The notes under the pieces are model-generated. The model was not told the origin of the DNA, ran no database searches, and saw only the letters and a list, made by a program, of their open reading frames with translations. From Bacteroidales bacterium (lineage in GTDB: Bacteria > Bacteroidota > Bacteroidia > Bacteroidales > UBA932), in contig JAFQGK010000018.1 in the NCBI GenBank assembly GCA_017398335.1, forward strand, positions 149,731 to 213,730: DNA of 64,000 nucleotides, written 5' to 3'. This document shows positions 1-64,000 of the stretch, in pieces (the first letter of the stretch is position 1; the number at the start of each line of letters is the position of its first letter). Both the position numbers and the translations under genes were made by a program.

Positions 1-1
1 T

Positions 2-295
2 GACAACAACTACAGGACCCTTCGTCCGGGAATGTTCGTCAGAGCGACTGTCAATTTCGGCAAGAATAACAATGTGGTTATTCCGGATGTGGCTGTAGTA
101 AAGCAGCAGGGCTCCGGTGAGAGATTCGTATATCTGCTCAACGAGGACGGCACCGTGTCTTATCAGAAGGTGGTTCTCGGTCGTCGTATGGGAGCGGAAT
201 ATGAGGTACTCGAGGGTATCCAGGATGGTGCAAAGGTAGTTACTGGAGGTCAGATCCGCCTCAAGGACGGCATCAAGGTTATTGTAAACGAATAG
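2..295 (+). CDS. RND efflux periplasmic adaptor subunit, C-terminal part
   Basis: The reading frame is open from the left edge of the window, so only the last 97 residues are present and the start lies outside. The visible part has the RPGMFVRATV stretch that closes the beta-barrel domain of HlyD/AcrA-type membrane fusion proteins, then the C-terminal membrane-proximal domain ending in a VVTGGQIRLKDG segment. Such adaptors link an inner-membrane RND pump to an outer-membrane channel. The pump gene follows after 13 bases, so the two are almost certainly co-transcribed. Family assignment is firm; the substrate is not readable from this piece. Confidence 0.85.
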   Translation, partial: DNNYRTLRPGMFVRATVNFGKNNNVVIPDVAVVKQQGSGERFVYLLNEDGTVSYQKVVLGRRMGAEYEVLEGIQDGAKVVTGGQIRLKDGIKVIVNE

Positions 296-308
296 TTAGC
301 GGTATAGT

Positions 309-3300
309 ATGAGTATTTACAGAAAAGCGGTCAATAACCCGGTAACCACTGCGCTGGTCTTCATCGCAATGGCTATATTCGGTGTGTTCTCGCTTATTAA
401 CATATCTTTGGACAGGTTCCCTAAGTTCGATGCGAACGTCGTTATGGTGATGTCGTCGTATCCGGGAGCCAGTGCGGAGGATATCGAGACCAACCTGACG
501 AAGGTGCTCGAGAACTCCCTGAACGGTGTGAGTGACCTTAAGAGCCTGAGTTCGACTTCTAAGGAGAATATATCACTCATTACACTCGAATTCGTAGAAG
601 GAGTGGATATCGATGTTGCTACAAATGATGTCCGCGACAAGCTCGATATGGTGAACTCGGTGCTTCCGGACGGAGCGTCGCTCCCTATCATCTTCAAGTT
701 CAGTGCTGACGATATGCCTATCATGATCATGGCGGCGACAGCTGACGAGAGCCTTCAGGCCCTCGAAAAGATTCTCGACGATAAGGTGGCGACCCCTCTC
801 GCACGTGTGTCCGGTGTGGGTACTGTCTCTATTGCCGGTGCTCCGCAGCGTGAGATCCAGGTGTATTGCGATCCTAACAAGCTGGAGGCATATGGCCTCA
901 CCGTTGCCGGCATTTCAAGCATAATCGCTTCAGAAAACAGGAACGTGCCATCGGGATCCATTGACATAGGATCCAATGCTTATGCACTTCGCGTAGAGAA
1001 GGAATTTACTTCTGCAGACCAGATGCTGGATATCGTCGTCGGACATTCAAACGGCAGGACAATATATCTGCGTGATGTTGCGCGAGTTGTGGATGGTGTT
1101 GAGGAAAGGTACCAGGAGGCATATGTAAACGGCGTGCAGGGTGCTCAGATAGTCATCCAGAAGCAGGCTGATGCCAACACAGTGAACGTGATCAGGGGCG
1201 TGAAGAAGGCAATGAAGAATATTGAGAAGAACCTTCCTTCTGACATTCAGATCAGGACGGTGGTCGACAGTTCTGACAACATCCTCAATACTCTCAATTC
1301 ATTGAAGGAGACTATTCTCGTGACCTTCCTCATCGTGATGCTCGTTGTCTACCTCTTCCTCGGAAGATGGCGCGCGACCTTCATCATCGTTCTTGCGATT
1401 CCGATTTCTCTCCTTGCATCCCTGATGTATCTCTGGGCGACAGGAAACACATTGAACATTGTGTCTATGTCGGCTCTCTCGATTGCCATAGGTATGGTGG
1501 TGGATGATGCCATCGTGGTACTGGAGAACATTTCTACACATCTGGAGAGGGGAGCGAAGCCAAAGGAAGCCGCGGTTCATGCTACTCAGGAAGTGGGTAT
1601 CTCGGTTATTGCATCTACATTGACGATGCTCGCCGTATTCCTTCCTCTCACTATGATCAAGGGTATGGCCGGTCTTATGTTCAAGCAGCTCGGATGGATT
1701 ACAAGTATCATTATGATCGTGTCTACGATCGGAGCCTTGACACTTATTCCGATGCTCTGCTCGCAGTTCCTCCGCTTCAAGCCTAAGACAGGTAGGATCC
1801 ATGACTTGATCTTCGGAAACTTCAACAAGTTCATCGACATTATTTCACGCGGTTACGGACGTCTCATCAATTGGTGCATCAGTCATAGGACAATTGTAGT
1901 GATAGTTTCTGTTGTGGTATTTGTCGGTACTGTCGGCCTTATCGGCCCAAGAATCAAGACTGAGTTCATGCCTAAGTCCGACGATGGCCGTATCACTCTT
2001 CAGCTCGAACTTCCAGCCGGAACGGGCCAGAGTGTCACAAGAAATCTTGCACACGAAATCCACGGCAAGTTCAAAGCAGCGATTCCGGAGATTGTGAACT
2101 GCTCATATGCACTCGGACAGGCAGATACAGACAACGCTTTTGCATCAATGCAGAGCAACGGTACCCATATCGTTTCTTTCAATATCAATGTGGGAAGCAT
2201 GGAGGACAGAGAGCGCTCTACTTCTGAAATCGCCGATGTTGTACGTGGAATCCTTGCAGATTACCCTGAATTCAAGAAGATCAAGGTAACTGAAGGTGGC
2301 GGCGGAATGGGAGGTGCATCTACAGTTGATATAGAGATATATGGATATGACTTCGAGACTACAGACCGTGTCGCAAAGGAGATTCAGGCCAAGCTGCTTG
2401 AAGGAAGTGAATTCTCTCAGGTGCTTTTGAGCCGTGACGAGTATACTCCTGAGTATCAGGTAGATTTCGATCGTGAAAAGCTTGCAATCAACGGTTTGAA
2501 CACCACAACGGCTGCTGCATACTTCAGTTCGGCAATGAACGGTTCGACTCAGTCTTTCTACCGCGAGGATGGAGATGAATATGATATCAGGGTACGTTAT
2601 GCTCCTGAGTTCAGGACATCCATCGAAGACATCGAAAACATCATTGTCTACAACAATATGGGTAAAGGTGTCAGAATCAAGGATCTGGGAACAGTGGTGG
2701 AAACTCTTACCCCTCCTTCGATCCAGAGAAAGAACCGTGAGCGTCTGATCACTGTTTCCGGAGTTGTAGCAAATGGTGTCGCTCTTTCTGATGCGGTTCT
2801 TGCAACGGATGCGGTTCTTGCAGAGACTGATATCCCTTCAGAGCTTTCAGTGGAGATCGGAGGTTCATACGAGGACCAGCAGGATATGTTCGGTGACCTC
2901 ATCATGCTCCTCGCAATGATCATCATCCTAGTGTATATCGTGATGGCATCGCAGTTCGAGTCATTCATGAGTCCGTTTGTGATCATGTTCTCGATTCCGT
3001 TCGCATTCGTGGGTGTGCTCCTCGGACTTTGGGTGACAGGAACTCCTCTGGGAACAATGGGTATGATCGGTATCCTCATCCTGATGGGTATTGTGGTGAA
3101 GAACGGTATCGTGCTTATCGACTACACCATCCTCATGCGCGAGCGTGGCAAGAGTGTCGCAGAGGCGTCTGTAATTGCTGCCAAGTCCCGTCTCCGTCCT
3201 ATCCTCATGACTACCCTCACGACAGTGCTCGGTATGGTTCCTATGGCCATCGGACAGGGAGAAGGATCAGAAATGTGGCGTTCGCTCGGTATGGTTGTGG

Positions 3301-3419
3301 CATGGGGTCTTTCGATTTCGACTCTCGTGACCCTTGTAATCATTCCTACCGTATATGCCTCAATGGCATCATGGCAGGAGCGTCGTGCTGCCCGCAAGGC
3401 TGCTAGGAAAGCTGCTTAA
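309..3419 (+). CDS. RND (AcrB/MexB-type) efflux pump permease
   Basis: 1036 residues, the full length of the hydrophobe/amphiphile efflux RND family. It has the expected layout: a first transmembrane helix at about residues 12-32, a large periplasmic loop, a block of helices from about 335, a second periplasmic loop, and a last helical block from about 860. The proton-relay helix reads GMVVDDAIVVLENI with the paired Asp typical of the family, and the matching late helix reads GIVVKNGIVLIDY. The protein exports small toxic compounds using the proton gradient, together with the adaptor encoded just upstream. No outer-membrane TolC-like gene is in view; it may be upstream of the window. The Lys/Arg/Ala-rich C-terminal tail is cytoplasmic. 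Confidence 0.93.
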   Translation: MSIYRKAVNNPVTTALVFIAMAIFGVFSLINISLDRFPKFDANVVMVMSSYPGASAEDIETNLTKVLENSLNGVSDLKSLSSTSKENISLITLEFVEGVDIDVATNDVRDKLDMVNSVLPDGASLPIIFKFSADDMPIMIMAATADESLQALEKILDDKVATPLARVSGVGTVSIAGAPQREIQVYCDPNKLEAYGLTVAGISSIIASENRNVPSGSIDIGSNAYALRVEKEFTSADQMLDIVVGHSNGRTIYLRDVARVVDGVEERYQEAYVNGVQGAQIVIQKQADANTVNVIRGVKKAMKNIEKNLPSDIQIRTVVDSSDNILNTLNSLKETILVTFLIVMLVVYLFLGRWRATFIIVLAIPISLLASLMYLWATGNTLNIVSMSALSIAIGMVVDDAIVVLENISTHLERGAKPKEAAVHATQEVGISVIASTLTMLAVFLPLTMIKGMAGLMFKQLGWITSIIMIVSTIGALTLIPMLCSQFLRFKPKTGRIHDLIFGNFNKFIDIISRGYGRLINWCISHRTIVVIVSVVVFVGTVGLIGPRIKTEFMPKSDDGRITLQLELPAGTGQSVTRNLAHEIHGKFKAAIPEIVNCSYALGQADTDNAFASMQSNGTHIVSFNINVGSMEDRERSTSEIADVVRGILADYPEFKKIKVTEGGGGMGGASTVDIEIYGYDFETTDRVAKEIQAKLLEGSEFSQVLLSRDEYTPEYQVDFDREKLAINGLNTTTAAAYFSSAMNGSTQSFYREDGDEYDIRVRYAPEFRTSIEDIENIIVYNNMGKGVRIKDLGTVVETLTPPSIQRKNRERLITVSGVVANGVALSDAVLATDAVLAETDIPSELSVEIGGSYEDQQDMFGDLIMLLAMIIILVYIVMASQFESFMSPFVIMFSIPFAFVGVLLGLWVTGTPLGTMGMIGILILMGIVVKNGIVLIDYTILMRERGKSVAEASVIAAKSRLRPILMTTLTTVLGMVPMAIGQGEGSEMWRSLGMVVAWGLSISTLVTLVIIPTVYASMASWQERRAARKAARKAA

Positions 3420-3634
3420 AGATTGCCGGTCAAGCCGGCAATGACGAAAAAATGAGTCGGCAATGACTGAAAAATGAGCCGGCAATGACGGAAAAATGAG
3501 GCTGTAATGACGGGAAAATGAGTCGGCAATGACTGAAAAGTCAGGCGACATTCCCGGAAAGGAGAACGTCATTCCGGAGAGGAAAGTGTCATTCCTGAAA
3601 GGATGAATGTCATCCCCGACCTGATCGGGGATCT
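3420..3634. repeat. Palindromic REP-like element plus 22-bp tandem array
   Basis: Directly after the pump gene an imperfect palindrome (3420-3445, arms ATTGCCGG and CCGGCAAT) starts a degenerate tandem array. The word ATGAC recurs at 3441, 3463, 3485, 3507 and 3529, which is an exact 22-base period. The array decays into GTCATTCC words and ends in a second palindrome at 3609-3634 (CCCCGA, spacer, TCGGGG). The same palindrome family recurs at several other places in the window. No gene is visible in this gap. Confidence 0.8.
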
Positions 3635-3693
3635 GACCTCAAGACAATCCGCCTCTGGGAGTTTAAACAAGCATATGATAAACGTTGAAAAAC

Positions 3694-3987
3694 ATGAAAG
3701 GAATATTTATAGCATACGATCAGGCTTATAACATGGATATTGCAGATGCAATGGAAAAGCTCGGATGCCGTGGGTTCACCATGTGGCAGGATATTGCCGG
3801 AAGAGGAACACAGACAGGCGAACCGCATCTTGGCAATCATGCGTGGCCTACAATGAATAATGCCATTCTGACATTTGTAGATGACGACAAGGTCGATGAA
3901 ATACTCAAGACCGTGCGTGAGTTCGATGAGCAAACACCGGACCTTGGACTGAGAGCATTTGTCTGGAATGTAGAAAAGTCATACTGA
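3694..3987 (+). CDS. PG0541-like transporter-associated small protein
   Basis: 97 residues from the ATG at 3694; an in-frame TTG nine bases earlier is less likely as the start because the ATG directly precedes the conserved-looking MKGIFIAYDQAY beginning. The length and the alternating strand-helix pattern fit the small P-II-like proteins of Bacteroidota that sit next to RND efflux genes (PG0541 family). In that family the role is unproven; a regulatory or sensor job for the pump is a guess from context. It is separated from the pump gene by the repeat array, and a strong terminator follows, so it is probably the last gene of the efflux unit. Confidence 0.65.
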   Translation: MKGIFIAYDQAYNMDIADAMEKLGCRGFTMWQDIAGRGTQTGEPHLGNHAWPTMNNAILTFVDDDKVDEILKTVREFDEQTPDLGLRAFVWNVEKSY

Positions 3988-4018
3988 TAACAGGAAGACT
4001 GGAAGGTATCATTGTTGT

Positions 4019-4060
4019 AATTCCAATCGCAAATCGTTATATTTGCGATTGGAATTTTTT
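4019..4060 (+). terminator. Rho-independent terminator
   Basis: A perfect 16-base stem (arms 4019-4034 and 4041-4056) with a six-base loop, running into a T tract. It closes the efflux unit and insulates trxA. Confidence 0.85.
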
Positions 4061-4087
4061 ATTGTGTAACTTGAAAATTCAGGAATT

Positions 4088-4402
4088 ATGGAAAAAGTCA
4101 TAACTGATGCGAATTTCGCCGAGACTCTGAATACAGATATGCCTGTAATGGTGGATTTCTGGGCAACCTGGTGTGGCCCTTGTCGTGCTCTTGCTCCGGT
4201 AGTAGAGGAGCTTGCGGCCGAGTATGCCGGAAAGGCTGTGATAGGAAAATGCAATGTGGATGATTGTGATGAACTTCCGATGAAATACGGAATCAGAAGC
4301 ATCCCTACACTTCTTTTCTTCAAGAACGGAGAACTTGTTGACAGACTTGTCGGTGCTGCACCGAAGGCTGGCATAGCTGCTAAGATCGACGCACTGCTTT
4401 AA
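4088..4402 (+). CDS. trxA: Thioredoxin
   Basis: 104 residues, the standard length of a single-domain thioredoxin. The redox site WCGPC is at residues 28-32 after FWAT, and the conserved cis-proline loop reads SIPTLLFFKNG. It reduces protein disulphides in the cytoplasm using electrons from thioredoxin reductase. No signal peptide is present, so it is not one of the exported TlpA/ResA types. It is followed after 10 bases by an outer-membrane protein gene. Confidence 0.95.
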   Translation: MEKVITDANFAETLNTDMPVMVDFWATWCGPCRALAPVVEELAAEYAGKAVIGKCNVDDCDELPMKYGIRSIPTLLFFKNGELVDRLVGAAPKAGIAAKIDALL

Positions 4403-4412
4403 TCCTCGCATT

Positions 4413-5042
4413 ATGAAAAAAATCTTTCTTATCCTTCTGATGTTGTGTGCGATGGCCTTATCGGGCGTCCAGACAGCTTCAGCCGGACATTTCGGCATCC
4501 AGGGTGGTGCAAGTTTCATGGGCATCAGGGATGTCAGCTATGGTCTTACTACAGGATACCATGCCGGCCTGACATATAAGTTCAAGCTTCCTTTAGGCTT
4601 TGCAATCCAGCCGTCGCTTCTGTATCATATGAAGAGTTCAGCATATGATACAGGCTCTCATTCTGTTGATTTCAAGGTCGGTTATGTGGAACTGCCCGTA
4701 TCTTTCCAGTGGGGACCGGATCTTCTTCTTTTCCGTCCTTTCCTGGATGTGTCTCCTTTCATCGGATGCGGAGTCAATCAGAATTTTGCCGGCCATAGTG
4801 CAGACGAACCGGACAATCCTCAGATGATAGACAGCTGGAATTCTGTGAACAGGCTGGAGTACGGATTGGGACTTGGCGGTGGTCTTGAAATATGGAAAAT
4901 CCAGCTGGTATGCAGATATAACTGGAATTTCGGGTCACTTCTGAACCAGGCCAACAAGAATGATGTCTTTGCAATGTTCCGCAAGGAACTGAATGATAAA
5001 AATTTCGGGGGAGTCACCCTTTCAGTGGCCTTCCTGTTCTAA
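4413..5042 (+). CDS. Outer-membrane beta-barrel protein (PorT-like)
   Basis: 209 residues beginning with a clear Sec signal peptide (basic start, hydrophobic core, cleavage near TASA-GHF). The rest is made of alternating amphipathic strands rich in Gly and aromatic residues, and the last residue is Phe (VAFLF), the usual end of an outer-membrane barrel. This is the pattern of the small PorT/OmpW-like barrels that are common in Bacteroidota. A specific function cannot be read. It lies 10 bases after trxA and 7 bases before a LOG-family gene. Confidence 0.75.
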   Translation: MKKIFLILLMLCAMALSGVQTASAGHFGIQGGASFMGIRDVSYGLTTGYHAGLTYKFKLPLGFAIQPSLLYHMKSSAYDTGSHSVDFKVGYVELPVSFQWGPDLLLFRPFLDVSPFIGCGVNQNFAGHSADEPDNPQMIDSWNSVNRLEYGLGLGGGLEIWKIQLVCRYNWNFGSLLNQANKNDVFAMFRKELNDKNFGGVTLSVAFLF

Positions 5043-5049
5043 ATCGACT

Positions 5050-5583
5050 ATGAAAGGAAAGATTGCGGTCTTTTGCTCGGCAAGTAACGATATAGATCCG
5101 AAATACAATAAAGTCGCCGCTGATTTCGTCAGGGCGGCTTCATTATGTGGATATGGTGTGGTTACGGGAGGTACCGTAAAAGGCACGATGGGAGTGGTTT
5201 CCGACGCCCTGCGTGACTGTGGAGGCTATCATCTGGGTGTCATACCACGCTTTATGGAGCAGTATGTCTATCCTGAACTTTCCGAGGTGATATGGACGGA
5301 TACGATGGCTGAGCGTAAGACGCTGTTACGTAAGGATACCCTTGGCGTGGTGGCTCTTCCAGGAGGAGTAGGTACGCTTGATGAGGTCATAGACACCTTG
5401 GCTCTCGTACACCTGAAGCAGTACGGCGGCAAGGTAATGCTCCTAAACCATGAAGGGTTTTATGAACCTCTCAGAGCTCTGCTGCAGCATTATGTCGATG
5501 AAGGAATGATGCCGCAGGCCACATTTGACAAGGTCCTGTTTGCTGATACGGCAGATCAGATAATAAATATGCTTGAGGCTTGA
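5050..5583 (+). CDS. LOG-family protein (TIGR00730 Rossmann fold, nucleotide phosphoribohydrolase)
   Basis: 177 residues from the ATG at 5050; the frame is open further upstream but those codons overlap the preceding barrel gene. The family signature LPGGVGTLDE is present, preceded by the AERK segment (TMAERKTLL) that is conserved in cytokinin-activating LOG enzymes. Characterised members split a ribose-5-phosphate from purine nucleoside monophosphates. In bacteria the usual physiological substrate is uncertain. The gene opens a run in which neighbours abut or overlap by one to four bases, so it is probably the first gene of the operon through trmB. Confidence 0.85.
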   Translation: MKGKIAVFCSASNDIDPKYNKVAADFVRAASLCGYGVVTGGTVKGTMGVVSDALRDCGGYHLGVIPRFMEQYVYPELSEVIWTDTMAERKTLLRKDTLGVVALPGGVGTLDEVIDTLALVHLKQYGGKVMLLNHEGFYEPLRALLQHYVDEGMMPQATFDKVLFADTADQIINMLEA

Positions 5584-5586
5584 ACT

Positions 5587-6573
5587 ATGGATATCAAAGA
5601 TCTGAAGGAATATCTTGGTGAGGATTGGAAGGCGGTCCAGAATTGTATTACTGACTCTCTGGATAGCGACATAAGTCTGTTGAACTCGACGAATGAGTCT
5701 ATTCTTTCCAATTCAGGAAAGCAGCTCAGACCGCTTCTGAGTCTTGTGATGGCGCGTGCGTGTTCCTGTGGTGCTGCTGCCAATGAGGCTACGGTAAGAT
5801 ATGCGGCGGCCTCGGAACTTCTGCATAATGCGACGCTTCTGCATGATGACGTGGCGGATGACAGCGACCAGAGAAGGGGAGTGCCGACAATCCGCTCGCT
5901 TATGGGGCCGTCCGTGTCTGTACTTGTCGGAGACTACTGGCTGGTGAAGGCAATGGAGCTCATATTGGGTGACGCTGACAGTGATGTGAAAGTGATCCGT
6001 ATATTTTCGAAGACGCTGAGCGATCTTGCGGAAGGTGAAATGCTTCAACTCCAGAAGGCACAGTCCGGAGATACGGACGAGCATGATTATCTGAGGATAA
6101 TATATAACAAGACGGCGTCTCTTTTTGAAGCTGCATGTGTTACTGCGGCAGTTTCAGTAGGGGCGGCTCAGGTTCAGCAGGATGCTGCCCGTGACTATGC
6201 CGTCGCCCTTGGCCTTGCATTCCAGATAAAGGATGATATACTGGATTATGCCGGCACAGCGTCAGTCGGCAAGCCTTTGGGTGTGGATATACTGGAACAG
6301 AAGATAACGATTCCGCTTCTTGGAGCACTCGCTGCCGTGCCTGCCGAGGAGCAGGGAAAGATCCGTCTGATGATAAAGGATATCGTCGGCCATCCGGAAT
6401 ATAGGGATGAAATCGTGGATTTTGTCAAGAGGAACGGAGGTCTCGACTATGCGGTCAGACGTCTTGATGAATATGTAGAGAAGGCGTGTGCGGCTTTGGA
6501 AGTCTTCCCTGATTCAAAAGAGAAGGCCTTTCTGAAAGAGCTTGCTGCCTTTACTGCAAGGAGGAAAATGTAA
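5587..6573 (+). CDS. Trans-polyprenyl diphosphate synthase
   Basis: 328 residues. It has the GKQLRP motif (44-49), the first aspartate-rich motif HDDVADDSDQRRG (from residue 86) and the second motif FQIKDDILDYAG (from 212), which bind the allylic and homoallylic substrates through magnesium. The enzyme condenses isopentenyl diphosphate to build a polyprenyl chain. Whether it makes the menaquinone side chain (IspB-type) or shorter chains depends on the residues before the first motif and cannot be settled here. The menG and menA genes far downstream at 54.8-56.3 kb would use such a chain. Its stop codon overlaps the start of the next gene (TAATG). Confidence 0.9.
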   Translation: MDIKDLKEYLGEDWKAVQNCITDSLDSDISLLNSTNESILSNSGKQLRPLLSLVMARACSCGAAANEATVRYAAASELLHNATLLHDDVADDSDQRRGVPTIRSLMGPSVSVLVGDYWLVKAMELILGDADSDVKVIRIFSKTLSDLAEGEMLQLQKAQSGDTDEHDYLRIIYNKTASLFEAACVTAAVSVGAAQVQQDAARDYAVALGLAFQIKDDILDYAGTASVGKPLGVDILEQKITIPLLGALAAVPAEEQGKIRLMIKDIVGHPEYRDEIVDFVKRNGGLDYAVRRLDEYVEKACAALEVFPDSKEKAFLKELAAFTARRKM

Positions 6574-7628
6574 TGAGATTTTCGGATGTCATAGGAAATG
6601 AAAGGGTGGCCCGGACACTGGCGGCGATGGCTGACAGCGGCAGGGTGGCTCATGCCATGCTCCTCTATGAAAACGATGGATGCGGGGCGCTTCCTCTGGC
6701 TCTCGCATATGTCCAGTATCTGAATTGCAGTAATCCTTCGGATGGAGATTCCTGCGGTCAGTGTCCGTCCTGCAGGCAGATCGAAAAGCTGATACATCCG
6801 GACGTGCACTTTGTGTTTCCGGTGAACAAAGGACCGAAGTCGTCAGATGAAAAACCGACATCAGAATCTTATATAAAATATTGGAGGGAGCTGGTGACGG
6901 CTGATCCTTATTTCAAGGAGGCGGACCTGCAGAAGGCTATAGGCATAGAGTCAAAGAACGGCCTGATTGCTGTTGCAGAAGCCAAGTCGATCATTTCCAA
7001 GCTCTCTTTGACTTCCGTTACGGACGGTTACAAGGCAGTGATATTCTATCTTCCGGAGAAGATGAATCAGGAGACGGCAAACAGGCTTCTCAAAATGGTG
7101 GAGGAACCGCCTGAAAAGACGATTTTCCTTTTTATCACCCATGCTCCCGAGAAAGTCCTCCAGACGATTTTTTCGCGTTGCCAGAGTATCAGGGTCCTGC
7201 CTTTGACAAAGGAGGAGGCGGCTCGTGTGGAGTCGCTTAGGCCGGAAGAGGACAGGGAGGAGCATGACAGATATATGGATCTCTTTGGTGATCTCATGAA
7301 TGCTGTGGTTTCACGTAATCTTATGGGTGCCCTGGATTGTTCCGAGCAGATGGCGGCGCTCGAGTCACGCGAAAAACAGAAAGCTTTTTGTACCTTTGCA
7401 TCCGAATGCATAAGGAAGATATTCTTGATCCAGCAGAATGTCCCCCAGATTGCCGATGTGTCCGAAGAGGAGCAGGAGTTTTATCGCAAAATGGCAGAAA
7501 GTTGCGGTAAATCATTCTGTACCAGGACTATAACAAATATTGAAAAGGTTGTGGGAATGATTGACAGGAATGTAAGCTCGAAGATACTTTTCTGTGATCT
7601 TGTCAACCGCATGTTTTTAAGCCTATGA
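6573..7628 (+). CDS. holB: DNA polymerase III clamp-loader delta-prime-like subunit
   Basis: 351 residues. The N-terminal AAA+ module has a degenerate P-loop (YENDGCGALP) as expected for delta-prime, which does not hydrolyse ATP. It is followed by a four-cysteine zinc module (Cys 52, 61, 64, 67) and the conserved FSRCQSI sensor segment. The protein is part of the clamp loader that places the sliding clamp on DNA. The C-terminal domain is divergent, as in other Bacteroidota versions. It overlaps its upstream neighbour by one base and its downstream neighbour by four (ATGA). Confidence 0.85.
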   Translation: MRFSDVIGNERVARTLAAMADSGRVAHAMLLYENDGCGALPLALAYVQYLNCSNPSDGDSCGQCPSCRQIEKLIHPDVHFVFPVNKGPKSSDEKPTSESYIKYWRELVTADPYFKEADLQKAIGIESKNGLIAVAEAKSIISKLSLTSVTDGYKAVIFYLPEKMNQETANRLLKMVEEPPEKTIFLFITHAPEKVLQTIFSRCQSIRVLPLTKEEAARVESLRPEEDREEHDRYMDLFGDLMNAVVSRNLMGALDCSEQMAALESREKQKAFCTFASECIRKIFLIQQNVPQIADVSEEEQEFYRKMAESCGKSFCTRTITNIEKVVGMIDRNVSSKILFCDLVNRMFLSL

Positions 7629-8800
7629 TTAACGAGAACGAATCAAAGAAATATGACTGCTCGCGCGGATGTACCGTGGAGCGTGCGGAAACAGGTGAGC
7701 TTGACTGCACATACCGTCAGGGATGCTGTAAGCTGGAAGTCTATGACTGGCTTTCCGGTGTCAGCCAGGAGCAGTTCAAGGATTATTTTGAAGTACGCTT
7801 CAAGAATACGAGAAAGGGAATATACCATAATGAGTCAGGTCAGAGCATAAAGACCGGTGACCTTGTCGTCGTGGAGGCTGCGAATGGACATGATCTCGGA
7901 ATCGTGACCCTCGAGGGCCCTATTGTCGGCAGACAGATGAAATGCAAGAGGGTCAATCCGGAGACCTTCGAATTCAAGAAGATCTACAGGAAGGCCAAAC
8001 TCTTCGATGTGGAGAAATGGCAGGATGCGATAGCAAGAGAGCATGAGGTGATGATACGTTCGCGTCAGATTGCTGCAGAACTGGGGCTGGAGATGAAGAT
8101 CGGAGATGTGGAGTTCCAGGGAGATGGTACGAAAGCGATATTCTATTATATAGCAGACGGCAGGGTGGATTTCCGTCAGTTGATCAAGGTGTTTGCCGAG
8201 GAATTCCGGATCAGGATAGAGATGAAGCAGATCGGTGCCCGTCAGGAAGCCGGTCTGATCGGTGGTTTGGGAGTCTGTGGCCGTGAATTATGTTGCTCCA
8301 ACTATATATCCAGCTTCCAGTCCATCACTACTTCTGCTGCCCGTTGTCAGGATCTTTCGCTTAATCCGCAGAAACTGGCAGGCCAGTGCGGTAAATTGAA
8401 ATGCTGCCTGAACTATGAGACTGCTGCCTATATGGATGCCCAGTCGCGTATCCCGAAGGTCACAAATCCTCTTGAGTTCGAAGACGGCCTTGCATACCTG
8501 ATGAAGACGGATATACTTAAGGAAGTGATGTATTTCTCATATGATCCCGGCTCTTTTGCAAATCTGTACGCCCTTGACGCATATGATGTACGTGAAATCA
8601 TAAAGATGAACAGGAACGGCATCAGACCGGAATCTCTCAAGAGTGAACCGGAGCCTGTTGCTCCAGAGTTTGTTACGGCTGTAGGTGATGACAGCATCAC
8701 ACGCTTTGACGAGTCTCGCAAGCGCAAGAAGAAGAAAAGACGCAGACCGGATCCTGAAAAGAAGGGCCAGAAAGGCAATCGTGGCAAGAAAGAAAACTGA
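7625..8800 (+). CDS. ricT: PSP1-domain protein RicT (YaaT-like)
   Basis: 391 residues. The central PSP1 region carries the cysteine-rich block GVCGRELCCSNY and, about 30 residues on, CGKLKCCLNYE, the hallmark of RicT/YaaT, which in Bacillus binds an iron-sulphur cluster with RicA and RicF and affects RNA processing and sporulation signalling. No RicA or RicF is in this window. The C-terminal 30 residues are almost all Lys, Arg and other polar residues, a disordered basic tail that could bind RNA; that is inference. It sits between holB and gldH, an arrangement known from other Bacteroidota. Confidence 0.85.
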   Translation: MINENESKKYDCSRGCTVERAETGELDCTYRQGCCKLEVYDWLSGVSQEQFKDYFEVRFKNTRKGIYHNESGQSIKTGDLVVVEAANGHDLGIVTLEGPIVGRQMKCKRVNPETFEFKKIYRKAKLFDVEKWQDAIAREHEVMIRSRQIAAELGLEMKIGDVEFQGDGTKAIFYYIADGRVDFRQLIKVFAEEFRIRIEMKQIGARQEAGLIGGLGVCGRELCCSNYISSFQSITTSAARCQDLSLNPQKLAGQCGKLKCCLNYETAAYMDAQSRIPKVTNPLEFEDGLAYLMKTDILKEVMYFSYDPGSFANLYALDAYDVREIIKMNRNGIRPESLKSEPEPVAPEFVTAVGDDSITRFDESRKRKKKKRRRPDPEKKGQKGNRGKKEN

Positions 8801-9240
8801 TGATCGGCAGGGCATTACCATATATTGTTGCCTTGGTTATGGTGGCGGCATGCTCAGAGCCTGCGCAGATGGAGTATTTCTGCTCGTCGGATGACAGAGA
8901 CTCACTGGGCCGCTTCTGCTATAGCCTTGATATGTCTGATTCTCTCTCGACTTATGACATAGCCTTTTATACGAGGATTGATTGTTCTCCTAAGGACTTC
9001 GATGCCCTGAATGATGTCAGAGTCGATGTGGAGCTGGTTTCTCCTGCAGGATTGTCCTATGTGGAGACTGTGTATCTGCCGGTCGAATCATTTTCATCCC
9101 GCAAAAGATGCACATATGACAGTGTCGTCGATTATAGGAAAGGCCTGACTCCAGTCGAATGGGGAGTATGGCAGATGTATCTTTCTCTCCCTGAAATTCA
9201 AGGACTTAGAGGGATGGGTGTTATCAATGGAAAAAGATAA
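8800..9240 (+). CDS. gldH: GldH-like gliding-motility lipoprotein
   Basis: 146 residues with a lipoprotein signal peptide; the lipobox is VAAC with the acylated Cys at 18. The remaining beta-rich domain and its position directly after ricT match GldH, a lipoprotein needed for gliding in Flavobacterium and kept in many non-gliding Bacteroidota. The sequence itself is weakly conserved, so the name rests mostly on the lipobox, length and neighbourhood. Its start overlaps the ricT stop (TGATG) and its stop overlaps the trmB start (TAATG). Confidence 0.6.
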   Translation: MIGRALPYIVALVMVAACSEPAQMEYFCSSDDRDSLGRFCYSLDMSDSLSTYDIAFYTRIDCSPKDFDALNDVRVDVELVSPAGLSYVETVYLPVESFSSRKRCTYDSVVDYRKGLTPVEWGVWQMYLSLPEIQGLRGMGVINGKR

Positions 9241-10067
9241 TGGGAAAAGACAAATTACGTAAATTCAGAGAAAACGAGACTTTCAAGTGCATGATCCAGC
9301 CGGCGACATCAGAGGTGCTGGGTTGCGACCATCCCCTCAAGGGAAACTGGGGACATGATTTTTTCGGCAATGACAATCCGATTGTCCTGGAGCTGGGATG
9401 CGGAAAGGGAGACTATACGATTGACCTTGCTGAAAGGAATCCTTCGTGTAATTATATAGGTGTAGACATCAAGGGTGCGCGTCTATGGAAGGGCGCAAAG
9501 TATGCTGAGGAGCATGGACTCAGTAATGTCGCCTTTCTTCGTACACGTATTGAGTTCATCGAGTCTCTTTTTGCTGAAAACGAGGTTTCTGAGGTATGGA
9601 TAACATTTGCGGATCCTCAGATCGGCAGGGAGAAGAAGAGGCTTACTGCTCCTCTTTTCATGAACCGTTATCGCAATTTCCTTAAACCTGGCGGTATTGT
9701 GCATCTCAAGACGGACAGCCGTTATCTGCACGAGTATTCGTTGGCGATGGCTCAGCAGAATGACCTGAAGATTCTGGCGGCTGGCACTGATATATATGGT
9801 GAGGATCGCGAGAGACTTTATTCAAGTGAACTTTCCTCTGTCAGCGGCCGGGATGCAGTCGATGCTTTGTTCGAAGTGCAGACATTCTATGAATCCCAGT
9901 ATCTGGCACAGGGATTTCCTATAACATATCTGGCTTTTCTGGCCGACCATGACGGCCCGTACATCAGTCCGGAATGGGAAGAAGACCTTTGGAAGGATGA
10001 AGGTCATCATTTCGTCATTCCGTCAGGTCTTCCGGTTGCTTCTAAATTCTATCCGGAAGCGAAATAG
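9240..10067 (+). CDS. trmB: tRNA (guanine-N7)-methyltransferase
   Basis: 275 residues. The SAM-binding motif I reads VLELGCGKGDYT, followed by the YIGVDIKGARLWKGA segment and the family motif WITFADPQIGREKKRLT, where most bacteria have FPDPWPKKRH. LKTDSRYLHEYSL follows at the expected distance. The enzyme methylates G46 in the tRNA variable loop. The C-terminal 60 residues are an extension relative to the short bacterial versions. It is the last gene of the LOG-to-trmB run; only repeats separate it from the convergent gene downstream. Confidence 0.92.
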   Translation: MGKDKLRKFRENETFKCMIQPATSEVLGCDHPLKGNWGHDFFGNDNPIVLELGCGKGDYTIDLAERNPSCNYIGVDIKGARLWKGAKYAEEHGLSNVAFLRTRIEFIESLFAENEVSEVWITFADPQIGREKKRLTAPLFMNRYRNFLKPGGIVHLKTDSRYLHEYSLAMAQQNDLKILAAGTDIYGEDRERLYSSELSSVSGRDAVDALFEVQTFYESQYLAQGFPITYLAFLADHDGPYISPEWEEDLWKDEGHHFVIPSGLPVASKFYPEAK

Positions 10068-10077
10068 CATATCTGCT

Positions 10078-10138
10078 GTTGTAAGTACTGATTACAACTG
10101 CATGGAATCATCGTTACGCCCGACCTGATCGGACGTCT
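10078..10138. repeat. Intergenic hairpin plus decayed REP-like palindrome
   Basis: A 7-base stem (GTTGTAA / TTACAAC, 10078-10098) lies next to a diverged copy of the palindromic repeat at 10113-10138 (core CGACCTGATCGG). Either may act as a weak terminator between the convergent trmB and the metallo-hydrolase gene; there is no good T tract. Confidence 0.5.
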
Positions 10139-10141
10139 GTG

Positions 10142-11485
10142 CTATTTACAGCTGTAAGGTCCGTAGATTTTCTTTACAGTGCGCTTCAGGTCATCGTCGC
10201 CAAGGACGTAGATATAATATTTCTTTCCGTCAGGATGGACACGGACAACGATATGACCCTGGGTCCCCTTGAACTTTGGTACGTACTCCGACAAAGTCAC
10301 CCTGTTGTCGTCTGTCAGGTTTGTTGTGAAGATGTTGCAGTTTGAATTTGCAGCATACATCCTTGTGATCGTGTCGTAGTTCGGCTGAACATTTCTCCAG
10401 ACAGGGATGATGACTGCATCCGGCTTAAGCGCAGCAAGGAGTTCCTTGCTGTTGGTGTTGGCTGTGCCGTGATGGCTTGCCTTCATGACCTCGACCTTGC
10501 TTACCACTTTGGAAATAGGTGCCTCGATATCCTTGTACGAATAGTTGGATCTTCCATTGTACTGGATGTCTCCTCCGCAGAAATAATCGAATGAACCGTA
10601 CTTGATGGTCATCACGCAGCTGAGGGTGTTTTCATACGGAAGGGCAGCGCTCTTGTCTGCGCCCCAGCTCATCAGTTCGTCCGGCGCAGGCATAAGCGAT
10701 GTCGCGGTGCTTCCCGCCCCGTTCCATACATCTCCGTTAGCTGCAATATTGCGCACAGAGAAAGTACTGTATTTGCTCGGGTTGTGCTTCAAGACTATCT
10801 GGTCGTTACGTCCAGCCTCAAGGTTTTCATGGACAGCGGCATGCTTCGTCTTTGCCCATGCGACAAAAGTATCGTAATTGTCATGCCCTCCCGATGCAAT
10901 CATGTCCGAAGACTTTCTGTTTGTACGTGTACCACGGTCAATGATCTTTGCAAAAGGAATCTCTGAGCCTACCTCTGTGATGCCGTTGATATAGAAACCT
11001 CCGGCGTGCTTCTTTACGCTTGTAGACCAGGAACCCATGTGGTCGCCGTGAAAGTGAGACAGGAGCAGATAGTCCAGAGTGCCGTTGCATTGCGCGGGCA
11101 TATAGGCCTTGACGTAGTCGATGATTACGGCTCCGGATGTAATGTTGTCGTTCGGTTTTGATGGTGTCGGTGGCTTTTCTGTATTAGGAGAAAGCAGGGA
11201 TCCGGCAGCATCTATTAGCATTGTCGTACCGTCGGGGAGGATATAGAGGGCGCTTTCTCCTCGGCCGGTGTTGATGTGATGGATGTCAAGACAGCCTTCA
11301 GTCCATGCTGGAAGAGGCTGGCCTACTGTGACTTGATTCGGCTCGTCAGTTGTGATCTCACCTTGTCCCGGCTCATTGCCGGAATTGTTTCCCGGCAGAT
11401 TTACGGGTCCGTTTCCATCAGTATCAGTACATCCGATAGCTCCGATAAGTGTTGCCAGAATTGCTGTTGCTAATATTTTTTTCAT
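10142..11485 (-). CDS. Secreted metallo-beta-lactamase-fold lipoprotein, ComEC-like
   Basis: 447 residues. It has a lipoprotein signal (lipobox IGC, Cys 19) followed by an acidic, glycine- and asparagine-rich linker to about residue 60, as in surface lipoproteins. The enzyme domain has the metal-binding HFHGDH motif (144-149) and, later, ASHHGTANTNS, closely matching the SHHGS motif of the ComEC/Rec2 DNA-uptake protein's hydrolase domain. ComEC's own domain is thought to be a nuclease; for this protein a phosphodiesterase or nuclease role outside the cell is inference. It is transcribed away from the adjacent SusC gene with about 210 bases between starts. Confidence 0.8.
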   Translation of the reverse strand: MKKILATAILATLIGAIGCTDTDGNGPVNLPGNNSGNEPGQGEITTDEPNQVTVGQPLPAWTEGCLDIHHINTGRGESALYILPDGTTMLIDAAGSLLSPNTEKPPTPSKPNDNITSGAVIIDYVKAYMPAQCNGTLDYLLLSHFHGDHMGSWSTSVKKHAGGFYINGITEVGSEIPFAKIIDRGTRTNRKSSDMIASGGHDNYDTFVAWAKTKHAAVHENLEAGRNDQIVLKHNPSKYSTFSVRNIAANGDVWNGAGSTATSLMPAPDELMSWGADKSAALPYENTLSCVMTIKYGSFDYFCGGDIQYNGRSNYSYKDIEAPISKVVSKVEVMKASHHGTANTNSKELLAALKPDAVIIPVWRNVQPNYDTITRMYAANSNCNIFTTNLTDDNRVTLSEYVPKFKGTQGHIVVRVHPDGKKYYIYVLGDDDLKRTVKKIYGPYSCK

Positions 11486-11579
11486 ATGTATTTATTGCTC
11501 AAATGTTTCGTAAAAGTAAATAGGATTATCAACAAACGCAAAATTATGCCATATTTCAGTGCAAAAATAGTGTTTTATT

Positions 11580-11610
11580 TTTGAATCTTTGAAACAGTTT
11601 TGTATATTTG
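11580..11610 (+). promoter_or_regulatory. Bacteroidota sigma-A type promoter for the SusC locus
   Basis: TTTG at 11580-11583, a 19-base spacer and TATATTTG at 11603-11610 match the TTTG-N19-21-TAnnTTTG consensus of this phylum. The first gene starts about 88 bases downstream. Confidence 0.7.
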
Positions 11611-11697
11611 AAACGTTTTAAGTGCTCGGAACTGAAACTGATTGAAGACAAACAATCAACTATAACTCTAATAACTATTAACCAAAAACAGAATGTC

Positions 11698-14600
11698 ATG
11701 AAAAGATTGATTTTCAGCATTATGACAGTTTTCTGCCTCAGCGCACTCTGGGGGGGGCAAGTCCTAGCCCAGAGTCTGGCAATCACCGGTACGGTGGTTG
11801 ATGAGAGTGGAGAAGCTGTTGCCGGAGCCGGCGTAGTTGAGAAAGGTTCTCTTAATGGAACTGTGACTGGCGCAGACGGTAAATTCTCTATGACAGTATC
11901 TTCTGGAAATGCTACTCTGGAAGTTTCTTTCATCGGATTCAAGACAGTGTCTGTTCCTGTCAACGGACAGACAAAGCTCGCAATTACAATGCAGCAGGAT
12001 GATGAACTTCTGGAAGAAGTACTCGTGATCGGTTATGGAACCGTGAAGAAGAAAGATCTGACAGGAGCGGTAGCTAATGTGGATGGTAATAAGCTGGCAA
12101 CCTTGCAGGCAACAAGCGTGTCTCAGGCACTCCAGGGCTCGATGCCGGGTGTGCAGATTACACGTAACAGTGCAATGCCGGGTGCTTCTGCAACTATCCG
12201 CGTCCGTGGTGTGACTACCATCGGTGACTCGAACCCTCTTATAATCTGTGACGGTGTTCCAGTGTCAAGCCTTGACGATGTGGATGTTGATGCGATCGAA
12301 AACATCACTGTACTCAAGGATGCAGCTTCGGCTTCCATCTATGGTGCCAGAGCTTCTGCCGGTGTCATCCTCATCACTACAAAGCGTGCGAAGGACGGAG
12401 ATATCTCAGTAAGTTATGAAGGCTCTTTCACAGTCACTACACGTACTGAGCATTCGGAAATGGTGGGACCTCAGCGTTTCATGGAGCTCCAGAACGAGTG
12501 TCAGTGGAATGATGCAGGCAACCCTGAAGGACGTGAGTATTTCCAGTATGAGAAGGAATACGTTGATAACTATATGGCAAACAATGCCCTGTATCCTGAT
12601 GAGTATCCTGTCACTGACTGGGATGCCCTGATGATCAAGAAGTGGGCTCCTCAGCACAAGCATCGTGTATCGGTGTCTTATGGCAACAAGGTGATCAGCA
12701 GCCGTGCAATGCTTACTTATGTAGACCAGGATGCTCTTTATGAAGGCCGCAGCCAGGAAAACTGGACAGCAAGACTGAACAATGACATCAAGATCAACAA
12801 GTTCATCAAGGTGTCTCTCGACATGACTTTCAACCACAGGGTATCAAACAACAACGTTATGAATCCTGTGTCATCAGCTCATACAGGTAATCCTATCTAT
12901 CCTGCTGTGTGGTCGGACGGCACGATCGCTTCCGGTAACAACGGTTCGAATGCATATGCACGAATCAAGTCAGGAGGATTCTCAAAAGGCGTACGCAATG
13001 CTTTCTACGGAAAGGGCTCGATCATCATCACTCCTTTCAAGGACTTCTCGATCACAGGTGTGTTCGCTCCTTCATTCAGACAGAACAAGGAGAAGGACTA
13101 CGTTGCGCAGATGTATTACTATTCTGAGCCAGGTGTGCTTTCTTCAACTCCTGCAAACAACTGTGCATATAACAAGTTGACAGAGAGCAGAACAGAGTCC
13201 ATGGACTTCACAAAGCAGCTCTTCATCAATTACAAGAACGATTTCGGCAACCACCATCTTACTTATATGGTGGGTTATGAGGACTACTATGCTACTACAG
13301 AGAAACTGGTGTCAGGTTCAGACCAGATGGAACTCGGCGGATATCCTTATATGAACAATGCCAACCTTAACTATCTGATCGGTTCAGACAGTGATGGTAA
13401 TCTGGTGTTCCCGTTGGGTAATGCTTCAGAAAATGCCTACAGATCATTCTTCGGACGTATCACATATGACTATCATGGACGTTACCTCGTTCAGGTGAAT
13501 GCACGTTACGACCAGTCTTCTCGTTTCAACAAGGAGAACCGTGGCGGTTTCTTCCCATCTGTATCCCTTGGTTGGGTTCTTACAGAGGAGCCTTTCATGA
13601 AGAGAGTGAAGGAAGGACAGTATCTCAACTTCCTCAAGATCCGCGGATCTTACGGTACACTCGGTAACGAGAGAATCGGTAACTATCCTTGGCAGTCAAT
13701 CATGAATTTCGGCAGCGTTCCTATGTATCAGAACGGTTCTGTCACTTCAATGATGACAGCTGCGCAGACTGCATATGCTATGCGTAACATCACTTGGGAG
13801 ACAACCAAGACTTGGGACGTGGGTATCGACCTCGGTATGTTCAACAACAGATTGAACTTCACTGCTGACGTTTACCGCAAGGATACTTACGGAATGCTTC
13901 TTTCAAGAAAGATTCCTGATGTGCTCGGTTACGGCGACCCTGAGGACAACATCGGTCAGATGATTACAAACGGCTGGGAGTTCAACATCGGCTGGAGTGA
14001 CCGTGTGGGCGACTTCTCATATGCTGTAAACTTCAATCTTTCCGACTATACATCAGTTATGGGCGACCTCGGCGGATACCAGGATCTTTCAGAAAAGATC
14101 ATCAAGGAAGGCGTTGAGTATCAGGCTTGGTACGGCTACAGATCAGGCGGACTCTTCCTTACTCAGGATCAGCTTGACAATGCTGCCAAACTGTATGATA
14201 CAGTGCAGCTGGGTAACATCCAGTATCTCGACCTCAGTGGCGCAGAAGGTACGCCGGACGGCATCATCAATGCAGAATATGACCGTGAGGTTCTCGGAAG
14301 TTCTCTGCCTCATTTCCAGTTTGGTGGAAACATCAATCTCGGATGGAAGAACTTCAACCTCTCAATGACTTTCCAGGGTGTGGGCAAGCAGCTTGCTTAT
14401 ATGAGCCAGGCAATGATGTTCCGTACATCTGACGCCGCAAACTTCCCTGTAGAGTACGACAAATGGTATTGGAGTACCCTTAAGACAGACGAGCAGAATG
14501 CACAGGCAAAGTACCCACGTGCTACCCTGAAGAACACAGCTAAGAATGACTATGAGCAGTATTCTGATTTCTGGCTCTTCAACGGTGCATACTTCCGTAT

Positions 14601-14799
14601 GAAGAACATCACTCTCAGCTATACTCTTCCGGCAAAGGCTGTCAAGGCTATCAAGATGCAGAACATCCGTGTATATGCGAGTGCAACTGATCCGTTCTCT
14701 ATCGACAGATTCCCTCAGGGATGGGATCCGGAGACTTACACCAACACAGGTGCTTACATGGTAAGAACATTCACTCTCGGAGCACAGCTCACATTCTAA
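11698..14799 (+). CDS. SusC/RagA-family TonB-dependent outer-membrane transporter
   Basis: 1033 residues from the ATG at 11698. Codons further upstream in the same frame overlap the promoter box and are not part of the gene. Order: signal peptide ending near VLAQ, a carboxypeptidase-like regulatory domain (about 25-105), the SusC signature VLVIGYGTVKKKDLTGAV at the start of the plug domain, then a long TonB-dependent barrel. The last residues (TLGAQLTF) are a normal barrel end. It forms the gated channel of a SusCD import pair with the SusD homologue two genes downstream. No glycoside hydrolase is nearby, so the ligand is unknown. Confidence 0.93.
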   Translation: MKRLIFSIMTVFCLSALWGGQVLAQSLAITGTVVDESGEAVAGAGVVEKGSLNGTVTGADGKFSMTVSSGNATLEVSFIGFKTVSVPVNGQTKLAITMQQDDELLEEVLVIGYGTVKKKDLTGAVANVDGNKLATLQATSVSQALQGSMPGVQITRNSAMPGASATIRVRGVTTIGDSNPLIICDGVPVSSLDDVDVDAIENITVLKDAASASIYGARASAGVILITTKRAKDGDISVSYEGSFTVTTRTEHSEMVGPQRFMELQNECQWNDAGNPEGREYFQYEKEYVDNYMANNALYPDEYPVTDWDALMIKKWAPQHKHRVSVSYGNKVISSRAMLTYVDQDALYEGRSQENWTARLNNDIKINKFIKVSLDMTFNHRVSNNNVMNPVSSAHTGNPIYPAVWSDGTIASGNNGSNAYARIKSGGFSKGVRNAFYGKGSIIITPFKDFSITGVFAPSFRQNKEKDYVAQMYYYSEPGVLSSTPANNCAYNKLTESRTESMDFTKQLFINYKNDFGNHHLTYMVGYEDYYATTEKLVSGSDQMELGGYPYMNNANLNYLIGSDSDGNLVFPLGNASENAYRSFFGRITYDYHGRYLVQVNARYDQSSRFNKENRGGFFPSVSLGWVLTEEPFMKRVKEGQYLNFLKIRGSYGTLGNERIGNYPWQSIMNFGSVPMYQNGSVTSMMTAAQTAYAMRNITWETTKTWDVGIDLGMFNNRLNFTADVYRKDTYGMLLSRKIPDVLGYGDPEDNIGQMITNGWEFNIGWSDRVGDFSYAVNFNLSDYTSVMGDLGGYQDLSEKIIKEGVEYQAWYGYRSGGLFLTQDQLDNAAKLYDTVQLGNIQYLDLSGAEGTPDGIINAEYDREVLGSSLPHFQFGGNINLGWKNFNLSMTFQGVGKQLAYMSQAMMFRTSDAANFPVEYDKWYWSTLKTDEQNAQAKYPRATLKNTAKNDYEQYSDFWLFNGAYFRMKNITLSYTLPAKAVKAIKMQNIRVYASATDPFSIDRFPQGWDPETYTNTGAYMVRTFTLGAQLTF

Positions 14800-14811
14800 A
14801 ATTTGAATAAG

Positions 14812-16515
14812 ATGAAAAGATATATTTACCTTTTGGCTGTTGCCGCTCTTGCTGTTTTCGGCTGTACCGTTACAGGACCGGAAGAGGAAGCGCAGGAATA
14901 TGCAGGCAACAGAGTCAAGGTTACACTGAATGATAATATTCCTGTAACGGGAGGTTCGGTGAAGGCTACAGTTCAGTCTGAAATTCCTTTCACCGTGTCA
15001 ATCCCGGAGGCTGCAACATGGCTGACTGCTCAGGCTACAGACACTGAAATCACCTTTACTGCAGCAGCTAATGAAAGTGCTGAGATGAGATATGCAAGCG
15101 TTGCACTCATTGATGCGGAAAAAGGTTTCGCAATCACTCGATTCGATGTCTGTCAGGACGGAGTCGGAATGGCAGAAAGGAAGCCTTTCGAAGTAAGCAC
15201 AAAAGAGATCAATGTCGAGGCTGCTGTGACTACTGCAACATTTGACATTACTACAGAAGTCGCTTGGACCATCACAAGTTCTAACGAGGCGTTCGTAGCT
15301 TCTCCTGCTTCTGGAGAAGGCAATGCTACCGTTACTGTCACCTTCCCTGCAAACGAAGGCGTAGATGCAGTCGTGGCTGAACTTTCTGTTGTAGCTCAGG
15401 ACCCGCTTGCCCGTCCTAAGTCGCACACCGTTGTGATCACTCAGGCAAGTGCAGTGAAGAACTTTACTGCCGCTCCTGTCAAGGCTGCGCTGGCCCATAC
15501 CGACCAGTATGCTACAATCAACGTGGAAAGTGATGTCGTATGGACGATTACAAGCTCGAATGATAAATTCGTATTCACTAACCCACGTTATCATAAAGAT
15601 ACAGCACCAGATGAACCAAAGGTAACCACATACTTTACAGGTGAAGGCACACAGGAGATTCAGGTACTTGTGCCTGCAAACTTCACTTATGAGGATGTAA
15701 AGACTACCATTACAGTACAGACCGAGGATCCGTTGGTGCTTACAAGCAAGACGATAACCTTTGATATTACCCAGGATGCATATCCTATTCCTTCTGGACA
15801 GGTTCTCGCTGAGTGGTATTTTGCGGCATCTGAGGCATCTGCACTCAAGGTACATTACGACTTGCCGGCGAAGAGCGGTGGAAATTCAGAGAAGGAAGGT
15901 TTCGGTTATCCTGATGAGCTTTACATTGATGCAAACTCTTATGGTACTGGTAAGTTCAAGTACTGGCAGGTTGATAAGGAACCAATCGTCGATGCTATAG
16001 CAAAAAGATGTAAGAGAACGATCACATCTGCAGGTGAGCCTATGGTTGTGCCTCCATATACCGGTGACTATGCGCTTTGGACAGCAACTCCTTCTGCTCC
16101 GCTTGCAGCAGGTACAAAGGTTCACATCTTCTTTGCTGTACGTCCTAACGACCAACAGATCTGCAAGTATTGGAAACTCCAGTATCTTGACGGAACAGAA
16201 TGGAAGACAGTAACAGATCAGGTCAAGACCGCGACGACAGCTAACGGTACGATTGAGTATACTCATGAACTTGTATGGACTGGTGACAAACAGACAAATA
16301 CATTTGTAGATGCAGTTGTGACCCTTACTGCTGAGACTAAGGATGCTCAGTTCAAGTTTGAATGTGTGGACAATACTTGGTGTGACGGCACTCCTTGGGG
16401 TGACTATAAGGTAGATGCAGCCCTTGAGCTCAGATTCTCTGGCTGGGATTCGACTGGTGAGGCAAATCCTCAGTATGCAGTCCTCAAGCGTCCGGTAATT
16501 GAAGTAGTTCAATAA
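14812..16515 (+). CDS. BACON-domain surface lipoprotein
   Basis: 567 residues from the ATG at 14812; an in-frame TTG three codons earlier is ignored because the signal peptide starts at MKRYIYLL. Lipobox VFGC, Cys 18, then an acidic stretch. Three successive BACON-like domains can be followed by their repeated pattern of a WTITSSNE-type strand and a closing QDG or TQAS motif (roughly 40-120, 125-215 and 220-315). The last 240 residues are a jelly-roll-like domain. BACON domains are thought to bind glycans or serve as spacers at the cell surface. It sits between susC and susD, where a second binding protein is not usual. Confidence 0.8.
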   Translation: MKRYIYLLAVAALAVFGCTVTGPEEEAQEYAGNRVKVTLNDNIPVTGGSVKATVQSEIPFTVSIPEAATWLTAQATDTEITFTAAANESAEMRYASVALIDAEKGFAITRFDVCQDGVGMAERKPFEVSTKEINVEAAVTTATFDITTEVAWTITSSNEAFVASPASGEGNATVTVTFPANEGVDAVVAELSVVAQDPLARPKSHTVVITQASAVKNFTAAPVKAALAHTDQYATINVESDVVWTITSSNDKFVFTNPRYHKDTAPDEPKVTTYFTGEGTQEIQVLVPANFTYEDVKTTITVQTEDPLVLTSKTITFDITQDAYPIPSGQVLAEWYFAASEASALKVHYDLPAKSGGNSEKEGFGYPDELYIDANSYGTGKFKYWQVDKEPIVDAIAKRCKRTITSAGEPMVVPPYTGDYALWTATPSAPLAAGTKVHIFFAVRPNDQQICKYWKLQYLDGTEWKTVTDQVKTATTANGTIEYTHELVWTGDKQTNTFVDAVVTLTAETKDAQFKFECVDNTWCDGTPWGDYKVDAALELRFSGWDSTGEANPQYAVLKRPVIEVVQ

Positions 16516-16532
16516 TATAACAATTGAAGAAA

Positions 16533-18248
16533 ATGAAAAAATATATCATATCAGCATTTGCGGGACTTGCCCTGATGACATCTTGTGTCGATCTGGACTT
16601 GAATCCGCTGTCGGAGGGCTCCAGCGAGAACTGGTTCAGTACCGAGCAGGAGGTTACCCTCGCATTGAATGCGCTCTACAACCCTTCATTGTGGAAGGTT
16701 GAGTGCAACAGATTCTTCAACACTGACAGATGGACTGACGACTGGAACCAGAGAACCCAGCTTTACGACTGGGTCGGCGGTACTATCGACAGTGGCTGGA
16801 GTCAGGGTGCAGCTGAGTGGTCCAACGGTTATAAAGGTATTGCACGTGCAAACACCATCCTCTATAGCCTTGAAAAGGCTGCCGGTGAGCTCAGCGAAGA
16901 AAAGATGGCTCAGTATGCAGCTGAGGCCAAGTTCTTCCGTGCATCATTTTATATGTATCTGATTACGGCCTTCGGTGATGTGCCTTTCTACACTGAGTAT
17001 ATCACTTTGGAGGAGGCTTACGAGATGGGCCGTACAGACCGTAACGTGATTCTGAAGCAGATTTATCAGGACTATGACGATGCAGCTGCTGTACTCCCTG
17101 AGTCATATTCTGGTACAGAGCGCGTTACAAAGGGTGCCGCTCTTGCGATGAAGGCTCGTGCTGCCCTTTATATGAGCGACTGGGAGACATGTGCGGAAGC
17201 TGCTAAGGCTTGTATGGATCTTGGAGTGTATAGCCTGCACCCAGATTTCTCTGAGTTCTTCCTTTCGAAGACAAAGACTTCTCCTGAGCTGATCTTTGCT
17301 CTTCCATGCTCGAACGAGCTCGGTATCATGCTGTATGACGGAGCCGGTGTGAATAGCTTCTATATAAGAAATGCCGGAGGTACATCAGTTGCCCAGCCGT
17401 CATGGGAGCTTTTCTTCGCATTCACTTGTACGGATGGTCTCAATGTTGAGGATTCACCTCTTTACGATCCTGCAAATCCGTTTGCAAATCGCGATCCTCG
17501 TCTTACAGCGACAACTGTTGAGTTTGGCTCGGAGTTCCTGGATTATATCTATGATCCGCGTCCAAGTGCAACAAAGACACTTCAGGTTTCAACAGGTCAG
17601 ATGGTAAACAACAAGGACTGCAAGCCTGGTTCGAAAGATTGCTCTTACAATGGTCTTGTTCTCAGAAAGCATGTTGATGAGGAGTGGATCGATGACAAGA
17701 AGACAGATGCGCCTGCACGTATCATCCGTTATGCTGACGTGCTCCTTATGTATGCAGAGGCTAAGATGGAGCTGGGAGAACTTGATCAGAGCTTATATGA
17801 TGCAGTCAATTCTGTCCGTGCTCGTGCCTACAAGTGCGCTGTCACTGAGACTGACAAATATCCGGCAATTACAGAGACTGACGAGACTGAACTCCGCCGC
17901 ATCATCCGTAACGAGCGCCGTTGCGAGCTTGCATGGGAGAACAGAAGATGGTTCGACCTTATCCGCTGGAGAGTATGCGAGGAGTGTCTGACTCTTCCTG
18001 TTTACGGACTTCCTTCAAATGACCTCAGTAAGAAGAATGAGGAGACAGGTTACTGGCCGTTCCCTAAGGACTTCCGTCCGACTATGCGTCTGAGCTCTAC
18101 GATTGATATCACTTCGATCGAGAACTTTCCTGATTACTACACCAAGAATGTGGAGAAGAGAGGCTTTGTTCCAAGACAGTATCTCTATCCTATTCCACTT
18201 GGCGACAGAACAGTCTGCGGAAACCTGACTCAGAATCCTGGATACTAA
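16533..18248 (+). CDS. SusD/RagB-family nutrient-binding lipoprotein
   Basis: 571 residues from the ATG at 16533. Signal peptide with lipobox MTSC (Cys 18). The helical tetratricopeptide-like scaffold of SusD proteins is evident, including the stretch around AEAKFFRASFYMYLI and the C-terminal NERRCELAWENRRWFDLIRW segment, which is a strong family marker. It would form the lid over the SusC channel and capture ligand. It is the last gene of the locus; a hairpin with a T-rich tail follows. Confidence 0.93.
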   Translation: MKKYIISAFAGLALMTSCVDLDLNPLSEGSSENWFSTEQEVTLALNALYNPSLWKVECNRFFNTDRWTDDWNQRTQLYDWVGGTIDSGWSQGAAEWSNGYKGIARANTILYSLEKAAGELSEEKMAQYAAEAKFFRASFYMYLITAFGDVPFYTEYITLEEAYEMGRTDRNVILKQIYQDYDDAAAVLPESYSGTERVTKGAALAMKARAALYMSDWETCAEAAKACMDLGVYSLHPDFSEFFLSKTKTSPELIFALPCSNELGIMLYDGAGVNSFYIRNAGGTSVAQPSWELFFAFTCTDGLNVEDSPLYDPANPFANRDPRLTATTVEFGSEFLDYIYDPRPSATKTLQVSTGQMVNNKDCKPGSKDCSYNGLVLRKHVDEEWIDDKKTDAPARIIRYADVLLMYAEAKMELGELDQSLYDAVNSVRARAYKCAVTETDKYPAITETDETELRRIIRNERRCELAWENRRWFDLIRWRVCEECLTLPVYGLPSNDLSKKNEETGYWPFPKDFRPTMRLSSTIDITSIENFPDYYTKNVEKRGFVPRQYLYPIPLGDRTVCGNLTQNPGY

Positions 18249-18279
18249 TAGATGATATCCCTATAATACTGACGAGGAG

Positions 18280-18303
18280 CCGACCCCAAAGGGTCGGTTT
18301 CTT
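18280..18303 (+). terminator. Rho-independent terminator after susD
   Basis: CCGACCC / GGGTCGG arms with a four-base loop, followed by TTTCTT. Confidence 0.75.
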
Positions 18304-18326
18304 GTATTCTATATGGTGATGATGAG

Positions 18327-18443
18327 TTGTCGGAAGGCTCTGACAGAGTTCCGCTTCGCTTCATCCACCCTTCGGAACTTCGTTCCTTCGGGAGCCGCTC
18401 ACGAGGCCGCGGCCGGCCACGCTCTGTCAGAGCCTTCCGATAA
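18327..18443. repeat. Long inverted repeat, 22-bp arms
   Basis: Arms at 18327-18348 and 18422-18443 match at 21 of 22 positions and enclose 73 bases that themselves contain CGGAACTTCGTTCCTTCGG-type and GGCCGCGGCCGGCC-type palindromes. No open frame with gene character spans it. It could be a small non-autonomous mobile element or a structured RNA. Confidence 0.6.
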
Positions 18444-18543
18444 CTATCCAGCGACACCAATCCCTCGTCTATTGTATCTGGATTTCCTTCTCCTTACCCA
18501 CCTTACCCTCTCTGCCGTCCTTACCGTTCTTACGGACACTACC

Positions 18544-18696
18544 GTCATTACCCTCTTTGCTGACTTTGCCTTCATCGTCCTCATTGCAGTCATTGCCTTC
18601 ATTGTCTTCATTGCCGACTTTGCCTTCATCGCCCTCATGGCAGTCATTGCCTTCATTGTCTTCATTGCAGTCATTGCCGGCACCGACCGGCAATCT
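18544..18696. repeat. 54-bp tandem repeat ending in a REP-like palindrome
   Basis: Two 54-base units (18562-18615 and 18616-18669) are nearly identical and are built from shorter CATTGCCTT-like words. They run straight into a palindrome of the GTCATTGCCGG / CCGGCAAT family at 18670-18696, which touches the miaA stop codon. Together with the inverted repeat next to it this fills the 448-base gap between susD and miaA. Confidence 0.75.
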
Positions 18697-19725
18697 CTAA
18701 ACCAAAGTCCAGTGTATGCGGATCCCCTTGCGTTCCATTCCGCGGAACCAGGTCATCTGGCGTTTCGCGAACTGATGTATGGCCGTAGCCAGCTGAGTGC
18801 GCATTTCCTCATATGTCAGTTCTCCTGTTATATATAAGGTGACGAATTTATATTCCAGTCCATAATATATAAGGTCTTCTGCCGGAATCGGCTTGTGCTC
18901 CGGTGCAAGTGCCGGATGCGATCCGTCTGTCAGGCCTCTGATTTCTTGTATCATTCCTTCTTCCAGGCGGGCATCGAGACGCTTGTCTATCCTGGCGTTG
19001 CGCTCGTCGCGGTCTACCAATGTTCCTATATAGTATGTGTTTTTCGGAAGGAAGGCTGTCCTCTTGACAGGATGTTCTGCTTCATAAATAGCGATTTCCA
19101 GTGCCCTGATAAGTCGTTTGCGTGTGTCGTAGTCCGTGGAATTGTGCAGAGGCTTTAGTGAAGCGAGCTGCGCGATGAGTTCTTCGTCAGACTTCTTTTC
19201 AAGTTCTGCTCTCAGCTTCGGATCTGCCGGCACTTCGGGGAGGGAGTAGCCGCAGGTGGCTGCCTCTATGTACAGACCGCTGCCTCCGCAAAGAATAGGT
19301 ATGCCTCCACGGTCAACAATATCCTTATATGCCTTTTCGAAATCCCTCTGGTATTCGAAGATGTTGTATTTCGTTCCCGCCTCCACTATATCCATCAGAT
19401 GATACGGAATCTCTTCGTACTCACTAAGATCCTTTCCGGTGCCTATATCCATTCCCTGGTATACCTGTCTGGAGTCGGCTGAGATTATCTCTGCACCGGA
19501 AGCCGTCATTCCCGACTTGATCGGGAATCTTTCAGCCAGCAAGGCGTTGATCTGTCTGGCAAGCCGGACAGCATAGCGGGTCTTTCCTGAGGCAGTCGGG
19601 CCCAGGACGCATATAAGGTCTATCTCACCGGACAGATATTTGTCCAGAATCTCTGCTGCATTGATTTCCTCGGCAGGCGGGAGCTCTGCCATCGGGGGTA
19701 TGGGTGTGAACGGTTTCTTAGCCAT
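18697..19725 (-). CDS. miaA: tRNA dimethylallyltransferase
   Basis: 342 residues. P-loop GPTASGKTR at 42-50, then ISADSRQVYQGMDIGTGKDL, the tRNA-binding/active-site segment, and CGGSGLYIEA. The enzyme adds a dimethylallyl group to A37 of tRNAs reading UNN codons. Two oddities: about 30 extra residues before the P-loop, and an insertion of roughly 16 residues (61-77) between the P-loop helix and the AEIISADS strand, where MiaA proteins normally run directly. Ten of the inserted residues (RFPIKSGMTA) are encoded by a copy of the palindromic repeat. The frame is kept, so the enzyme may still work. Confidence 0.92.
   Translation of the reverse strand: MAKKPFTPIPPMAELPPAEEINAAEILDKYLSGEIDLICVLGPTASGKTRYAVRLARQINALLAERFPIKSGMTASGAEIISADSRQVYQGMDIGTGKDLSEYEEIPYHLMDIVEAGTKYNIFEYQRDFEKAYKDIVDRGGIPILCGGSGLYIEAATCGYSLPEVPADPKLRAELEKKSDEELIAQLASLKPLHNSTDYDTRKRLIRALEIAIYEAEHPVKRTAFLPKNTYYIGTLVDRDERNARIDKRLDARLEEGMIQEIRGLTDGSHPALAPEHKPIPAEDLIYYGLEYKFVTLYITGELTYEEMRTQLATAIHQFAKRQMTWFRGMERKGIRIHWTLV
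19505..19530 (-). repeat. REP-like palindrome inside miaA
   Basis: GTCATTCCCGAC, TTGA, TCGGGAATCT: a 26-base copy of the element that is otherwise intergenic in this window (3609-3634, 18670-18696, 21797-21822). It lies in frame in the coding strand of miaA. Confidence 0.85.
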
Positions 19726-19812
19726 ATCTGCAAATATACATTTTTTATGTCAATCCGCAGGGTTCTCTTTGCTTCGGAAGCATACTTCTGACAGTAAATC
19801 AAAAAAATGCAC

Positions 19813-19820
19813 TACATTTG
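19813..19820 (+). promoter_or_regulatory. Probable -7 box for smpB
   Basis: TACATTTG fits TAnnTTTG and lies 28 bases before the smpB start. The upstream box is only a partial match (TCTG 21 bases away). Confidence 0.5.
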
Positions 19821-19848
19821 CATTTCTGAAAGATATAAGTGAAAAGTT

Positions 19849-20298
19849 ATGCCGAAAGCAAAGAGCAGTGTAGAGATAAAGAACAGGAGAGCCTCGTTTG
19901 ACTATGAGTTCATCGAGACTTTCCAGGCGGGTATTGTGCTGACCGGCACAGAAATCAAGTCCATCAGGGCAGGAAAGGCTTCTCTGGTGGACGCATTCTG
20001 TTACTTTAATTCCAATGAGCTGTATGTCAAGAATATGCATATAGCGGAGTACTGGTGGGGCAGTTGGGGAAAACATGACCCCCGTCGCGACAGGAAGCTG
20101 CTTCTTAGTCGTAAGGAACTCAACAAGCTCCAGAGGGCGGTCAAGGAAAAGGGATTGACCATCGTCGGTGTCAAGCTATATATCGCGGATAACGGCTATG
20201 CCAAGCTGCTGATTGCTTTGGCTCGAGGCAAGAAGGAATATGACAAGCGTGCCTCGATCAAGGAGAAGGATCTCCGCCGTGAGATGGACAGAATGTAA
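19849..20298 (+). CDS. smpB: SsrA-binding protein SmpB
   Basis: 149 residues, the normal size. It has the characteristic beginning [22 protein letters not shown], the TEIKSIR motif, and the C-terminal [18 protein letters not shown] tail that enters the ribosomal decoding centre. SmpB delivers tmRNA to stalled ribosomes. It is divergent from miaA and convergent with metK; the two convergent genes share a strong hairpin. Confidence 0.96.
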
Positions 20299-20310
20299 TG
20301 CCTGATATAT

Positions 20311-20381
20311 ACGACAAGCCCCTCGGGTCGCTAAGCAGAAGTATAGGGAAATGCTCAGCACCTCCGAGGGGCTTGTCGTTT
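20311..20381. terminator. Bidirectional terminator between smpB and metK
   Basis: Perfect 16-base arms (20311-20326 and 20364-20379; ACGACAAGCCCCTCGG and its complement) around a 37-base loop. It lies in the convergent gap and has short T runs on the plus side. Confidence 0.7.
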
Positions 20382-20402
20382 CCGGATGTCTCCGGTATGT
20401 TT

Positions 20403-21761
20403 TTAGAGTCCGAAAGCTTCCTTGACTATGTCGACGGAATCAAGGAGTTCCCAGCCGAAGAACTGCACGTACTCGGTGGTCTTTACACCGTTGCGGACAA
20501 AAGTGACAGACTCCTTGTAAGGTTTGCGGCCAACGTGTCCGTATGCTGCAGTCGGCTCATAGATAGGCTTCTTGAGGCCGAACTTCTCGATGATCATCGC
20601 CGGGCGAAGGTCGAAGAGTTCGTTGATCTTTTCTGCAATGAAGGCATCGCTGAACTGCTTGCCCTTGAATTCAGGACCCTGGATACCCTCTGTATCGATG
20701 GCTGCCGTGCCGTATGTGTTTACGAATATGCTGACAGGACGGGCAACGCCGATTGCGTATGATACCTGCACAAGCATTTCATGTGCGACACCTGCCGCAA
20801 CCATGTTCTTAGCTATGTATCTGGAAGCGTATGCTGCCGAACGGTCAACCTTGGAAGGGTCTTTTCCTGAGAATGCTCCACCGCCGTGCGCACCCTTACC
20901 GCCGTATGTGTCTACGATGATCTTGCGGCCGGTGAGGCCTGTGTCACCGTGAGGACCACCGATCACGAACTTTCCTGTAGGGTTCACGTGAAGGATATAG
21001 TCGTTCTGGAAGAGTGCCGCTGTCTCAGCCGGGAGAGCTTCGATGAGCATAGGGATGAGGATGTTCTGAACGTCCTCACGTATCTTCGCCTGCATTGCTT
21101 CGTCAACCCTTTTCTGACCGAACTGGCTGCATCCTTCTGCATATGACATATTGCCGAGAGTAGCAGGAGTGAATTCATCGTGCTGGGTCGAGATCACAAT
21201 CGTATGCACACGTACCGGTCTGTTGGTCTCGCTGTCATATTCGATAGTGAACTGCGACTTTGAGTCCGGGCGTAGATAAGGCATGAGCTCTGGTGTCTGC
21301 TTGCGGATCTTTGCGAGGATCTGCAGGGCAAGATGCGAGAGAGCGAGTGGAAGAGGCATATACTCCTTTGTGTCGCGGCATGCATAGCCGAACATCATTC
21401 CCTGGTCTCCTGCTCCCTGGGCGTCAGCGTCCTCACCTACGACTCCGCGGTTGATGTCCACGCTCTGCTCGTGGAGTGCGGAAAGGATACCGCAAGAGTT
21501 TCCGTCGAACATATAGTCGGCATTGTTGTAGCCGATCTTGTTGATCACGCGACGTACGGTCTTTGGAATGTCTACATATGCGTCTTCAGAACGCACCTCG
21601 CCTCCTACTACCACGAGTCCGGTGCTGCAGAATGTCTCGCATGCCACCTTTGCTTCCGGATCCTGACGGAGGAACTCGTCGAGGATCGCGTCTGAAATCT
21701 GGTCGGATACCTTGTCTGGATGTCCTTCTGATACTGATTCTGATGTAAATAAATAGTTCAT
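20403..21761 (-). CDS. metK: S-adenosylmethionine synthetase
   Basis: 452 residues, somewhat longer than the common 380-430. The N-terminal ATP/methionine site reads [20 protein letters not shown], the second signature is [12 protein letters not shown], and the P-loop-like [18 protein letters not shown] is intact. It makes SAM from methionine and ATP in the cytoplasm. Its 5' region, nearly 330 bases, contains a predicted SAM-II aptamer, an intrinsic terminator and a 21-base tandem array, so feedback control by SAM is likely. Confidence 0.96.
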
Positions 21762-21796
21762 TGTAGTTATATTTTATCTTTTATATTCTCTGGTCT

Positions 21797-21947
21797 GGAT
21801 CCCCGATCAGGTCGGGGATGACATCTGTCCGGTCGGGGATGACATCTGTCCGGTCGGGGATGACATCTGTCCGGTCGGTGATGATGTCTGTCCGGTCTGG
21901 GATGACATCTGTCGGGTAGGGGGTGATGTCTGTCCGGTAAGCAGCAA
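21797..21947. repeat. REP-like palindrome and 21-bp tandem array in the metK leader
   Basis: A palindrome (21797-21822, CCCCGA / TCGGGG arms) is followed by about six copies of a 21-base unit (consensus ATCTGTCCGGTCGGGGATGAC) starting at 21823, 21844, 21865, 21886, 21907 and 21928, the last ones degenerate. Each unit repeats half of the palindrome. The array lies between the leader terminator and the metK start codon. Confidence 0.85.
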
Positions 21948-21948
21948 C

Positions 21949-21974
21949 AAAAAAGCCCCACACAGATGCGGAGC
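21949..21974 (-). terminator. Intrinsic terminator in the metK leader
   Basis: Read on the minus strand: GCTCC stem, loop, GGGGC, then six T. It is 54 bases downstream of the predicted SAM-II aptamer and upstream of metK, as expected for a transcriptional switch. Confidence 0.7.
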
Positions 21975-22027
21975 CGTCACAAAACACAAAACATTGATAT
22001 GAAAGCGGCCAGCACACGGCCGACCAA

Positions 22028-22082
22028 GGTCAACATTTTAGCATTTTTTAACGTGGTTGCAAGCAGCCAAATTTCTCCACAC
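22028..22082 (-). promoter_or_regulatory. SAM-II (metA-type) riboswitch aptamer, predicted
   Basis: On the minus strand the leader has a short stem (TGTGG with CCACG), a loop with AAATTTGG, the conserved GCTTGCAACCACGTTAAA block, and a downstream GCTAAA segment. That order is the known core of SAM-II riboswitches, which form an H-type pseudoknot around SAM and occur in Bacteroidota. The aptamer starts just after the predicted transcription start and controls metK. SAM-II usually acts on translation with the start codon close by; here the start codon is more than 260 bases away and a terminator lies between, so control is more likely transcriptional. Confidence 0.72.
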
Positions 22083-22097
22083 TTTCCTTTCGGGCTG

Positions 22098-22127
22098 CAA
22101 AGATACATAAATTTTTACATATGCAAA
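22098..22127 (-). promoter_or_regulatory. Promoter for the metK leader
   Basis: On the minus strand, TTTG (22127-22124), an 18-base spacer and TATCTTTG (22105-22098). Transcription would begin close to the first base of the aptamer. Confidence 0.6.
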
Positions 22128-22189
22128 TTATTAGTAGTAAAAAGGCTGTCAAATTGTTATATTTGAGAACGTGAAATGATAAAATATGT

Positions 22190-22197
22190 TATCTTTG
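22190..22197 (+). promoter_or_regulatory. -7 box for the TonB receptor at 22234
   Basis: TATCTTTG, 36 bases before the start codon. A second TATATTTG at 22158-22165 could be an alternative. Neither has a well-spaced TTTG box. Confidence 0.5.
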
Positions 22198-22233
22198 CAA
22201 CCAGATTGAACCTATTATAACAATTAAAATATT

Positions 22234-25200
22234 ATGAAACAATCAATTAAGTATTTGCTGTGCACTTTGTGTGCGGTAATGTTTATGGGTGTTTCTGCTT
22301 TTGCACAGGTAACTACTTCCTCTCTTGGAGGTAAAGTCGTAGACAAGGCCGGTGAGCCTGTTATCGGTGCAGCAGTGGTTGCAACTCATGAGCCATCCGG
22401 AACCGTTTACGGTGTTGTTACAAACGAGGATGGTCGTTATGTTATCAACGGTATGCGTTCAGGTGGTCCTTACAAGGTAGAGATTTCTTGCCTTGGCTAC
22501 CAGACTGTGATCAATACCGACATTACTCTTCAGCTAGGTGAGCCATATGCCCTTAACAGTGTTGTCAATGATGACAAGGAGATGCTTAGCGAGGCTATTG
22601 TAGTAGCTCAGGCTACTTCAAGGTTTGCAGGTGAGAAGACAGGTGCTGTAACTAATATCTCAAGCAAGCAGATGGAGTCTCTTCCTAACATCAGCAGAAG
22701 CCTTGAGGATGTTTCTAAACTCTCTCCTTATGGTGGTAACGGATTGAATTTTGCCGGTGGTGACGGACGTTCGTCAAACTTCACAGTCGACGGTGCAAAC
22801 TTCAATAACAACTTCGGTAAGACAAATGACCTGCCAGGTGGCGGAAACCCTATTTCCATTGATGCTATCGAGGAAATGCAGGTCGTTATCGCTCCATATG
22901 ATGTCCGTCAGACAAACTTCATCGGTGGTGGTATGAACGCAATTACCAAGTCTGGTACAAACCAGTTCAAGGGTTCAGCTTACACTTATCACAAGAATGA
23001 GTGGATGAGAGGTAATACCAATTATCTTGGTGAGGAGTTCGGCAACCGTGCAAAGGAGAGAATCACGACTTATGGTGCAACTCTCGGTGGCCCTATCATC
23101 AAGAACAAACTCTTCTTCTTCGTAAACTTCGAGCAGAGCCAGAGCCCTAATGAGGTGAACCTGTGGAGAGCATCTGAGGATGGAGTGGCAGATCCGGATC
23201 ATTACCTGTCGCGTGCCAAGATAGCAGATATGGAAGCTGTAAAGAAGCATCTGTGGGAGAACTACGGTTATGATACAGGTTCGTATACAGACTATCCTGC
23301 TCAGACTTCAAATACGAAGGTGCTCGCACGTATTGACTGGAACATAACAGATAACCACCATCTTGCAGTACGTTACAACTATACTCTTGACCGTGGATGG
23401 GTTCCGACAAACAGATCTTCCGGAAATGCTGTCCGCAAAGCTTCAGCTGACCGTATCTCGCAGTACGGAATGGCGTTCGCAAATTCAATTTATTCAGATG
23501 ACAATCTGGTTCATTCTTTTGCATTTGACCTCAACAGCCGTTTCTCGAACAATCTTTCGAACCAGCTCCTCGTGACATTCTCAAAGCTTGACAATGTCCG
23601 TGGTTCTACTTCAGACAAGTTCCCGTTCATTGACATTCTTGATGCTGATGATTATGCTGCAGGTAAGATTATGCCTTACATCTCTGCAGGTTACGAGCTC
23701 TTCACTTGGAACAATGGTGTGCACAATAATGTCGTGACAGTAAAGGATGATATTACTTACTTTACCGGAAACCACAAGATTACTGCAGGTCTCTCATATG
23801 AGTATCAGATGGTTGACAACTCATATATGAGAAACGGTACAGGTTACTATCGTTATGCAAGCCTTGATGACTTCCTCAATCAGAGAGCCCCTGAGACAGT
23901 CTGCCTTACCTATGGTTATGATGGTGAGGAGAATCCTGCTGCACGTGTACGTTATCATCAGATCGGCGCATACGGACAGGATGAGTGGACTCCTTCTGAT
24001 AACTTCAAGCTTACATATGGTCTCCGTCTTGATATGATCGCTTTTGACAATCAGGATCTTATGACCAACAATGCTATTCTTGACGTTGATTATAACGGTA
24101 AGCATATTGACACAGGTAAGTGGCCTACAACAAAACTCAGAGTATCTCCACGTATCGGTTTCACATGGGATGTTCTTGGCAACAAGAGCCTTAAGGTTCG
24201 CGGTGGTACAGGTTTCTTCACTGGACGTCTGCCTCTCGTGTTCTTCACCAACATGCCTACAAACTCAGGTATGGTTCAGAACCTTACTTCAATCTCTACA
24301 AGCAAGGACGGCAAGGCTCCAGCTGAGCTTCAGCAGTTTGCTGGTAAGATGATTACTGATGTGAACGAATTCATCAAGAAACTTCATTCTATAGACCCAG
24401 AGAAGTATCCTTTGACAATCACTCCTGAAAAGGGTGTGATTACTGGTGCTATCCAGGCTGTTGATCCTAAGTTCAAGATGCCTACAGTATGGAAGACATC
24501 TCTTGCTGTTGACTATCAGCTTCCTGTAGGATTCCCTCTTACAGTTACAGGTGAGTTCATGTACAACAAGACCATCAATGCAGTAATGCTTCAGGACTGG
24601 AATATGGTTGATCCGGATGGCTTCAGCCGTCTTACAGGTATCGACAACCGTCATATCTTCCCTGAGACCGGTTCAAAATACACTGAAACTAATGCATATG
24701 TGTTGACAAACACTAACAAGGGTTATGGCTATACAGCAAATGTTCTGATCAATGCTCAGCCTATTCCTGAACTTAACATTGTTGCTTCTTATACACATAC
24801 TGTTCAGAAAGAGGTTTCTGGTATGCCTGGCTCAAATGCTGAGTCTGCATTCACTTACATCCCTTCAATCGAGGGCCCTAACCATGTAGGCGTTCATAAT
24901 TCGCAGTATGTTACCCCTGACCGTGCGTTCGTAAATCTTACTTACAATGACAAGGGCAACAACCATTATACTCTCTTCTATGAGGCTTGGAGAGGTGGCG
25001 GAAACAATAGCTACATGTACTCTCAGGACCTCAATAAGGATGGTTATGCTTACGACCTTATCTACATTCCTGCGAAGGCTGAAGATGTTCTTTGGGCGAC
25101 TCCGGAGGATGCACAGAACTTCTTCGCATTCGTAGAGCAGGATAAGTATCTCAGCACTCACAAGGGCCAGTATGCAGAGGCTTACAGCGTATACTCTCCT

Positions 25201-25509
25201 TGGGTTCACAGACTCAACTTCCGTTATGCTCATGACTTCAAGTTCAATATCGGCAAGTCTGTAAACACTATTCAGCTTAATGTAGACTTCAACAATATCC
25301 TTAACGTGTTCAATCCGGCATGGGGTGTTGCCAAGTATATGAATCCTTCAATCAACGAGGGTAGAATCCTTTCTGTTGACCACATCAACAATGAAGGTGC
25401 TCCTGTATTCAAGTCAAACGTGAAGGCTGATACTCCTACATGGTTGCCATCCTCTGGACTTGGACAGTGCTGGTATTTCCAGGTCGGTATCAAGTATATG
25501 TTTAACTAA
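22234..25509 (+). CDS. Oar-like TonB-dependent receptor with carboxypeptidase regulatory-like domain
   Basis: 1091 residues. Signal peptide ending near AFAQ, a regulatory-like beta-sandwich (about 28-112), then a plug domain with DVSKLSPYGGNGLNFAGG and NFTVDGANFNNNFG, typical of the Oar subgroup, and a large barrel ending GIKYMFN. It lacks the SusC signature and no SusD gene follows. Such receptors use TonB energy to take in a ligand or act as surface proteins. It is the first gene of a unit whose second gene, 15 bases on, is an OB-fold/BACON lipoprotein; the unit ends in a strong terminator at 27759. Confidence 0.88.
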   Translation: MKQSIKYLLCTLCAVMFMGVSAFAQVTTSSLGGKVVDKAGEPVIGAAVVATHEPSGTVYGVVTNEDGRYVINGMRSGGPYKVEISCLGYQTVINTDITLQLGEPYALNSVVNDDKEMLSEAIVVAQATSRFAGEKTGAVTNISSKQMESLPNISRSLEDVSKLSPYGGNGLNFAGGDGRSSNFTVDGANFNNNFGKTNDLPGGGNPISIDAIEEMQVVIAPYDVRQTNFIGGGMNAITKSGTNQFKGSAYTYHKNEWMRGNTNYLGEEFGNRAKERITTYGATLGGPIIKNKLFFFVNFEQSQSPNEVNLWRASEDGVADPDHYLSRAKIADMEAVKKHLWENYGYDTGSYTDYPAQTSNTKVLARIDWNITDNHHLAVRYNYTLDRGWVPTNRSSGNAVRKASADRISQYGMAFANSIYSDDNLVHSFAFDLNSRFSNNLSNQLLVTFSKLDNVRGSTSDKFPFIDILDADDYAAGKIMPYISAGYELFTWNNGVHNNVVTVKDDITYFTGNHKITAGLSYEYQMVDNSYMRNGTGYYRYASLDDFLNQRAPETVCLTYGYDGEENPAARVRYHQIGAYGQDEWTPSDNFKLTYGLRLDMIAFDNQDLMTNNAILDVDYNGKHIDTGKWPTTKLRVSPRIGFTWDVLGNKSLKVRGGTGFFTGRLPLVFFTNMPTNSGMVQNLTSISTSKDGKAPAELQQFAGKMITDVNEFIKKLHSIDPEKYPLTITPEKGVITGAIQAVDPKFKMPTVWKTSLAVDYQLPVGFPLTVTGEFMYNKTINAVMLQDWNMVDPDGFSRLTGIDNRHIFPETGSKYTETNAYVLTNTNKGYGYTANVLINAQPIPELNIVASYTHTVQKEVSGMPGSNAESAFTYIPSIEGPNHVGVHNSQYVTPDRAFVNLTYNDKGNNHYTLFYEAWRGGGNNSYMYSQDLNKDGYAYDLIYIPAKAEDVLWATPEDAQNFFAFVEQDKYLSTHKGQYAEAYSVYSPWVHRLNFRYAHDFKFNIGKSVNTIQLNVDFNNILNVFNPAWGVAKYMNPSINEGRILSVDHINNEGAPVFKSNVKADTPTWLPSSGLGQCWYFQVGIKYMFN

Positions 25510-25524
25510 TCCGATACGAATAGT

Positions 25525-27732
25525 ATGAAATTAAGATATTTTTTGACATCAATAGTTGCATGCCTTGCGCTTGCAATCGGATGTACCAAGGAAGAGCTTC
25601 CGGGCCTTTCTGAAATTCAGGTGACTCCATCATACTTTACTTTCGGAGTAGATGGTGGATCTAAGACTCTTACAGTGACTGCTTCTGCTGACTGGACCGT
25701 TACAGACGTTCCTGAATGGCTTACAGTAAGTCCTGCAAAAGGTTCAGCTACAGATGCAGAGGGCGTGAAGGTAACTGTCACAGCGGCTGCTACATCAGCA
25801 GAGCAGATAGTTACTGCTACTCTTAAGTTCAATTGTGCAGGCAAGACACAGCTTGTAACCGTAGGTCAGGAGGCTTTTGTTCCTGATTATCCTAAGTTCA
25901 AGGCTGGTGAGTATTGGATCATGTTCGCTGAAGAGGTTGCACTTCCTGTGACATCTTCTTACGGATACCTTTACACTGCGAAGGCTAACAAGTCAGAGGA
26001 CGGCAAACTTTCAAGTACTGCTGATAACATCTTCACTTTCACAGAGGTTGAGGGTGGTTTCTCTATCCAGGATGCAGCGGGCAAGTTCTATGCGATGAAG
26101 GGTACCTATACCTCTTTCAATCTTTATGATACTGCTCAGGAAAGCTATGTGTTCACTGTAAAACAGACGGGTGACGACAAGTTCGTCATTACAAACGCTA
26201 ACGGTAAGGTTATGCAGTACGATCCTGCATACAGTTCCGCAGGAGCATACGACAGTGAGAAGTCAGGTGCAATCTATCCTAATCTTGTAAGCGTAGCTGG
26301 TGCTGAAATCGCTGAGATTCTCTTCGCTGTCGAGCCTACAGAAGTGGCGCTCGAGACAGAGGCTGGCGAGTTCAATATCAATATGACCTGCAAGAACGAA
26401 GCGTTTGAAATCAACCCTTCTGCTGACTGGATCACTGTAAAGGGTATGACTTCAACCAACGGTGAGTATGTGGTTACATTCTCATATACAGAGAACACTG
26501 GTGCCGCAAGAACTGCAACCATCGACTTCGTTTCCGGCGAGGAGACAATCACAGTCAATGTTTCGCAGGAAGGTTCAATCGCAGAGGTTTCTGTTGCTGA
26601 TTTCCTTGCTGCTGCTGAAGGTCCTGCTCTCTATAAGCTTACAGGTCAGATCGCTAACATTGCAATGGACAAGAACGATCCTACCAAGGTTAATGCTTAT
26701 GGTAACTTCGACCTCATCGATGCTACCGGTTCCGTATATGTATATGGCCTTACTGCAACTCCTCAGGCAAGCAATGACAAGTCATTCGCGTCGCTCGGCC
26801 TTCAGGAGGGTGATATTGTTACCATTATCGGAACGAGATCAGCTTACAACGGTACTGCGCAGGTAGGTGGACCAGCTTACTATGTAAGCCATATCGGTCA
26901 TACTGCCGTAACTGTTTCTGAGTTCCTTGCTGCATCTGAGTCTGCTGATACTTGGTATAAGCTTACAGGTACTGTTTCTGACATTGCTATGGATAAGAAT
27001 GATCCTACCAAGGTAAATGCTTACGGAAACTTCAATCTTACAGATGAGACAGGTACTGTATATGTATACGGTCTTACAAAGAACTATGTTCCTGGAAAGA
27101 AGAACGACAAGTCGTTCGAGTCAATCGGACTTAAGAACGGAGATGTTGTTACCATTATCGGAACAAGGTCAGCTTATAACGGCACTGCTCAGGTAGGTGG
27201 TACAGCTTACTATATTTCTCATGAGTCAGATCAGTCAGGCGGTGAGGAACCTGAGACACCGGTAACTCCAGGAGAAGGTGAGACTTCGGAGGTGAAGACT
27301 CTCACAAATGCCGAGATCTGCGCAGCCATGACATCTTCAGAAACATCATATGTTGAGTACACAATCGAGTCTGCGTCAGGTGTTTGGACTGTAAATGCTT
27401 CTCAGAATAAGGCAAATACATTCCTCCAGTGCCGTGGAAAGAAGGGTGGATACATCAAGACCCCTGAGTTTGATAAGGATATCAAGTCTGTGACCATCCA
27501 CTTTACATCAGCGAAGTCAGTATATTCTAACAATACTTACTGCGTGTTCCCTTCTACATGGACAGCTCCTACTGCGGATGCTGCATATCCTGAGGATGGA
27601 AATGTAGGAAAGGCAGTGACCGATGGATCATACAGCCTGACAATCCCTGTAGATGCAGGCAACAAGCAGGTGTATGTTTCCATCATCGGCACCTACTCAT
27701 ACTATCTTGACCACATTGATGTAGCATTCTAA
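25525..27732 (+). CDS. Surface lipoprotein with BACON and duplicated OB-fold-like domains
   Basis: 735 residues. Lipobox AIGC (Cys 20) is followed by TKEE, a Lys-acidic start often seen on surface-exported lipoproteins of this phylum. Order: BACON-like domain (about 30-118), a ricin/jelly-roll-like stretch (125-260), a second BACON-like domain (265-350), two tandem copies of a roughly 105-residue domain (355-460, 462-570) each with KLTGQ/KLTGT, MDKNDPTKVNAYGNF and GDIVTIIGTRSAYNGTAQVGG, a Pro/Glu linker, and a C-terminal jelly roll. The repeated domain looks like an OB fold of the DUF5689/anticodon-binding type, a fold that often binds nucleic acid. No catalytic motif was found, so a binding role is likely. 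Confidence 0.75.
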   Translation: MKLRYFLTSIVACLALAIGCTKEELPGLSEIQVTPSYFTFGVDGGSKTLTVTASADWTVTDVPEWLTVSPAKGSATDAEGVKVTVTAAATSAEQIVTATLKFNCAGKTQLVTVGQEAFVPDYPKFKAGEYWIMFAEEVALPVTSSYGYLYTAKANKSEDGKLSSTADNIFTFTEVEGGFSIQDAAGKFYAMKGTYTSFNLYDTAQESYVFTVKQTGDDKFVITNANGKVMQYDPAYSSAGAYDSEKSGAIYPNLVSVAGAEIAEILFAVEPTEVALETEAGEFNINMTCKNEAFEINPSADWITVKGMTSTNGEYVVTFSYTENTGAARTATIDFVSGEETITVNVSQEGSIAEVSVADFLAAAEGPALYKLTGQIANIAMDKNDPTKVNAYGNFDLIDATGSVYVYGLTATPQASNDKSFASLGLQEGDIVTIIGTRSAYNGTAQVGGPAYYVSHIGHTAVTVSEFLAASESADTWYKLTGTVSDIAMDKNDPTKVNAYGNFNLTDETGTVYVYGLTKNYVPGKKNDKSFESIGLKNGDVVTIIGTRSAYNGTAQVGGTAYYISHESDQSGGEEPETPVTPGEGETSEVKTLTNAEICAAMTSSETSYVEYTIESASGVWTVNASQNKANTFLQCRGKKGGYIKTPEFDKDIKSVTIHFTSAKSVYSNNTYCVFPSTWTAPTADAAYPEDGNVGKAVTDGSYSLTIPVDAGNKQVYVSIIGTYSYYLDHIDVAF

Positions 27733-27758
27733 TAATATACATCAATAAAGCTTTTCAG

Positions 27759-27786
27759 GCGGCTCACATTTGTGGGCCGCTTTTTT
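27759..27786 (+). terminator. Rho-independent terminator
   Basis: GCGGCTCAC / GTGGGCCGC arms with an ATTT loop and six T. It ends the receptor-lipoprotein unit. Confidence 0.85.
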
Positions 27787-27815
27787 GTGTTATTTGTATA
27801 GAAATGCTATCTTTG
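27784..27815 (+). promoter_or_regulatory. Promoter for the second part of the nuclease locus
   Basis: TTTG at 27784-27787, a 20-base spacer and TATCTTTG at 27808-27815. The upstream box is made from the T tract of the preceding terminator. The next start codon is 50 bases away. Confidence 0.65.
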
Positions 27816-27864
27816 TATGTTTGGGTAATTAGGCCTTATGAATATTTGTTAATGATTTAAATAT

Positions 27865-30738
27865 ATGAAGTTAAGAAATCTGTTTGTTGTCGCGATGACG
27901 GCAATTATGGCGCTGATTTCCTGTGAGGAAGTCGAGCACTATGCGATTCCGGAACTCAAGATTAGAGAGGGCGCGGAATTGATTTTCGGTGAGGAAGGCG
28001 GAAAGTCTACCGTCACCTTTATGGCTACCAGAGATTGGAAGGTTACATCTGATGCAGACTGGGTTGCTGTGGATCCGGATTCCGGCACAGCTTCTTCTGA
28101 TGACTGCACCATTGAGGTGTCTGTCCTTCCGAATGACGGAATAGCTCGTGATACAGAGCTTTCTCTTTCAATAGGAATGCTCTCAAGAGTAATCAAGGTT
28201 TCTCAGGCCGGAAAGGGCGGAGCTACTGTAGAAGACCTTATCATTTATGCAAATGACTTTGATAAGGAGGAGGCTACCAAGACTTATGGAAGCGGTTCAA
28301 GCTATCCATATCTTGATCAGTTCGACGGATGGATCAACCATACCGGTAAGGGTGCGGCTGACGTAACCTATAACTTTACCGGAATGTCTGCCCGCTCGAA
28401 TTCTACCTCGGACAGCAACTATTCGGATTATGCCGGCTCAGGTAAGAACAATATGTTCTTCGGAGCGAATGCATATCTGGCTATCAATAAGATAGCTTTA
28501 GGTAGCGTAAAGGACTTTACACTTACATTCGGTACTGAGAAGTATGACGGAAACAATAAGACAGCTCTCTTTGACCCTGCAGAGTACCATGTATATCTGA
28601 GCAATGACGGAAAGAAGTGGGTTGAGATACAGTATACATTTGCCGGAACAGTGGCAGGCCGCTGGAATGTGGCAACTGCAAACTTCTCGGTTCCGGAAGG
28701 CACAGAAAATCTTTGGATGGCATTCAAGGTGGACGTAGCGAGCGTGTACCGTATGGATGACGTCAAGCTGATGGTGTCAGAGACAGAAGGCGCTGCTGTA
28801 AATTTTGCAGAGGGTGTAGAGATTGACTTTACTGCTGGTGGTACTGCCGGCGGTGGCTCAGGAGAAGAACCAGGCGGCGGAGAATCAGACGGCAGTGCAA
28901 TCTATTCGAACAATTTCGACAAGGCCGCTGCTACAAAGACTTACGGAAGCGGTTCAAGCTGGCCATATCTCGATCAGTTCGACGGATGGCAGAATGAGGC
29001 AGGAACAGGTGCCGCCAACGTTACCTATTCATATAAGACGGCATCTGCACGCAATAACTCAAATTCAAATGGTGATTATTCTGACTATGCCGGCTCGGGA
29101 GTGAACAATATCTTCTTCGGCGCAAATTCATATTTCGCAGTTCATGGTATCGCTCTCGGTGGCGCTCAGAATCTGACCCTTACATTCGGTACGGAGAAGT
29201 ATGACGGAAACAATAAGACAGCTCTCTTTGACCCTGCAGAGTACCATGTATATCTGAGCAATGACGGAGAGAAGTGGGTTGAGATACAGTATACATTTGC
29301 CGGAACAGTGGCAGGTCGCTGGAATGTCGCTACAGCGAACTTTACTGTTCCATCAGGTACTCAGACTCTTTCAATCTGCATGCAGGTGGATGTGGCGAGT
29401 GCGTACCGTATGGATGATATGAAGCTTGTGTCTTCGTCGACAGCAGGTACAACAGTTGATTTCTCTAACGGTGTTGCCAAGGACTTCGGAAGCGGTTCGT
29501 CTGGCGGAGATACTCCTGAACCACCGGTGCCGGGAGGAAGCAATATGACAATTGCAGAGGTTCTTGCTCTCGGTACGAATGCGGCTGCTTCAGGCAGCAC
29601 AATCGAGGCTGTTGTAATCTCAAACATGGATCTTAATAACCTTACATCGAAGAAGGGTCTTTATGTTCAGGATGAGACAGGCGGTCTTCAGTTCTACCTT
29701 GCGGCAAATCACGAATTCAAGTTCGGTGACAAGGTCAAGATCGATATGTCGGGAGTGAAGCTTGCAGAGTATAACGGCGCGGTTCAGATCAGCGGCCTTG
29801 CTCTTGAGAAGATTGAAAAACTCTCATCCGGAAACGCCGTGACTCCGAAGACGGTGAAGATTGCTGACTTCCTTGCAAACAAGTATGAGGGCCAGTATAT
29901 TGCAATCGAGGGTGTTCAGGTTGTTGAGGAAGACCTTGCCAAGACCTTTGTGATGGGTGGTGCCCACACCAGCATCAACGTTGAGGATGCCAATGGAAAC
30001 AAGTTTGCAATCTTCTCGTCCAAGTATGCTTCTTATGGTACGACGAAGGTTCCTCAGGGATCAGGTACCATCAAGGGTATCTCTTCCATCAGTAAGGGTG
30101 CAATGCAGATTATCTTTGCCCAGGAGTCTGACTTTGCGGGACTTACCGGCGAGCGTCTTACAGCCGGTGGCGGTGAGACCCCCGGCGACGGTGGAGATGA
30201 TCCTGTAACCCCACCGGCAGAGACCTCTGTCAGAAGGGCGGACTTCGAGACACTTTCACGTACAAGTTCATATGTGGCTTCCACTTCAGATGCTGGATGG
30301 GTTCTTACCAACTGTGCAGTCCAGGAAGGTGGTGAAAAGGATGCCAACCCTGTATATATTCTTCTTGGCAAGGTTGCAGGAACTGATACATGGGCAAAGG
30401 CAGCATGTATGAACGGAAAGACAACAGCAGTCGGAACAATCGAATCGCCGGAACTCACAGGCGGTTGCGGAACCCTTTCGTTCGACTATGCGAACATCTT
30501 TACCGAAGCAAATGGCGTGAACTTCCAGATCGAGGTCATTCAGAATGGCGCGGCAGTGAAGACTATTGTAGTGGATGAGGACAGCATTACAAAGATGACC
30601 AAGTACACCTTCAGTCAGGAGGTGAATGTAAGCGGTTCATTCAAGCTTAAGTTCACTAACCTCAGTCCATCCAACAACAACTCATCTAACAAGGATAGAG
30701 TTTCTATCTGGAACCTTACATGGACAGAGCATAATTAA
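27865..30738 (+). CDS. Large surface lipoprotein: BACON, duplicated jelly roll, DUF5689-like OB fold
   Basis: 957 residues. Lipobox LISC (Cys 20). Order: BACON-like domain (about 30-118), two copies of a jelly-roll module of some 200 residues (from about 128 and 348), each starting with Y(A/S)N(D/N)FDK and containing GSGSS-PYLDQFDGW, separated by Gly/Ser-rich linkers; a DUF5689-like OB fold (about 560-770) with GLYVQDETGGLQFYL and GDKVKIDMSGVKL; a Gly/Pro linker; and a last jelly roll. No catalytic residues are recognised. It is probably a cell-surface binding protein of the nuclease locus. The two jelly rolls share 149 bases of nearly identical DNA, so the duplication is recent or maintained by conversion. 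Confidence 0.75.
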   Translation: MKLRNLFVVAMTAIMALISCEEVEHYAIPELKIREGAELIFGEEGGKSTVTFMATRDWKVTSDADWVAVDPDSGTASSDDCTIEVSVLPNDGIARDTELSLSIGMLSRVIKVSQAGKGGATVEDLIIYANDFDKEEATKTYGSGSSYPYLDQFDGWINHTGKGAADVTYNFTGMSARSNSTSDSNYSDYAGSGKNNMFFGANAYLAINKIALGSVKDFTLTFGTEKYDGNNKTALFDPAEYHVYLSNDGKKWVEIQYTFAGTVAGRWNVATANFSVPEGTENLWMAFKVDVASVYRMDDVKLMVSETEGAAVNFAEGVEIDFTAGGTAGGGSGEEPGGGESDGSAIYSNNFDKAAATKTYGSGSSWPYLDQFDGWQNEAGTGAANVTYSYKTASARNNSNSNGDYSDYAGSGVNNIFFGANSYFAVHGIALGGAQNLTLTFGTEKYDGNNKTALFDPAEYHVYLSNDGEKWVEIQYTFAGTVAGRWNVATANFTVPSGTQTLSICMQVDVASAYRMDDMKLVSSSTAGTTVDFSNGVAKDFGSGSSGGDTPEPPVPGGSNMTIAEVLALGTNAAASGSTIEAVVISNMDLNNLTSKKGLYVQDETGGLQFYLAANHEFKFGDKVKIDMSGVKLAEYNGAVQISGLALEKIEKLSSGNAVTPKTVKIADFLANKYEGQYIAIEGVQVVEEDLAKTFVMGGAHTSINVEDANGNKFAIFSSKYASYGTTKVPQGSGTIKGISSISKGAMQIIFAQESDFAGLTGERLTAGGGETPGDGGDDPVTPPAETSVRRADFETLSRTSSYVASTSDAGWVLTNCAVQEGGEKDANPVYILLGKVAGTDTWAKAACMNGKTTAVGTIESPELTGGCGTLSFDYANIFTEANGVNFQIEVIQNGAAVKTIVVDEDSITKMTKYTFSQEVNVSGSFKLKFTNLSPSNNNSSNKDRVSIWNLTWTEHN
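28522..28670 (+). repeat. 149-bp intragenic direct repeat, copy 1
   Basis: Pairs with 29179-29327; three mismatches were counted by eye in 149 bases. Both copies encode the same part of the duplicated jelly-roll domain. Confidence 0.9.
29179..29327 (+). repeat. 149-bp intragenic direct repeat, copy 2
   Basis: Second copy, 657 bases downstream of the first and in the same frame; the distance is 219 codons. Confidence 0.9.
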
Positions 30739-30746
30739 GATAATTG

Positions 30747-31952
30747 ATGAGGATATTCAACCATATATATGGAGCAGCAGTAGCCGTGATGGCTGTCTGC
30801 TGTCTCCTTCTGTCTTCCTGTGAGAAGGAAGATGCGCAGCAGGTCAGCGTATCCGTGACTCCGGATCTTTTGGGCGCAAAGACCAATATGAATGCCTACG
30901 TCAGGGTGAAATGCGCCGGAAGCTGGACTTTGTCTCTGGAATATGAGGATGAAGGAGAAGATTGGGCAAGTCTTGACGTGACTTCAGGAGCTGGAAACAG
31001 GAACAGCATACTGCTGTCGCTTTCTGCAAATTCATCAGAGGCCAGACGTTCTATGAAAGTTGTCCTGAAATCAGGTGAGGTTACTGCAGAGTGTGTTGTT
31101 ACACAGAAGGCTCCGGGTGAGGAAACCAATGGTGGCATCACTCCGGGAGGATCTGGCGGCGGATCTTCGGATGGCGTTTCCGGGGGATCGTCTCTGGCAA
31201 AGACCGGATGGATGGAACTCCCGAATATGGACGATCCGGCTCTGGGATATTATTCGCACAGCTTCAAGATGGGCGGAAAGACATACCGTAACTATACCTT
31301 CGGATGGAGCCAGAAGGACCTTGTGGCAGTCTGGGTGGCTTATCCGTTGTGCAGATTATATACAAACGGAAATGTCGGCAGAACAGATGCATGGGCTTAT
31401 GATCCTCTGCTGGGAACGGACTCTGCAGCTCCTTTCGGCGGATATGGTGAAGAGCTCGCAAGAGGTCATCAGCTCCCGTCTGCGGACCGTCAGTGCTGCT
31501 ATGAGGCAAATGCCCAGACATTCTACGGCACAAACATGACACCGCAGCTTAATGCTCATAATGAAAAGATATGGGCGGATCTTGAAGCAAAGGTAAGAGG
31601 CTATGCCAATACATCCGACACGACATATGTAGTGACAGGAGTCATTCTGGACGACAGTACCAGGATTACATATGATTCGGACAGAAAGCCGATAACCGTC
31701 CCTTCCGCTTATTTCAAGGCTGTGTTGAAGTACAATGAGTCGTCGACACAGGGCACATGGAATGCTGCTGCCTTCTATCTGGAACACAGAGCATATTCAG
31801 GCAGTGTGACACGCTCGCATTCAATGTCCATAGACAGACTGGAGGACATGACTGGTATAGACTTCTTTGTGAATCTTCCGGCAAAGGTCGGAAAGGAACA
31901 GGCGGATAAGATAGAAGCCGCTGATCCGGCTAACGTTGCGTTATGGTGGTAA
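30747..31952 (+). CDS. DNA/RNA non-specific endonuclease lipoprotein
   Basis: 401 residues from the ATG at 30747. Lipobox LSSC (Cys 25) followed by EKED. A BACON-like domain (about 30-125) and a Gly/Ser linker precede the nuclease domain. That domain has the NUC1/Serratia-nuclease beta-beta-alpha-metal motif ARGHQLPSADR with the general-base His at about 241, followed by TNMTPQ and a downstream Asn (N-x-x-x-W) for magnesium. Family members cut DNA and RNA, single or double stranded. The lipid anchor and linker place it at the cell surface or in the periplasm. It lies eight bases after the large binding lipoprotein. Confidence 0.9.
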   Translation: MRIFNHIYGAAVAVMAVCCLLLSSCEKEDAQQVSVSVTPDLLGAKTNMNAYVRVKCAGSWTLSLEYEDEGEDWASLDVTSGAGNRNSILLSLSANSSEARRSMKVVLKSGEVTAECVVTQKAPGEETNGGITPGGSGGGSSDGVSGGSSLAKTGWMELPNMDDPALGYYSHSFKMGGKTYRNYTFGWSQKDLVAVWVAYPLCRLYTNGNVGRTDAWAYDPLLGTDSAAPFGGYGEELARGHQLPSADRQCCYEANAQTFYGTNMTPQLNAHNEKIWADLEAKVRGYANTSDTTYVVTGVILDDSTRITYDSDRKPITVPSAYFKAVLKYNESSTQGTWNAAAFYLEHRAYSGSVTRSHSMSIDRLEDMTGIDFFVNLPAKVGKEQADKIEAADPANVALWW

Positions 31953-31963
31953 AAGAACAGATT

Positions 31964-33049
31964 ATGAAAATGAAAAGAATAATATGCATTCTTGCGGCGC
32001 TTCTTCTTCTGATCATAGGAGCGGAAGCCCAGAAAAAGGGTCAGCAGAATTATGTGATAGGATTCTACAATCTGGAGAATCTCTTTGACACATATAACGA
32101 TCCTGCTAAGAATGACGAGGAGTTCCTTCCTGAAGGAAAGAACAAATGGACTGATGCCAAGTATCAGAAGAAACTCGGCAACATGGCCAAGGTCATCAAG
32201 GCCATGAAGGATGAAAACGGTGCATGGCATACCCTTCTGGGTGTGTCGGAAATCGAGAACCGTCTCGTGCTTGAGGATCTGGTGATGGATCCTCAGATTG
32301 CAGAGGCAAACTATCAGATCATTCACTATGACGGTCCTGATCGTCGAGGTGTGGATGTGGCTCTCCTTTACAGGCCGGACAGCTTCAAATATATTGAGAG
32401 TGAATCAATACCTTTCACATTTGAGGGAAGTTCCATTGATTTCATCATGGATCAGGAGCAGAAGGATTACTTCAGGACCCGTGATATCCTGATGGTACAT
32501 GGAACCATTGATGGTGAGCACTTTGCGATCTATGTTGCCCACCTTCCGTCACGTGCCGGCGGAAAGAAGGGAGGCAACCAGCTTCGCGACCGCGGCGGCG
32601 AGATAATGTATGACCATGCAATGAAGATGCAGCAGAAGTATCCGGGCATCAAGATCGTCTGCATGGGTGATATGAATGACAATCCTACAGATCCGAGCAT
32701 GGCTGAGTATATGCACGGAAAGGAGCATAGGTCAGAGGTTACAGACAAGGATTTCTTCTCGCCTTTCACATCTATGCTGAAGGCAGGCTTCGGCTCTCTT
32801 GCATATCAGGGAGTATGGAGTATTTATGACCTTCTTCTGGTCAATAATGCCCTTGCAAATGCTCCTGAAGGCACTTTTGAGATCCGTCAGCTTCACAAGA
32901 AAGGCTATTACGGACGCGTGTTCAATCCTAAATTCCTCACAAACCAGCAGGGACAATATAAAGGAACGCCATTCAGGACATTCTCAAATGGCTCCTTCAT
33001 CGGAGGATATAGTGACCACTATCCTACTTACATTGTAATAAGTAAATAA
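31964..33049 (+). CDS. Secreted endonuclease/exonuclease/phosphatase-family enzyme
   Basis: 361 residues from the ATG at 31964; an earlier in-frame ATG overlaps the preceding stop and would give a poor signal peptide. Signal peptide ends near AEAQ. All motifs of the EEP fold are visible: FYNLENLFDT, GVSEIEN (metal-binding Glu), RRGVDVALLY, AHLPSR, GDMNDNP, and the C-terminal SDHYP catalytic His. EEP enzymes are DNases, phosphodiesterases or sugar/inositol phosphatases. Following a non-specific endonuclease, a role in further degrading nucleic acid fragments is the simplest reading. Its stop overlaps the start of the next receptor (TAATG). Confidence 0.9.
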   Translation: MKMKRIICILAALLLLIIGAEAQKKGQQNYVIGFYNLENLFDTYNDPAKNDEEFLPEGKNKWTDAKYQKKLGNMAKVIKAMKDENGAWHTLLGVSEIENRLVLEDLVMDPQIAEANYQIIHYDGPDRRGVDVALLYRPDSFKYIESESIPFTFEGSSIDFIMDQEQKDYFRTRDILMVHGTIDGEHFAIYVAHLPSRAGGKKGGNQLRDRGGEIMYDHAMKMQQKYPGIKIVCMGDMNDNPTDPSMAEYMHGKEHRSEVTDKDFFSPFTSMLKAGFGSLAYQGVWSIYDLLLVNNALANAPEGTFEIRQLHKKGYYGRVFNPKFLTNQQGQYKGTPFRTFSNGSFIGGYSDHYPTYIVISK

Positions 33050-36000
33050 TGACTATGATAAAGAGAGTATTACTTACAGTTGCAGCAGTGCTTTGCTCCC
33101 TTTCACTTTTCGCCCAGAGCGATTTCGGAGGCGTCAAGGGTAAGGTTGTGAATCGTGCAGGCAGAATTCCGATTGCCGGCGCAGAGCTCGTACTTTCACA
33201 GAATGGAGAAAACGTCGCTTCCGTACGTTCTGACGCAGAAGGAAACTTCCTTGTGGAGAACCTTCAGAACGGCATCTATGATATGAAAGTGACAGCTCCG
33301 GGATTTCTGGATGCTAATGTGAATGTTACAGTAGAGGGCTACATAAAGGACCTGATCTTTGTGGGAATGGTTCTTGAGCAGGTAGTGACCGATGTCGATG
33401 ATTCGAACTTTGCGGAATTCGACATGGAGGATTCGGGCTTCGAGGATGCACCGTCGATTCTCTTCGGTTCCAACGACCCTTTTACAAACATTGCAAGCTT
33501 CGGATTCAGCTCGATCCGTTTCAAGAACAGAGGTTATACCAATGAGTCTCAGGACGTATATCTCAGTGGTGTCAGGATGAATGATGCCATCACCGGATAT
33601 TCTCCATATTCTCTCTGGAGCGGTCTGAATGAGGCTACAAGGAGCAAGGAAACCACAGTCGGTGTAGAGACAGCAGACGAAAGCTTCGGTGGATATAACG
33701 GTGTGACCAACATACATGCGGTTCCATCGTCGGTACGTCCGGGCTGGCGTTTCAGTGCATTGACCAACAGTGCTTTATATCGTCTTCGTCTGATGGCTAC
33801 ATATGCTTCAGGAGAACTTGACAACGGCTGGTCGTATGCATTCAATGTATCTGCCCGCGTCGGAGGAAACGATTGGGTGAAGGGTGTGTATTACCGTAAC
33901 TTCGCTTACTATGCGGGTGTGGAAAAGAGGTTCGGTGACTACAGCAGGATCAGTCTCGTGACTTTTGCAGCTCCAGGACAGCGCGGTGCGCAGAATGCTT
34001 CTACCCAGGAGGTCTATGACATGATGGGTGACAATATGTACAACAGCAACTGGGGTTATCAGAACGGAAAGGTGCGTAATGCCCGTGTCCGCAAGACCTT
34101 CGAGCCCGTGACCCTTCTGAAGTATAAATATTCAGATGATAAGGTGGATGCTTCGGTAGCCCTTCTCTGGCGTACAGGAAAGAACGGATATACAGCCATG
34201 GACTGGTATGATGCTCCGGACCCACGTCCTGATTACTATAGGAACCTTCCAAGCTACTATTATATGGAAGATCCTGACTATGACAGACAGAACTATCAGA
34301 AATATGCATGGGCACTCGATACATGGCAGCACCAGCTTCCGCAGTACACTCATATTAACTGGGACCGTCTCTATAATGTAAATGCCGGTAACTTCGATGA
34401 GATAGGTCTGCGTCGCTCGAAATATGTCATCGAGGAGCGTAGGGTAGACCAGAATGATGTTCACCTGACAGCCAATGTGAAGTATCAGCTTAACAAGGCC
34501 ATATCTCTTGCTGGAGGTATGACGCTGAGATGGAACAGGACTGAGTACTACAAGAAGCTTGACGATCTTCTCGGAGGAGACTATTTCATCAATATCGACT
34601 CTTTCGCCGAGCGTGACTTTGCGACAAATCCTGCAATGGTGCAGAACGATCTGGATTATTATATGTCCAAAGGTACTGCTCCTGTAGTCGGAAAGGGTGA
34701 CAAGTACGGATATGACTATTATGCAAATGTCATGGATGAGAGAATCTGGGGCCGTTTTGCTCTGGATCTGGGTGGCTTCAAGGCGAACCTTGCCCTTGAA
34801 GGAGGTCTGAATGAGTTCTACAGGGAAGGACTTGTCAGGAAGGGACTCTTTGCTGGTCTTGACGATAACGGTAATGAAATAGTGTACGAAGGAAAGGTTC
34901 TTACGACCTATGACTCAAACGGTAAGCCGATCACTTCCAAAGGCAGGTCCGAGCTTCAGTCTTTCTGGACATATTCAGCCAAGCTCGGCCTCCAGTACCA
35001 TTTTGCCGGCGGACACAGAGTATATGCGAATGCTGGTTATTTCAATGATGCTCCTACATTCTCACAGTCGTTCATTTCACCAAGAACCAGAAACTCTGTG
35101 GTTCCGAATCTTGAGACCATCAAGACAGTATCCACTGACCTGAATTATCAGTACAGCAATAACGGCTACAATGTGAGAGTAACCGGTTTCTACACAAAGA
35201 TCATGGATCAGTCGGATATGATGAGCTTCTATGATGACTCACAGAACTCGTTTACAAACTTTGCCATGAACGGAATTGATCAGAGGCATATGGGTATAGA
35301 GCTGGGATTCAAGATTCCTCTCGTTCTTCAGGGACTTTCTATGGAAGGAGCTCTCAGCTGGGGTGAATATATCTATACATCTGCTCCACGTATGACCCAG
35401 ACAATCGACAACAGTGCAGAAGTCATCGCAGACAATGCCCTTGTACCATATTGGGCCAGCCATCCTGTGTACAAGAAGAATGTAGTCGAAGGAAAGACAG
35501 TATATGAGACAGATGCGAAGGGAGACTTCATCGTCGAGAAGTGGCAGAAGCATTATGTTCCGTCCACCCCTCAGTTCGCGGCCAATCTTGGACTCAATTA
35601 CAGGACCAATTCATATTGGTTCTTTGAGATTGATGCTCAGTACTTTGCAAACTCATATCTCGACATGAACCCTCTGTACAGGACAGATATGGCTGTCGCC
35701 GGACCGGACAACATAGCGACTCCAGTCGAGGTGGAATATATGGCGGCTCAGGAAAGATTCGATCCTGTCTTCCTTCTCAACGCAAGCGTCGGAAAGTCAT
35801 GGTATATTGACCGCAAGTACAATTTCGGCTTCTCACTCAATCTTCAGAACATTACCAACAACAGGTATGTGAAGACCGGCGGATATGAGCAGACACGTCT
35901 CATTGACAGCAAGAGTGCAGAGAGATACTACCGCTTTGATTCCAAGTATTTTTATATGCAGGGAATCAACTATATGTTGAACCTCTATTTCAGATTCTAA
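33049..36000 (+). CDS. TonB-dependent receptor of the nuclease locus
   Basis: 983 residues. Signal peptide (ends near LFAQ), carboxypeptidase regulatory-like domain (about 25-110), an acidic stretch, then a plug (GFSSIRFKNRGYTNESQDVYLSGVRMNDAITG) and a barrel that ends MLNLYFRF. It overlaps the EEP gene by one base, and the DUF5689 lipoprotein follows after two bases, so all three are one transcript. It is neither SusC-type nor in company with a SusD, so the neighbouring lipoprotein may serve as its surface partner. Import of nuclease products is an inference from the neighbourhood. Confidence 0.88.
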   Translation: MTMIKRVLLTVAAVLCSLSLFAQSDFGGVKGKVVNRAGRIPIAGAELVLSQNGENVASVRSDAEGNFLVENLQNGIYDMKVTAPGFLDANVNVTVEGYIKDLIFVGMVLEQVVTDVDDSNFAEFDMEDSGFEDAPSILFGSNDPFTNIASFGFSSIRFKNRGYTNESQDVYLSGVRMNDAITGYSPYSLWSGLNEATRSKETTVGVETADESFGGYNGVTNIHAVPSSVRPGWRFSALTNSALYRLRLMATYASGELDNGWSYAFNVSARVGGNDWVKGVYYRNFAYYAGVEKRFGDYSRISLVTFAAPGQRGAQNASTQEVYDMMGDNMYNSNWGYQNGKVRNARVRKTFEPVTLLKYKYSDDKVDASVALLWRTGKNGYTAMDWYDAPDPRPDYYRNLPSYYYMEDPDYDRQNYQKYAWALDTWQHQLPQYTHINWDRLYNVNAGNFDEIGLRRSKYVIEERRVDQNDVHLTANVKYQLNKAISLAGGMTLRWNRTEYYKKLDDLLGGDYFINIDSFAERDFATNPAMVQNDLDYYMSKGTAPVVGKGDKYGYDYYANVMDERIWGRFALDLGGFKANLALEGGLNEFYREGLVRKGLFAGLDDNGNEIVYEGKVLTTYDSNGKPITSKGRSELQSFWTYSAKLGLQYHFAGGHRVYANAGYFNDAPTFSQSFISPRTRNSVVPNLETIKTVSTDLNYQYSNNGYNVRVTGFYTKIMDQSDMMSFYDDSQNSFTNFAMNGIDQRHMGIELGFKIPLVLQGLSMEGALSWGEYIYTSAPRMTQTIDNSAEVIADNALVPYWASHPVYKKNVVEGKTVYETDAKGDFIVEKWQKHYVPSTPQFAANLGLNYRTNSYWFFEIDAQYFANSYLDMNPLYRTDMAVAGPDNIATPVEVEYMAAQERFDPVFLLNASVGKSWYIDRKYNFGFSLNLQNITNNRYVKTGGYEQTRLIDSKSAERYYRFDSKYFYMQGINYMLNLYFRF

Positions 36001-36002
36001 AT

Positions 36003-37094
36003 ATGAAAAGAATATATACAGCAATAATGGCTGTCGTGGTCCTTCTCTCCGGATGTGAGGAGTTCCAGCCGGTGTTTACCGGAAAGTATGATGTGCCGGA
36101 GCCTGCGAGAATATACACAGATGCGGATTTCGGGACTTTGACATCGATCGCCGACGTGAAGCAGATGTATATCGACAATGACAGCAAGCCATATGATATA
36201 GTGGATAACTGCGTCATCAAGGGACAGATCGTTTCTTCTGACAAGACAGGCAACTTCTACAAGAGTTTCTATATTCAGGACGAGACTGCCGGAATCGAAA
36301 TCAAGATGGGAAAGAACGGTCTCTATAATGATTACAAGATCGGTCAGTGGGTCTATGTGGATTGCTGCAATCTTACGGTTGGAGCATACGAGGGCATGAT
36401 TCAGATCGGTTATAAGGATGAAACGGGAGAATACGAAACAGCATATCTCGAGCATCAGATCCTTATCGACCTTCATGTGTTCAAGGGCGCAATAGCAGAG
36501 GGCGCAGATCTCGTACAGCCTAAGGTAATAGCTGGAGAAGAGGTGTATGACAAGAAGAATGTCGGAACTCTTGTTACGATCGAGGGGCTGAAGTATCTGA
36601 ACAAAATCTTCTGTATCGGCTATATCAATCCTAATATCGTTGACGAAGACAAGAAGAAGTCGAATGAAAACCGTTTCTTCCTTGACGAAGAAGATCCTGA
36701 CAACTGGGGAATAAACTCATGGGCGATGTCCGAAACCTGCTTCAGGCAGCATGTGGAAAATGGTGATTTCGACAATGTCGTGATGAATGACGGTGTAACT
36801 GTCGGAGCACGCAAACATCTTATCGTACCTCAGCCTTACACAATGAACCAGTATTTCGAGATGCCGGGCCTGAGTGGTGCAAGAAGATATCTTCAGGTAC
36901 GTACAAGCGGTTATGCGAGATTCTCTGATGTCGACATTCCTGCACCGGTGCTTTCAGGAGAAGCTACTGTAACTTTCACAGGTGTGCTTACAGAATTCGA
37001 CGGCGAGATGCAGTTCACTCTTATTGACCTTAGCGGTGTCAGAAAGGCAGACGGCTCTCCTTGGTATGACGAGAACAATAAGGTAATACTTTAA
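36003..37094 (+). CDS. DUF5689-type OB-fold lipoprotein
   Basis: 363 residues, lipobox LSGC (Cys 18). After EEFQPVFTGKYDVPEP it carries a long OB-fold region of the DUF5689 type: DNCVIKGQIVSSDKTGNFYKSFYIQDETAGIEIKM split over about 65-105, and GQWVYVDCCNLTVGAYEGMIQIG after it. A second beta-rich part follows from about residue 170. Proteins with this domain regularly sit directly after TonB receptors in Bacteroidota and are thought to be surface partners of them; no enzyme activity is known. Spacing of two bases to the receptor supports a paired function. Confidence 0.8.
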   Translation: MKRIYTAIMAVVVLLSGCEEFQPVFTGKYDVPEPARIYTDADFGTLTSIADVKQMYIDNDSKPYDIVDNCVIKGQIVSSDKTGNFYKSFYIQDETAGIEIKMGKNGLYNDYKIGQWVYVDCCNLTVGAYEGMIQIGYKDETGEYETAYLEHQILIDLHVFKGAIAEGADLVQPKVIAGEEVYDKKNVGTLVTIEGLKYLNKIFCIGYINPNIVDEDKKKSNENRFFLDEEDPDNWGINSWAMSETCFRQHVENGDFDNVVMNDGVTVGARKHLIVPQPYTMNQYFEMPGLSGARRYLQVRTSGYARFSDVDIPAPVLSGEATVTFTGVLTEFDGEMQFTLIDLSGVRKADGSPWYDENNKVIL

Positions 37095-37106
37095 CCTGAA
37101 TATAAT

Positions 37107-39113
37107 ATGAAACGTGTACTTTTATCTTTAGTGATCATTATGGCAGCAATATCCTGCAATAAGATAAATCCATTCCTTGCAGAGTGGGATACGCCATACG
37201 GCATTCCTGATTTTGACTCAGTAAAGGAGAAACATTATATTCCGGCTGTGAAGATGGGAATCCGTCAGCAGCAGGGTGAGATTGATGCGATAATCGCCAA
37301 CGCTGATGCCCCGACATTCGAAAATGTTGTGGAAGCATATGAGAATTCCGGAGCTATTCTGGCACGTGTGACAGGAGTTCTCTTCAACCTGTCCGAGACC
37401 GATAGTGACGAGTCGCTGCAGAAGATAGTGGAAAAAGTGCTTCCGATGCTTTCAGAGCACAGCAACAATATCTTCATGAATCCGTATTTCTTCGCAAAGG
37501 TCGAGAAACTTCATAATGAGATTGACGATCTCGGCCTTACCCAGGAACAGAAAATGGTCCTGAAGAAGATGTACAAGTCTTTTGTAAAGAACGGAGTAGC
37601 CCTTGACGAGACTTCACAGGCACGCATGCGTGAAATCAACAAGGAACTATCTTCTCTTGAATTTACTTTCGGAAATAATCTTCTTGCAGAGAACAATGCT
37701 TTTGCAGACAGATTCGGTCTGTCAATTTCCGAGTATGCGGGTGCAATGGCGTCGACTGAGGACCGTGCGCTTCGTGAAGAAATGTTCAAGGCATATTCAT
37801 CAAGGGGCAACAACGGCAATGAATACGATAATAAGGAGCTGATACTCAAGATAATGGCTCTCCGTGTAGAGAAGGCAAAGCTTCTCGGATACGAGACTCC
37901 TGCTTCATTCATCCTTTCAGACAAGATGGCCGGTACTCCTGAGGCTGTGGATACCTTCCTTGCCGGACTAATGGCACCCGCAGTAGCCAAGGCACGCGAG
38001 GAAGTTGCAGATATGCAGACTATTATGGATGAGGATGTCAAGGCAGGCCTTCTTCCGGAAGGTTCTGTAATCGAGCCTTGGGACTGGGCATATTATGCAG
38101 AGAAGGTGCGTAAGGTGAAATATGCACTTGATGAGGAGCAGCTCAGACCTTATTTCAAGATGGAGAATGTCCGTCAGGGAGTGTTCAACACAGCATCGCG
38201 TCTTTGGGGACTTCAGTTTGAAAAGCTTGACAGCATACCGGTGTATAATCCGGAAGTTGAAGGTTTCAAGGTAACAGACGCAGACGGTTCGTTGATAGGT
38301 ATTCTTCTTACAGACTACTTCCCACGTGCGACAAAGAGGGGAGGAGCCTGGATGAGCAATTTTGTGGAGCAGAGGGTTGTTGACGGTGTAGACGTGCGCC
38401 CGGTCATTGTCAATGTCGGAAATTTTGCGAAACCTACAGAGGACAAGCCGTCGCTTCTTACCCTCGATCAGGTAGAGACTATGTTCCATGAGTTCGGCCA
38501 TGCTCTTCACGGACTTCTCAGCAAATGCACATATGTCAGCGTTGCCGGTACCTCGGTTGCGAGAGACTTTGTTGAGCTCCCATCCCAGATCATGGAGAAC
38601 TGGGCATTCCAGAAAGAGGTTCTTGCGGACTATGCACGTCATTACGAGACCGGAGAAGTGATTCCGGATTCTCTTGTGACAAAGATCAATGCCGCCGAGA
38701 CATTCAATCAGGGATTCATGACTACCGAACTCGTGGCAGCATCCGTCCTTGATATGAAATGGCATGAACTCACATCGGTAGAAGGAGTTGACCCTATGGC
38801 TTTCGAGGCTGCGGCATGCAAGGAAATGGGACTGATTGATGAAATCATCCCACGCTATCGTACAACTTATTTCAACCATATATTCAACAGTGGTTACAGC
38901 GCCGGATACTACAGCTATCTTTGGGCAGAGGTTCTCGATAAGGATGCTTTCGAACTATTCAAGCAGAAAGGTATCTTCGATCAGAACACTGCGGCATCTT
39001 TCCGTCGCAATGTTCTTGAAAAAGGTGGCAGTGACGAACCGATGGATCTTTATCGACGCTTCCGTGGTGCAGATCCGGATCCTGCAGCTCTTATCGAGTC
39101 ACGTGGACTTTAA
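37107..39113 (+). CDS. M3-family metallopeptidase (peptidyl-dipeptidase Dcp-like), lipoprotein
   Basis: 668 residues with a lipoprotein-like signal (AISC, Cys 17). The zinc site HEFGH is at residues 461-465, within the longer M3 signature TMFHEFGHALHGLLS. Length and the helical N-terminal half fit Dcp/oligopeptidase A enzymes, which remove dipeptides from or cleave short peptides. Many family members are cytoplasmic, while this one appears exported. It is 12 bases after the DUF5689 gene and may be read through from the nuclease unit, though it has no obvious link to nucleic acid. Confidence 0.88.
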   Translation: MKRVLLSLVIIMAAISCNKINPFLAEWDTPYGIPDFDSVKEKHYIPAVKMGIRQQQGEIDAIIANADAPTFENVVEAYENSGAILARVTGVLFNLSETDSDESLQKIVEKVLPMLSEHSNNIFMNPYFFAKVEKLHNEIDDLGLTQEQKMVLKKMYKSFVKNGVALDETSQARMREINKELSSLEFTFGNNLLAENNAFADRFGLSISEYAGAMASTEDRALREEMFKAYSSRGNNGNEYDNKELILKIMALRVEKAKLLGYETPASFILSDKMAGTPEAVDTFLAGLMAPAVAKAREEVADMQTIMDEDVKAGLLPEGSVIEPWDWAYYAEKVRKVKYALDEEQLRPYFKMENVRQGVFNTASRLWGLQFEKLDSIPVYNPEVEGFKVTDADGSLIGILLTDYFPRATKRGGAWMSNFVEQRVVDGVDVRPVIVNVGNFAKPTEDKPSLLTLDQVETMFHEFGHALHGLLSKCTYVSVAGTSVARDFVELPSQIMENWAFQKEVLADYARHYETGEVIPDSLVTKINAAETFNQGFMTTELVAASVLDMKWHELTSVEGVDPMAFEAAACKEMGLIDEIIPRYRTTYFNHIFNSGYSAGYYSYLWAEVLDKDAFELFKQKGIFDQNTAASFRRNVLEKGGSDEPMDLYRRFRGADPDPAALIESRGL

Positions 39114-39138
39114 AACAATAACACACATATTAATAACT

Positions 39139-40626
39139 ATGAAAAAGGAATTATCAAGGCGTTCGTTCCTTAAGATGGGAACAACCGCAGCTGTCGGAAT
39201 GGCTGTGTCTCCTTCACTTCTTATGGGTAAGTCCAAAAAGAAGAATGTTGCACCGGCACCTCTTGACAGAAAACTCAAGATTCTTGGTGTAGGTATCGGA
39301 GGTCGTGGAGCTTCTGTTCTCAGAGGTCTTGAAACAGAGGATATCATCGGTCTCTGCGACGTTGACTGGAAATATGCAGCTCATGTTTTTGAGCGTTACC
39401 CGAATGCAAAGAGATATAACGACTATCGCGTAATGTTCAAGGAGATGCTCGATGAGGCTGATGCCGTTGTCGTTGCTACTGCTGACCACACCCATGCAAT
39501 CATTGCAGCTGAAGCCATAGCTGCCGGAAAGCATGTATATGTAGAGAAACCGCTGACTCATACAGTATATGAGTCGCGTCTCCTTACCAAGCTTGCAGCC
39601 AAGCACAAGGTCGCTACCCAGATGGGTAACCAGGGTGCTTCTGAAGAGGGCGTACGCCTTGCCTGCGAGTGGATCTGGAACGGTGAGATCGGTGAGGTTA
39701 GAAAGGTAGAGGCTTTCACGGACCGTCCTATCTGGCCTCAGGGTCTTGAGCGTCCGAAGGAAGTTCAGGAAGTCCCTTCAACCCTGAACTGGGAGGCTTT
39801 CATCGGTCCTGCGCCAATGAGACCATACAACGAAATCTATACTCCTTGGAATTTCCGCGGCTGGTGGGACTTTGGTACTGGAGCTCTCGGTGACATGGCC
39901 TGCCATATCCTCCATTGTGTTCACAAGGGTCTGAATCTCAAATATCCGACAAAGGTTCAGGGTACTTCAACCCTTCTTCTCAACGAGTCTTGCCCTAATG
40001 CGCAGAAAATCAAGTTCACCTTCCCTGCACGTGACAACATGCCGAAGGTAGCCATGCCGGAGGTCGAGGTTCACTGGTATGACGGTGGTCTCAAGCCAGA
40101 CAGACCGGAGGGACTTCCTGCGGGTGTTGACCTTAACTTCAAGGGTGGTGGAGTCATTTTCTATGGTTCAAAGGATACGATGATCGTAGGATGCTACGGT
40201 CGTAAGCCTTACCTTCTTTCAGGACGTGAGCCAGAGGCTCCGAAGGTCCTCAGAAGAGTCGAGACCAGCCATCAGCAGGACTGGGTACGAGCATGTAAGG
40301 AAGATCCGTCAGTACGCGTGCCTTCTGCTTCTGATTTCAGCGAGGCAGGTCCGTTCAATGAAATGGTCGTGATGGGAGTTCTTGCAGTACGTCTCCAGAG
40401 CCTCAATATGGAGCTCGAGTGGGATGGCGAGAAGATGGAATTCACCAATATCCCTGCTGATGCAACCATCAAGACTGTCATCACAGACGGATTCACCATC
40501 AAGGACGGACACCCTACATTCAACAAGACGTATACAGAGCCGGTAAACGCAAGAGCTTTCGCACAGGAGCTCATCAAGCACACTTACCAGAACGGATACG
40601 CCCTTCCAGATATGCCAACAGAATAA
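39139..40626 (+). CDS. Gfo/Idh/MocA oxidoreductase with Tat signal
   Basis: 495 residues from the ATG at 39139; upstream codons in frame overlap the peptidase. The twin-arginine signal SRRSFLKMG is at residues 6-14. The Rossmann motif GVGIGGRGASVL and the conserved EKPLTH are present, so an NAD(P)-linked sugar oxidation or reduction is expected, with cofactor carried through the Tat route. It is followed closely by a DUF1080 hydrolase and a TIM-barrel isomerase gene. In Bacteroides such sets oxidise glycosides at C3 and then cleave them. Confidence 0.9.
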   Translation: MKKELSRRSFLKMGTTAAVGMAVSPSLLMGKSKKKNVAPAPLDRKLKILGVGIGGRGASVLRGLETEDIIGLCDVDWKYAAHVFERYPNAKRYNDYRVMFKEMLDEADAVVVATADHTHAIIAAEAIAAGKHVYVEKPLTHTVYESRLLTKLAAKHKVATQMGNQGASEEGVRLACEWIWNGEIGEVRKVEAFTDRPIWPQGLERPKEVQEVPSTLNWEAFIGPAPMRPYNEIYTPWNFRGWWDFGTGALGDMACHILHCVHKGLNLKYPTKVQGTSTLLLNESCPNAQKIKFTFPARDNMPKVAMPEVEVHWYDGGLKPDRPEGLPAGVDLNFKGGGVIFYGSKDTMIVGCYGRKPYLLSGREPEAPKVLRRVETSHQQDWVRACKEDPSVRVPSASDFSEAGPFNEMVVMGVLAVRLQSLNMELEWDGEKMEFTNIPADATIKTVITDGFTIKDGHPTFNKTYTEPVNARAFAQELIKHTYQNGYALPDMPTE

Positions 40627-40636
40627 ATCTTATATT

Positions 40637-41536
40637 ATGAAAAAATTACTTTATGGAGCAGCAGCTCTTATGCTTATGACAGCTTGTGGAAATAATCAGC
40701 AGGCTCTCGTTATCGGTGAACCTGTATTTGTCGGAGAGCAGACAATGGTAGAGGTTGCGGAACCTGCAACCCCTGGTTGCCCTGCTTATGTTGTTGTAAA
40801 TAACCCTGAGGTTGATCTCGCGGCCTTCCCTGTTGATAAGGACGGATACCATGTTCTTTTCAATGGTAATGAGAAGATGCAGGGTTGGAGAGGTTATGGA
40901 AAGGATCATATCCCTTCAAGATGGATTGTCGAGGACGGATGCATCAAATTCTGCGGAACTGGTCTTGGTGAAGGTCAGGTAGCAGAAGGCGGTGACCTTA
41001 TCTTTGCTCATCAGTTCCAGAACTTCGTTCTTGAACTCGAGTGGAAGGTGTCAAAGGGTGGTAACTCAGGTATCTTCTATCTTGCAAAGGAAACAGCTGT
41101 AAGAAAGGAGGACGGCTCTCTCAAATATCAGCCTATCTATATCTCAGCTCCTGAGTATCAGGTGCTTGACAATGCAAATCATCCGGATGCGATGCTTGGT
41201 GTTGACGGCAACCGTCAGTCGGCTTCGCTCTATGATATGATTCCTGCAAAGCCACAGAACCAGAATCCGTTCGATGAGTGGAATAAGGCTCGCATCATGG
41301 TTTACAAGGGAACAGTCGTACATGCTCAGAACGATGTCAACGTAGTCGAGTATCATTTATGGACTCCGCAGTGGACTGATATGCTTCAGGCAAGCAAGTT
41401 CAGCGCTGAGAGATGGCCTATCGGCTTCGAGCTCCTGAACAACTGCGGTGGTGCTGAGCACAAGGGCTACATCGGAATCCAGGATCATGGTGATGATGTA
41501 TGGTATCGTAACATCCGTATCAAGGTAATGGAGTAA
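40637..41536 (+). CDS. DUF1080 / 3-keto-disaccharide hydrolase-like lipoprotein
   Basis: 299 residues, lipobox MTAC (Cys 17). The concanavalin-like DUF1080 domain is recognised by HVLFNGNEKMQGW, FVLELEWKVSKGGNSGIFYL and the late GYIGIQDHGDDVWYRNIRIK end. Characterised members of the family split 3-keto-glycosides. With the dehydrogenase encoded before it, it would form a two-step oxidise-then-cleave route in the periplasm. The substrate is not readable. Confidence 0.9.
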   Translation: MKKLLYGAAALMLMTACGNNQQALVIGEPVFVGEQTMVEVAEPATPGCPAYVVVNNPEVDLAAFPVDKDGYHVLFNGNEKMQGWRGYGKDHIPSRWIVEDGCIKFCGTGLGEGQVAEGGDLIFAHQFQNFVLELEWKVSKGGNSGIFYLAKETAVRKEDGSLKYQPIYISAPEYQVLDNANHPDAMLGVDGNRQSASLYDMIPAKPQNQNPFDEWNKARIMVYKGTVVHAQNDVNVVEYHLWTPQWTDMLQASKFSAERWPIGFELLNNCGGAEHKGYIGIQDHGDDVWYRNIRIKVME

Positions 41537-41542
41537 TCAGCC

Positions 41543-42439
41543 ATGAGAAAAGCGTTTTATATTGTATTTGCAGCTTGCGGTCTTCTTGCCGCAGGCTGCT
41601 GTCAGAATGCTGATGAGCCTGTAAAGAAGGAAATGGCCGTTCAGTTGTATTCTGCACGTGACCTTATCGGAAAACCTGAGCTGTATGCACAGAATCATGA
41701 AGCAGTGCTCAAGGCTATTGCCGAGATGGGGTATACCGGAGTGGAGGCTGCAAGTTACAAGGACGGTCTCTTCTATGGAGTTACTCCAGAAGAATTCAAG
41801 GCTGATGTGGAGGCTGCCGGAATGGAAGTGGTGTCTTCGCACACTAACAGGAAACTTACTGCAGAGGAACTTGCTTCAGGCGACCTTACAGAGGCTCTTG
41901 CATGGTGGGATGCCGCTATTCCTGCCCACGTTGCTGCAGGTATGCGTTATGTCGTATGTCCTTCGATGACAATTCCAGAAACCCTTGACGGACTTCAGGT
42001 TACTTGTAACTATTTCAACGAAATCGGCCGCAAGTGCAAGGCTGCCGGAATGGAGTTCGGTTTCCACAATCATGCCCGTGAGTTCAAGATCATCGAAGAT
42101 CAGGTAATCCTGGATTATATGCTTCAGAATACAGATCCTGAGCTTGTTTTCTTCCAGATGGATGTTTATTGGGCTGTTTATGGCAATGCTAGCCCGGCAG
42201 AGTACTTCAACAAGTATCCGGGACGTTGGAAGGTTCTCCACATCAAGGATAAGAAGGAAATAGGTCAGAGCGGTATGGTCGGCTTTGATGCAGTCTTTGC
42301 GAATGCTGAGATAGCAGGAATGACTGAGTTCGTAGTTGAGGTTGAGGGTTGCCGCAATGAGACAGCTCTTGACGGTCTGCGTGTGAGCGCAGACTACATT
42401 CTTGATGCGCCTTTCATAAACGCTTCTTACAAGAAATAA
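41543..42439 (+). CDS. Sugar phosphate isomerase/epimerase-like TIM-barrel lipoprotein
   Basis: 298 residues, signal with lipobox AAGC (Cys 19). The xylose-isomerase-like barrel shows as VQLYSARDLIG, MGYTGVEAAS, FGFHNHAREF (metal-binding His/Glu region), FFQMDVYWAV and VLHIKDKKE. It is the third gene of the dehydrogenase-hydrolase-isomerase group, six bases after the hydrolase, and probably acts on the 3-keto sugar or on the bond-cleaving step. A bidirectional terminator follows. Confidence 0.88.
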   Translation: MRKAFYIVFAACGLLAAGCCQNADEPVKKEMAVQLYSARDLIGKPELYAQNHEAVLKAIAEMGYTGVEAASYKDGLFYGVTPEEFKADVEAAGMEVVSSHTNRKLTAEELASGDLTEALAWWDAAIPAHVAAGMRYVVCPSMTIPETLDGLQVTCNYFNEIGRKCKAAGMEFGFHNHAREFKIIEDQVILDYMLQNTDPELVFFQMDVYWAVYGNASPAEYFNKYPGRWKVLHIKDKKEIGQSGMVGFDAVFANAEIAGMTEFVVEVEGCRNETALDGLRVSADYILDAPFINASYKK

Positions 42440-42451
42440 TCACACGATTAT

Positions 42452-42513
42452 ACACATCCAGTGGCACTGAGTCACCCGAGGTCCTCCTCATGACTCAGTG
42501 CCATTGGATGTGT
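42452..42513. terminator. Bidirectional terminator
   Basis: 23-base arms (42452-42474, 42491-42513) with one mismatch and a 16-base loop, in the gap between two convergent genes. Confidence 0.75.
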
Positions 42514-42528
42514 TATAAATGAAGGATG

Positions 42529-43635
42529 CTACATTCTGTCCAGCTGGTCGAGGGCGAAGGTGTAGGCGCCGACAGATATGGCTTTGCTGGCTCCCATCTT
42601 GGATATGGCGACTCCGATGCGTTTCTGAGGGTCGTATGAAACAGTCTTGTCGCTGCCGTAGACCTTGAGTTCTCTCTGTTCGCCGCGAGCGAATTCCGCA
42701 AACTGAGCCTCGTCGTCGAGATCGTAGACCTTCATCTGCACTCTGTTGAGCTCTTCTCCTCCGAGAGTCTTCATCTTGCTGCGTAGCTCTGCGAGCAGGG
42801 ACGGCATGAGGTATTTGCGTGCAGCTGTGATACCGCCGCCGATTACAATCAGACCGTCAGTGAGGGTCACAGCAGTAGCCATGGCATCTCCTGCCACCTC
42901 TCCCATCTCTGCAAATGCCTTCTTTGCTGCTTCAGCATCTCCCGGAGTCTTTCCTTCAGCAATATCGTATATGTCTTTTGGCTCGAATTCATGATCCTTA
43001 TCGCCGGAAAGTTCACCGTATACTCTCTTGACAGCGCGTACAGAGACTCCATCTTCTACTATGACTCCGTCATACTTCTTGTGAGGCAGACAGAAAGTCT
43101 CGACGCATGAATTGTCACCCCTGTTCAACTCGCCATTCACTACCATTCCGACTCCGAAACCTGTACCGAAAGTGTATCCCAGCATATTCTTATAGCTTTT
43201 TGCACTTCCGAGAGCTTTCAGCTTTGCATTCACTTCAGGTAGAGTGCCTCCGAGTGCTTCACCGTATGCAAACAGATCTCCGTCATTGTTGATGAACACC
43301 GGCACGCCGAACTTTCTCTGGAGGAATGGTCCGAGGGCTACCCCATCCCTGAATGAAGGGAAGTTAGGGAGATAGCCTCCTATGATGCCGTTAGGATAGT
43401 CTGCCGGTCCCGGAAAGGCGAAGCTTATTGCCACCGGCCTTTCTGAAAGTTTTTCGATCACTGCCTCAAATCCTTTGACCATTGTGCCGAGGCAAAGGTC
43501 CAGGTCGTGGGAGTTGGCGGGAAAGGTAATCGGGTCGATGATATATTCCCCTCCTTTCATCGCGCCGAAAACCATATTCGTACCGCCGGCATCAAGCGTC
43601 AGGACAATGCGTGAGTCTGTTCTAAAGTCTGTCAT
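42529..43635 (-). CDS. ROK-family sugar kinase-like protein
   Basis: 368 residues. The ATP-binding LTLDAGGTNMVFGA start, the AFPGPAD segment, VFINNDGDLFAYGEAL and GYTFGTGFGVGMVVNG fit the ROK fold (glucokinase, mannokinase, NagC-like). There is no N-terminal HTH, so it is an enzyme rather than a repressor. The usual ROK zinc motif CxCGxxGCxE is not seen; only CVETFCLPHKK occurs in that region. It lies 20 bases downstream of two GH92 genes on the same strand, so phosphorylation of released mannose is a reasonable guess. Confidence 0.85.
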   Translation of the reverse strand: MTDFRTDSRIVLTLDAGGTNMVFGAMKGGEYIIDPITFPANSHDLDLCLGTMVKGFEAVIEKLSERPVAISFAFPGPADYPNGIIGGYLPNFPSFRDGVALGPFLQRKFGVPVFINNDGDLFAYGEALGGTLPEVNAKLKALGSAKSYKNMLGYTFGTGFGVGMVVNGELNRGDNSCVETFCLPHKKYDGVIVEDGVSVRAVKRVYGELSGDKDHEFEPKDIYDIAEGKTPGDAEAAKKAFAEMGEVAGDAMATAVTLTDGLIVIGGGITAARKYLMPSLLAELRSKMKTLGGEELNRVQMKVYDLDDEAQFAEFARGEQRELKVYGSDKTVSYDPQKRIGVAISKMGASKAISVGAYTFALDQLDRM

Positions 43636-43655
43636 GTTTATAGATGCTTATATAG

Positions 43656-45869
43656 TTATTTCATTTCAAAATCAATACTCGCTCCTTTGATGAGGTCCGA
43701 ATAATTCAGGAAGAGACTGTCATATGCCTTCCCGTTCATCCTTGTCTTTTTTACAAGTCTTCCTTGACCGCCGTCGATCTTCACCTTCCTGCCGTTTTCA
43801 AGATTTATCACGGCCTTCTTGAAGAGCGGAACACCGATGGCATATTGGTCTGAAGCGGGACATACAGGATAGAATCCCAGTGCGGAGAATACATACCATG
43901 CGGATGTCTGTCCGTTATCCTCGTCTCCGCAATATCCGTCAGGTGCCGATGTGTAGAGCCTGTCCATAACCTCGCGCACCCATTTCCGAGTCTTTTCCGG
44001 CTGACCTGCCCAATTGTAGAGATATATCATATGCTGGGCCGGCTGGTTTCCGTGGGCGTAGTTTCCCATATCCGCCACCTGCATCTCTGTTATTTCGTGT
44101 ATACGGTAGCCGTAATAGCTGTCATCGTATATAGGTGGAACGACAAATACGGAGTCGAGCATGTGCGCAAATTCCTCGCGACCTCCCATCGCTTCCATCA
44201 GTCCGTCGACATCATGGAAGACCGACCATGTGTAGTGCCATGCGTTGCCCTCAGTGAAGGCGTCTCCCCATTTGTATGGGCTGAAAGGCTCCTGGAAGCT
44301 TCCGTCGGCATTACGTCCCCTCATAAGATTGTGTGACGGATCGAATACATTCTTCCAGTTGTCAGCGCGTGATGCCCATTTTTCCAATTCCTCGGAAGGA
44401 CGGTCCAGCTTCCTTGCCATCTGCAGTATGCACCAGTCGTTGTAGGCATATTCAAGGGTGCGGGCTACGCTCTCGTTGATTCCGACATTGTACGGAATGT
44501 AACCTAAAGTATTGTAATATTCATGTCCCAGCCTTCCGGAAGAATTCACTTCAGGATGCACATTTTCGGTTCCATGCACTATGCAATCGTAGAGTATCTG
44601 CCAGTCCTTTTCAGGTGTTATCCCTTTCAGTATGGCATCTGCCACAACTGAAGCGGAATTGTTGCCCACCATGCATCCGCGGTGCCCCGGACTGGCCCAT
44701 TCAGGCAGGAATTCATTCTCTCGGGCGATGTTGGCGAGACCCTGCTGGATTTCAGTGTTCACTGACGGATATACAAGATTCAGAAGAGGGAAAAGCGCCC
44801 TGAAAGTATCCCAGAAGCCGGTATCGGTGTATAGATAGCCTTCGCAGACCTTTCCGTTATATGGGCTGTAATGGTATGCTTTCCCATCGGGGCCGATTTC
44901 ATAGAACTTGCGAGGGAAGAGTGTGGCTCTGTAAAGGCATGAGTAGAATGTGCGGAACTGCTCTTCGCTTCCTCCGCCCACCTGTATATGGCTCAGCACC
45001 TCATTCCATCTGTCCTTGGCATCAGCCGTCACCTCGTCGAAACTTTTTTCACCGACTTCCTCCAGATTAAGCCATGCCTGCTCAAGCGATATGAATGAAG
45101 AGGCTGTGCGTACATTGACAGTCTCGTTTCTTTGGGTGCGGAATCCTACGGAAGCCAATACGTGTTCACCCTCGAACTCAAGGGCTTCTCCAATCCCTTT
45201 TTCCGGACCGTCATATAGCATCATGCTCTCAAATGCCTTGTCGAACCTGATGACGAACCAGTTGCGGAAGTTCTCAGGAACACCGCCGCAGTTCTTTGTA
45301 GTATATCCTACAACTGCCTGTAGCTCAGGGAGTATCCTGATATAAGAACCTCCGTCGTATGCGTCTATCACCACTGCTGATGTCTCTCCTGCGGGGTAAG
45401 TGAACCGCATGGCGGCTGCTCTGTCGGCAGGAGTAATTTCGGCAGTGATGTCATGATCTGCAAGGTAGACCTTGTAGTAATAAGGACTCGCAGTTTCGCT
45501 TTTGTGCGAGAACCAGCTGGCTCTTTTGTTCTGGTCCACCGCAGAGCCGTCGCGAACGGGCATGACTGCAAACTGACCATAGTCGTTGATCCACGGTGAC
45601 GGCTGATGGGTCTGCTTGAACCCCCTTATCCGATTGTGGTCATATCTGTATGCCCATCCGTCTCCCATCTTGCCTGTGACAGGAGTCCAGAAGTTCATTC
45701 CCCATGGAAGGGCGATTGCGGGATAGGTGTTTCCGGTAGAAAAACCGTGATGCGAGAGACTCCCGACAAGAGTCGAAACATACTCTTCGGGGTTATCTAC
45801 CAGTTCTGTCCCGCTATTGCATGCTGCTGTAATGCAGACAGCCAATGTTATGCTCAGAAGTCTTTTCAT
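43656..45869 (-). CDS. GH92-family alpha-mannosidase, lipoprotein
   Basis: 737 residues, lipobox TAAC (Cys 17). Family marks: the N-terminal beta-sandwich start YVSTLVGSLSHHGFSTGNTYPAIALPWGMNFWTP in outline (about 29-62), the central TGFWDTFRALFPL, and the late GDEDNGQTSAWYVFSALGFYP segment holding catalytic acids. GH92 enzymes are calcium-dependent exo-alpha-mannosidases acting on N-glycan or yeast mannan linkages. The first domain is less canonical than that of its neighbour, which has DTSIGTGGHGH. One base separates it from the upstream GH92 gene. Confidence 0.92.
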   Translation of the reverse strand: MKRLLSITLAVCITAACNSGTELVDNPEEYVSTLVGSLSHHGFSTGNTYPAIALPWGMNFWTPVTGKMGDGWAYRYDHNRIRGFKQTHQPSPWINDYGQFAVMPVRDGSAVDQNKRASWFSHKSETASPYYYKVYLADHDITAEITPADRAAAMRFTYPAGETSAVVIDAYDGGSYIRILPELQAVVGYTTKNCGGVPENFRNWFVIRFDKAFESMMLYDGPEKGIGEALEFEGEHVLASVGFRTQRNETVNVRTASSFISLEQAWLNLEEVGEKSFDEVTADAKDRWNEVLSHIQVGGGSEEQFRTFYSCLYRATLFPRKFYEIGPDGKAYHYSPYNGKVCEGYLYTDTGFWDTFRALFPLLNLVYPSVNTEIQQGLANIARENEFLPEWASPGHRGCMVGNNSASVVADAILKGITPEKDWQILYDCIVHGTENVHPEVNSSGRLGHEYYNTLGYIPYNVGINESVARTLEYAYNDWCILQMARKLDRPSEELEKWASRADNWKNVFDPSHNLMRGRNADGSFQEPFSPYKWGDAFTEGNAWHYTWSVFHDVDGLMEAMGGREEFAHMLDSVFVVPPIYDDSYYGYRIHEITEMQVADMGNYAHGNQPAQHMIYLYNWAGQPEKTRKWVREVMDRLYTSAPDGYCGDEDNGQTSAWYVFSALGFYPVCPASDQYAIGVPLFKKAVINLENGRKVKIDGGQGRLVKKTRMNGKAYDSLFLNYSDLIKGASIDFEMK

Positions 45870-45870
45870 A

Positions 45871-48090
45871 TCAATACCATTCTGCAGGTTCCGCCCCCAT
45901 CTTGATTTTCAAGGTGCCTCCCTTGGCAATATCCTTATGCTCAATATATCCTTTTGCGTATGGTTCTCCGTTAAGGAGGATGCTTTGGATATATATGTTT
46001 TCTCTGCTGTTGTTCTCTGTCACGATGGTGAATGTCCCTTCTGCGGTCTTGATTTCCGCCTTGTCGAAGGCAGGCGATCCCAGCCAGTAGCATCCGGATG
46101 CCGGCTCTACCTGGTAGAAGCCGAGTGATGACATTATGTACCACGCTGACATCTGTCCCACATCTTCGTTTCCGGAGAGACCGTCAGGTTTGGAAGAATA
46201 CAGGTTGCTCAGCACCTCACGGACCTTCTCTGCTGTCTTCCACGGCTCGCCGAGCATCGTGTAGAAGTATATGATATGGTGGCTCGGCTCGTTACCATGT
46301 GCATATTGTCCGATGAGTCCGGAAATGTCAGGGGACGAATCCATTCCTTCTATATACGAAGGTGCCGTAAACAATGAATCCAGCTTTCCGATCAGTTCAT
46401 CCTTGCTTCCGAAGCATCCGGTCAGACCTTCGAGGTCGTGTGGAACCAGCCAAGTATACTGCCAGCCGTTGCCCTCGCAGTAGTCGTCGTCCCTGTGCAC
46501 TGATGCGAAAGGACTGTACTCTTTCCTGAATTCTCCTTTGCTGTCCTTTCCTCGGATGAAACGCAGCGACGGGTCGAAAAGATGTCTGTAGGACAGGCTT
46601 CTGCTGGAGAAAAACTCGGCTGCTTCCCTGTATTTTACGATGCCGCTCTCGTCTGCCAGCTTTTCTGCTGCAAGTGCAAGGGCTCCGTCAGCAATTGCAT
46701 ATTCGAGGTCATATGCTACCGATTCCTTGAACAGATCGCATGGGATATAACCATATTCCATCCTGAGGTCCTGTCCTCTGTCCGGCCTCATCGCCGATGC
46801 CTTCATGGCTTCAAACGCTTTGTCTTTATCGAAACCTCCGATTTCCTTTACTATGGCGTCTGCTACGGGAATTATACCCGGATTGCCTACCATGCAGTTT
46901 GTCTCGCATCCATGCAGGTGCCACACTGGAAGCTTGCCCTGTTCGTCGCATATTGCAAGCATGGTCTGAATCATATCCGAATAACGCTCAGTCTGGAAAA
47001 TGCTGTATAGAGGCATTGCGGCGCGGTAGGTGTCCCACAAAGAGAACGTAGTGTATGAAATGCTTCCGTCTGCATCACAAAATGTCGATGGGGCGATCAT
47101 AGTGTGGTACAATGCTGTGTAGAAAATCTTTTTGGTGTCTTCATCAGATGTCCGGATCAGTATCCTTGACAGCTCCTCATTCCACTTTCTGTCGGCATCT
47201 TCTGCGACTTTGTCAAAGTCCCAGCCCGGCATTTCAGCTGTCATGTTGGCGTAGGCACCCTCCATACTTGTCGGAGATAGTGCTACCTTGAGCATAACCA
47301 TTTCGTTGTCTGATGTTTCGAATGAAGCACGTGCGTACAGCGGCATATTCTTGAATTCATCCTTCCAGATTTCTTTGTCCTTGCATATGATTTCCATTTT
47401 ACATGGCTTCGAGAACTCCGCGTAGAAATATATTTTCTGATTATCGGCCCATCCTCGTGAATGTCTCCAGCCTCTGACGGCAAGGACTTCTGACTCTTCC
47501 TCTTTCTTTGTACCGGTCATCGGATCTGCAGCTTCAATATGACAGTCCATAGGTCTGTCCCAGCATCCTCCGTTTTCAAGGTCAAAAACGATTGCAGCTT
47601 CATCTGAAGCAGGAAATGTATATCTGTGAAGTCCTACGCGGTTGGTTGCAGTCATTTCGGCCTTGATACCATATCGGATCAAAGGCACACTGTAATATCC
47701 GGGACGGCTGATCTCTTCAGACCTGTCGGCGTATGACCATAATCCGGACCGCGGATCTTCCTCATGGCCCCTGGAATAAGTGACTTCTCCTGTAACCGGC
47801 ATCACCGTTATGTCGAACAGGTCGCCGATGCCTGTTCCGCTGAGATGTGTGTGGGAGAATCCGATGACAGTCGAGTCACTTGCGTGGTAGCCCGAGCACC
47901 AGTCCCATTCCTGCGGTATGCTTGTCGGCCCGAGCTGTACAAGTCCGAAAGGTACATTGGCACCTACGAATACGTGTCCATGCCCACCTGTGCCGATACT
48001 GGTGTCTACATATTGTGTCAGATCAGTTTCCTGGCGGCAGCATCCGGTTAGGAATACCAGAACCGGGAGTAGAAATCCATGTTTTTTCAT
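45871..48090 (-). CDS. GH92-family alpha-mannosidase, lipoprotein
   Basis: 739 residues from the ATG at 48090. The frame extends 14 codons further up, but that part overlaps the promoter box. Lipobox LTGC (Cys 17). Canonical GH92 features: YVDTSIGTGGHGHVFVGA, VIGFSHTHLSGTG, SLWDTYRAAMPL and GNEDVGQMSAWYIMSSLGFY. It is the first gene of a minus-strand operon GH92-GH92-ROK. Two paralogues side by side often differ in linkage preference. Confidence 0.94.
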   Translation of the reverse strand: MKKHGFLLPVLVFLTGCCRQETDLTQYVDTSIGTGGHGHVFVGANVPFGLVQLGPTSIPQEWDWCSGYHASDSTVIGFSHTHLSGTGIGDLFDITVMPVTGEVTYSRGHEEDPRSGLWSYADRSEEISRPGYYSVPLIRYGIKAEMTATNRVGLHRYTFPASDEAAIVFDLENGGCWDRPMDCHIEAADPMTGTKKEEESEVLAVRGWRHSRGWADNQKIYFYAEFSKPCKMEIICKDKEIWKDEFKNMPLYARASFETSDNEMVMLKVALSPTSMEGAYANMTAEMPGWDFDKVAEDADRKWNEELSRILIRTSDEDTKKIFYTALYHTMIAPSTFCDADGSISYTTFSLWDTYRAAMPLYSIFQTERYSDMIQTMLAICDEQGKLPVWHLHGCETNCMVGNPGIIPVADAIVKEIGGFDKDKAFEAMKASAMRPDRGQDLRMEYGYIPCDLFKESVAYDLEYAIADGALALAAEKLADESGIVKYREAAEFFSSRSLSYRHLFDPSLRFIRGKDSKGEFRKEYSPFASVHRDDDYCEGNGWQYTWLVPHDLEGLTGCFGSKDELIGKLDSLFTAPSYIEGMDSSPDISGLIGQYAHGNEPSHHIIYFYTMLGEPWKTAEKVREVLSNLYSSKPDGLSGNEDVGQMSAWYIMSSLGFYQVEPASGCYWLGSPAFDKAEIKTAEGTFTIVTENNSRENIYIQSILLNGEPYAKGYIEHKDIAKGGTLKIKMGAEPAEWY

Positions 48091-48119
48091 TTCAGGTGCA
48101 GTTGTAATTCTCAGAAAGA

Positions 48120-48127
48120 CAAATATA
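48120..48127 (-). promoter_or_regulatory. -7 box of the GH92 operon
   Basis: TATATTTG on the minus strand, 30 bases before the chosen start codon. It rules out the further-upstream ATG at 48132. Confidence 0.6.
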
Positions 48128-48199
48128 GGCAAAAAGTCTGTCGGGATTCGTATCGGATGTTATATATTTTTTGCAAATTTGTAGCACTAATTCAATGTT

Positions 48200-48817
48200 A
48201 TGCAGGAAATTCATCTGTCCGATCCTCTGATTGAAGCAATTACTTCCTGTACGGAAGATATCCGTACCATAGCAGCATATGCATCTATGTCGCTGGATAT
48301 GCAGTCATGTGCCTATGACCTTCTCGATGCTCTGCTAGCAGCCAAGGAGGTGGACTCTACTGTTTTTCAGGATAATGGCTTTAAAGCTGTGACCAGGTCT
48401 TTCATTGAAATCTATGATAAGTCTGCCGATGTGATCGGACGGGCCTTTAATGAGGAAGTACTGGTCCGAGAAGCTGCGGAAAGGCAGAGCGTATTTGACA
48501 AAGACCTTCTGGAAGCAAGATTCAAGGCGGCTGCTGCGGAAAGTCTTCACGAGTTCGCCAAGGAAACATTCGAGGTCTGGCAGAATTCCGGCATATTTGC
48601 CCGCAGACGTGCTCTGAAGGCTCTTCGTGACAGGGCCGGCTTCCGCCTGGAAAGCCACCGTATCGGCAATTATGTAGCTAAGACGTATGACCTTATGGAA
48701 GAGGCCCGCAGGGAGCATCAGAAGGCTCAGCAGGCTTCTTTTGCAGCTAATGTGACATATAAGATACGCGCAGGCGTGTATTCGGATATATACAGATTAT
48801 TAACTGAAAACCGATAG
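48200..48817 (+). CDS. Uncharacterised helical protein
   Basis: 205 residues; not recognised. There is no signal peptide or membrane segment. The composition is rich in Ala, Glu, Arg and Lys with long amphipathic stretches (about 85-130 and 165-190), suggesting an all-alpha, perhaps coiled-coil, cytoplasmic protein. The codon use resembles its neighbours. It ends six bases before an FAD-dependent oxidoreductase gene and is probably co-transcribed with it; a functional tie is only suggested by this. Confidence 0.6.
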   Translation: MQEIHLSDPLIEAITSCTEDIRTIAAYASMSLDMQSCAYDLLDALLAAKEVDSTVFQDNGFKAVTRSFIEIYDKSADVIGRAFNEEVLVREAAERQSVFDKDLLEARFKAAAAESLHEFAKETFEVWQNSGIFARRRALKALRDRAGFRLESHRIGNYVAKTYDLMEEARREHQKAQQASFAANVTYKIRAGVYSDIYRLLTENR

Positions 48818-48823
48818 AATATT

Positions 48824-50236
48824 ATGGCTAAGACAAACAGAAGGCTGTTTCTGAAGAAGGCTGTAGCTGGACTTGCTGTCATGGCGGCTTCTCCTTCAAT
48901 GCTTTCCTCATGTGCAGCTTCAGACGCACAGGCAAGAAAAATCAGAAAGATTGCACCTCTTGCCGGAGAGTATGATGTTGTTGTTGCCGGTGGCGGCCCC
49001 GCCGGATTCATTGCAGCCATTGCCGCTGCCAGGCAAGGTGCAAAGACGGCAATCATCGAAAGATATGGTTTCTTCGGAGGTATGGCTACCATAGGATATG
49101 TGGCTCCTATCAGCGTGTTCGCCTTGAAGAACGAACTGGTCATCGGAGGTATTCCATGGGAGTTCGTGAAGAGGTTGGAGTCCATGGGAGGAGCATTCAT
49201 CGAGTGGCCGAAGGCAAATATCGACTTTGATGTCGAGCTTTACAAGCTCTGTTGCCAGAGAATGATTCTTGAGGCAGGTGTTGACATCTACACCCATTCG
49301 TCAATGGTGGGTTGCGAGATGGAAGGCAATAAGGTGCAGACAGTCATAATCGAGAATAAGAATGGTCTCGAGACTCTTGCGGCGAAGGTGTTCATCGACT
49401 GTACGGGAGATGGTGACCTTGCACATATGGCAGATGTCCCTATGCAGCCTAATCCGGACGGAGAGGTTCAGCCGTCTTCGTTCTGCTTCATCCTTTCAGG
49501 AGTGGATACGGACAGTGAACTCCTGAACAAGTGCATGTATCACAATGGCATCAACGGTCCAAGCCAGTGCAAGCCGGTTCGTGAAAAGCTTCTGGCGATG
49601 AAGGAGGCCGGTGTGGATCTTCCTGATTTCGGAGGTCCTTGGTTCAACAATGTGATGCATAAGGGAAGTGTTGCTGTGAACATCACCCGCAGGGCTGCGG
49701 ACTCTACAGACAACCGAAATTTCAGCTCGGTGGAGTGTCAGCTTCGTGAGGACATATTCACGTTTACACGGGTCCTGAAGGAGAATTTCAAGGAATTCAA
49801 GGACTGCTATGTGGCTTCCACTGCTCCGCAGGCCGGAATCAGAGAGTCCAGAAGAATAATCGGTGTACATACAGTGACCGCAGAAGAGTATGTGAGTGCG
49901 TACAAGTATGAGGACAGTATTTCAAGAGGAATCCACCCTATAGACATCCACGCAAGCAAGGGAACTCATCAGACAAGGATAGACCTTACGACTCCGGCAT
50001 ATGTGCCTTATCGTGCTCTCGTGGCTCCGGACTATCCTAACCTTCTTGTGGCAGGACGATGCATTTCGACAGACCGTCAGGCACTTGCTTCGCTTCGCGT
50101 GATGGCCAGCTGTATGGGTACCGGCCAGGCTGCGGGTGTTGCTGCGGCCCAGAGCATAAAAGAAGGCAAGCCGGTCCAGGATATCGACACAGCCTGCCTT
50201 GTAAAGACTCTTAAAGATATGGGTGCGGTTCTTTAA
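48824..50236 (+). CDS. Exported FAD-dependent oxidoreductase
   Basis: 470 residues. The start combines a twin-arginine-like motif (NRRLFLKK) with a lipobox-like LSSC at about residue 30, so it may be Tat-exported and lipid-anchored. The FAD-binding dinucleotide motif is VVVAGGGPAGFIAAIAAARQG at about 52-72, followed by IIERYGFFGGMAT, and the C-terminal FAD loop reads NLLVAGRCISTDRQA. This is the FAD_oxidored family (PF12831), often found in carbohydrate-related loci, with unknown substrates. Confidence 0.85.
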   Translation: MAKTNRRLFLKKAVAGLAVMAASPSMLSSCAASDAQARKIRKIAPLAGEYDVVVAGGGPAGFIAAIAAARQGAKTAIIERYGFFGGMATIGYVAPISVFALKNELVIGGIPWEFVKRLESMGGAFIEWPKANIDFDVELYKLCCQRMILEAGVDIYTHSSMVGCEMEGNKVQTVIIENKNGLETLAAKVFIDCTGDGDLAHMADVPMQPNPDGEVQPSSFCFILSGVDTDSELLNKCMYHNGINGPSQCKPVREKLLAMKEAGVDLPDFGGPWFNNVMHKGSVAVNITRRAADSTDNRNFSSVECQLREDIFTFTRVLKENFKEFKDCYVASTAPQAGIRESRRIIGVHTVTAEEYVSAYKYEDSISRGIHPIDIHASKGTHQTRIDLTTPAYVPYRALVAPDYPNLLVAGRCISTDRQALASLRVMASCMGTGQAAGVAAAQSIKEGKPVQDIDTACLVKTLKDMGAVL

Positions 50237-50268
50237 GGGAAGAACTGTCGCAGCTTAGTCTTCAGGTG

Positions 50269-50970
50269 TCAGAATGTCCATTTTGCTGCTATTGTCGGCA
50301 TTGCATAGAATCCTTTACCCACAAAATTTGCAGAAAGTTCCACCTCTGTACCGAAACTAAGGTTGATGTCTTCCCAACCCTTGATATTCCTGAGGTTTAC
50401 CCATAGCTGCGGCTCGGTCATGAAGATGAATTCAGTATTTTGCCAAGGCCTCATCTCTCTCCAGAAGTCTACGAAACCGTTGAACGAAAGCCAATGGTTG
50501 AAGAAATCAAGATTCCATACACCTGTAATCTGGAAATTATGCATCTGGCATTTACCGTTGATGTCAGATGTGCCGGGGATTGCCTTGTACATGGCAGAAA
50601 CAGACCAGGTCTTGCTCCAGTCTTTGGAATGACCGGAATATGTCAGACCTCCCAGCCAGCAGTTGTTGAATGAACCGGCCTGGGTGTTGAGCCCGCCGTT
50701 ATATTCCACATGCACAGAGAGCCAGTTCACCTTGCTTTCCTGCCAGAAGCAGAGCTCTCTTGCTATCTCGAAATATGCTCCGGAAACCTTCGGAGTGTAG
50801 TCGAGATCTACGAAGAAGAATGTGCTTCCGCCTTTGTCAGGCTTGAACATTTCTACAGTTGAAGTAATACCTTTGCGACCGAAGTCGTAGTGCAGCTGGA
50901 TATTTTGTGCCAGGGCTCCGAAAGAAGACAGGAGCAGGGTCATGCAGATAATGCAGATTCTTGATTTCAC
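50269..50970 (-). CDS. DUF5020-type outer-membrane protein
   Basis: 233 residues if started at the GTG at 50970. The frame has an ATG at 51021, but a TATATTTG box sits at 51007-51000, which would put that ATG ahead of transcription. From the GTG the protein has a plausible signal peptide (ends near GALAQ) and a beta-strand-rich body with many aromatic residues (YDFGRKG, FFFVDLDY) ending AAKWTF. It resembles the DUF5020 family of predicted barrels, some of which are nucleoside-specific Tsx-like channels; that link is weak. It converges with the FAD enzyme. Confidence 0.7.
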   Translation of the reverse strand: MKSRICIICMTLLLSSFGALAQNIQLHYDFGRKGITSTVEMFKPDKGGSTFFFVDLDYTPKVSGAYFEIARELCFWQESKVNWLSVHVEYNGGLNTQAGSFNNCWLGGLTYSGHSKDWSKTWSVSAMYKAIPGTSDINGKCQMHNFQITGVWNLDFFNHWLSFNGFVDFWREMRPWQNTEFIFMTEPQLWVNLRNIKGWEDINLSFGTEVELSANFVGKGFYAMPTIAAKWTF

Positions 50971-50999
50971 GATAGTGTCCGTTAGATTTCTATATAATG

Positions 51000-51007
51000 C
51001 AAATATA
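51000..51007 (-). promoter_or_regulatory. -7 box for the DUF5020 gene
   Basis: TATATTTG on the minus strand, 30 bases before the proposed GTG start. No clear TTTG box at the usual distance. Confidence 0.5.
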
Positions 51008-51085
51008 ATGTAAATTTTCACAAAAGGACAAGCACCCTCCTACGTAAATAGGAAGGTGCCGTAATATAAAGAATGAATTGCGGGA

Positions 51086-52168
51086 TTATCTTATTTCCAC
51101 CATTTCCACAGGTTGCTCCAGCACCTTGTCTAGCGGGTGCGACTGATATCTGACGGTCTTGAAATCGATCCCCTTCAGATCTATGCACCTGATGTTGCTG
51201 TTCCATGCTGTCCTGTAGTACAGTTTCAGGGCTGTCTGATCAGTGGCTGCAGTGAACTGTGTGGCGCTGGGCAGACCTTTCGGAATATCTGTCCTGGCGT
51301 GCTGGCTGCCGATAGGAATGTCGAAGTTGTTCAGGATGTGGAATGCCTGAATTATGGCATCAAATCCTGTGTCCCATACCGGTGATGTCGTCTGATAGAA
51401 TGTTGCACGCACAAACCTTGATGGCGGAGTGAAATCTCCAGGAAGCCCCAGCATTCCGCTGCCGTGTCCCAAAGACTTGAGGATGACGCCAGGCTTCAGC
51501 TCCTTGTCTGGTGCGGAACCCTGCTCGAGATTGATGTAATTGTTCAGATTTGTCATATGCCACTCAAAACCTGGAGCATTGGTAAGTACTCCCAATTCGT
51601 TTTCATAGAAATGAGGGACTCCTGACACTACTTCGAGAACGACCATCCTGCCGTCAGGTTCTGCGATCCTCCAATGGACGGCTCCGATCTTATGATTAAG
51701 GGTGACAAGGTCTATCTTGTCGAGCGCCTCCTTCACCTGATCGATGGATGAGAACTGGGACAGAACCCATGACACAAACTGCATGTCGCATAGGGTTTTA
51801 GCATTGTCTGCTGGATTGTACGGGGCATAATCACCGTATTGAGGAAAGAAGAACAATCCGGCTGACAGCCCCGTTTCATTGACTCCTTCCACAACGAACG
51901 GTTCGTATTCCGTATAGATTCCCACATAACCGTAGACCGATCTGTAGACAAGTCCGTTTTCTCCGGTCGGTGTGTATGACTGATGCTTATGGCCACGCGG
52001 CGCGACGACGTAGCCGCATTGCATCGGGGTTGCGGCCCATTCCACTGTTCTTGCCACAACCTGGCTGCCATCCTGAGCTGTAAGAGAAATACCTGTGCAG
52101 GCATCTGCTTCCGTCGCAGCAAGCCCACCCAGAACTGTCACGACGAACAATATCAAAATTCTTTTCAT
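51086..52168 (-). CDS. Choloylglycine-hydrolase-family (linear amide C-N hydrolase) enzyme
   Basis: 360 residues. A signal peptide ends at EADA, exposing Cys 24 as the new N-terminus (CTGISLTAQDG). This is how the N-terminal nucleophile enzymes of the bile salt hydrolase / penicillin V acylase family are activated. Further marks: VVARTVEW, EGVNETGLSAGLFFFP, and LTNAPGFEWHMTNLNNY, which holds the conserved Asn. Possible substrates are conjugated bile salts, penicillin V or N-acyl homoserine lactones. The signal peptide points to a periplasmic enzyme, as in other Gram-negative members. It lies downstream of xpt and a permease remnant on the same strand. Confidence 0.88.
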   Translation of the reverse strand: MKRILILFVVTVLGGLAATEADACTGISLTAQDGSQVVARTVEWAATPMQCGYVVAPRGHKHQSYTPTGENGLVYRSVYGYVGIYTEYEPFVVEGVNETGLSAGLFFFPQYGDYAPYNPADNAKTLCDMQFVSWVLSQFSSIDQVKEALDKIDLVTLNHKIGAVHWRIAEPDGRMVVLEVVSGVPHFYENELGVLTNAPGFEWHMTNLNNYINLEQGSAPDKELKPGVILKSLGHGSGMLGLPGDFTPPSRFVRATFYQTTSPVWDTGFDAIIQAFHILNNFDIPIGSQHARTDIPKGLPSATQFTAATDQTALKLYYRTAWNSNIRCIDLKGIDFKTVRYQSHPLDKVLEQPVEMVEIR

Positions 52169-52248
52169 ATAATCTGTTTTTAAAATCCATGCTTGGATAG
52201 TGCAAGGAACAGACCATATGTTGTCTCGTAAACAGAAAGCTATTGAGC

Positions 52249-52434
52249 CTATTCTTCCTTGATGCGGATAACCATGTTTGAGATGATTGCAGCGAGACCT
52301 CCTGTCGTGATGCCTGACACGAACAGCGACATCGAGACAAGGTAGCTCGTGGTCTGTATGTCAAGGCCGAGCGCGCCGGCAACAATGAGAGGAGGTCTTT
52401 CTTCAAGACCATAGATGAGTCCGTTTTCGTTCAT
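52249..52434 (-). pseudogene. Collapsed xanthine/uracil permease (pbuX-like) remnant
   Basis: A 61-codon frame that joins three separate parts of a nucleobase:cation symporter: the N-terminus (MNENGLIYGLEERPPL), then the segment IVAGALGLDIQTTSYLVSMSLFVSGI normally found behind another 20-odd residues, then a C-terminal end (GGLAAIISNMVIRIKEE). The full family is around 430-480 residues, so most of the transporter is gone in two internal deletions, both keeping the frame. It starts four bases after xpt ends, the classic xpt-pbuX order. One or two TM helices remain; transport is not possible. Confidence 0.8.
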
Positions 52435-52437
52435 GGT

Positions 52438-53004
52438 TTATCTCAGCTTAATGGTACAATTGTCAAGACTGTCGATTATCGCCAGAGATTCTACATGGAT
52501 TCCGCGGCCTCGCAGTTCATTGCCTCCGGTCTGGAAGCCTTTTTCAATGAGGAAGCCCATTCCCTCCAACGATGCCCCGGCCTGATTTACCAGATCGATG
52601 ATACCTTTGGCAGCATTGCCGTTAGCAAGAAAGTCGTCGATGAAAAGCACTTTGTCTTCCTTGCGTAGATAGTCGGCGCTTACGCATACGGAATATGAAC
52701 GTCCTTTGGTAAAGGAAAATACCTCGGTCACCAGCATGTTCTCCATTGTGCTGGGCACTTTCTTCTTGGCGAACAGAACCGGAACATCAAGAATGGCTCC
52801 CACCATGATTGCCGGTGCTATACCGCTGGCCTCGATAGTAATGACTTTGTTGATCTGATGGTTCGAAAATCTTTTCACGAGTTCTTTCGCCATCTCACGC
52901 ATAAGGACCGGATCCATCTGATGATTGATGAAGTTGTCGACCTTCAAGATACCTCCCGGAAAACATTTTCCGTCGCTCAATATACGTTCTTTCAGTTGCT
53001 TCAT
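52438..53004 (-). CDS. xpt: Xanthine phosphoribosyltransferase
   Basis: 188 residues from the ATG at 53004 ([14 protein letters not shown]), matching the usual Xpt start; an ATG eight codons upstream is possible. The sequence [16 protein letters not shown] is close to the family beginning, and the PRPP loop reads [16 protein letters not shown]. It salvages xanthine to XMP. No purine riboswitch was seen upstream. The transporter normally encoded with it is a pseudogene. Confidence 0.93.
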
Positions 53005-53068
53005 AGGATTTGAGGGATTATTTTTCATACGAAATTAATATAATAAATCATAATCCGGACAAAAAATG

Positions 53069-53076
53069 TATTTTTG
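53069..53076 (+). promoter_or_regulatory. -7 box for the purF-like gene
   Basis: TATTTTTG, 29 bases before the ATG at 53106. Confidence 0.5.
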
Positions 53077-53105
53077 TAGGCTATAATAAAAACAGCAATA
53101 ATCAT

Positions 53106-54527
53106 ATGTCAGGATTTTTCGGTTGTATTTCACGTAGGGAATGCGTCAGCGACGTGTTCTACGGTACTGACTACCATTCGCATCTGGGAACCAAGCGTGC
53201 CGGTATGGCATTCTATGACGGAACGAAGTTCGTTCGTTCCATCCATTCATTGGAAAACGGATATTTCAGGAATAAATTCGAAGACGAACTGCCACGATTC
53301 GGTGAATCGAAGATGGGTGTGGGAGTGATCTCCGACAATGAATCTCAGCCCATAACCATAACGTCCCACCTTGGGCGTTATTCGGTGGTGACGGTGGCAA
53401 GAATCGACAATATAAAGGAATTGACGGACAGCCTCCTGCAGCAGAAGATGCATTTTGCGGAACTCTCAGGTTCCGACATCAATGCAACCGAGCTGGTGGC
53501 CATGCTTATAGGTATGGGCAATACCATCAAGGAGGGCATCGAATATGCACAGAATAAGATCAAGGGTTCCTGCTCCATGCTTGTCCTGACGGACTATGCC
53601 ATATATGCCGCCCGCGACAAGTTCGGAAGAACACCCATATCGATAGGCAAGAATGATATGGGATATGTGTGTGCCAGCGAGAGTTCCAGCTATACGAACC
53701 TTGGATATTCATACGTCAGAGACCTTGGGCCAGGAGAAATCGTGCAGATGAGCGCAGACGGCGTACGTGAAGTCGCTCCACCGGGTTGCCGCAAGCAGGT
53801 ATGTTCCTTCCTGTGGGTATATTACGGCTATCCGTCAGCCTGGTACGAAGGTGTCAATGTTGAAAATGCCCGATATGAAAACGGTGCGGCCATGGCCAGG
53901 AGGGATACGGATGTTGACATAGACTATGCATCCGGAATACCGGATTCAGGAATCGGTCACGCCATAGGCTATGCTAATGAAAAGGGCGTTCCATATAAGA
54001 GGCCATTCGTGAAATATACCCCGACCTGGCCGCGAAGCTTCATGCCTCAGAATCAGAAGATGAGGGATCTTGTAGCGAAGATGAAGCTCCTGCCTAACGA
54101 GATGCTGACACGCGGACAGAAAGTTGTGTTTATGGATGACTCGATAGTGAGAGGCACTCAGCTGAAGGACAATATCGTGAAATTGCTCGACGCAGGAATC
54201 AAGGAGGTGCATATGAGGATTGCCTGTCCTCCGCTGATATTCCCTTGCAGGTTCCTTAACTTCTCGACTTCGCGCAGCACATACGACCTTTACACAAGAA
54301 GGGTCATCAGAGATATGGAGGGTACAGACAATCTCACAGATGAAATCTGTATGCAGTATGTGGATCCGGACAGTCCGAAGCACAAGGAAATGGTGGAGAT
54401 AATGAGGAAGCATCTTCAGCTCACGTCGCTCAAGTTCCAGCGTCTGGAAGATCTTGTAACAGCCATAGGGCTCCCGAAATGTGATCTGTGCACACATTGC
54501 TGGGATTGCAGCAGTTATATGGAATAG
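53106..54527 (+). CDS. purF: Amidophosphoribosyltransferase (PurF) homologue
   Basis: 473 residues from the ATG at 53106; upstream codons overlap the xpt side of the divergent region. N-terminal class II glutaminase domain (1-230) with GTDYHSHLGTKRAGM and RDKFGRTPISIG, and a C-terminal PRPP domain with VVFMDDSIVRGTQ at about 340-352. Cysteines in ATG-distal CDLCTHCWDCSSY may be metal or cluster ligands. The residue after Met, the glutaminase nucleophile Cys in PurF (MCGIFG), is Ser here (MSGFFG). The first step of purine synthesis from glutamine would therefore be impaired; use of free ammonia is possible. A similar Cys-less type is, as far as I recall, known in Bacteroidota. Confidence 0.85.
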   Translation: MSGFFGCISRRECVSDVFYGTDYHSHLGTKRAGMAFYDGTKFVRSIHSLENGYFRNKFEDELPRFGESKMGVGVISDNESQPITITSHLGRYSVVTVARIDNIKELTDSLLQQKMHFAELSGSDINATELVAMLIGMGNTIKEGIEYAQNKIKGSCSMLVLTDYAIYAARDKFGRTPISIGKNDMGYVCASESSSYTNLGYSYVRDLGPGEIVQMSADGVREVAPPGCRKQVCSFLWVYYGYPSAWYEGVNVENARYENGAAMARRDTDVDIDYASGIPDSGIGHAIGYANEKGVPYKRPFVKYTPTWPRSFMPQNQKMRDLVAKMKLLPNEMLTRGQKVVFMDDSIVRGTQLKDNIVKLLDAGIKEVHMRIACPPLIFPCRFLNFSTSRSTYDLYTRRVIRDMEGTDNLTDEICMQYVDPDSPKHKEMVEIMRKHLQLTSLKFQRLEDLVTAIGLPKCDLCTHCWDCSSYME

Positions 54528-54537
54528 CTGAAACAGC

Positions 54538-54768
54538 ATGAAACAGGTCATGATAGAACTGCCCGTAGGAAAGCTCCTTGTGCAGAATATCATCCTGCTT
54601 CTCGTCCCTTTGGCAGCCGGAAGTCTGTTCAGGAATCTTTTCCCGGAAGCAGCCGTAAGGGTCCGCAAGATTCTGGGCAAGATGGCTCTTCCTGCAATAT
54701 GCTATGCCTTGCTGATGAATGTAATATTGTTGGCATATGTATATCTTATCAGACGAAAACAAAAATAG
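54538..54768 (+). CDS. Small two-helix membrane protein
   Basis: 76 residues; not recognised. Two hydrophobic stretches (about 15-30 and 48-70) flank a basic loop (RVRKILGK) and a basic C-terminal tail. It starts 10 bases after the purF homologue and ends two bases before menG, so it is probably translated as part of that transcript. The tight packing between two real genes is the main argument that it is a gene. Confidence 0.55.
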   Translation: MKQVMIELPVGKLLVQNIILLLVPLAAGSLFRNLFPEAAVRVRKILGKMALPAICYALLMNVILLAYVYLIRRKQK

Positions 54769-54770
54769 AT

Positions 54771-55475
54771 ATGGCGAAGAAAGAAGGAATCAGGAAACTG
54801 TTCGACAATATCGCTCCTGACTATGACAGACTTAATCATATCCTTTCCCTTAATATCGACAAGGGCTGGAGGAGGAAGGCCGTACGGCAGATTGCGGACG
54901 AAAATCGTGCGCTGACGGTCCTTGACGTTGCTTGCGGTACCGCTGACTTTACGATAGAGATTGCTCAGAAGGTCGCACCGGGAAGTGTTGTAACCGGCGT
55001 TGACATCTCCGAGGGAATGATGGCTGTAGGAAAAGAGAAGATCAGGAATGCAGGAGTGTCAGCCGAGCTATATGTGGCTGATTGTGAGGCACTTCCTTAT
55101 GAGGACGCCTCCTTTGACCGTATCTCTGTCGGTTTCGGAGTACGTAACTTCGAGCATCTTGATGTCGGTCTGAAAGAAATGTTCAGGGTTCTCAAGCCTG
55201 ATGGCAAGCTGGTGATTCTTGAATTGTCTGTTCCATCCAACCCGGTAATCCGTTGGTGTTACAAATTATATTTTCTGAAGATCCTGCCGGCTGTAGGCGG
55301 GCTGGTTTCGGGCGACCGTGGAGCATACGAGTACCTGCCGGCATCGGTTCTCCGTTTCCCTGCTCCGGAAAAGTTCATTCAGATGATGAAGACTGCCGGA
55401 TTTGATACGGTGGAACATACTCCTCTTACCTTTGGAATTTGCCGTATGTATGTCGGAAAGAAATCTGCCCTATGA
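54771..55475 (+). CDS. ubiE: Demethylmenaquinone methyltransferase
   Basis: 234 residues from the ATG at 54771. FDNIAPDYDRLNHILSLNIDKGWRR in outline at 10-35 is the family start; the SAM motif I is VLDVACGTADFTIEIA; later GFGVRNFEHLDVGLKEMFRVLKPDG. It methylates demethylmenaquinone in the last step of menaquinone synthesis (MenG/UbiE). It overlaps menA by four bases. Confidence 0.95.
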   Translation: MAKKEGIRKLFDNIAPDYDRLNHILSLNIDKGWRRKAVRQIADENRALTVLDVACGTADFTIEIAQKVAPGSVVTGVDISEGMMAVGKEKIRNAGVSAELYVADCEALPYEDASFDRISVGFGVRNFEHLDVGLKEMFRVLKPDGKLVILELSVPSNPVIRWCYKLYFLKILPAVGGLVSGDRGAYEYLPASVLRFPAPEKFIQMMKTAGFDTVEHTPLTFGICRMYVGKKSAL

Positions 55476-56347
55476 TCAAGAGTTGGATTGAGGCAATGAG
55501 ACTCCGTACGCTGCCTGTGAGCGTGGCGGGAGTGATTGCAGGAACCGGTTGTGCCATTATGCTTGATTCTTTCAAGGCAGCTCCGGCTCTGGCATGTCTC
55601 GTCTTTGCCATTCTTGCGCAGATAGCTGCAAATTTCGGTAATGAGTATTATGATTTCAAGAACGGGATCGACAGAAAAGGGCGTGCCGGATTTCGCAGAG
55701 GTGTGACGGAAGGAGAAATTGATCCTGAGTCTATGAAAAGGGCCACATTCATAGTTCTGGCATTGGCAGCGGTTGTCGGATGTACAATGCTTTTCTACGG
55801 TCCCTGGTGGCTGATCATTGTGGGTGTTCTGATAATGATGTTCGTTCTGGCATACAGCGCCGGTCCATATCCATTGTCGCATCACGGACTGGGTGATCTG
55901 GCTGTAATCATCTTCTTCGGAATCATTCCCGTGACGTTTACATGCTTCCTTCAGACTGGTGACGGGGATGGCATGAATATCATCGTGCCCACTTCTCTCG
56001 CGGTCGGCTTGCTTGCAGCAAATGTGCTAATTGTCAATAACTATAGGGATATGGAGGACGATGCGGCAGTCGGCAAGCGCACGACGGTCGTTATTTTCGG
56101 GCGGAAGTTCATGAGTCTGACCTATCTGCTTTCAGGTATTACAGGTATGGCTGTAATGCTTCCAGTCTGGGTAAGGCTCCCGCTGTGGGCATTGGCAGTT
56201 CCGGTCCTTTTCGTCATTCTTCACCTTAAGGTGTGGCTGAAACTCAGACGAGCGGCGGGAACAGAACTCAATCCGCTCCTGGGCAGGACTGCTGTCAATC
56301 TTCTTGTTTTCTCGCTGCTCTTCATATCGGCTTCGCTCTTTGTCTGA
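55472..56347 (+). CDS. menA: 1,4-dihydroxy-2-naphthoate polyprenyltransferase
   Basis: 291 residues from the ATG overlapping the ubiE stop (ATGA). Eight or nine hydrophobic helices as in the UbiA superfamily. The prenyl-diphosphate-binding motif NEYYDFKNGID is at about 66-76, and the second aspartate motif is NNYRDMEDD. The enzyme attaches the polyprenyl chain to the naphthoate ring in the membrane, directly before the ubiE step. The order ubiE-menA here is the reverse of the reaction order. Confidence 0.93.
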   Translation: MIKSWIEAMRLRTLPVSVAGVIAGTGCAIMLDSFKAAPALACLVFAILAQIAANFGNEYYDFKNGIDRKGRAGFRRGVTEGEIDPESMKRATFIVLALAAVVGCTMLFYGPWWLIIVGVLIMMFVLAYSAGPYPLSHHGLGDLAVIIFFGIIPVTFTCFLQTGDGDGMNIIVPTSLAVGLLAANVLIVNNYRDMEDDAAVGKRTTVVIFGRKFMSLTYLLSGITGMAVMLPVWVRLPLWALAVPVLFVILHLKVWLKLRRAAGTELNPLLGRTAVNLLVFSLLFISASLFV

Positions 56348-56358
56348 AGAGACCTTGA

Positions 56359-56874
56359 TCAATACGGTGTCTTGTCTTCCTTTTCATTCCATTTGCGGAA
56401 TGCCCTCAATGCGTCTGAACGCATGAAATGCTCACATTTGATAGAACGATCCTCGTAATTGAGCTCCAGCTGGTCATATATGAAGGAGTCGTCAAAGTCA
56501 ATTGCCTTTGCATCATCCTTGGTGTTGCCGTAACATATCCTGCTTACGCCAGCCCAATACAAGGCGCTCAGGCACATAGGACAAGGTTCGCAGGAACTAT
56601 ATACTGTGCATCCTTTCAGTTGGAATGTGCCGAGAGCGGAGCAGGCGTTGCGGATAGCCATAACTTCAGCGTGAGCTGTCGGATCCGCATTCGGGACCAC
56701 TCTGTTGGTGCCGGTCGCGATTACTTCGCCATCTCGCACGATTACGGCTCCGAAAGGGCCGCCGCCGGAATCAATGTTGTCTTCTGACAGCTTTATCGCC
56801 ATCATCATGAATTTCGCATCGTCCTCTGAATAGTTCGCAGTCTCAACAAGACACTTGTTCTTATCTTTTCCCAT
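56359..56874 (-). CDS. Nucleoside/guanine deaminase-like CMP/dCMP deaminase-family enzyme
   Basis: 171 residues from the ATG at 56874. The longer frame to 56916 runs across the TATATTTG box and is rejected. Zinc site: HAE in DPTAHAEVMAIRNAC and PCPMC in YSSCEPCPMCLSALYWAG, the cytidine-deaminase-like fold. The AEVMAIR context and length are like guanine deaminase (GuaD) of Bacillus and unlike the shorter TadA. It ends 11 bases from the convergent menA. Confidence 0.88.
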   Translation of the reverse strand: MGKDKNKCLVETANYSEDDAKFMMMAIKLSEDNIDSGGGPFGAVIVRDGEVIATGTNRVVPNADPTAHAEVMAIRNACSALGTFQLKGCTVYSSCEPCPMCLSALYWAGVSRICYGNTKDDAKAIDFDDSFIYDQLELNYEDRSIKCEHFMRSDALRAFRKWNEKEDKTPY

Positions 56875-56894
56875 ACTTTCAATAACAGTTTTCG

Positions 56895-56902
56895 CAAATA
56901 TA
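56895..56902 (-). promoter_or_regulatory. -7 box for the deaminase gene
   Basis: TATATTTG on the minus strand, 20 bases ahead of the ATG at 56874. Confidence 0.55.
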
Positions 56903-56945
56903 CACAATTCGTGCAATAAACCAGCTTATCACAAGATCTACAAGG

Positions 56946-57165
56946 TTATTCCTGATGTTGTTCTGAAGAGAACCCGATGTCACTGAAGGCACCTCCTCGA
57001 GACACCATTACCATCCTGTCGTTGTGAGGAATGAATCCGGCCTTGTCTAAGAAAGAGGCCTTCCGCTTGTACCTTGATAACTACCTTTTCTCGTACCAAT
57101 TCATGGAAGATTTCGGTAGGATTTATCAGTTGAGAAGGTGTTTTCCGTCGTTTGATGATTAATGT
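56946..57165 (-). pseudogene. Frameshifted C-terminal remnant of an unidentified gene
   Basis: On the minus strand one frame reads SQLINPTEIFHELVREKVVI and on to VQAE, near 57061. One extra G there shifts the frame; the other frame continues ASFLDKAGFIPHNDRM, VMVSRGGAFSDIGF and SSEQHQE before a stop at 56946. Joined, they give about 70 residues with a natural protein character, while each alone does not. No start codon is evident and the family is not recognised. It is most likely the tail of a gene whose 5' part was lost where the lipoprotein gene now ends. Confidence 0.5.
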
Positions 57166-57167
57166 TT

Positions 57168-57707
57168 TTATTCCTCCTCGTCCTCTTCCCAATCAGGTTC
57201 GTAATCAGAGTGGAAATTGATGTTACCTTCTCCACGTATGTTCAGTATCGGAAGTCTTTCACTGTAGTATTTCTCTTCCTTGATTGTGAATGTGATGGTG
57301 CCTGTGAAATTCTTGAATATGGCAAAGCAATAACTACGTTCCTCAATGTCTTTTGCAACTTTAGGATTGTGATTTAGTACTTCTTCAAGAAGAAAACATC
57401 CTATTACATACGAATCGCTACAGAATTCATTAATGACATCTCCTTCGTCATTGTAGAACGTCTCTTTATTTACATCGCATCCCGTTGCTGTGATACTGTT
57501 GGGACATTCTATTTTATTTAGGTCTTCACTATTATCAGTACATTTATTAATGTCAATGATATCGCCATCCTCATCCCTCATTATGTAGATTAAATCAGTT
57601 ATAATGATGTCCTTGTCTTCGACTTTCATTGAATAAGTCGCAAGAGTCTTGTCACAAGAATTCATGGTAACCAATAGTATTAGTGATGTTATAAGTAATC
57701 GAAACAT
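57168..57707 (-). CDS. Uncharacterised lipoprotein
   Basis: 179 residues from the ATG at 57707, chosen because the TATATTTG box at 57736-57729 excludes the ATG at 57731. Lipobox TMNSC (Cys 18). The mature part is acidic, has six further cysteines that could form disulphides (in NKCTDN, IECPNS, GCDVN, FCSDS, GCFLL and YCFAI), and ends in a run of Asp and Glu. Not recognised. It stands alone on its strand at the edge of the accessory region. Confidence 0.65.
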   Translation of the reverse strand: MFRLLITSLILLVTMNSCDKTLATYSMKVEDKDIIITDLIYIMRDEDGDIIDINKCTDNSEDLNKIECPNSITATGCDVNKETFYNDEGDVINEFCSDSYVIGCFLLEEVLNHNPKVAKDIEERSYCFAIFKNFTGTITFTIKEEKYYSERLPILNIRGEGNINFHSDYEPDWEEDEEE

Positions 57708-57728
57708 TTTGTGCAGAAATATTGTTTT

Positions 57729-57736
57729 CAAATATA
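57729..57736 (-). promoter_or_regulatory. -7 box for the lipoprotein gene
   Basis: TATATTTG on the minus strand, 21 bases before the chosen start. Confidence 0.5.
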
Positions 57737-57808
57737 CAAAAAAGTTTTCGAACCGCTGAATTCAATCCGATAATACCGATTCTGATGGGTAGGAAGCCGT
57801 TTTTTAAT

Positions 57809-57840
57809 GAAAAAGGAGCCTCAGTTAATACTGAGACTCC
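57809..57840 (-). terminator. Orphan terminator-like hairpin
   Basis: On the minus strand, 11-base arms (57840-57830 and 57825-57815, one mismatch) with a TTAA-type loop run into five T. No minus-strand gene ends here now, so it may be a leftover of a lost gene. Confidence 0.45.
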
Positions 57841-57858
57841 GCTTCTGTACCCGGAGCC

Positions 57859-57951
57859 CTCAGTGGCCACAAAGAAGGTAGCCGCGCCTTCGCCCGCTAT
57901 CGCGAAATCGACGAAGATATGAAGAGGGATCTGGTGAGTATGTTGGAATAG
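57859..57951 (+). pseudogene. Possible C-terminal fragment of a tyrosine-type integrase
   Basis: Thirty codons and a stop reading LSGHKEGSRAFARYREID and then EDMKRDLVSMLE. The SGHKEGS...F.RY pattern resembles the end of Bacteroidota tyrosine recombinases: the conserved GH of the HxxR/GH box and, further on, the Tyr nucleophile. Nothing upstream in this frame continues the protein, so it would be a severed tail. The call is from pattern recall and is short; a spurious open stretch cannot be ruled out. Confidence 0.42.
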
Positions 57952-57961
57952 GATTTGATAA

Positions 57962-57998
57962 TTTGCCAAATCTCCGTAAAAATATGAGATTTGGCAAA
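57962..57998. repeat. Palindrome upstream of the ATPase cassette (copy A)
   Basis: Perfect 12-base arms TTTGCCAAATCT / AGATTTGGCAAA with a 13-base spacer (ending AAAAATATG). It sits next to a TATATTTG box (58007-58014) that is 19 bases before the first ATPase start, so it could be an operator. A second copy lies just after the cassette. Confidence 0.85.
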
Positions 57999-58032
57999 AA
58001 ATGTTGTATATTTGTCTCAAAGCTAGTTTATT

Positions 58033-59454
58033 ATGATAGTAGGTCGTAAAACAGAACAGGAAAAGTTGCTTGAAGCTAAGCATTCTGAATACTCACAGTT
58101 TATTGCAGTCTATGGCCGACGTAGGGTTGGAAAGACATTTCTAATTCGTGAGACATTTGATTATACTTTTACATTTCAACATACAGGACTGGCAAAAGGT
58201 AAAACAAGTGTTCAGTTGGAAAATTTTAGACAATCATTGATCGAGGCAGGATATGATAATTGTCCACATCCAAAAACTTGGTTGGATGCTTTCAATCTTT
58301 TAAAGATCGTTATAAAAGAATCAAAAGATGTAAAGAAGGTAATTTTTATCGATGAATTACCTTGGCTGGATACGCCTAAGTCGGATTTTATGATGGCATT
58401 AGAGCATTTCTGGAATGGATGGGTTACTGCGCGTAAAGATATACTTCTCATTGTATGTGGTTCTGCAACATCGTGGATTATCAGTAAGATTATCCATGAT
58501 CATGGAGGCCTTCATAATAGACTCACAGGAAGGATACTTTTGCAACCATTTAGCTTAAGTGAATGTGAAGAATATGCTGAATATTTGGGGCTGACCATGT
58601 CGCGTGAACAGATACTTGAGAATTATATGATCATGGGAGGTATTCCATACTATTGGAGTTTTATGTCCAAAAGTTTAAGTCAGGTTCAGAATATAGATGC
58701 GATATTTTTTGCAAGGGATGGACAGCTTCGCAATGAGTTTTCGCAATTATATGCTTCCTTGTTCAAAAAGGAAGAACCTTATATTGCTATTGTAACAGCC
58801 TTGGCACAGAAAAAGGTGGGCCTGACACGTTCAGAAATAATAGAATCTACTGGATTGAGAGGGAATGGCGGCTTAACTCGAAAACTTTCTGAACTTGAAG
58901 AGTGTGGTTTTATCCGCAGGTATAGCACACCAGGGAAGAAAGCAAAAGATGCATTATATCAGTTAATTGATAATTATACCATCTTTTATTTTCGTTTTAT
59001 CCAGAGTAATGTTGAAGGAGATGAACATTTTTGGCAAGCTTCTCTTGATGCACAATTTCATCGTGTATGGGAAGGATTGGCATTCGAAAGAGTTGTTCTT
59101 CAGCACATCCCTCAAGTAAAGAAAGCTTTAGGTATAAGTGGTATGTTGAGTAATGCATACTCGTGGCGTTATCAACCGGATAGTAATGATGCAAAGGGAG
59201 CCCAGATAGACTTGGTGATAGACCGTAGAGATAAGGTTATAAATCTTTGTGAGATGAAGTATACGTCTGATGCGGAGTATGTGATTACAAAAGAAGAAGA
59301 TGCGAAGCTGCGAAACAAAAGAGCCGCGTATAGGGAGCAAACCAAGACAAAAAAAGCAATCCACCTTACAATGATAACTCCTAATGGGGTTAAAAGAAAT
59401 TTATACTGGAACGATATACAGTCTGAGGTTACGCTTGATGATTTATTTCAATAA
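58033..59454 (+). CDS. AAA-type ATPase with DUF234-like PD-(D/E)xK C-terminus
   Basis: 473 residues. Walker A GRRRVGKT at 28-35, Walker B VIFIDELPW at 103-111, and a SATSW sensor at about 145. A winged-helix region follows (about 255-315, LTRSEIIESTGLRGNGGLTRKLSELEECGFIRR in outline). The C-terminal domain has AQIDLVIDRR...NLCEMKY, in which D393, E407 and K409 fit the metal site of a PD-(D/E)xK nuclease. This is the archaeal-type ATPase (PF01637) plus DUF234 arrangement. Its biological role is unknown; many copies occur in Bacteroidota genomes. It is AT-rich compared with the genes left of 57 kb, pointing to transfer. Confidence 0.85.
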   Translation: MIVGRKTEQEKLLEAKHSEYSQFIAVYGRRRVGKTFLIRETFDYTFTFQHTGLAKGKTSVQLENFRQSLIEAGYDNCPHPKTWLDAFNLLKIVIKESKDVKKVIFIDELPWLDTPKSDFMMALEHFWNGWVTARKDILLIVCGSATSWIISKIIHDHGGLHNRLTGRILLQPFSLSECEEYAEYLGLTMSREQILENYMIMGGIPYYWSFMSKSLSQVQNIDAIFFARDGQLRNEFSQLYASLFKKEEPYIAIVTALAQKKVGLTRSEIIESTGLRGNGGLTRKLSELEECGFIRRYSTPGKKAKDALYQLIDNYTIFYFRFIQSNVEGDEHFWQASLDAQFHRVWEGLAFERVVLQHIPQVKKALGISGMLSNAYSWRYQPDSNDAKGAQIDLVIDRRDKVINLCEMKYTSDAEYVITKEEDAKLRNKRAAYREQTKTKKAIHLTMITPNGVKRNLYWNDIQSEVTLDDLFQ

Positions 59455-59468
59455 TTGAGTTTTTGCCT

Positions 59469-60956
59469 ATGAGTAAGCTATTTAATATTAAAGGAGATCC
59501 TTTTGCTAAGTTGAGTGCAGAGGAGGAAAGGGAATACCTAACTAAGATTTTTTATAAACAACGTTATTACGATTCATTATTAGGTTTAGCTGAAGATAGT
59601 GTTAGTAGATTTGTTTTGGGACAGAGAGGCCAAGGTAAGTCCGCAACAATTTTGCATTTATTTGAGGATATGAAGTCTTCCGGATATTTACCTGTATTGA
59701 TAGATAGATACGATGGATATCCTCTACAAGACAATAAGAACTATTTTCTGTATTCCATGATTCAGGCTCTTACGTTCAAGCTAGCAAAGAATCTGATGGA
59801 TTATTCATTTAAGAAAAAGAACTTGAATTCATCTCAGAAGGAGCAGCTTGCATTCTTTATTGAGGCCTTTTATGATAAGGAGACTGCAGAAGAATGTATA
59901 TATCAAGCTGATATTATACGTAATAAACGATGCTCAAATAAAGTTAAGGCTTGGATTAATAACCATCTTTCTTTCCTAAATGGTGTCTTAGACTTATCTA
60001 TAAAGGTTGGAGTCGATCTTATAAAGTCTGTATTGAGAATGGATAATGTGGATATATCCAGCACACGAAAAGAATATATAGGTGAGTTGCAGATAGAACA
60101 ATATCATAGTTTATCAATGAGTGAAATTGTTCAATGGGACACCTCGAAACTTATTAAGGTTTTGAAAAATTTAATAGAGATTGCATGTGCTATGAATTGC
60201 AAATCTGTTGTTGTAATGTTTGATAAGATAGACGAAGTTCCAGGAATTAATGCTGATATAGAAAAAGTAACAACCTTCATGTATGATTTCTTGACTGACA
60301 ATAATTTGCTTTATACCTCGAAGTTATCAATAGTGGTTAGCTTGTGGTCTGAGGTGAAGAAATCTTTAAATAAACGAGGCGTTCGTTTTGATAAGTTTAA
60401 AGAAATTGATATACGTTGGACGAACGAGGAACTTGTTGAGATGATGAATAAAAGGCTATTATATTATTCTGTTGACAAGAAAACTCCGGTTAAACTTTCT
60501 TCATTAGTGACGAACGAAAATCAATTAGCTGTTATTATGGAGTTAGCTGATCGATCTCCGAGATCCTTGATAAATCTTTTGGGTTATATTTTATATGAAG
60601 AACATACAGATAATGTAAGAGAATTTTCGGTAGATGCTTTAACAAAAGGTTATATGATGTATTGTCGGAAATTTGATTATGTATCTGCCCAGCCATCTCG
60701 CACAGGCAAGGGTAGTGATCTTACAGCTTGGATTACCCGCTTGCTTCGTATAAAGCTATCTCAATTTACATTAGAGCAGTATATGGCTCACTTCAATCTC
60801 AAGAAGAATACTGCACAAAGACATATAGAAACATTGATACAGTTTAACCTTATACGGGATTCTTTATATCAGACAGATAATGGCGATATAAAATATGAAG
60901 TTTGTGACCCTAGAATTAAGTATTTGATTACGCGTGGAGTTCAAGACCTAGATTAG
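59469..60956 (+). CDS. P-loop ATPase with C-terminal winged helix
   Basis: 495 residues from the ATG at 59469; a TTG two codons earlier is possible. Walker A GQRGQGKS at 51-58, Walker B VVVMFDKIDE at about 247-256, and a late wHTH-like segment (LEQYMAHFNLKKNTAQRHIETLIQF in outline, about 435-465). The N-terminal DPFAKLSAEEE start and the layout recall the Sll1717-type P-loop ATPases, but this is not certain. It follows the DUF234 ATPase after 14 bases and shares its low GC, so the pair is a unit. No nuclease or membrane domain was seen in it. Confidence 0.75.
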   Translation: MSKLFNIKGDPFAKLSAEEEREYLTKIFYKQRYYDSLLGLAEDSVSRFVLGQRGQGKSATILHLFEDMKSSGYLPVLIDRYDGYPLQDNKNYFLYSMIQALTFKLAKNLMDYSFKKKNLNSSQKEQLAFFIEAFYDKETAEECIYQADIIRNKRCSNKVKAWINNHLSFLNGVLDLSIKVGVDLIKSVLRMDNVDISSTRKEYIGELQIEQYHSLSMSEIVQWDTSKLIKVLKNLIEIACAMNCKSVVVMFDKIDEVPGINADIEKVTTFMYDFLTDNNLLYTSKLSIVVSLWSEVKKSLNKRGVRFDKFKEIDIRWTNEELVEMMNKRLLYYSVDKKTPVKLSSLVTNENQLAVIMELADRSPRSLINLLGYILYEEHTDNVREFSVDALTKGYMMYCRKFDYVSAQPSRTGKGSDLTAWITRLLRIKLSQFTLEQYMAHFNLKKNTAQRHIETLIQFNLIRDSLYQTDNGDIKYEVCDPRIKYLITRGVQDLD

Positions 60957-60990
60957 TCTTTGCTAAAGTCGAGAGTAATTCTGGTGTGGC

Positions 60991-61041
60991 CACATAAATT
61001 GCCAAATCTTATAAAAAATATGAGATTTGGCAATTTATGTG
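60991..61041. repeat. Palindrome downstream of the ATPase cassette (copy B)
   Basis: Perfect 19-base arms (CACATAAATTGCCAAATCT and its complement at 61023-61041) with a 13-base spacer TATAAAAAATATG. The inner arms and spacer match copy A at 57962-57998 almost base for base. It may also work as a terminator for the ATPase pair. Confidence 0.88.
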
Positions 61042-61166
61042 AATTATGATAGGGAATTCTTCTTCAAACAATGTAAAATGTCACGGCTACTATGATAGAA
61101 GAACGTGAAAACCGATAAAAACTTCAGGAACGACATAAAAACCTTATATTCGCAGAAAAGTGATGT

Positions 61167-61835
61167 ATGAAAGGTGCTGAAAATAAATACCTCAGAACTA
61201 TGAGGCGGATCTTCGGACCGGCCGTGGAGAAGGCCATGCCGGTGATGCTGAAGGTGGCGTTTGGAAGTATTGGGGTGTTGTTTGTGTCGGCGTTGCCGTT
61301 GATATATTCTGACAAGAGGTTCGGGGATGGATGGGGACACGCTGAGGCGATGGCCTTTATGTTCCAGAGGGCAACTGTGATTCTTATGTGGTTGGTGCTG
61401 GTGGCGTTAGTTGTGACGGTGATATGGTTTGTAGCATATATGGTCATTAACAGCCGCACCCAAAACCGTAAACCACAGCTTGAATCCCAGCAGGTCATTC
61501 AATCAATAGCAGATTACAAAGAACCGAATCCCATAGACGAAGAGAAACTTAAGCCATATTTCAAGGCATCATTCAAGGGAATGGGGCAGAATATAAATCA
61601 CTTTCCGGATCTGATCAGGGAACTCGAGCATATACGTAAGGGCTCGGCAACTGATGTGGGGAGGGCGGCATATATGATATATAACTCGTCGCATATGACT
61701 AAGAAACCTCAGACATTTGCCAGATGGATGAGGGCGTTTTTCGAGATTCTCGATGTTCCTGTGCCGAAAGATATGAGCCAGAACAAATACGAACCGACAA
61801 AAGAGATCAGGGACAGGCTTTACTTTCTTAAATAG
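61167..61835 (+). CDS. Uncharacterised two-TM protein with cytosolic C-terminal domain
   Basis: 222 residues; not recognised. Two transmembrane helices at about 27-46 and 69-93, then a soluble domain of some 125 residues with EEKLKPYFKASFKGMGQNINHFPDL and FARWMRAFFEILDVPVP in outline. The C-terminal part looks like a small helical module of the sort that occurs in Bacteroidota mobile elements. GC content is nearer to the host than that of the ATPase pair. Confidence 0.6.
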   Translation: MKGAENKYLRTMRRIFGPAVEKAMPVMLKVAFGSIGVLFVSALPLIYSDKRFGDGWGHAEAMAFMFQRATVILMWLVLVALVVTVIWFVAYMVINSRTQNRKPQLESQQVIQSIADYKEPNPIDEEKLKPYFKASFKGMGQNINHFPDLIRELEHIRKGSATDVGRAAYMIYNSSHMTKKPQTFARWMRAFFEILDVPVPKDMSQNKYEPTKEIRDRLYFLK

Positions 61836-61886
61836 TCCTAAAATCATCCGCAAATAATCCGGAACGAGACTCCGTGAAATCTTATG

Positions 61887-61911
61887 CAAGGCGCTGAAAT
61901 TCAGTGCCTTG
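61887..61911. terminator. Near-perfect hairpin
   Basis: CAAGGCGCTGAA / TTCAGTGCCTTG arms with a single base between and one G-T pair, followed by TTTCGTT. It could end the two-TM gene. The rest of the 61836-62077 gap shows nothing else. Confidence 0.45.
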
Positions 61912-62077
61912 TTTCGTTGTTGTACTCCGCTTTTGTAATCCATCGGAATAAACTCCCAACCTTTGCAATGCCACGCAAGCGAACTGAATGCTGACGGTAT
62001 TGCAGGTGTGGCAGTAGGCGTAAATGTGCATATCAGCAGTGTGCATGAGGCGAGAGAATAACATAAAATCAAAAGTT

Positions 62078-62257
62078 ATGAATTACGATCTTATTGAATT
62101 GGCAAAGAGATGTCCGGACTTGACGATTACTGTCAGGCTTTCGGATCTGGTTGAGGCGAACAGGGGGCTGATCGAAGAGACAAAACGTGAATTGGCGCAG
62201 TCGCTGGAGGCCTCGAAACCGGAGACCTACCTCACTCGTGAGAAGGTGATGGAATAG
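62078..62257 (+). pseudogene. Truncated helix-turn-helix (excisionase/MerR-like) gene
   Basis: 59 codons from the ATG at 62078. MNYDLIELAKRCPDLTITVR, LSDLVEANRGLIEETKREL and ETYLTREKVME match the front part of a common Bacteroidota DNA-binding protein of mobile elements, in which YLTREKVMEML begins the HTH domain. Here a stop comes right after VME, so the DNA-binding part is missing. The KAP gene's 3' end lies 17 bases further on. It could alternatively be a short functional protein, but the break at the domain start argues for truncation. Confidence 0.6.
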
Positions 62258-62274
62258 GTGGAATGCAGTTATGG

Positions 62275-63648
62275 CTATTGCATAGCCCGTGCTTCTGGTA
62301 GGTCGTCTTTGGTAAATGGCAATGAAATATCGATCAAGTGGTATAAATCCGATAGGGCAATTCCGTCGTTTATTTTTTCAAGGTCACGTATGAGATTATA
62401 TGCGTATGTGTGCTCTACCTTGTGGGGCTCGAAGTTGAGTACCGGTAACTTGTCAAGTCTCCGATAGTCTCCAAGATACGGTATGCCATCTATACCTAAT
62501 TGTATGTTGTATCTGTAAAGCAGATTGATTACAAGATAACTCATCTTGTAGGGACCCTTATGGGCTTCTTTCCGTAGCCAACTTCCATATTTGTCAGAAA
62601 GTAATTTTGACAGACTATTTACATCGTACATTGATGCCTTCAGATTCTCATATATCTCTGGATTGAAGTGCTTGTGGAAGATAAGGAATGCAGCCAAGTC
62701 GTGCCATACGAGCAATTCTCTATAACTTGCATAACATAGTTTCAGTTGAGATATATACCTTTCCACCTGTCGTAGAGTGATGTTTTCGCTTTGAACAAGC
62801 ATAAGGATGATATCTAAAAGGATGTCCTTTTCTTTGTCCGTTTGTACTCCGTCAAGGTTTTCTCGTTTGAAAATATATTCACAGAAAGCATTTATTTCTA
62901 GAGTTGGTAAGTCGTATTCGATATCAAAAAAACGCCTGAGATATTCGTCTGTATCAATGTCTGCACTTCCATAGTGTCCTTTGACGCTTTCTGCTAAATG
63001 CCTTTTGTCAACAGATATGATGAAGATAATATTGTCAACGCAAAAGAAATGCTTGATTCTCTCCAGGAACTCAACGGCATAATCTGGCCTGCATCTGTCC
63101 AGTTCGTCAATGAAAAATACCAACGGCTTTCCTCCGCAATTGACTTCAATGAAATTTTGAAGTTCAGAGCGGAATTGCTGTAAGGCTTCCTTCTGATCAC
63201 AATAAGACGTAATGTCATCATCAAAAGATTTATGCCTATTAAAGAGGTTTTTGATTGCTCCTTGTCCTGTATATGTACTTATAAAACCTTCTGCTCCAAG
63301 GCGTACAGATTTTGGTAAAGCTTTAATGATTTTCTTGAATGCTTTTCTGTCCTTTCCTGTTAGTGAATCGACTTCTCCCAAAATGGATACTAAAGGATTT
63401 GTCGCAAAATCCATCTCCCAAGCATTGATATATGCTGTTTTATATCCTGATTTTTCGAGATACTTCTGCCACATTCTGACAAATGTGGTCTTTCCCGTTC
63501 CCCACGATCCATTCAACGCCATGGTGAATCCACCTTCTGCACAATTTATTACAGAAGTAAGAATCTTAGCAAAAGGTTCCCTTTCAAGTTTGCAGTTTGC
63601 AAATGGATTGTCTGCGGGAATTTCTGGAAATGAGGGTCTTAGTTTCAT
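62275..63648 (-). CDS. KAP-family P-loop NTPase
   Basis: 457 residues. Walker A GSWGTGKTT at 47-55 and the KAP Walker B block LVFFIDELDRCRPDYAVEFLERIKHFF in outline at 176-202, with the extra acidic and Arg residues typical of the family. VDKRHLAESVKGHYG and EYLRRFFDIEYDLP follow as usual. No clear transmembrane insertion was seen, unlike many KAP members. KAP NTPases occur in several antiphage systems (for example as QatA), but the partner genes of Qat are not here. It is divergent from the restriction gene at the right edge. Confidence 0.88.
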   Translation of the reverse strand: MKLRPSFPEIPADNPFANCKLEREPFAKILTSVINCAEGGFTMALNGSWGTGKTTFVRMWQKYLEKSGYKTAYINAWEMDFATNPLVSILGEVDSLTGKDRKAFKKIIKALPKSVRLGAEGFISTYTGQGAIKNLFNRHKSFDDDITSYCDQKEALQQFRSELQNFIEVNCGGKPLVFFIDELDRCRPDYAVEFLERIKHFFCVDNIIFIISVDKRHLAESVKGHYGSADIDTDEYLRRFFDIEYDLPTLEINAFCEYIFKRENLDGVQTDKEKDILLDIILMLVQSENITLRQVERYISQLKLCYASYRELLVWHDLAAFLIFHKHFNPEIYENLKASMYDVNSLSKLLSDKYGSWLRKEAHKGPYKMSYLVINLLYRYNIQLGIDGIPYLGDYRRLDKLPVLNFEPHKVEHTYAYNLIRDLEKINDGIALSDLYHLIDISLPFTKDDLPEARAMQ

Positions 63649-63780
63649 AGTTAGTAAAGTTTAATGTGGATCGTATCAAGATTTATTCCTTTTGTGTGAT
63701 GGTGACATAATGACAGAATGAGTATCTACATATGTTTGTATAATATGACAAGAAATATGTTAATTACGGTGAAAAATTCG

Positions 63781-63788
63781 TATTTTTG
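63781..63788 (+). promoter_or_regulatory. -7 box for the restriction gene
   Basis: TATTTTTG. The start codon is 114 bases further on, so a leader of about 100 bases would result. No well-spaced TTTG box. Nothing else is seen in 63649-63902. Confidence 0.4.
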
Positions 63789-63902
63789 TAAATTAGCAAG
63801 AATACCACAATATCAGTTAAGCATTTATTTGAGTAGCATAGAGCGCAGATGTCGCTGCACATATGTAACTTCTGATAATGCAAAATTATAAGAACTTATC
63901 GT

Positions 63903-64000
63903 ATGACACCCGAACAGAAAGCCCGAAAAGTCATAGATAAAATGTTCAGCAATGCCGGTTGGCAGGTTCTGGACCGCAATCACTATGCGCCAAACATATC
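63903..64000 (+). CDS. Type I restriction endonuclease subunit R (HsdR)-like, N-terminal start
   Basis: Only 32 codons are inside the window: MTPEQKARKVIDKMFSNAGW and then QVLDRNHYAPNI. MTPE-x-x-AR-x-x-ID-x-x-x-x-x-AGW-x-V-x-DR is the usual beginning of HsdR-type DEAD/DEAH helicase-nucleases. If correct, HsdM and HsdS should lie to the right. The call is based on a short stretch. Confidence 0.6.
   Translation, partial: MTPEQKARKVIDKMFSNAGWQVLDRNHYAPNI

What the first reader, a model, noticed from the sequence alone, without database searches (positions are those of the whole stretch)
22234..37094. Candidate surface system for capturing and degrading extracellular nucleic acid
Seen: two TonB-dependent receptors without SusD partners, three lipoproteins with OB-fold-like and/or BACON and jelly-roll domains, a non-specific DNA/RNA endonuclease lipoprotein with its own BACON domain (His near residue 241), and a secreted EEP-fold enzyme, all on one strand with gaps of -1 to about 130 bases. 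Known: NUC1-type and EEP enzymes cut nucleic acid or phosphodiesters; OB folds often bind nucleic acid. Inferred: the locus works like a polysaccharide utilisation locus, with binding proteins and a surface nuclease feeding nucleotides or phosphate to a receptor. The DUF5689 lipoprotein two bases after a receptor would be the SusD stand-in.
Basis: partly seen in the sequence, partly recalled or inferred. Interest (0 to 1): 0.8.

Follow-up and report, generated by a model that had tools for sequence, protein, structure and literature searches.

The report
Likely outer-membrane DNA capture-and-import locus
A Bacteroidales genome carries a conserved gene set that probably binds, cuts and imports DNA from outside the cell, built around relatives of two proteins that a duck bacterium needs in order to take up DNA, so it may show how such bacteria bring DNA through the outer membrane.

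Summary
The core EEP/receptor-2/DUF5689 recurs in other Bacteroidota. Receptor 2 (full length) and its lipoprotein (OB region) are homologous to the Riemerella anatipestifer neighbours RA0C_RS04915/RS04920, whose deletion abolishes natural transformation (PMC8459023). The paper gives the neighbouring EEP gene no role. Best reading: a TonB-linked DNA importer with an OB-fold surface partner, here joined to a surface nuclease and OB/BACON lipoproteins, most likely for feeding on DNA, possibly also for transformation. Corrections: probably two transcription units (terminator-like and Bacteroides-promoter-like sequences at 27757-27823); EEP looks soluble/periplasmic; a lipoprotein M3 peptidase belongs to the operon. 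Binding, transport, substrate and induction are untested; structure prediction was never available.

The parts
22234..25509 (+). TonB-dependent receptor 1 (Oar-like barrel, CarboxypepD_reg); probably a separate upstream unit
   Evidence: Pfam PF25183 1.3e-51, PF13620 2e-19, Plug 5.5e-4 below cut-off; homologue on the upstream side in 12 of 25 in-genus loci, many of which end before it
25525..27732 (+). Lipoprotein with BACON and two tandem OB repeats
   Evidence: OB repeats align to each other and to homologues in other loci; its BACON part resembles a solved GH16 chain (8va4, 1.8e-6)
26581..27237 (+). Tandem OB-fold repeats
   Evidence: PF01336 8e-6 here, 4.1e-25 in the homologue L043
27757..27782 (+). 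Terminator-like sequence, 11-pair stem plus T run
   Evidence: first of 17 terminator-like sites listed (11.8 expected by chance)
27793..27823 (+). Bacteroides-type promoter-like sequence TTTG-N19-TATGTTTG before the second unit
   Evidence: 0 mismatches, one of two such in the window; the same kind of sequence lies before the gene ahead of NUC1 in 12 of 32 in-genus loci and before the NUC1 gene itself in 3 more
27865..30738 (+). Lipoprotein with BACON, two repeated stretches (jelly-roll-like) and DUF5689
   Evidence: PF18942 9.9e-33, PF13004 2.6e-8; repeats seen in the translation
29530..30144 (+). DUF5689 domain of that lipoprotein
   Evidence: one of two DUF5689 genes found in the genome, both in this locus
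30744..31952 (+). NUC1-type DNA/RNA non-specific endonuclease lipoprotein with BACON domain
   Evidence: PF01223 1.7e-33; Anabaena NucA 1.1e-14 and Serratia nuclease 5e-14 in PDB (enzyme source names recalled); lipobox-like motif in 22 of 25 copies
31943..33049 (+). EEP-fold enzyme with signal peptide, no lipobox; probably a periplasmic nuclease
   Evidence: PF19580 1.8e-94; motifs conserved; 30% identity over 314 columns to the EEP beside the Riemerella receptor
33049..36000 (+). TonB-linked receptor 2, homologue of RA0C_RS04915
   Evidence: 27% identity over 1022 columns, E 6e-96
36003..37094 (+). DUF5689 lipoprotein with N-terminal OB-like domain, homologue of RA0C_RS04920
   Evidence: 29% over 204 columns, E 1e-16; lipobox Cys18 invariant in 37 of 37
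37107..39113 (+). Lipoprotein M3 peptidase (Dcp-like), last gene of the unit
   Evidence: PF01432 2.3e-130; directly after DUF5689 in 20 of 25 in-genus loci

Best explanation
The second unit (27865-39113) is an outer-membrane DNA capture-and-import operon. Inferred steps: OB/BACON lipoproteins hold nucleic acid at the surface; the NUC1 lipoprotein cuts it; the DUF5689 lipoprotein, through its OB domain, hands DNA to receptor 2, which moves it across the outer membrane with TonB energy; the EEP enzyme shortens it in the periplasm. In this genus the product is most likely used as food (nucleotides, phosphate); in R. anatipestifer the same receptor/lipoprotein pair is needed for transformation. 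Shown: gene content, conservation, homology to the transformation pair, conserved active-site residues, promoter-like sequence. Not shown: DNA binding, cutting, transport, substrate, induction.
For: Deletion of either gene gave no detectable transformants (PMC8459023 section 18). tonBA/tonBB mutants transform poorly (PMC8383284). EEP is next to receptor 2 at 27 of 27 places in the genus, in 60 of 64 loci found with the Riemerella receptor and in 15 of 22 strong hits among 148 sampled phylum genomes. Receptor 2 and DUF5689 are both absent from the locus in G001 and G008 while NUC1-EEP-M3 stay. OB evidence: hhalign 82.7%; 20 of 37 DUF5689 members hit PF01336 at E<=0.1, best 6.5e-5. One locus has BACON, a jelly-roll-like stretch just under cut-off, and NUC1 in one chain (L041).
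Against: The word 'complement' does not occur in the Riemerella paper and its DNA-import step is called a speculative model, so the phenotype could be indirect. F. johnsoniae, whose genus has the homologues (Table 4), was not competent under the conditions used (PMC7965970). NUC1-EEP persist without receptor 2 in G001 and G008, so the nucleases do not need this importer. EEP is far commoner than receptor 2 (82 against 24 of 148 genomes), and 7 of 22 strong receptor-2 genomes lack the adjacency. Nothing identifies the EEP substrate; its profile only weakly hits Nocturnin (9e-4). Protein 2's BACON part resembles a GH16 chain, a glycan hint. The M3 peptidase has no obvious role in DNA use. The promoter pattern is not enriched in the window as a whole (8 sites, 12 of 100 shuffles reach that).
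Confidence: 0.6

Rival explanations
1. A natural-transformation apparatus proper: the locus takes up long DNA for recombination, and NUC1 is an entry nuclease like EndA or NucM.
For: The same receptor/lipoprotein pair is essential for transformation in R. anatipestifer; a NUC1-family enzyme is an entry nuclease in Moraxella (PMC6384898); ComEC domain in 40 of 41 genus genomes and DprA in the own genome.
Against: Of the genus genomes, 11 of 11 without receptor 2 have ComEC, as do 25 of 26 with it, so the two do not track. The own ComEC is a 363-aa ORF without the DUF4131 part seen in R. anatipestifer. Two nucleases plus a peptidase suggest digestion. The genome also has a secretin and a GspE-like fragment, so another DNA route is not excluded.
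Confidence: 0.2
2. Scavenging of another phosphoester or of nucleoprotein debris: EEP is a phosphatase-like enzyme, M3 and NUC1 digest mixed cell debris, and the receptors import other ligands; the transformation phenotype of the Riemerella pair is indirect.
For: EEP folds act on many phosphoesters (recalled); the M3 lipoprotein peptidase is directly downstream in 20 of 25 loci; BACON domains are often glycan- or mucin-linked (recalled) and protein 2's BACON part resembles a GH16 chain; receptor 1 is not the transformation gene's close relative.
Against: NUC1 is most like general nucleases in the PDB; OB domains recur in the lipoproteins beside it.
Confidence: 0.2

Closest known systems
R. anatipestifer RA0C_RS04915/RS04920 transformation pair (PMC8459023)
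   Same: Full-length homologous receptor with CarboxypepD_reg domain followed by a DUF5689 lipoprotein; EEP gene on the other side of the receptor in both
   Different: In R. anatipestifer EEP is divergent, comEC lies beyond it with two genes between, and no NUC1 hit was found in the fetched stretches; here EEP, NUC1, lipoproteins and M3 are co-directional and ComEC is on another contig
SusC/SusD polysaccharide utilisation locus
   Same: TonB receptor with an adjacent lipoprotein partner, binding lipoproteins and a hydrolase lipoprotein
   Different: No SusD or glycan-enzyme hit in the ten proteins scanned; receptor 2 lacks a Pfam Plug hit; partner is an OB/DUF5689 protein
ExeM/Xds extracellular nucleases (PMC6085458)
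   Same: OB-like region needed for an EEP nuclease
   Different: There OB and EEP are one chain; here they are separate proteins in one operon
EndA/NucM entry nucleases (PMC6384898)
   Same: DNA/RNA non-specific endonuclease family at the cell envelope
   Different: Here the nuclease is a lipoprotein with a BACON domain; a role in uptake is not shown

Membership tests
Riemerella-type DNA-uptake pair | Receptor homologous to RA0C_RS04915 | tested here: met
   27% over 1022 columns, E 6e-96; that L121/L141 hold RS04915 is inferred from order and domains
Riemerella-type DNA-uptake pair | DUF5689 lipoprotein directly after the receptor | tested here: met
   2-bp gap in the window; 25 of 25 in-genus loci; 61 of 64 loci
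Riemerella-type DNA-uptake pair | Needed for DNA uptake or transformation | not testable with these tools
   Shown by deletion only in R. anatipestifer
Riemerella-type DNA-uptake pair | Inner-membrane and recombination partners ComEC and DprA in the genome | tested here: inconclusive
   ComEC domain and DprA found, but ComEC ORF is 363 aa without DUF4131
SusCD polysaccharide utilisation locus | SusD-family lipoprotein and glycan-active enzymes | tested here: not met
   No such Pfam hit in the ten proteins scanned
Endonuclease_NS (NUC1) | RGH motif, metal-binding N and conserved E (motif roles recalled) | tested here: met
   25 of 25 aligned copies
Exo_endo_phos_3 (EEP) | Metal and catalytic motifs NLEN, SEIEN, RG-D, H-PSR, GD-ND, SDH (roles recalled) | tested here: met
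   E, D, N and H of these motifs in 31 of 31 copies
OB-fold nucleic-acid-binding domain | Five-stranded OB barrel with a binding face | tested here: inconclusive
   Profile evidence only; structure jobs never accepted
ExeM/Xds nuclease | OB and EEP in one chain | tested here: not met
   Separate genes

The most novel reading that the evidence does not exclude
Bacteroidota share a pilus-independent outer-membrane DNA importer: a distinct TonB-linked receptor family with an OB-fold DUF5689 lipoprotein as its SusD-like partner and an EEP nuclease behind it. Flavobacteria use it for transformation; this Bacteroidales genus has turned it into a nucleic-acid utilisation locus by adding a surface NUC1 nuclease and OB/BACON binding lipoproteins.
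Probability: 0.45. Interest if true: 0.9.

Novelty: new variant of a known kind. Interest (0 to 1): 0.72.

Why it matters
PMC8459023 says no pilus homologues were detected in R. anatipestifer, so how its DNA crosses the outer membrane is open. Here its two outer-membrane transformation genes turn out to belong to a gene set that also holds an EEP enzyme and that, in a Bacteroidales genus, is joined to a surface nuclease and OB lipoproteins. If the reading is right, DNA would join glycans as a polymer imported by a TonB receptor with a surface lipoprotein partner, and DNA feeding and gene uptake would share one machine.

Tried and rejected
Rejected: the whole run as one operon (terminator-like and promoter-like sequences at 27757-27823). 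Rejected: a classical PUL (no SusD or glycan-enzyme hit among ten proteins). Rejected: EEP as a surface lipoprotein (lipobox-like motif in 5 of 31; the same pattern falsely marks 4 of 35 receptors). Led nowhere: PDB search with the single EEP sequence (0 hits at 0.001); PDB searches with the DUF5689 protein and profile (GroES at 0.23; a DUF4955 chain 8jiy at 2.2e-4 on the C-terminal part only); the receptor-2 profile hit its N-terminal CarboxypepD_reg-like part in several chains, one a SusC homologue, and weakly OprC. NF052645, the nearest NCBIfam model to protein 7, was used only to find flavobacterial loci; that M949_1556 is RS04920 was not shown. A correlation of pairwise identities (receptor 2 vs DUF5689 0.77, vs EEP 0.87; 47 loci) is not used, because shared ancestry alone gives it. 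Literature: the library holds open-licence papers only, and searches show titles and abstract openings, several of capped lists; none of those shown joins an EEP enzyme to this pair or describes this Bacteroidales locus. A search on Flavobacterium phosphate starvation was not completed.
Full report
What is there. The seven genes are present as described and Pfam confirms their domains: receptor 1 (Oar-like), a BACON/OB lipoprotein, a BACON/DUF5689 lipoprotein, a BACON/NUC1 lipoprotein, a PF19580 EEP enzyme, receptor 2 and a DUF5689 lipoprotein. A lipoprotein M3 peptidase follows at 37107-39113. No SusD family was hit among the ten proteins scanned. The run is probably not one unit: an 11-pair terminator-like stem at 27757-27782 and a zero-mismatch Bacteroides-type promoter-like sequence at 27793-27823 lie between proteins 2 and 3 (8 sites at up to one mismatch, 4.6 expected, two of them perfect; 12 of 100 shuffles give 8 or more). 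The consensus is recalled. In 32 in-genus loci such a sequence lies before the gene ahead of NUC1 in 12 and before the NUC1 gene itself in 3; none was listed in the gaps between NUC1 and M3 (which dropped sites inside genes). So the operon of interest is taken as 27865-39113.

Is the linkage more than chance? Of 61 relatives (37 of the genus, own included), 26 of the 37 genus genomes hold a full receptor 2, at 27 places. From coordinates of PF19580 and PF01223 matches in 41 genus genomes, 27 of 27 places have an EEP match 2-88 bp upstream and a NUC1 match upstream of that, same strand. The 41 genomes hold 72 EEP and 101 NUC1 matches, so both families also occur elsewhere. Nine further EEP-NUC1 pairs had no receptor 2 recorded downstream: G346, G347, G348 and G349 C82 were not and do have receptor 2 when read; G001, G008 and G019 lack a full one; G015 C77 and G349 C63 are partial EEP matches that I did not read. 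DUF5689 follows receptor 2 in 25 of 25 loci L033-L057 (24, L042); M3 is directly next in 20 of 25, one gene away in L044. Of 24 other-family genomes of the order I read eight with strong or middling matches (L058-L064, L066): 5 of 8 have a divergent EEP on one side of receptor 2 and DUF5689 on the other, L060 and L066 have neither, and L064 ends before EEP. In G001 and G008 NUC1, EEP and M3 are contiguous with receptor 2 and DUF5689 both absent from the locus; G019 keeps a 542-aa receptor-like ORF and no DUF5689 there. These genomes are incomplete and DUF5689 elsewhere in them was not sought.

Link to natural transformation. The DUF5689 protein resembles an NCBIfam lipoprotein named after a Riemerella gene, below cut-off, and the only held paper with the term DUF5689 is a transposon screen for natural transformation in R. 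anatipestifer. There RA0C_RS04915 (CarboxypepD_reg protein, predicted outer membrane) and RA0C_RS04920 (DUF5689 plus DUF5017) are adjacent, and markerless deletion of either gave no detectable transformants against 5.4e-5 in the wild type (section 18). RS04910 is named once, as an upstream gene whose transcription did not change; the words exonuclease and EEP do not occur. I read the abstract, sections 18 and 20 and passages. A record named R. anatipestifer (93% receptor identity) has ComEC, two genes, EEP, receptor, DUF5689, then (after one ORF) Cas9-like and Cas1 genes. The window's receptor 2 aligns end to end with the L121 receptor (27%, E 6e-96), the DUF5689 proteins over the OB region (E 1e-16) and the EEP enzymes (30%, E 6e-54). 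[quoted passage not shown] my searches reach several Bacteroidales families and records titled Sphingobacteriales and Bacteroidota. Seeing the first of these statements on rechecking, I lowered the interest score slightly, from 0.74 to 0.72.

How wide is the trio? Of 64 loci found with the Riemerella-type receptor, EEP is the divergent neighbour in 60 (L184 differs, L190 has a split receptor, L185 and L202 start at contig ends) and DUF5689 the next gene in 61 (not L165, L171, L178). In 20 flavobacterial loci taken from 31 genomes matching NF052645, receptor 2 is next to DUF5689 in 19 and EEP next to receptor 2 in 15. Receptor 2 matches 86 of 90 genomes of family f28; in 20 of these read, EEP is adjacent in 17 and DUF5689 in 18. 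In an even sample of 148 phylum genomes, 24 have receptor 2 at E<=1e-60, 22 of them strongly (over 770 bits); EEP is the neighbour in 15 of these 22, own genome included, and not in G097, G077, G128, G085, G202, G081 and G167 (compared by eye; only six candidates per genome were scored). EEP alone is commoner (82 of 148).

Mechanism. NUC1 is closest in the PDB to secreted nucleases (Anabaena and Serratia as sources are recalled), keeps its catalytic residues and has a lipobox-like motif in 22 of 25 copies. EEP has a signal peptide but such a motif in only 5 of 31, and its domain runs to its C terminus, so a periplasmic place is more likely. DUF5689 lipoproteins have an invariant lipobox cysteine (37 of 37). 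Their N-terminal part is OB-like: 20 of 37 hit PF01336 at E<=0.1 (best 6.5e-5), one carries a lamin tail domain and one DUF6359, and a profile comparison with the OB repeats gives 82.7%. The DUF5689 model rings above cut-off in Bacillus subtilis among 14 controls; that this is the OB-containing nuclease YhcR is my guess. ExeM of Shewanella shows such a partnership in one chain: its region with two putative OB folds is crucial for activity (PMC6085458, passages). TonB mutants of R. anatipestifer transform poorly, though the tonBB effect may act through iron (PMC8383284, abstract and section 20). I therefore infer: surface binding by OB/BACON lipoproteins, surface cutting by NUC1, import by receptor 2 with DUF5689, and periplasmic trimming by EEP. 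Every binding, cutting and transport step is inference.

Food or genes? ComEC is found in 40 of 41 genus genomes, in 11 of 11 without receptor 2 and 25 of 26 with it; DprA is in the own genome; but the own ComEC is reduced to the Competence domain (363 aa). Two nucleases and a peptidase in one operon, and their persistence without the importer in G001 and G008, favour nutrition; the Riemerella genetics favours transformation. A NUC1-family enzyme can serve transformation (NucM, PMC6384898, abstract and passages). F. johnsoniae was not competent under the conditions used for R. columbina (PMC7965970, abstract and passages). The genome also has a secretin next to a GspE-like fragment on a 4-kb contig, so other routes for DNA are not excluded.

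Limits. No structure could be predicted (14 refusals). No complementation is mentioned in the Riemerella paper. PMC12566107 was seen in passages only, PMC6746945 in a listing only. The literature held is open-licence only.

Noticed in passing
window 21810-21938: About six copies of a 21-bp tandem repeat GGTCGGGGATGACATCTGTCC between the SAM synthetase gene and receptor 1; function unknown.
   Followed up: no
window 3436-3613 and 18545-18678: Further tandem arrays, units of 20-27 bp among others.
   Followed up: no
L209 (G000 contig C54, 4025 bp): Secretin gene after a GspE-like C-terminal fragment (judged by eye) in this genome bin; could also be a contaminant contig.
   Followed up: partly
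L210:1372-2460: The own genome's ComEC is reduced to the Competence domain (363 aa), without the DUF4131 part; matches in the other genus genomes also lie in ORFs of about 130-430 aa.
   Followed up: partly
L041:8923-11400: Single 825-aa protein with BACON, a jelly-roll-like stretch and NUC1, in place of separate lipoprotein and nuclease genes.
   Followed up: partly
L141:13664-18775: In the named R. anatipestifer record a Cas9-like gene (RuvC_III, HNH_4) and Cas1 lie near the DUF5689 gene; ComEC lies on the other side beyond EEP.
   Followed up: partly
L065:518-2965 (G000 contig C40): A distant receptor-2 paralogue (816 aa) with no DUF5689 or EEP hit in the 12 kb read around it.
   Followed up: no
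L067:11111-12832 (G000 contig C6, near 52 kb): A second BACON/NUC1 protein (574 aa) outside the locus.
   Followed up: no
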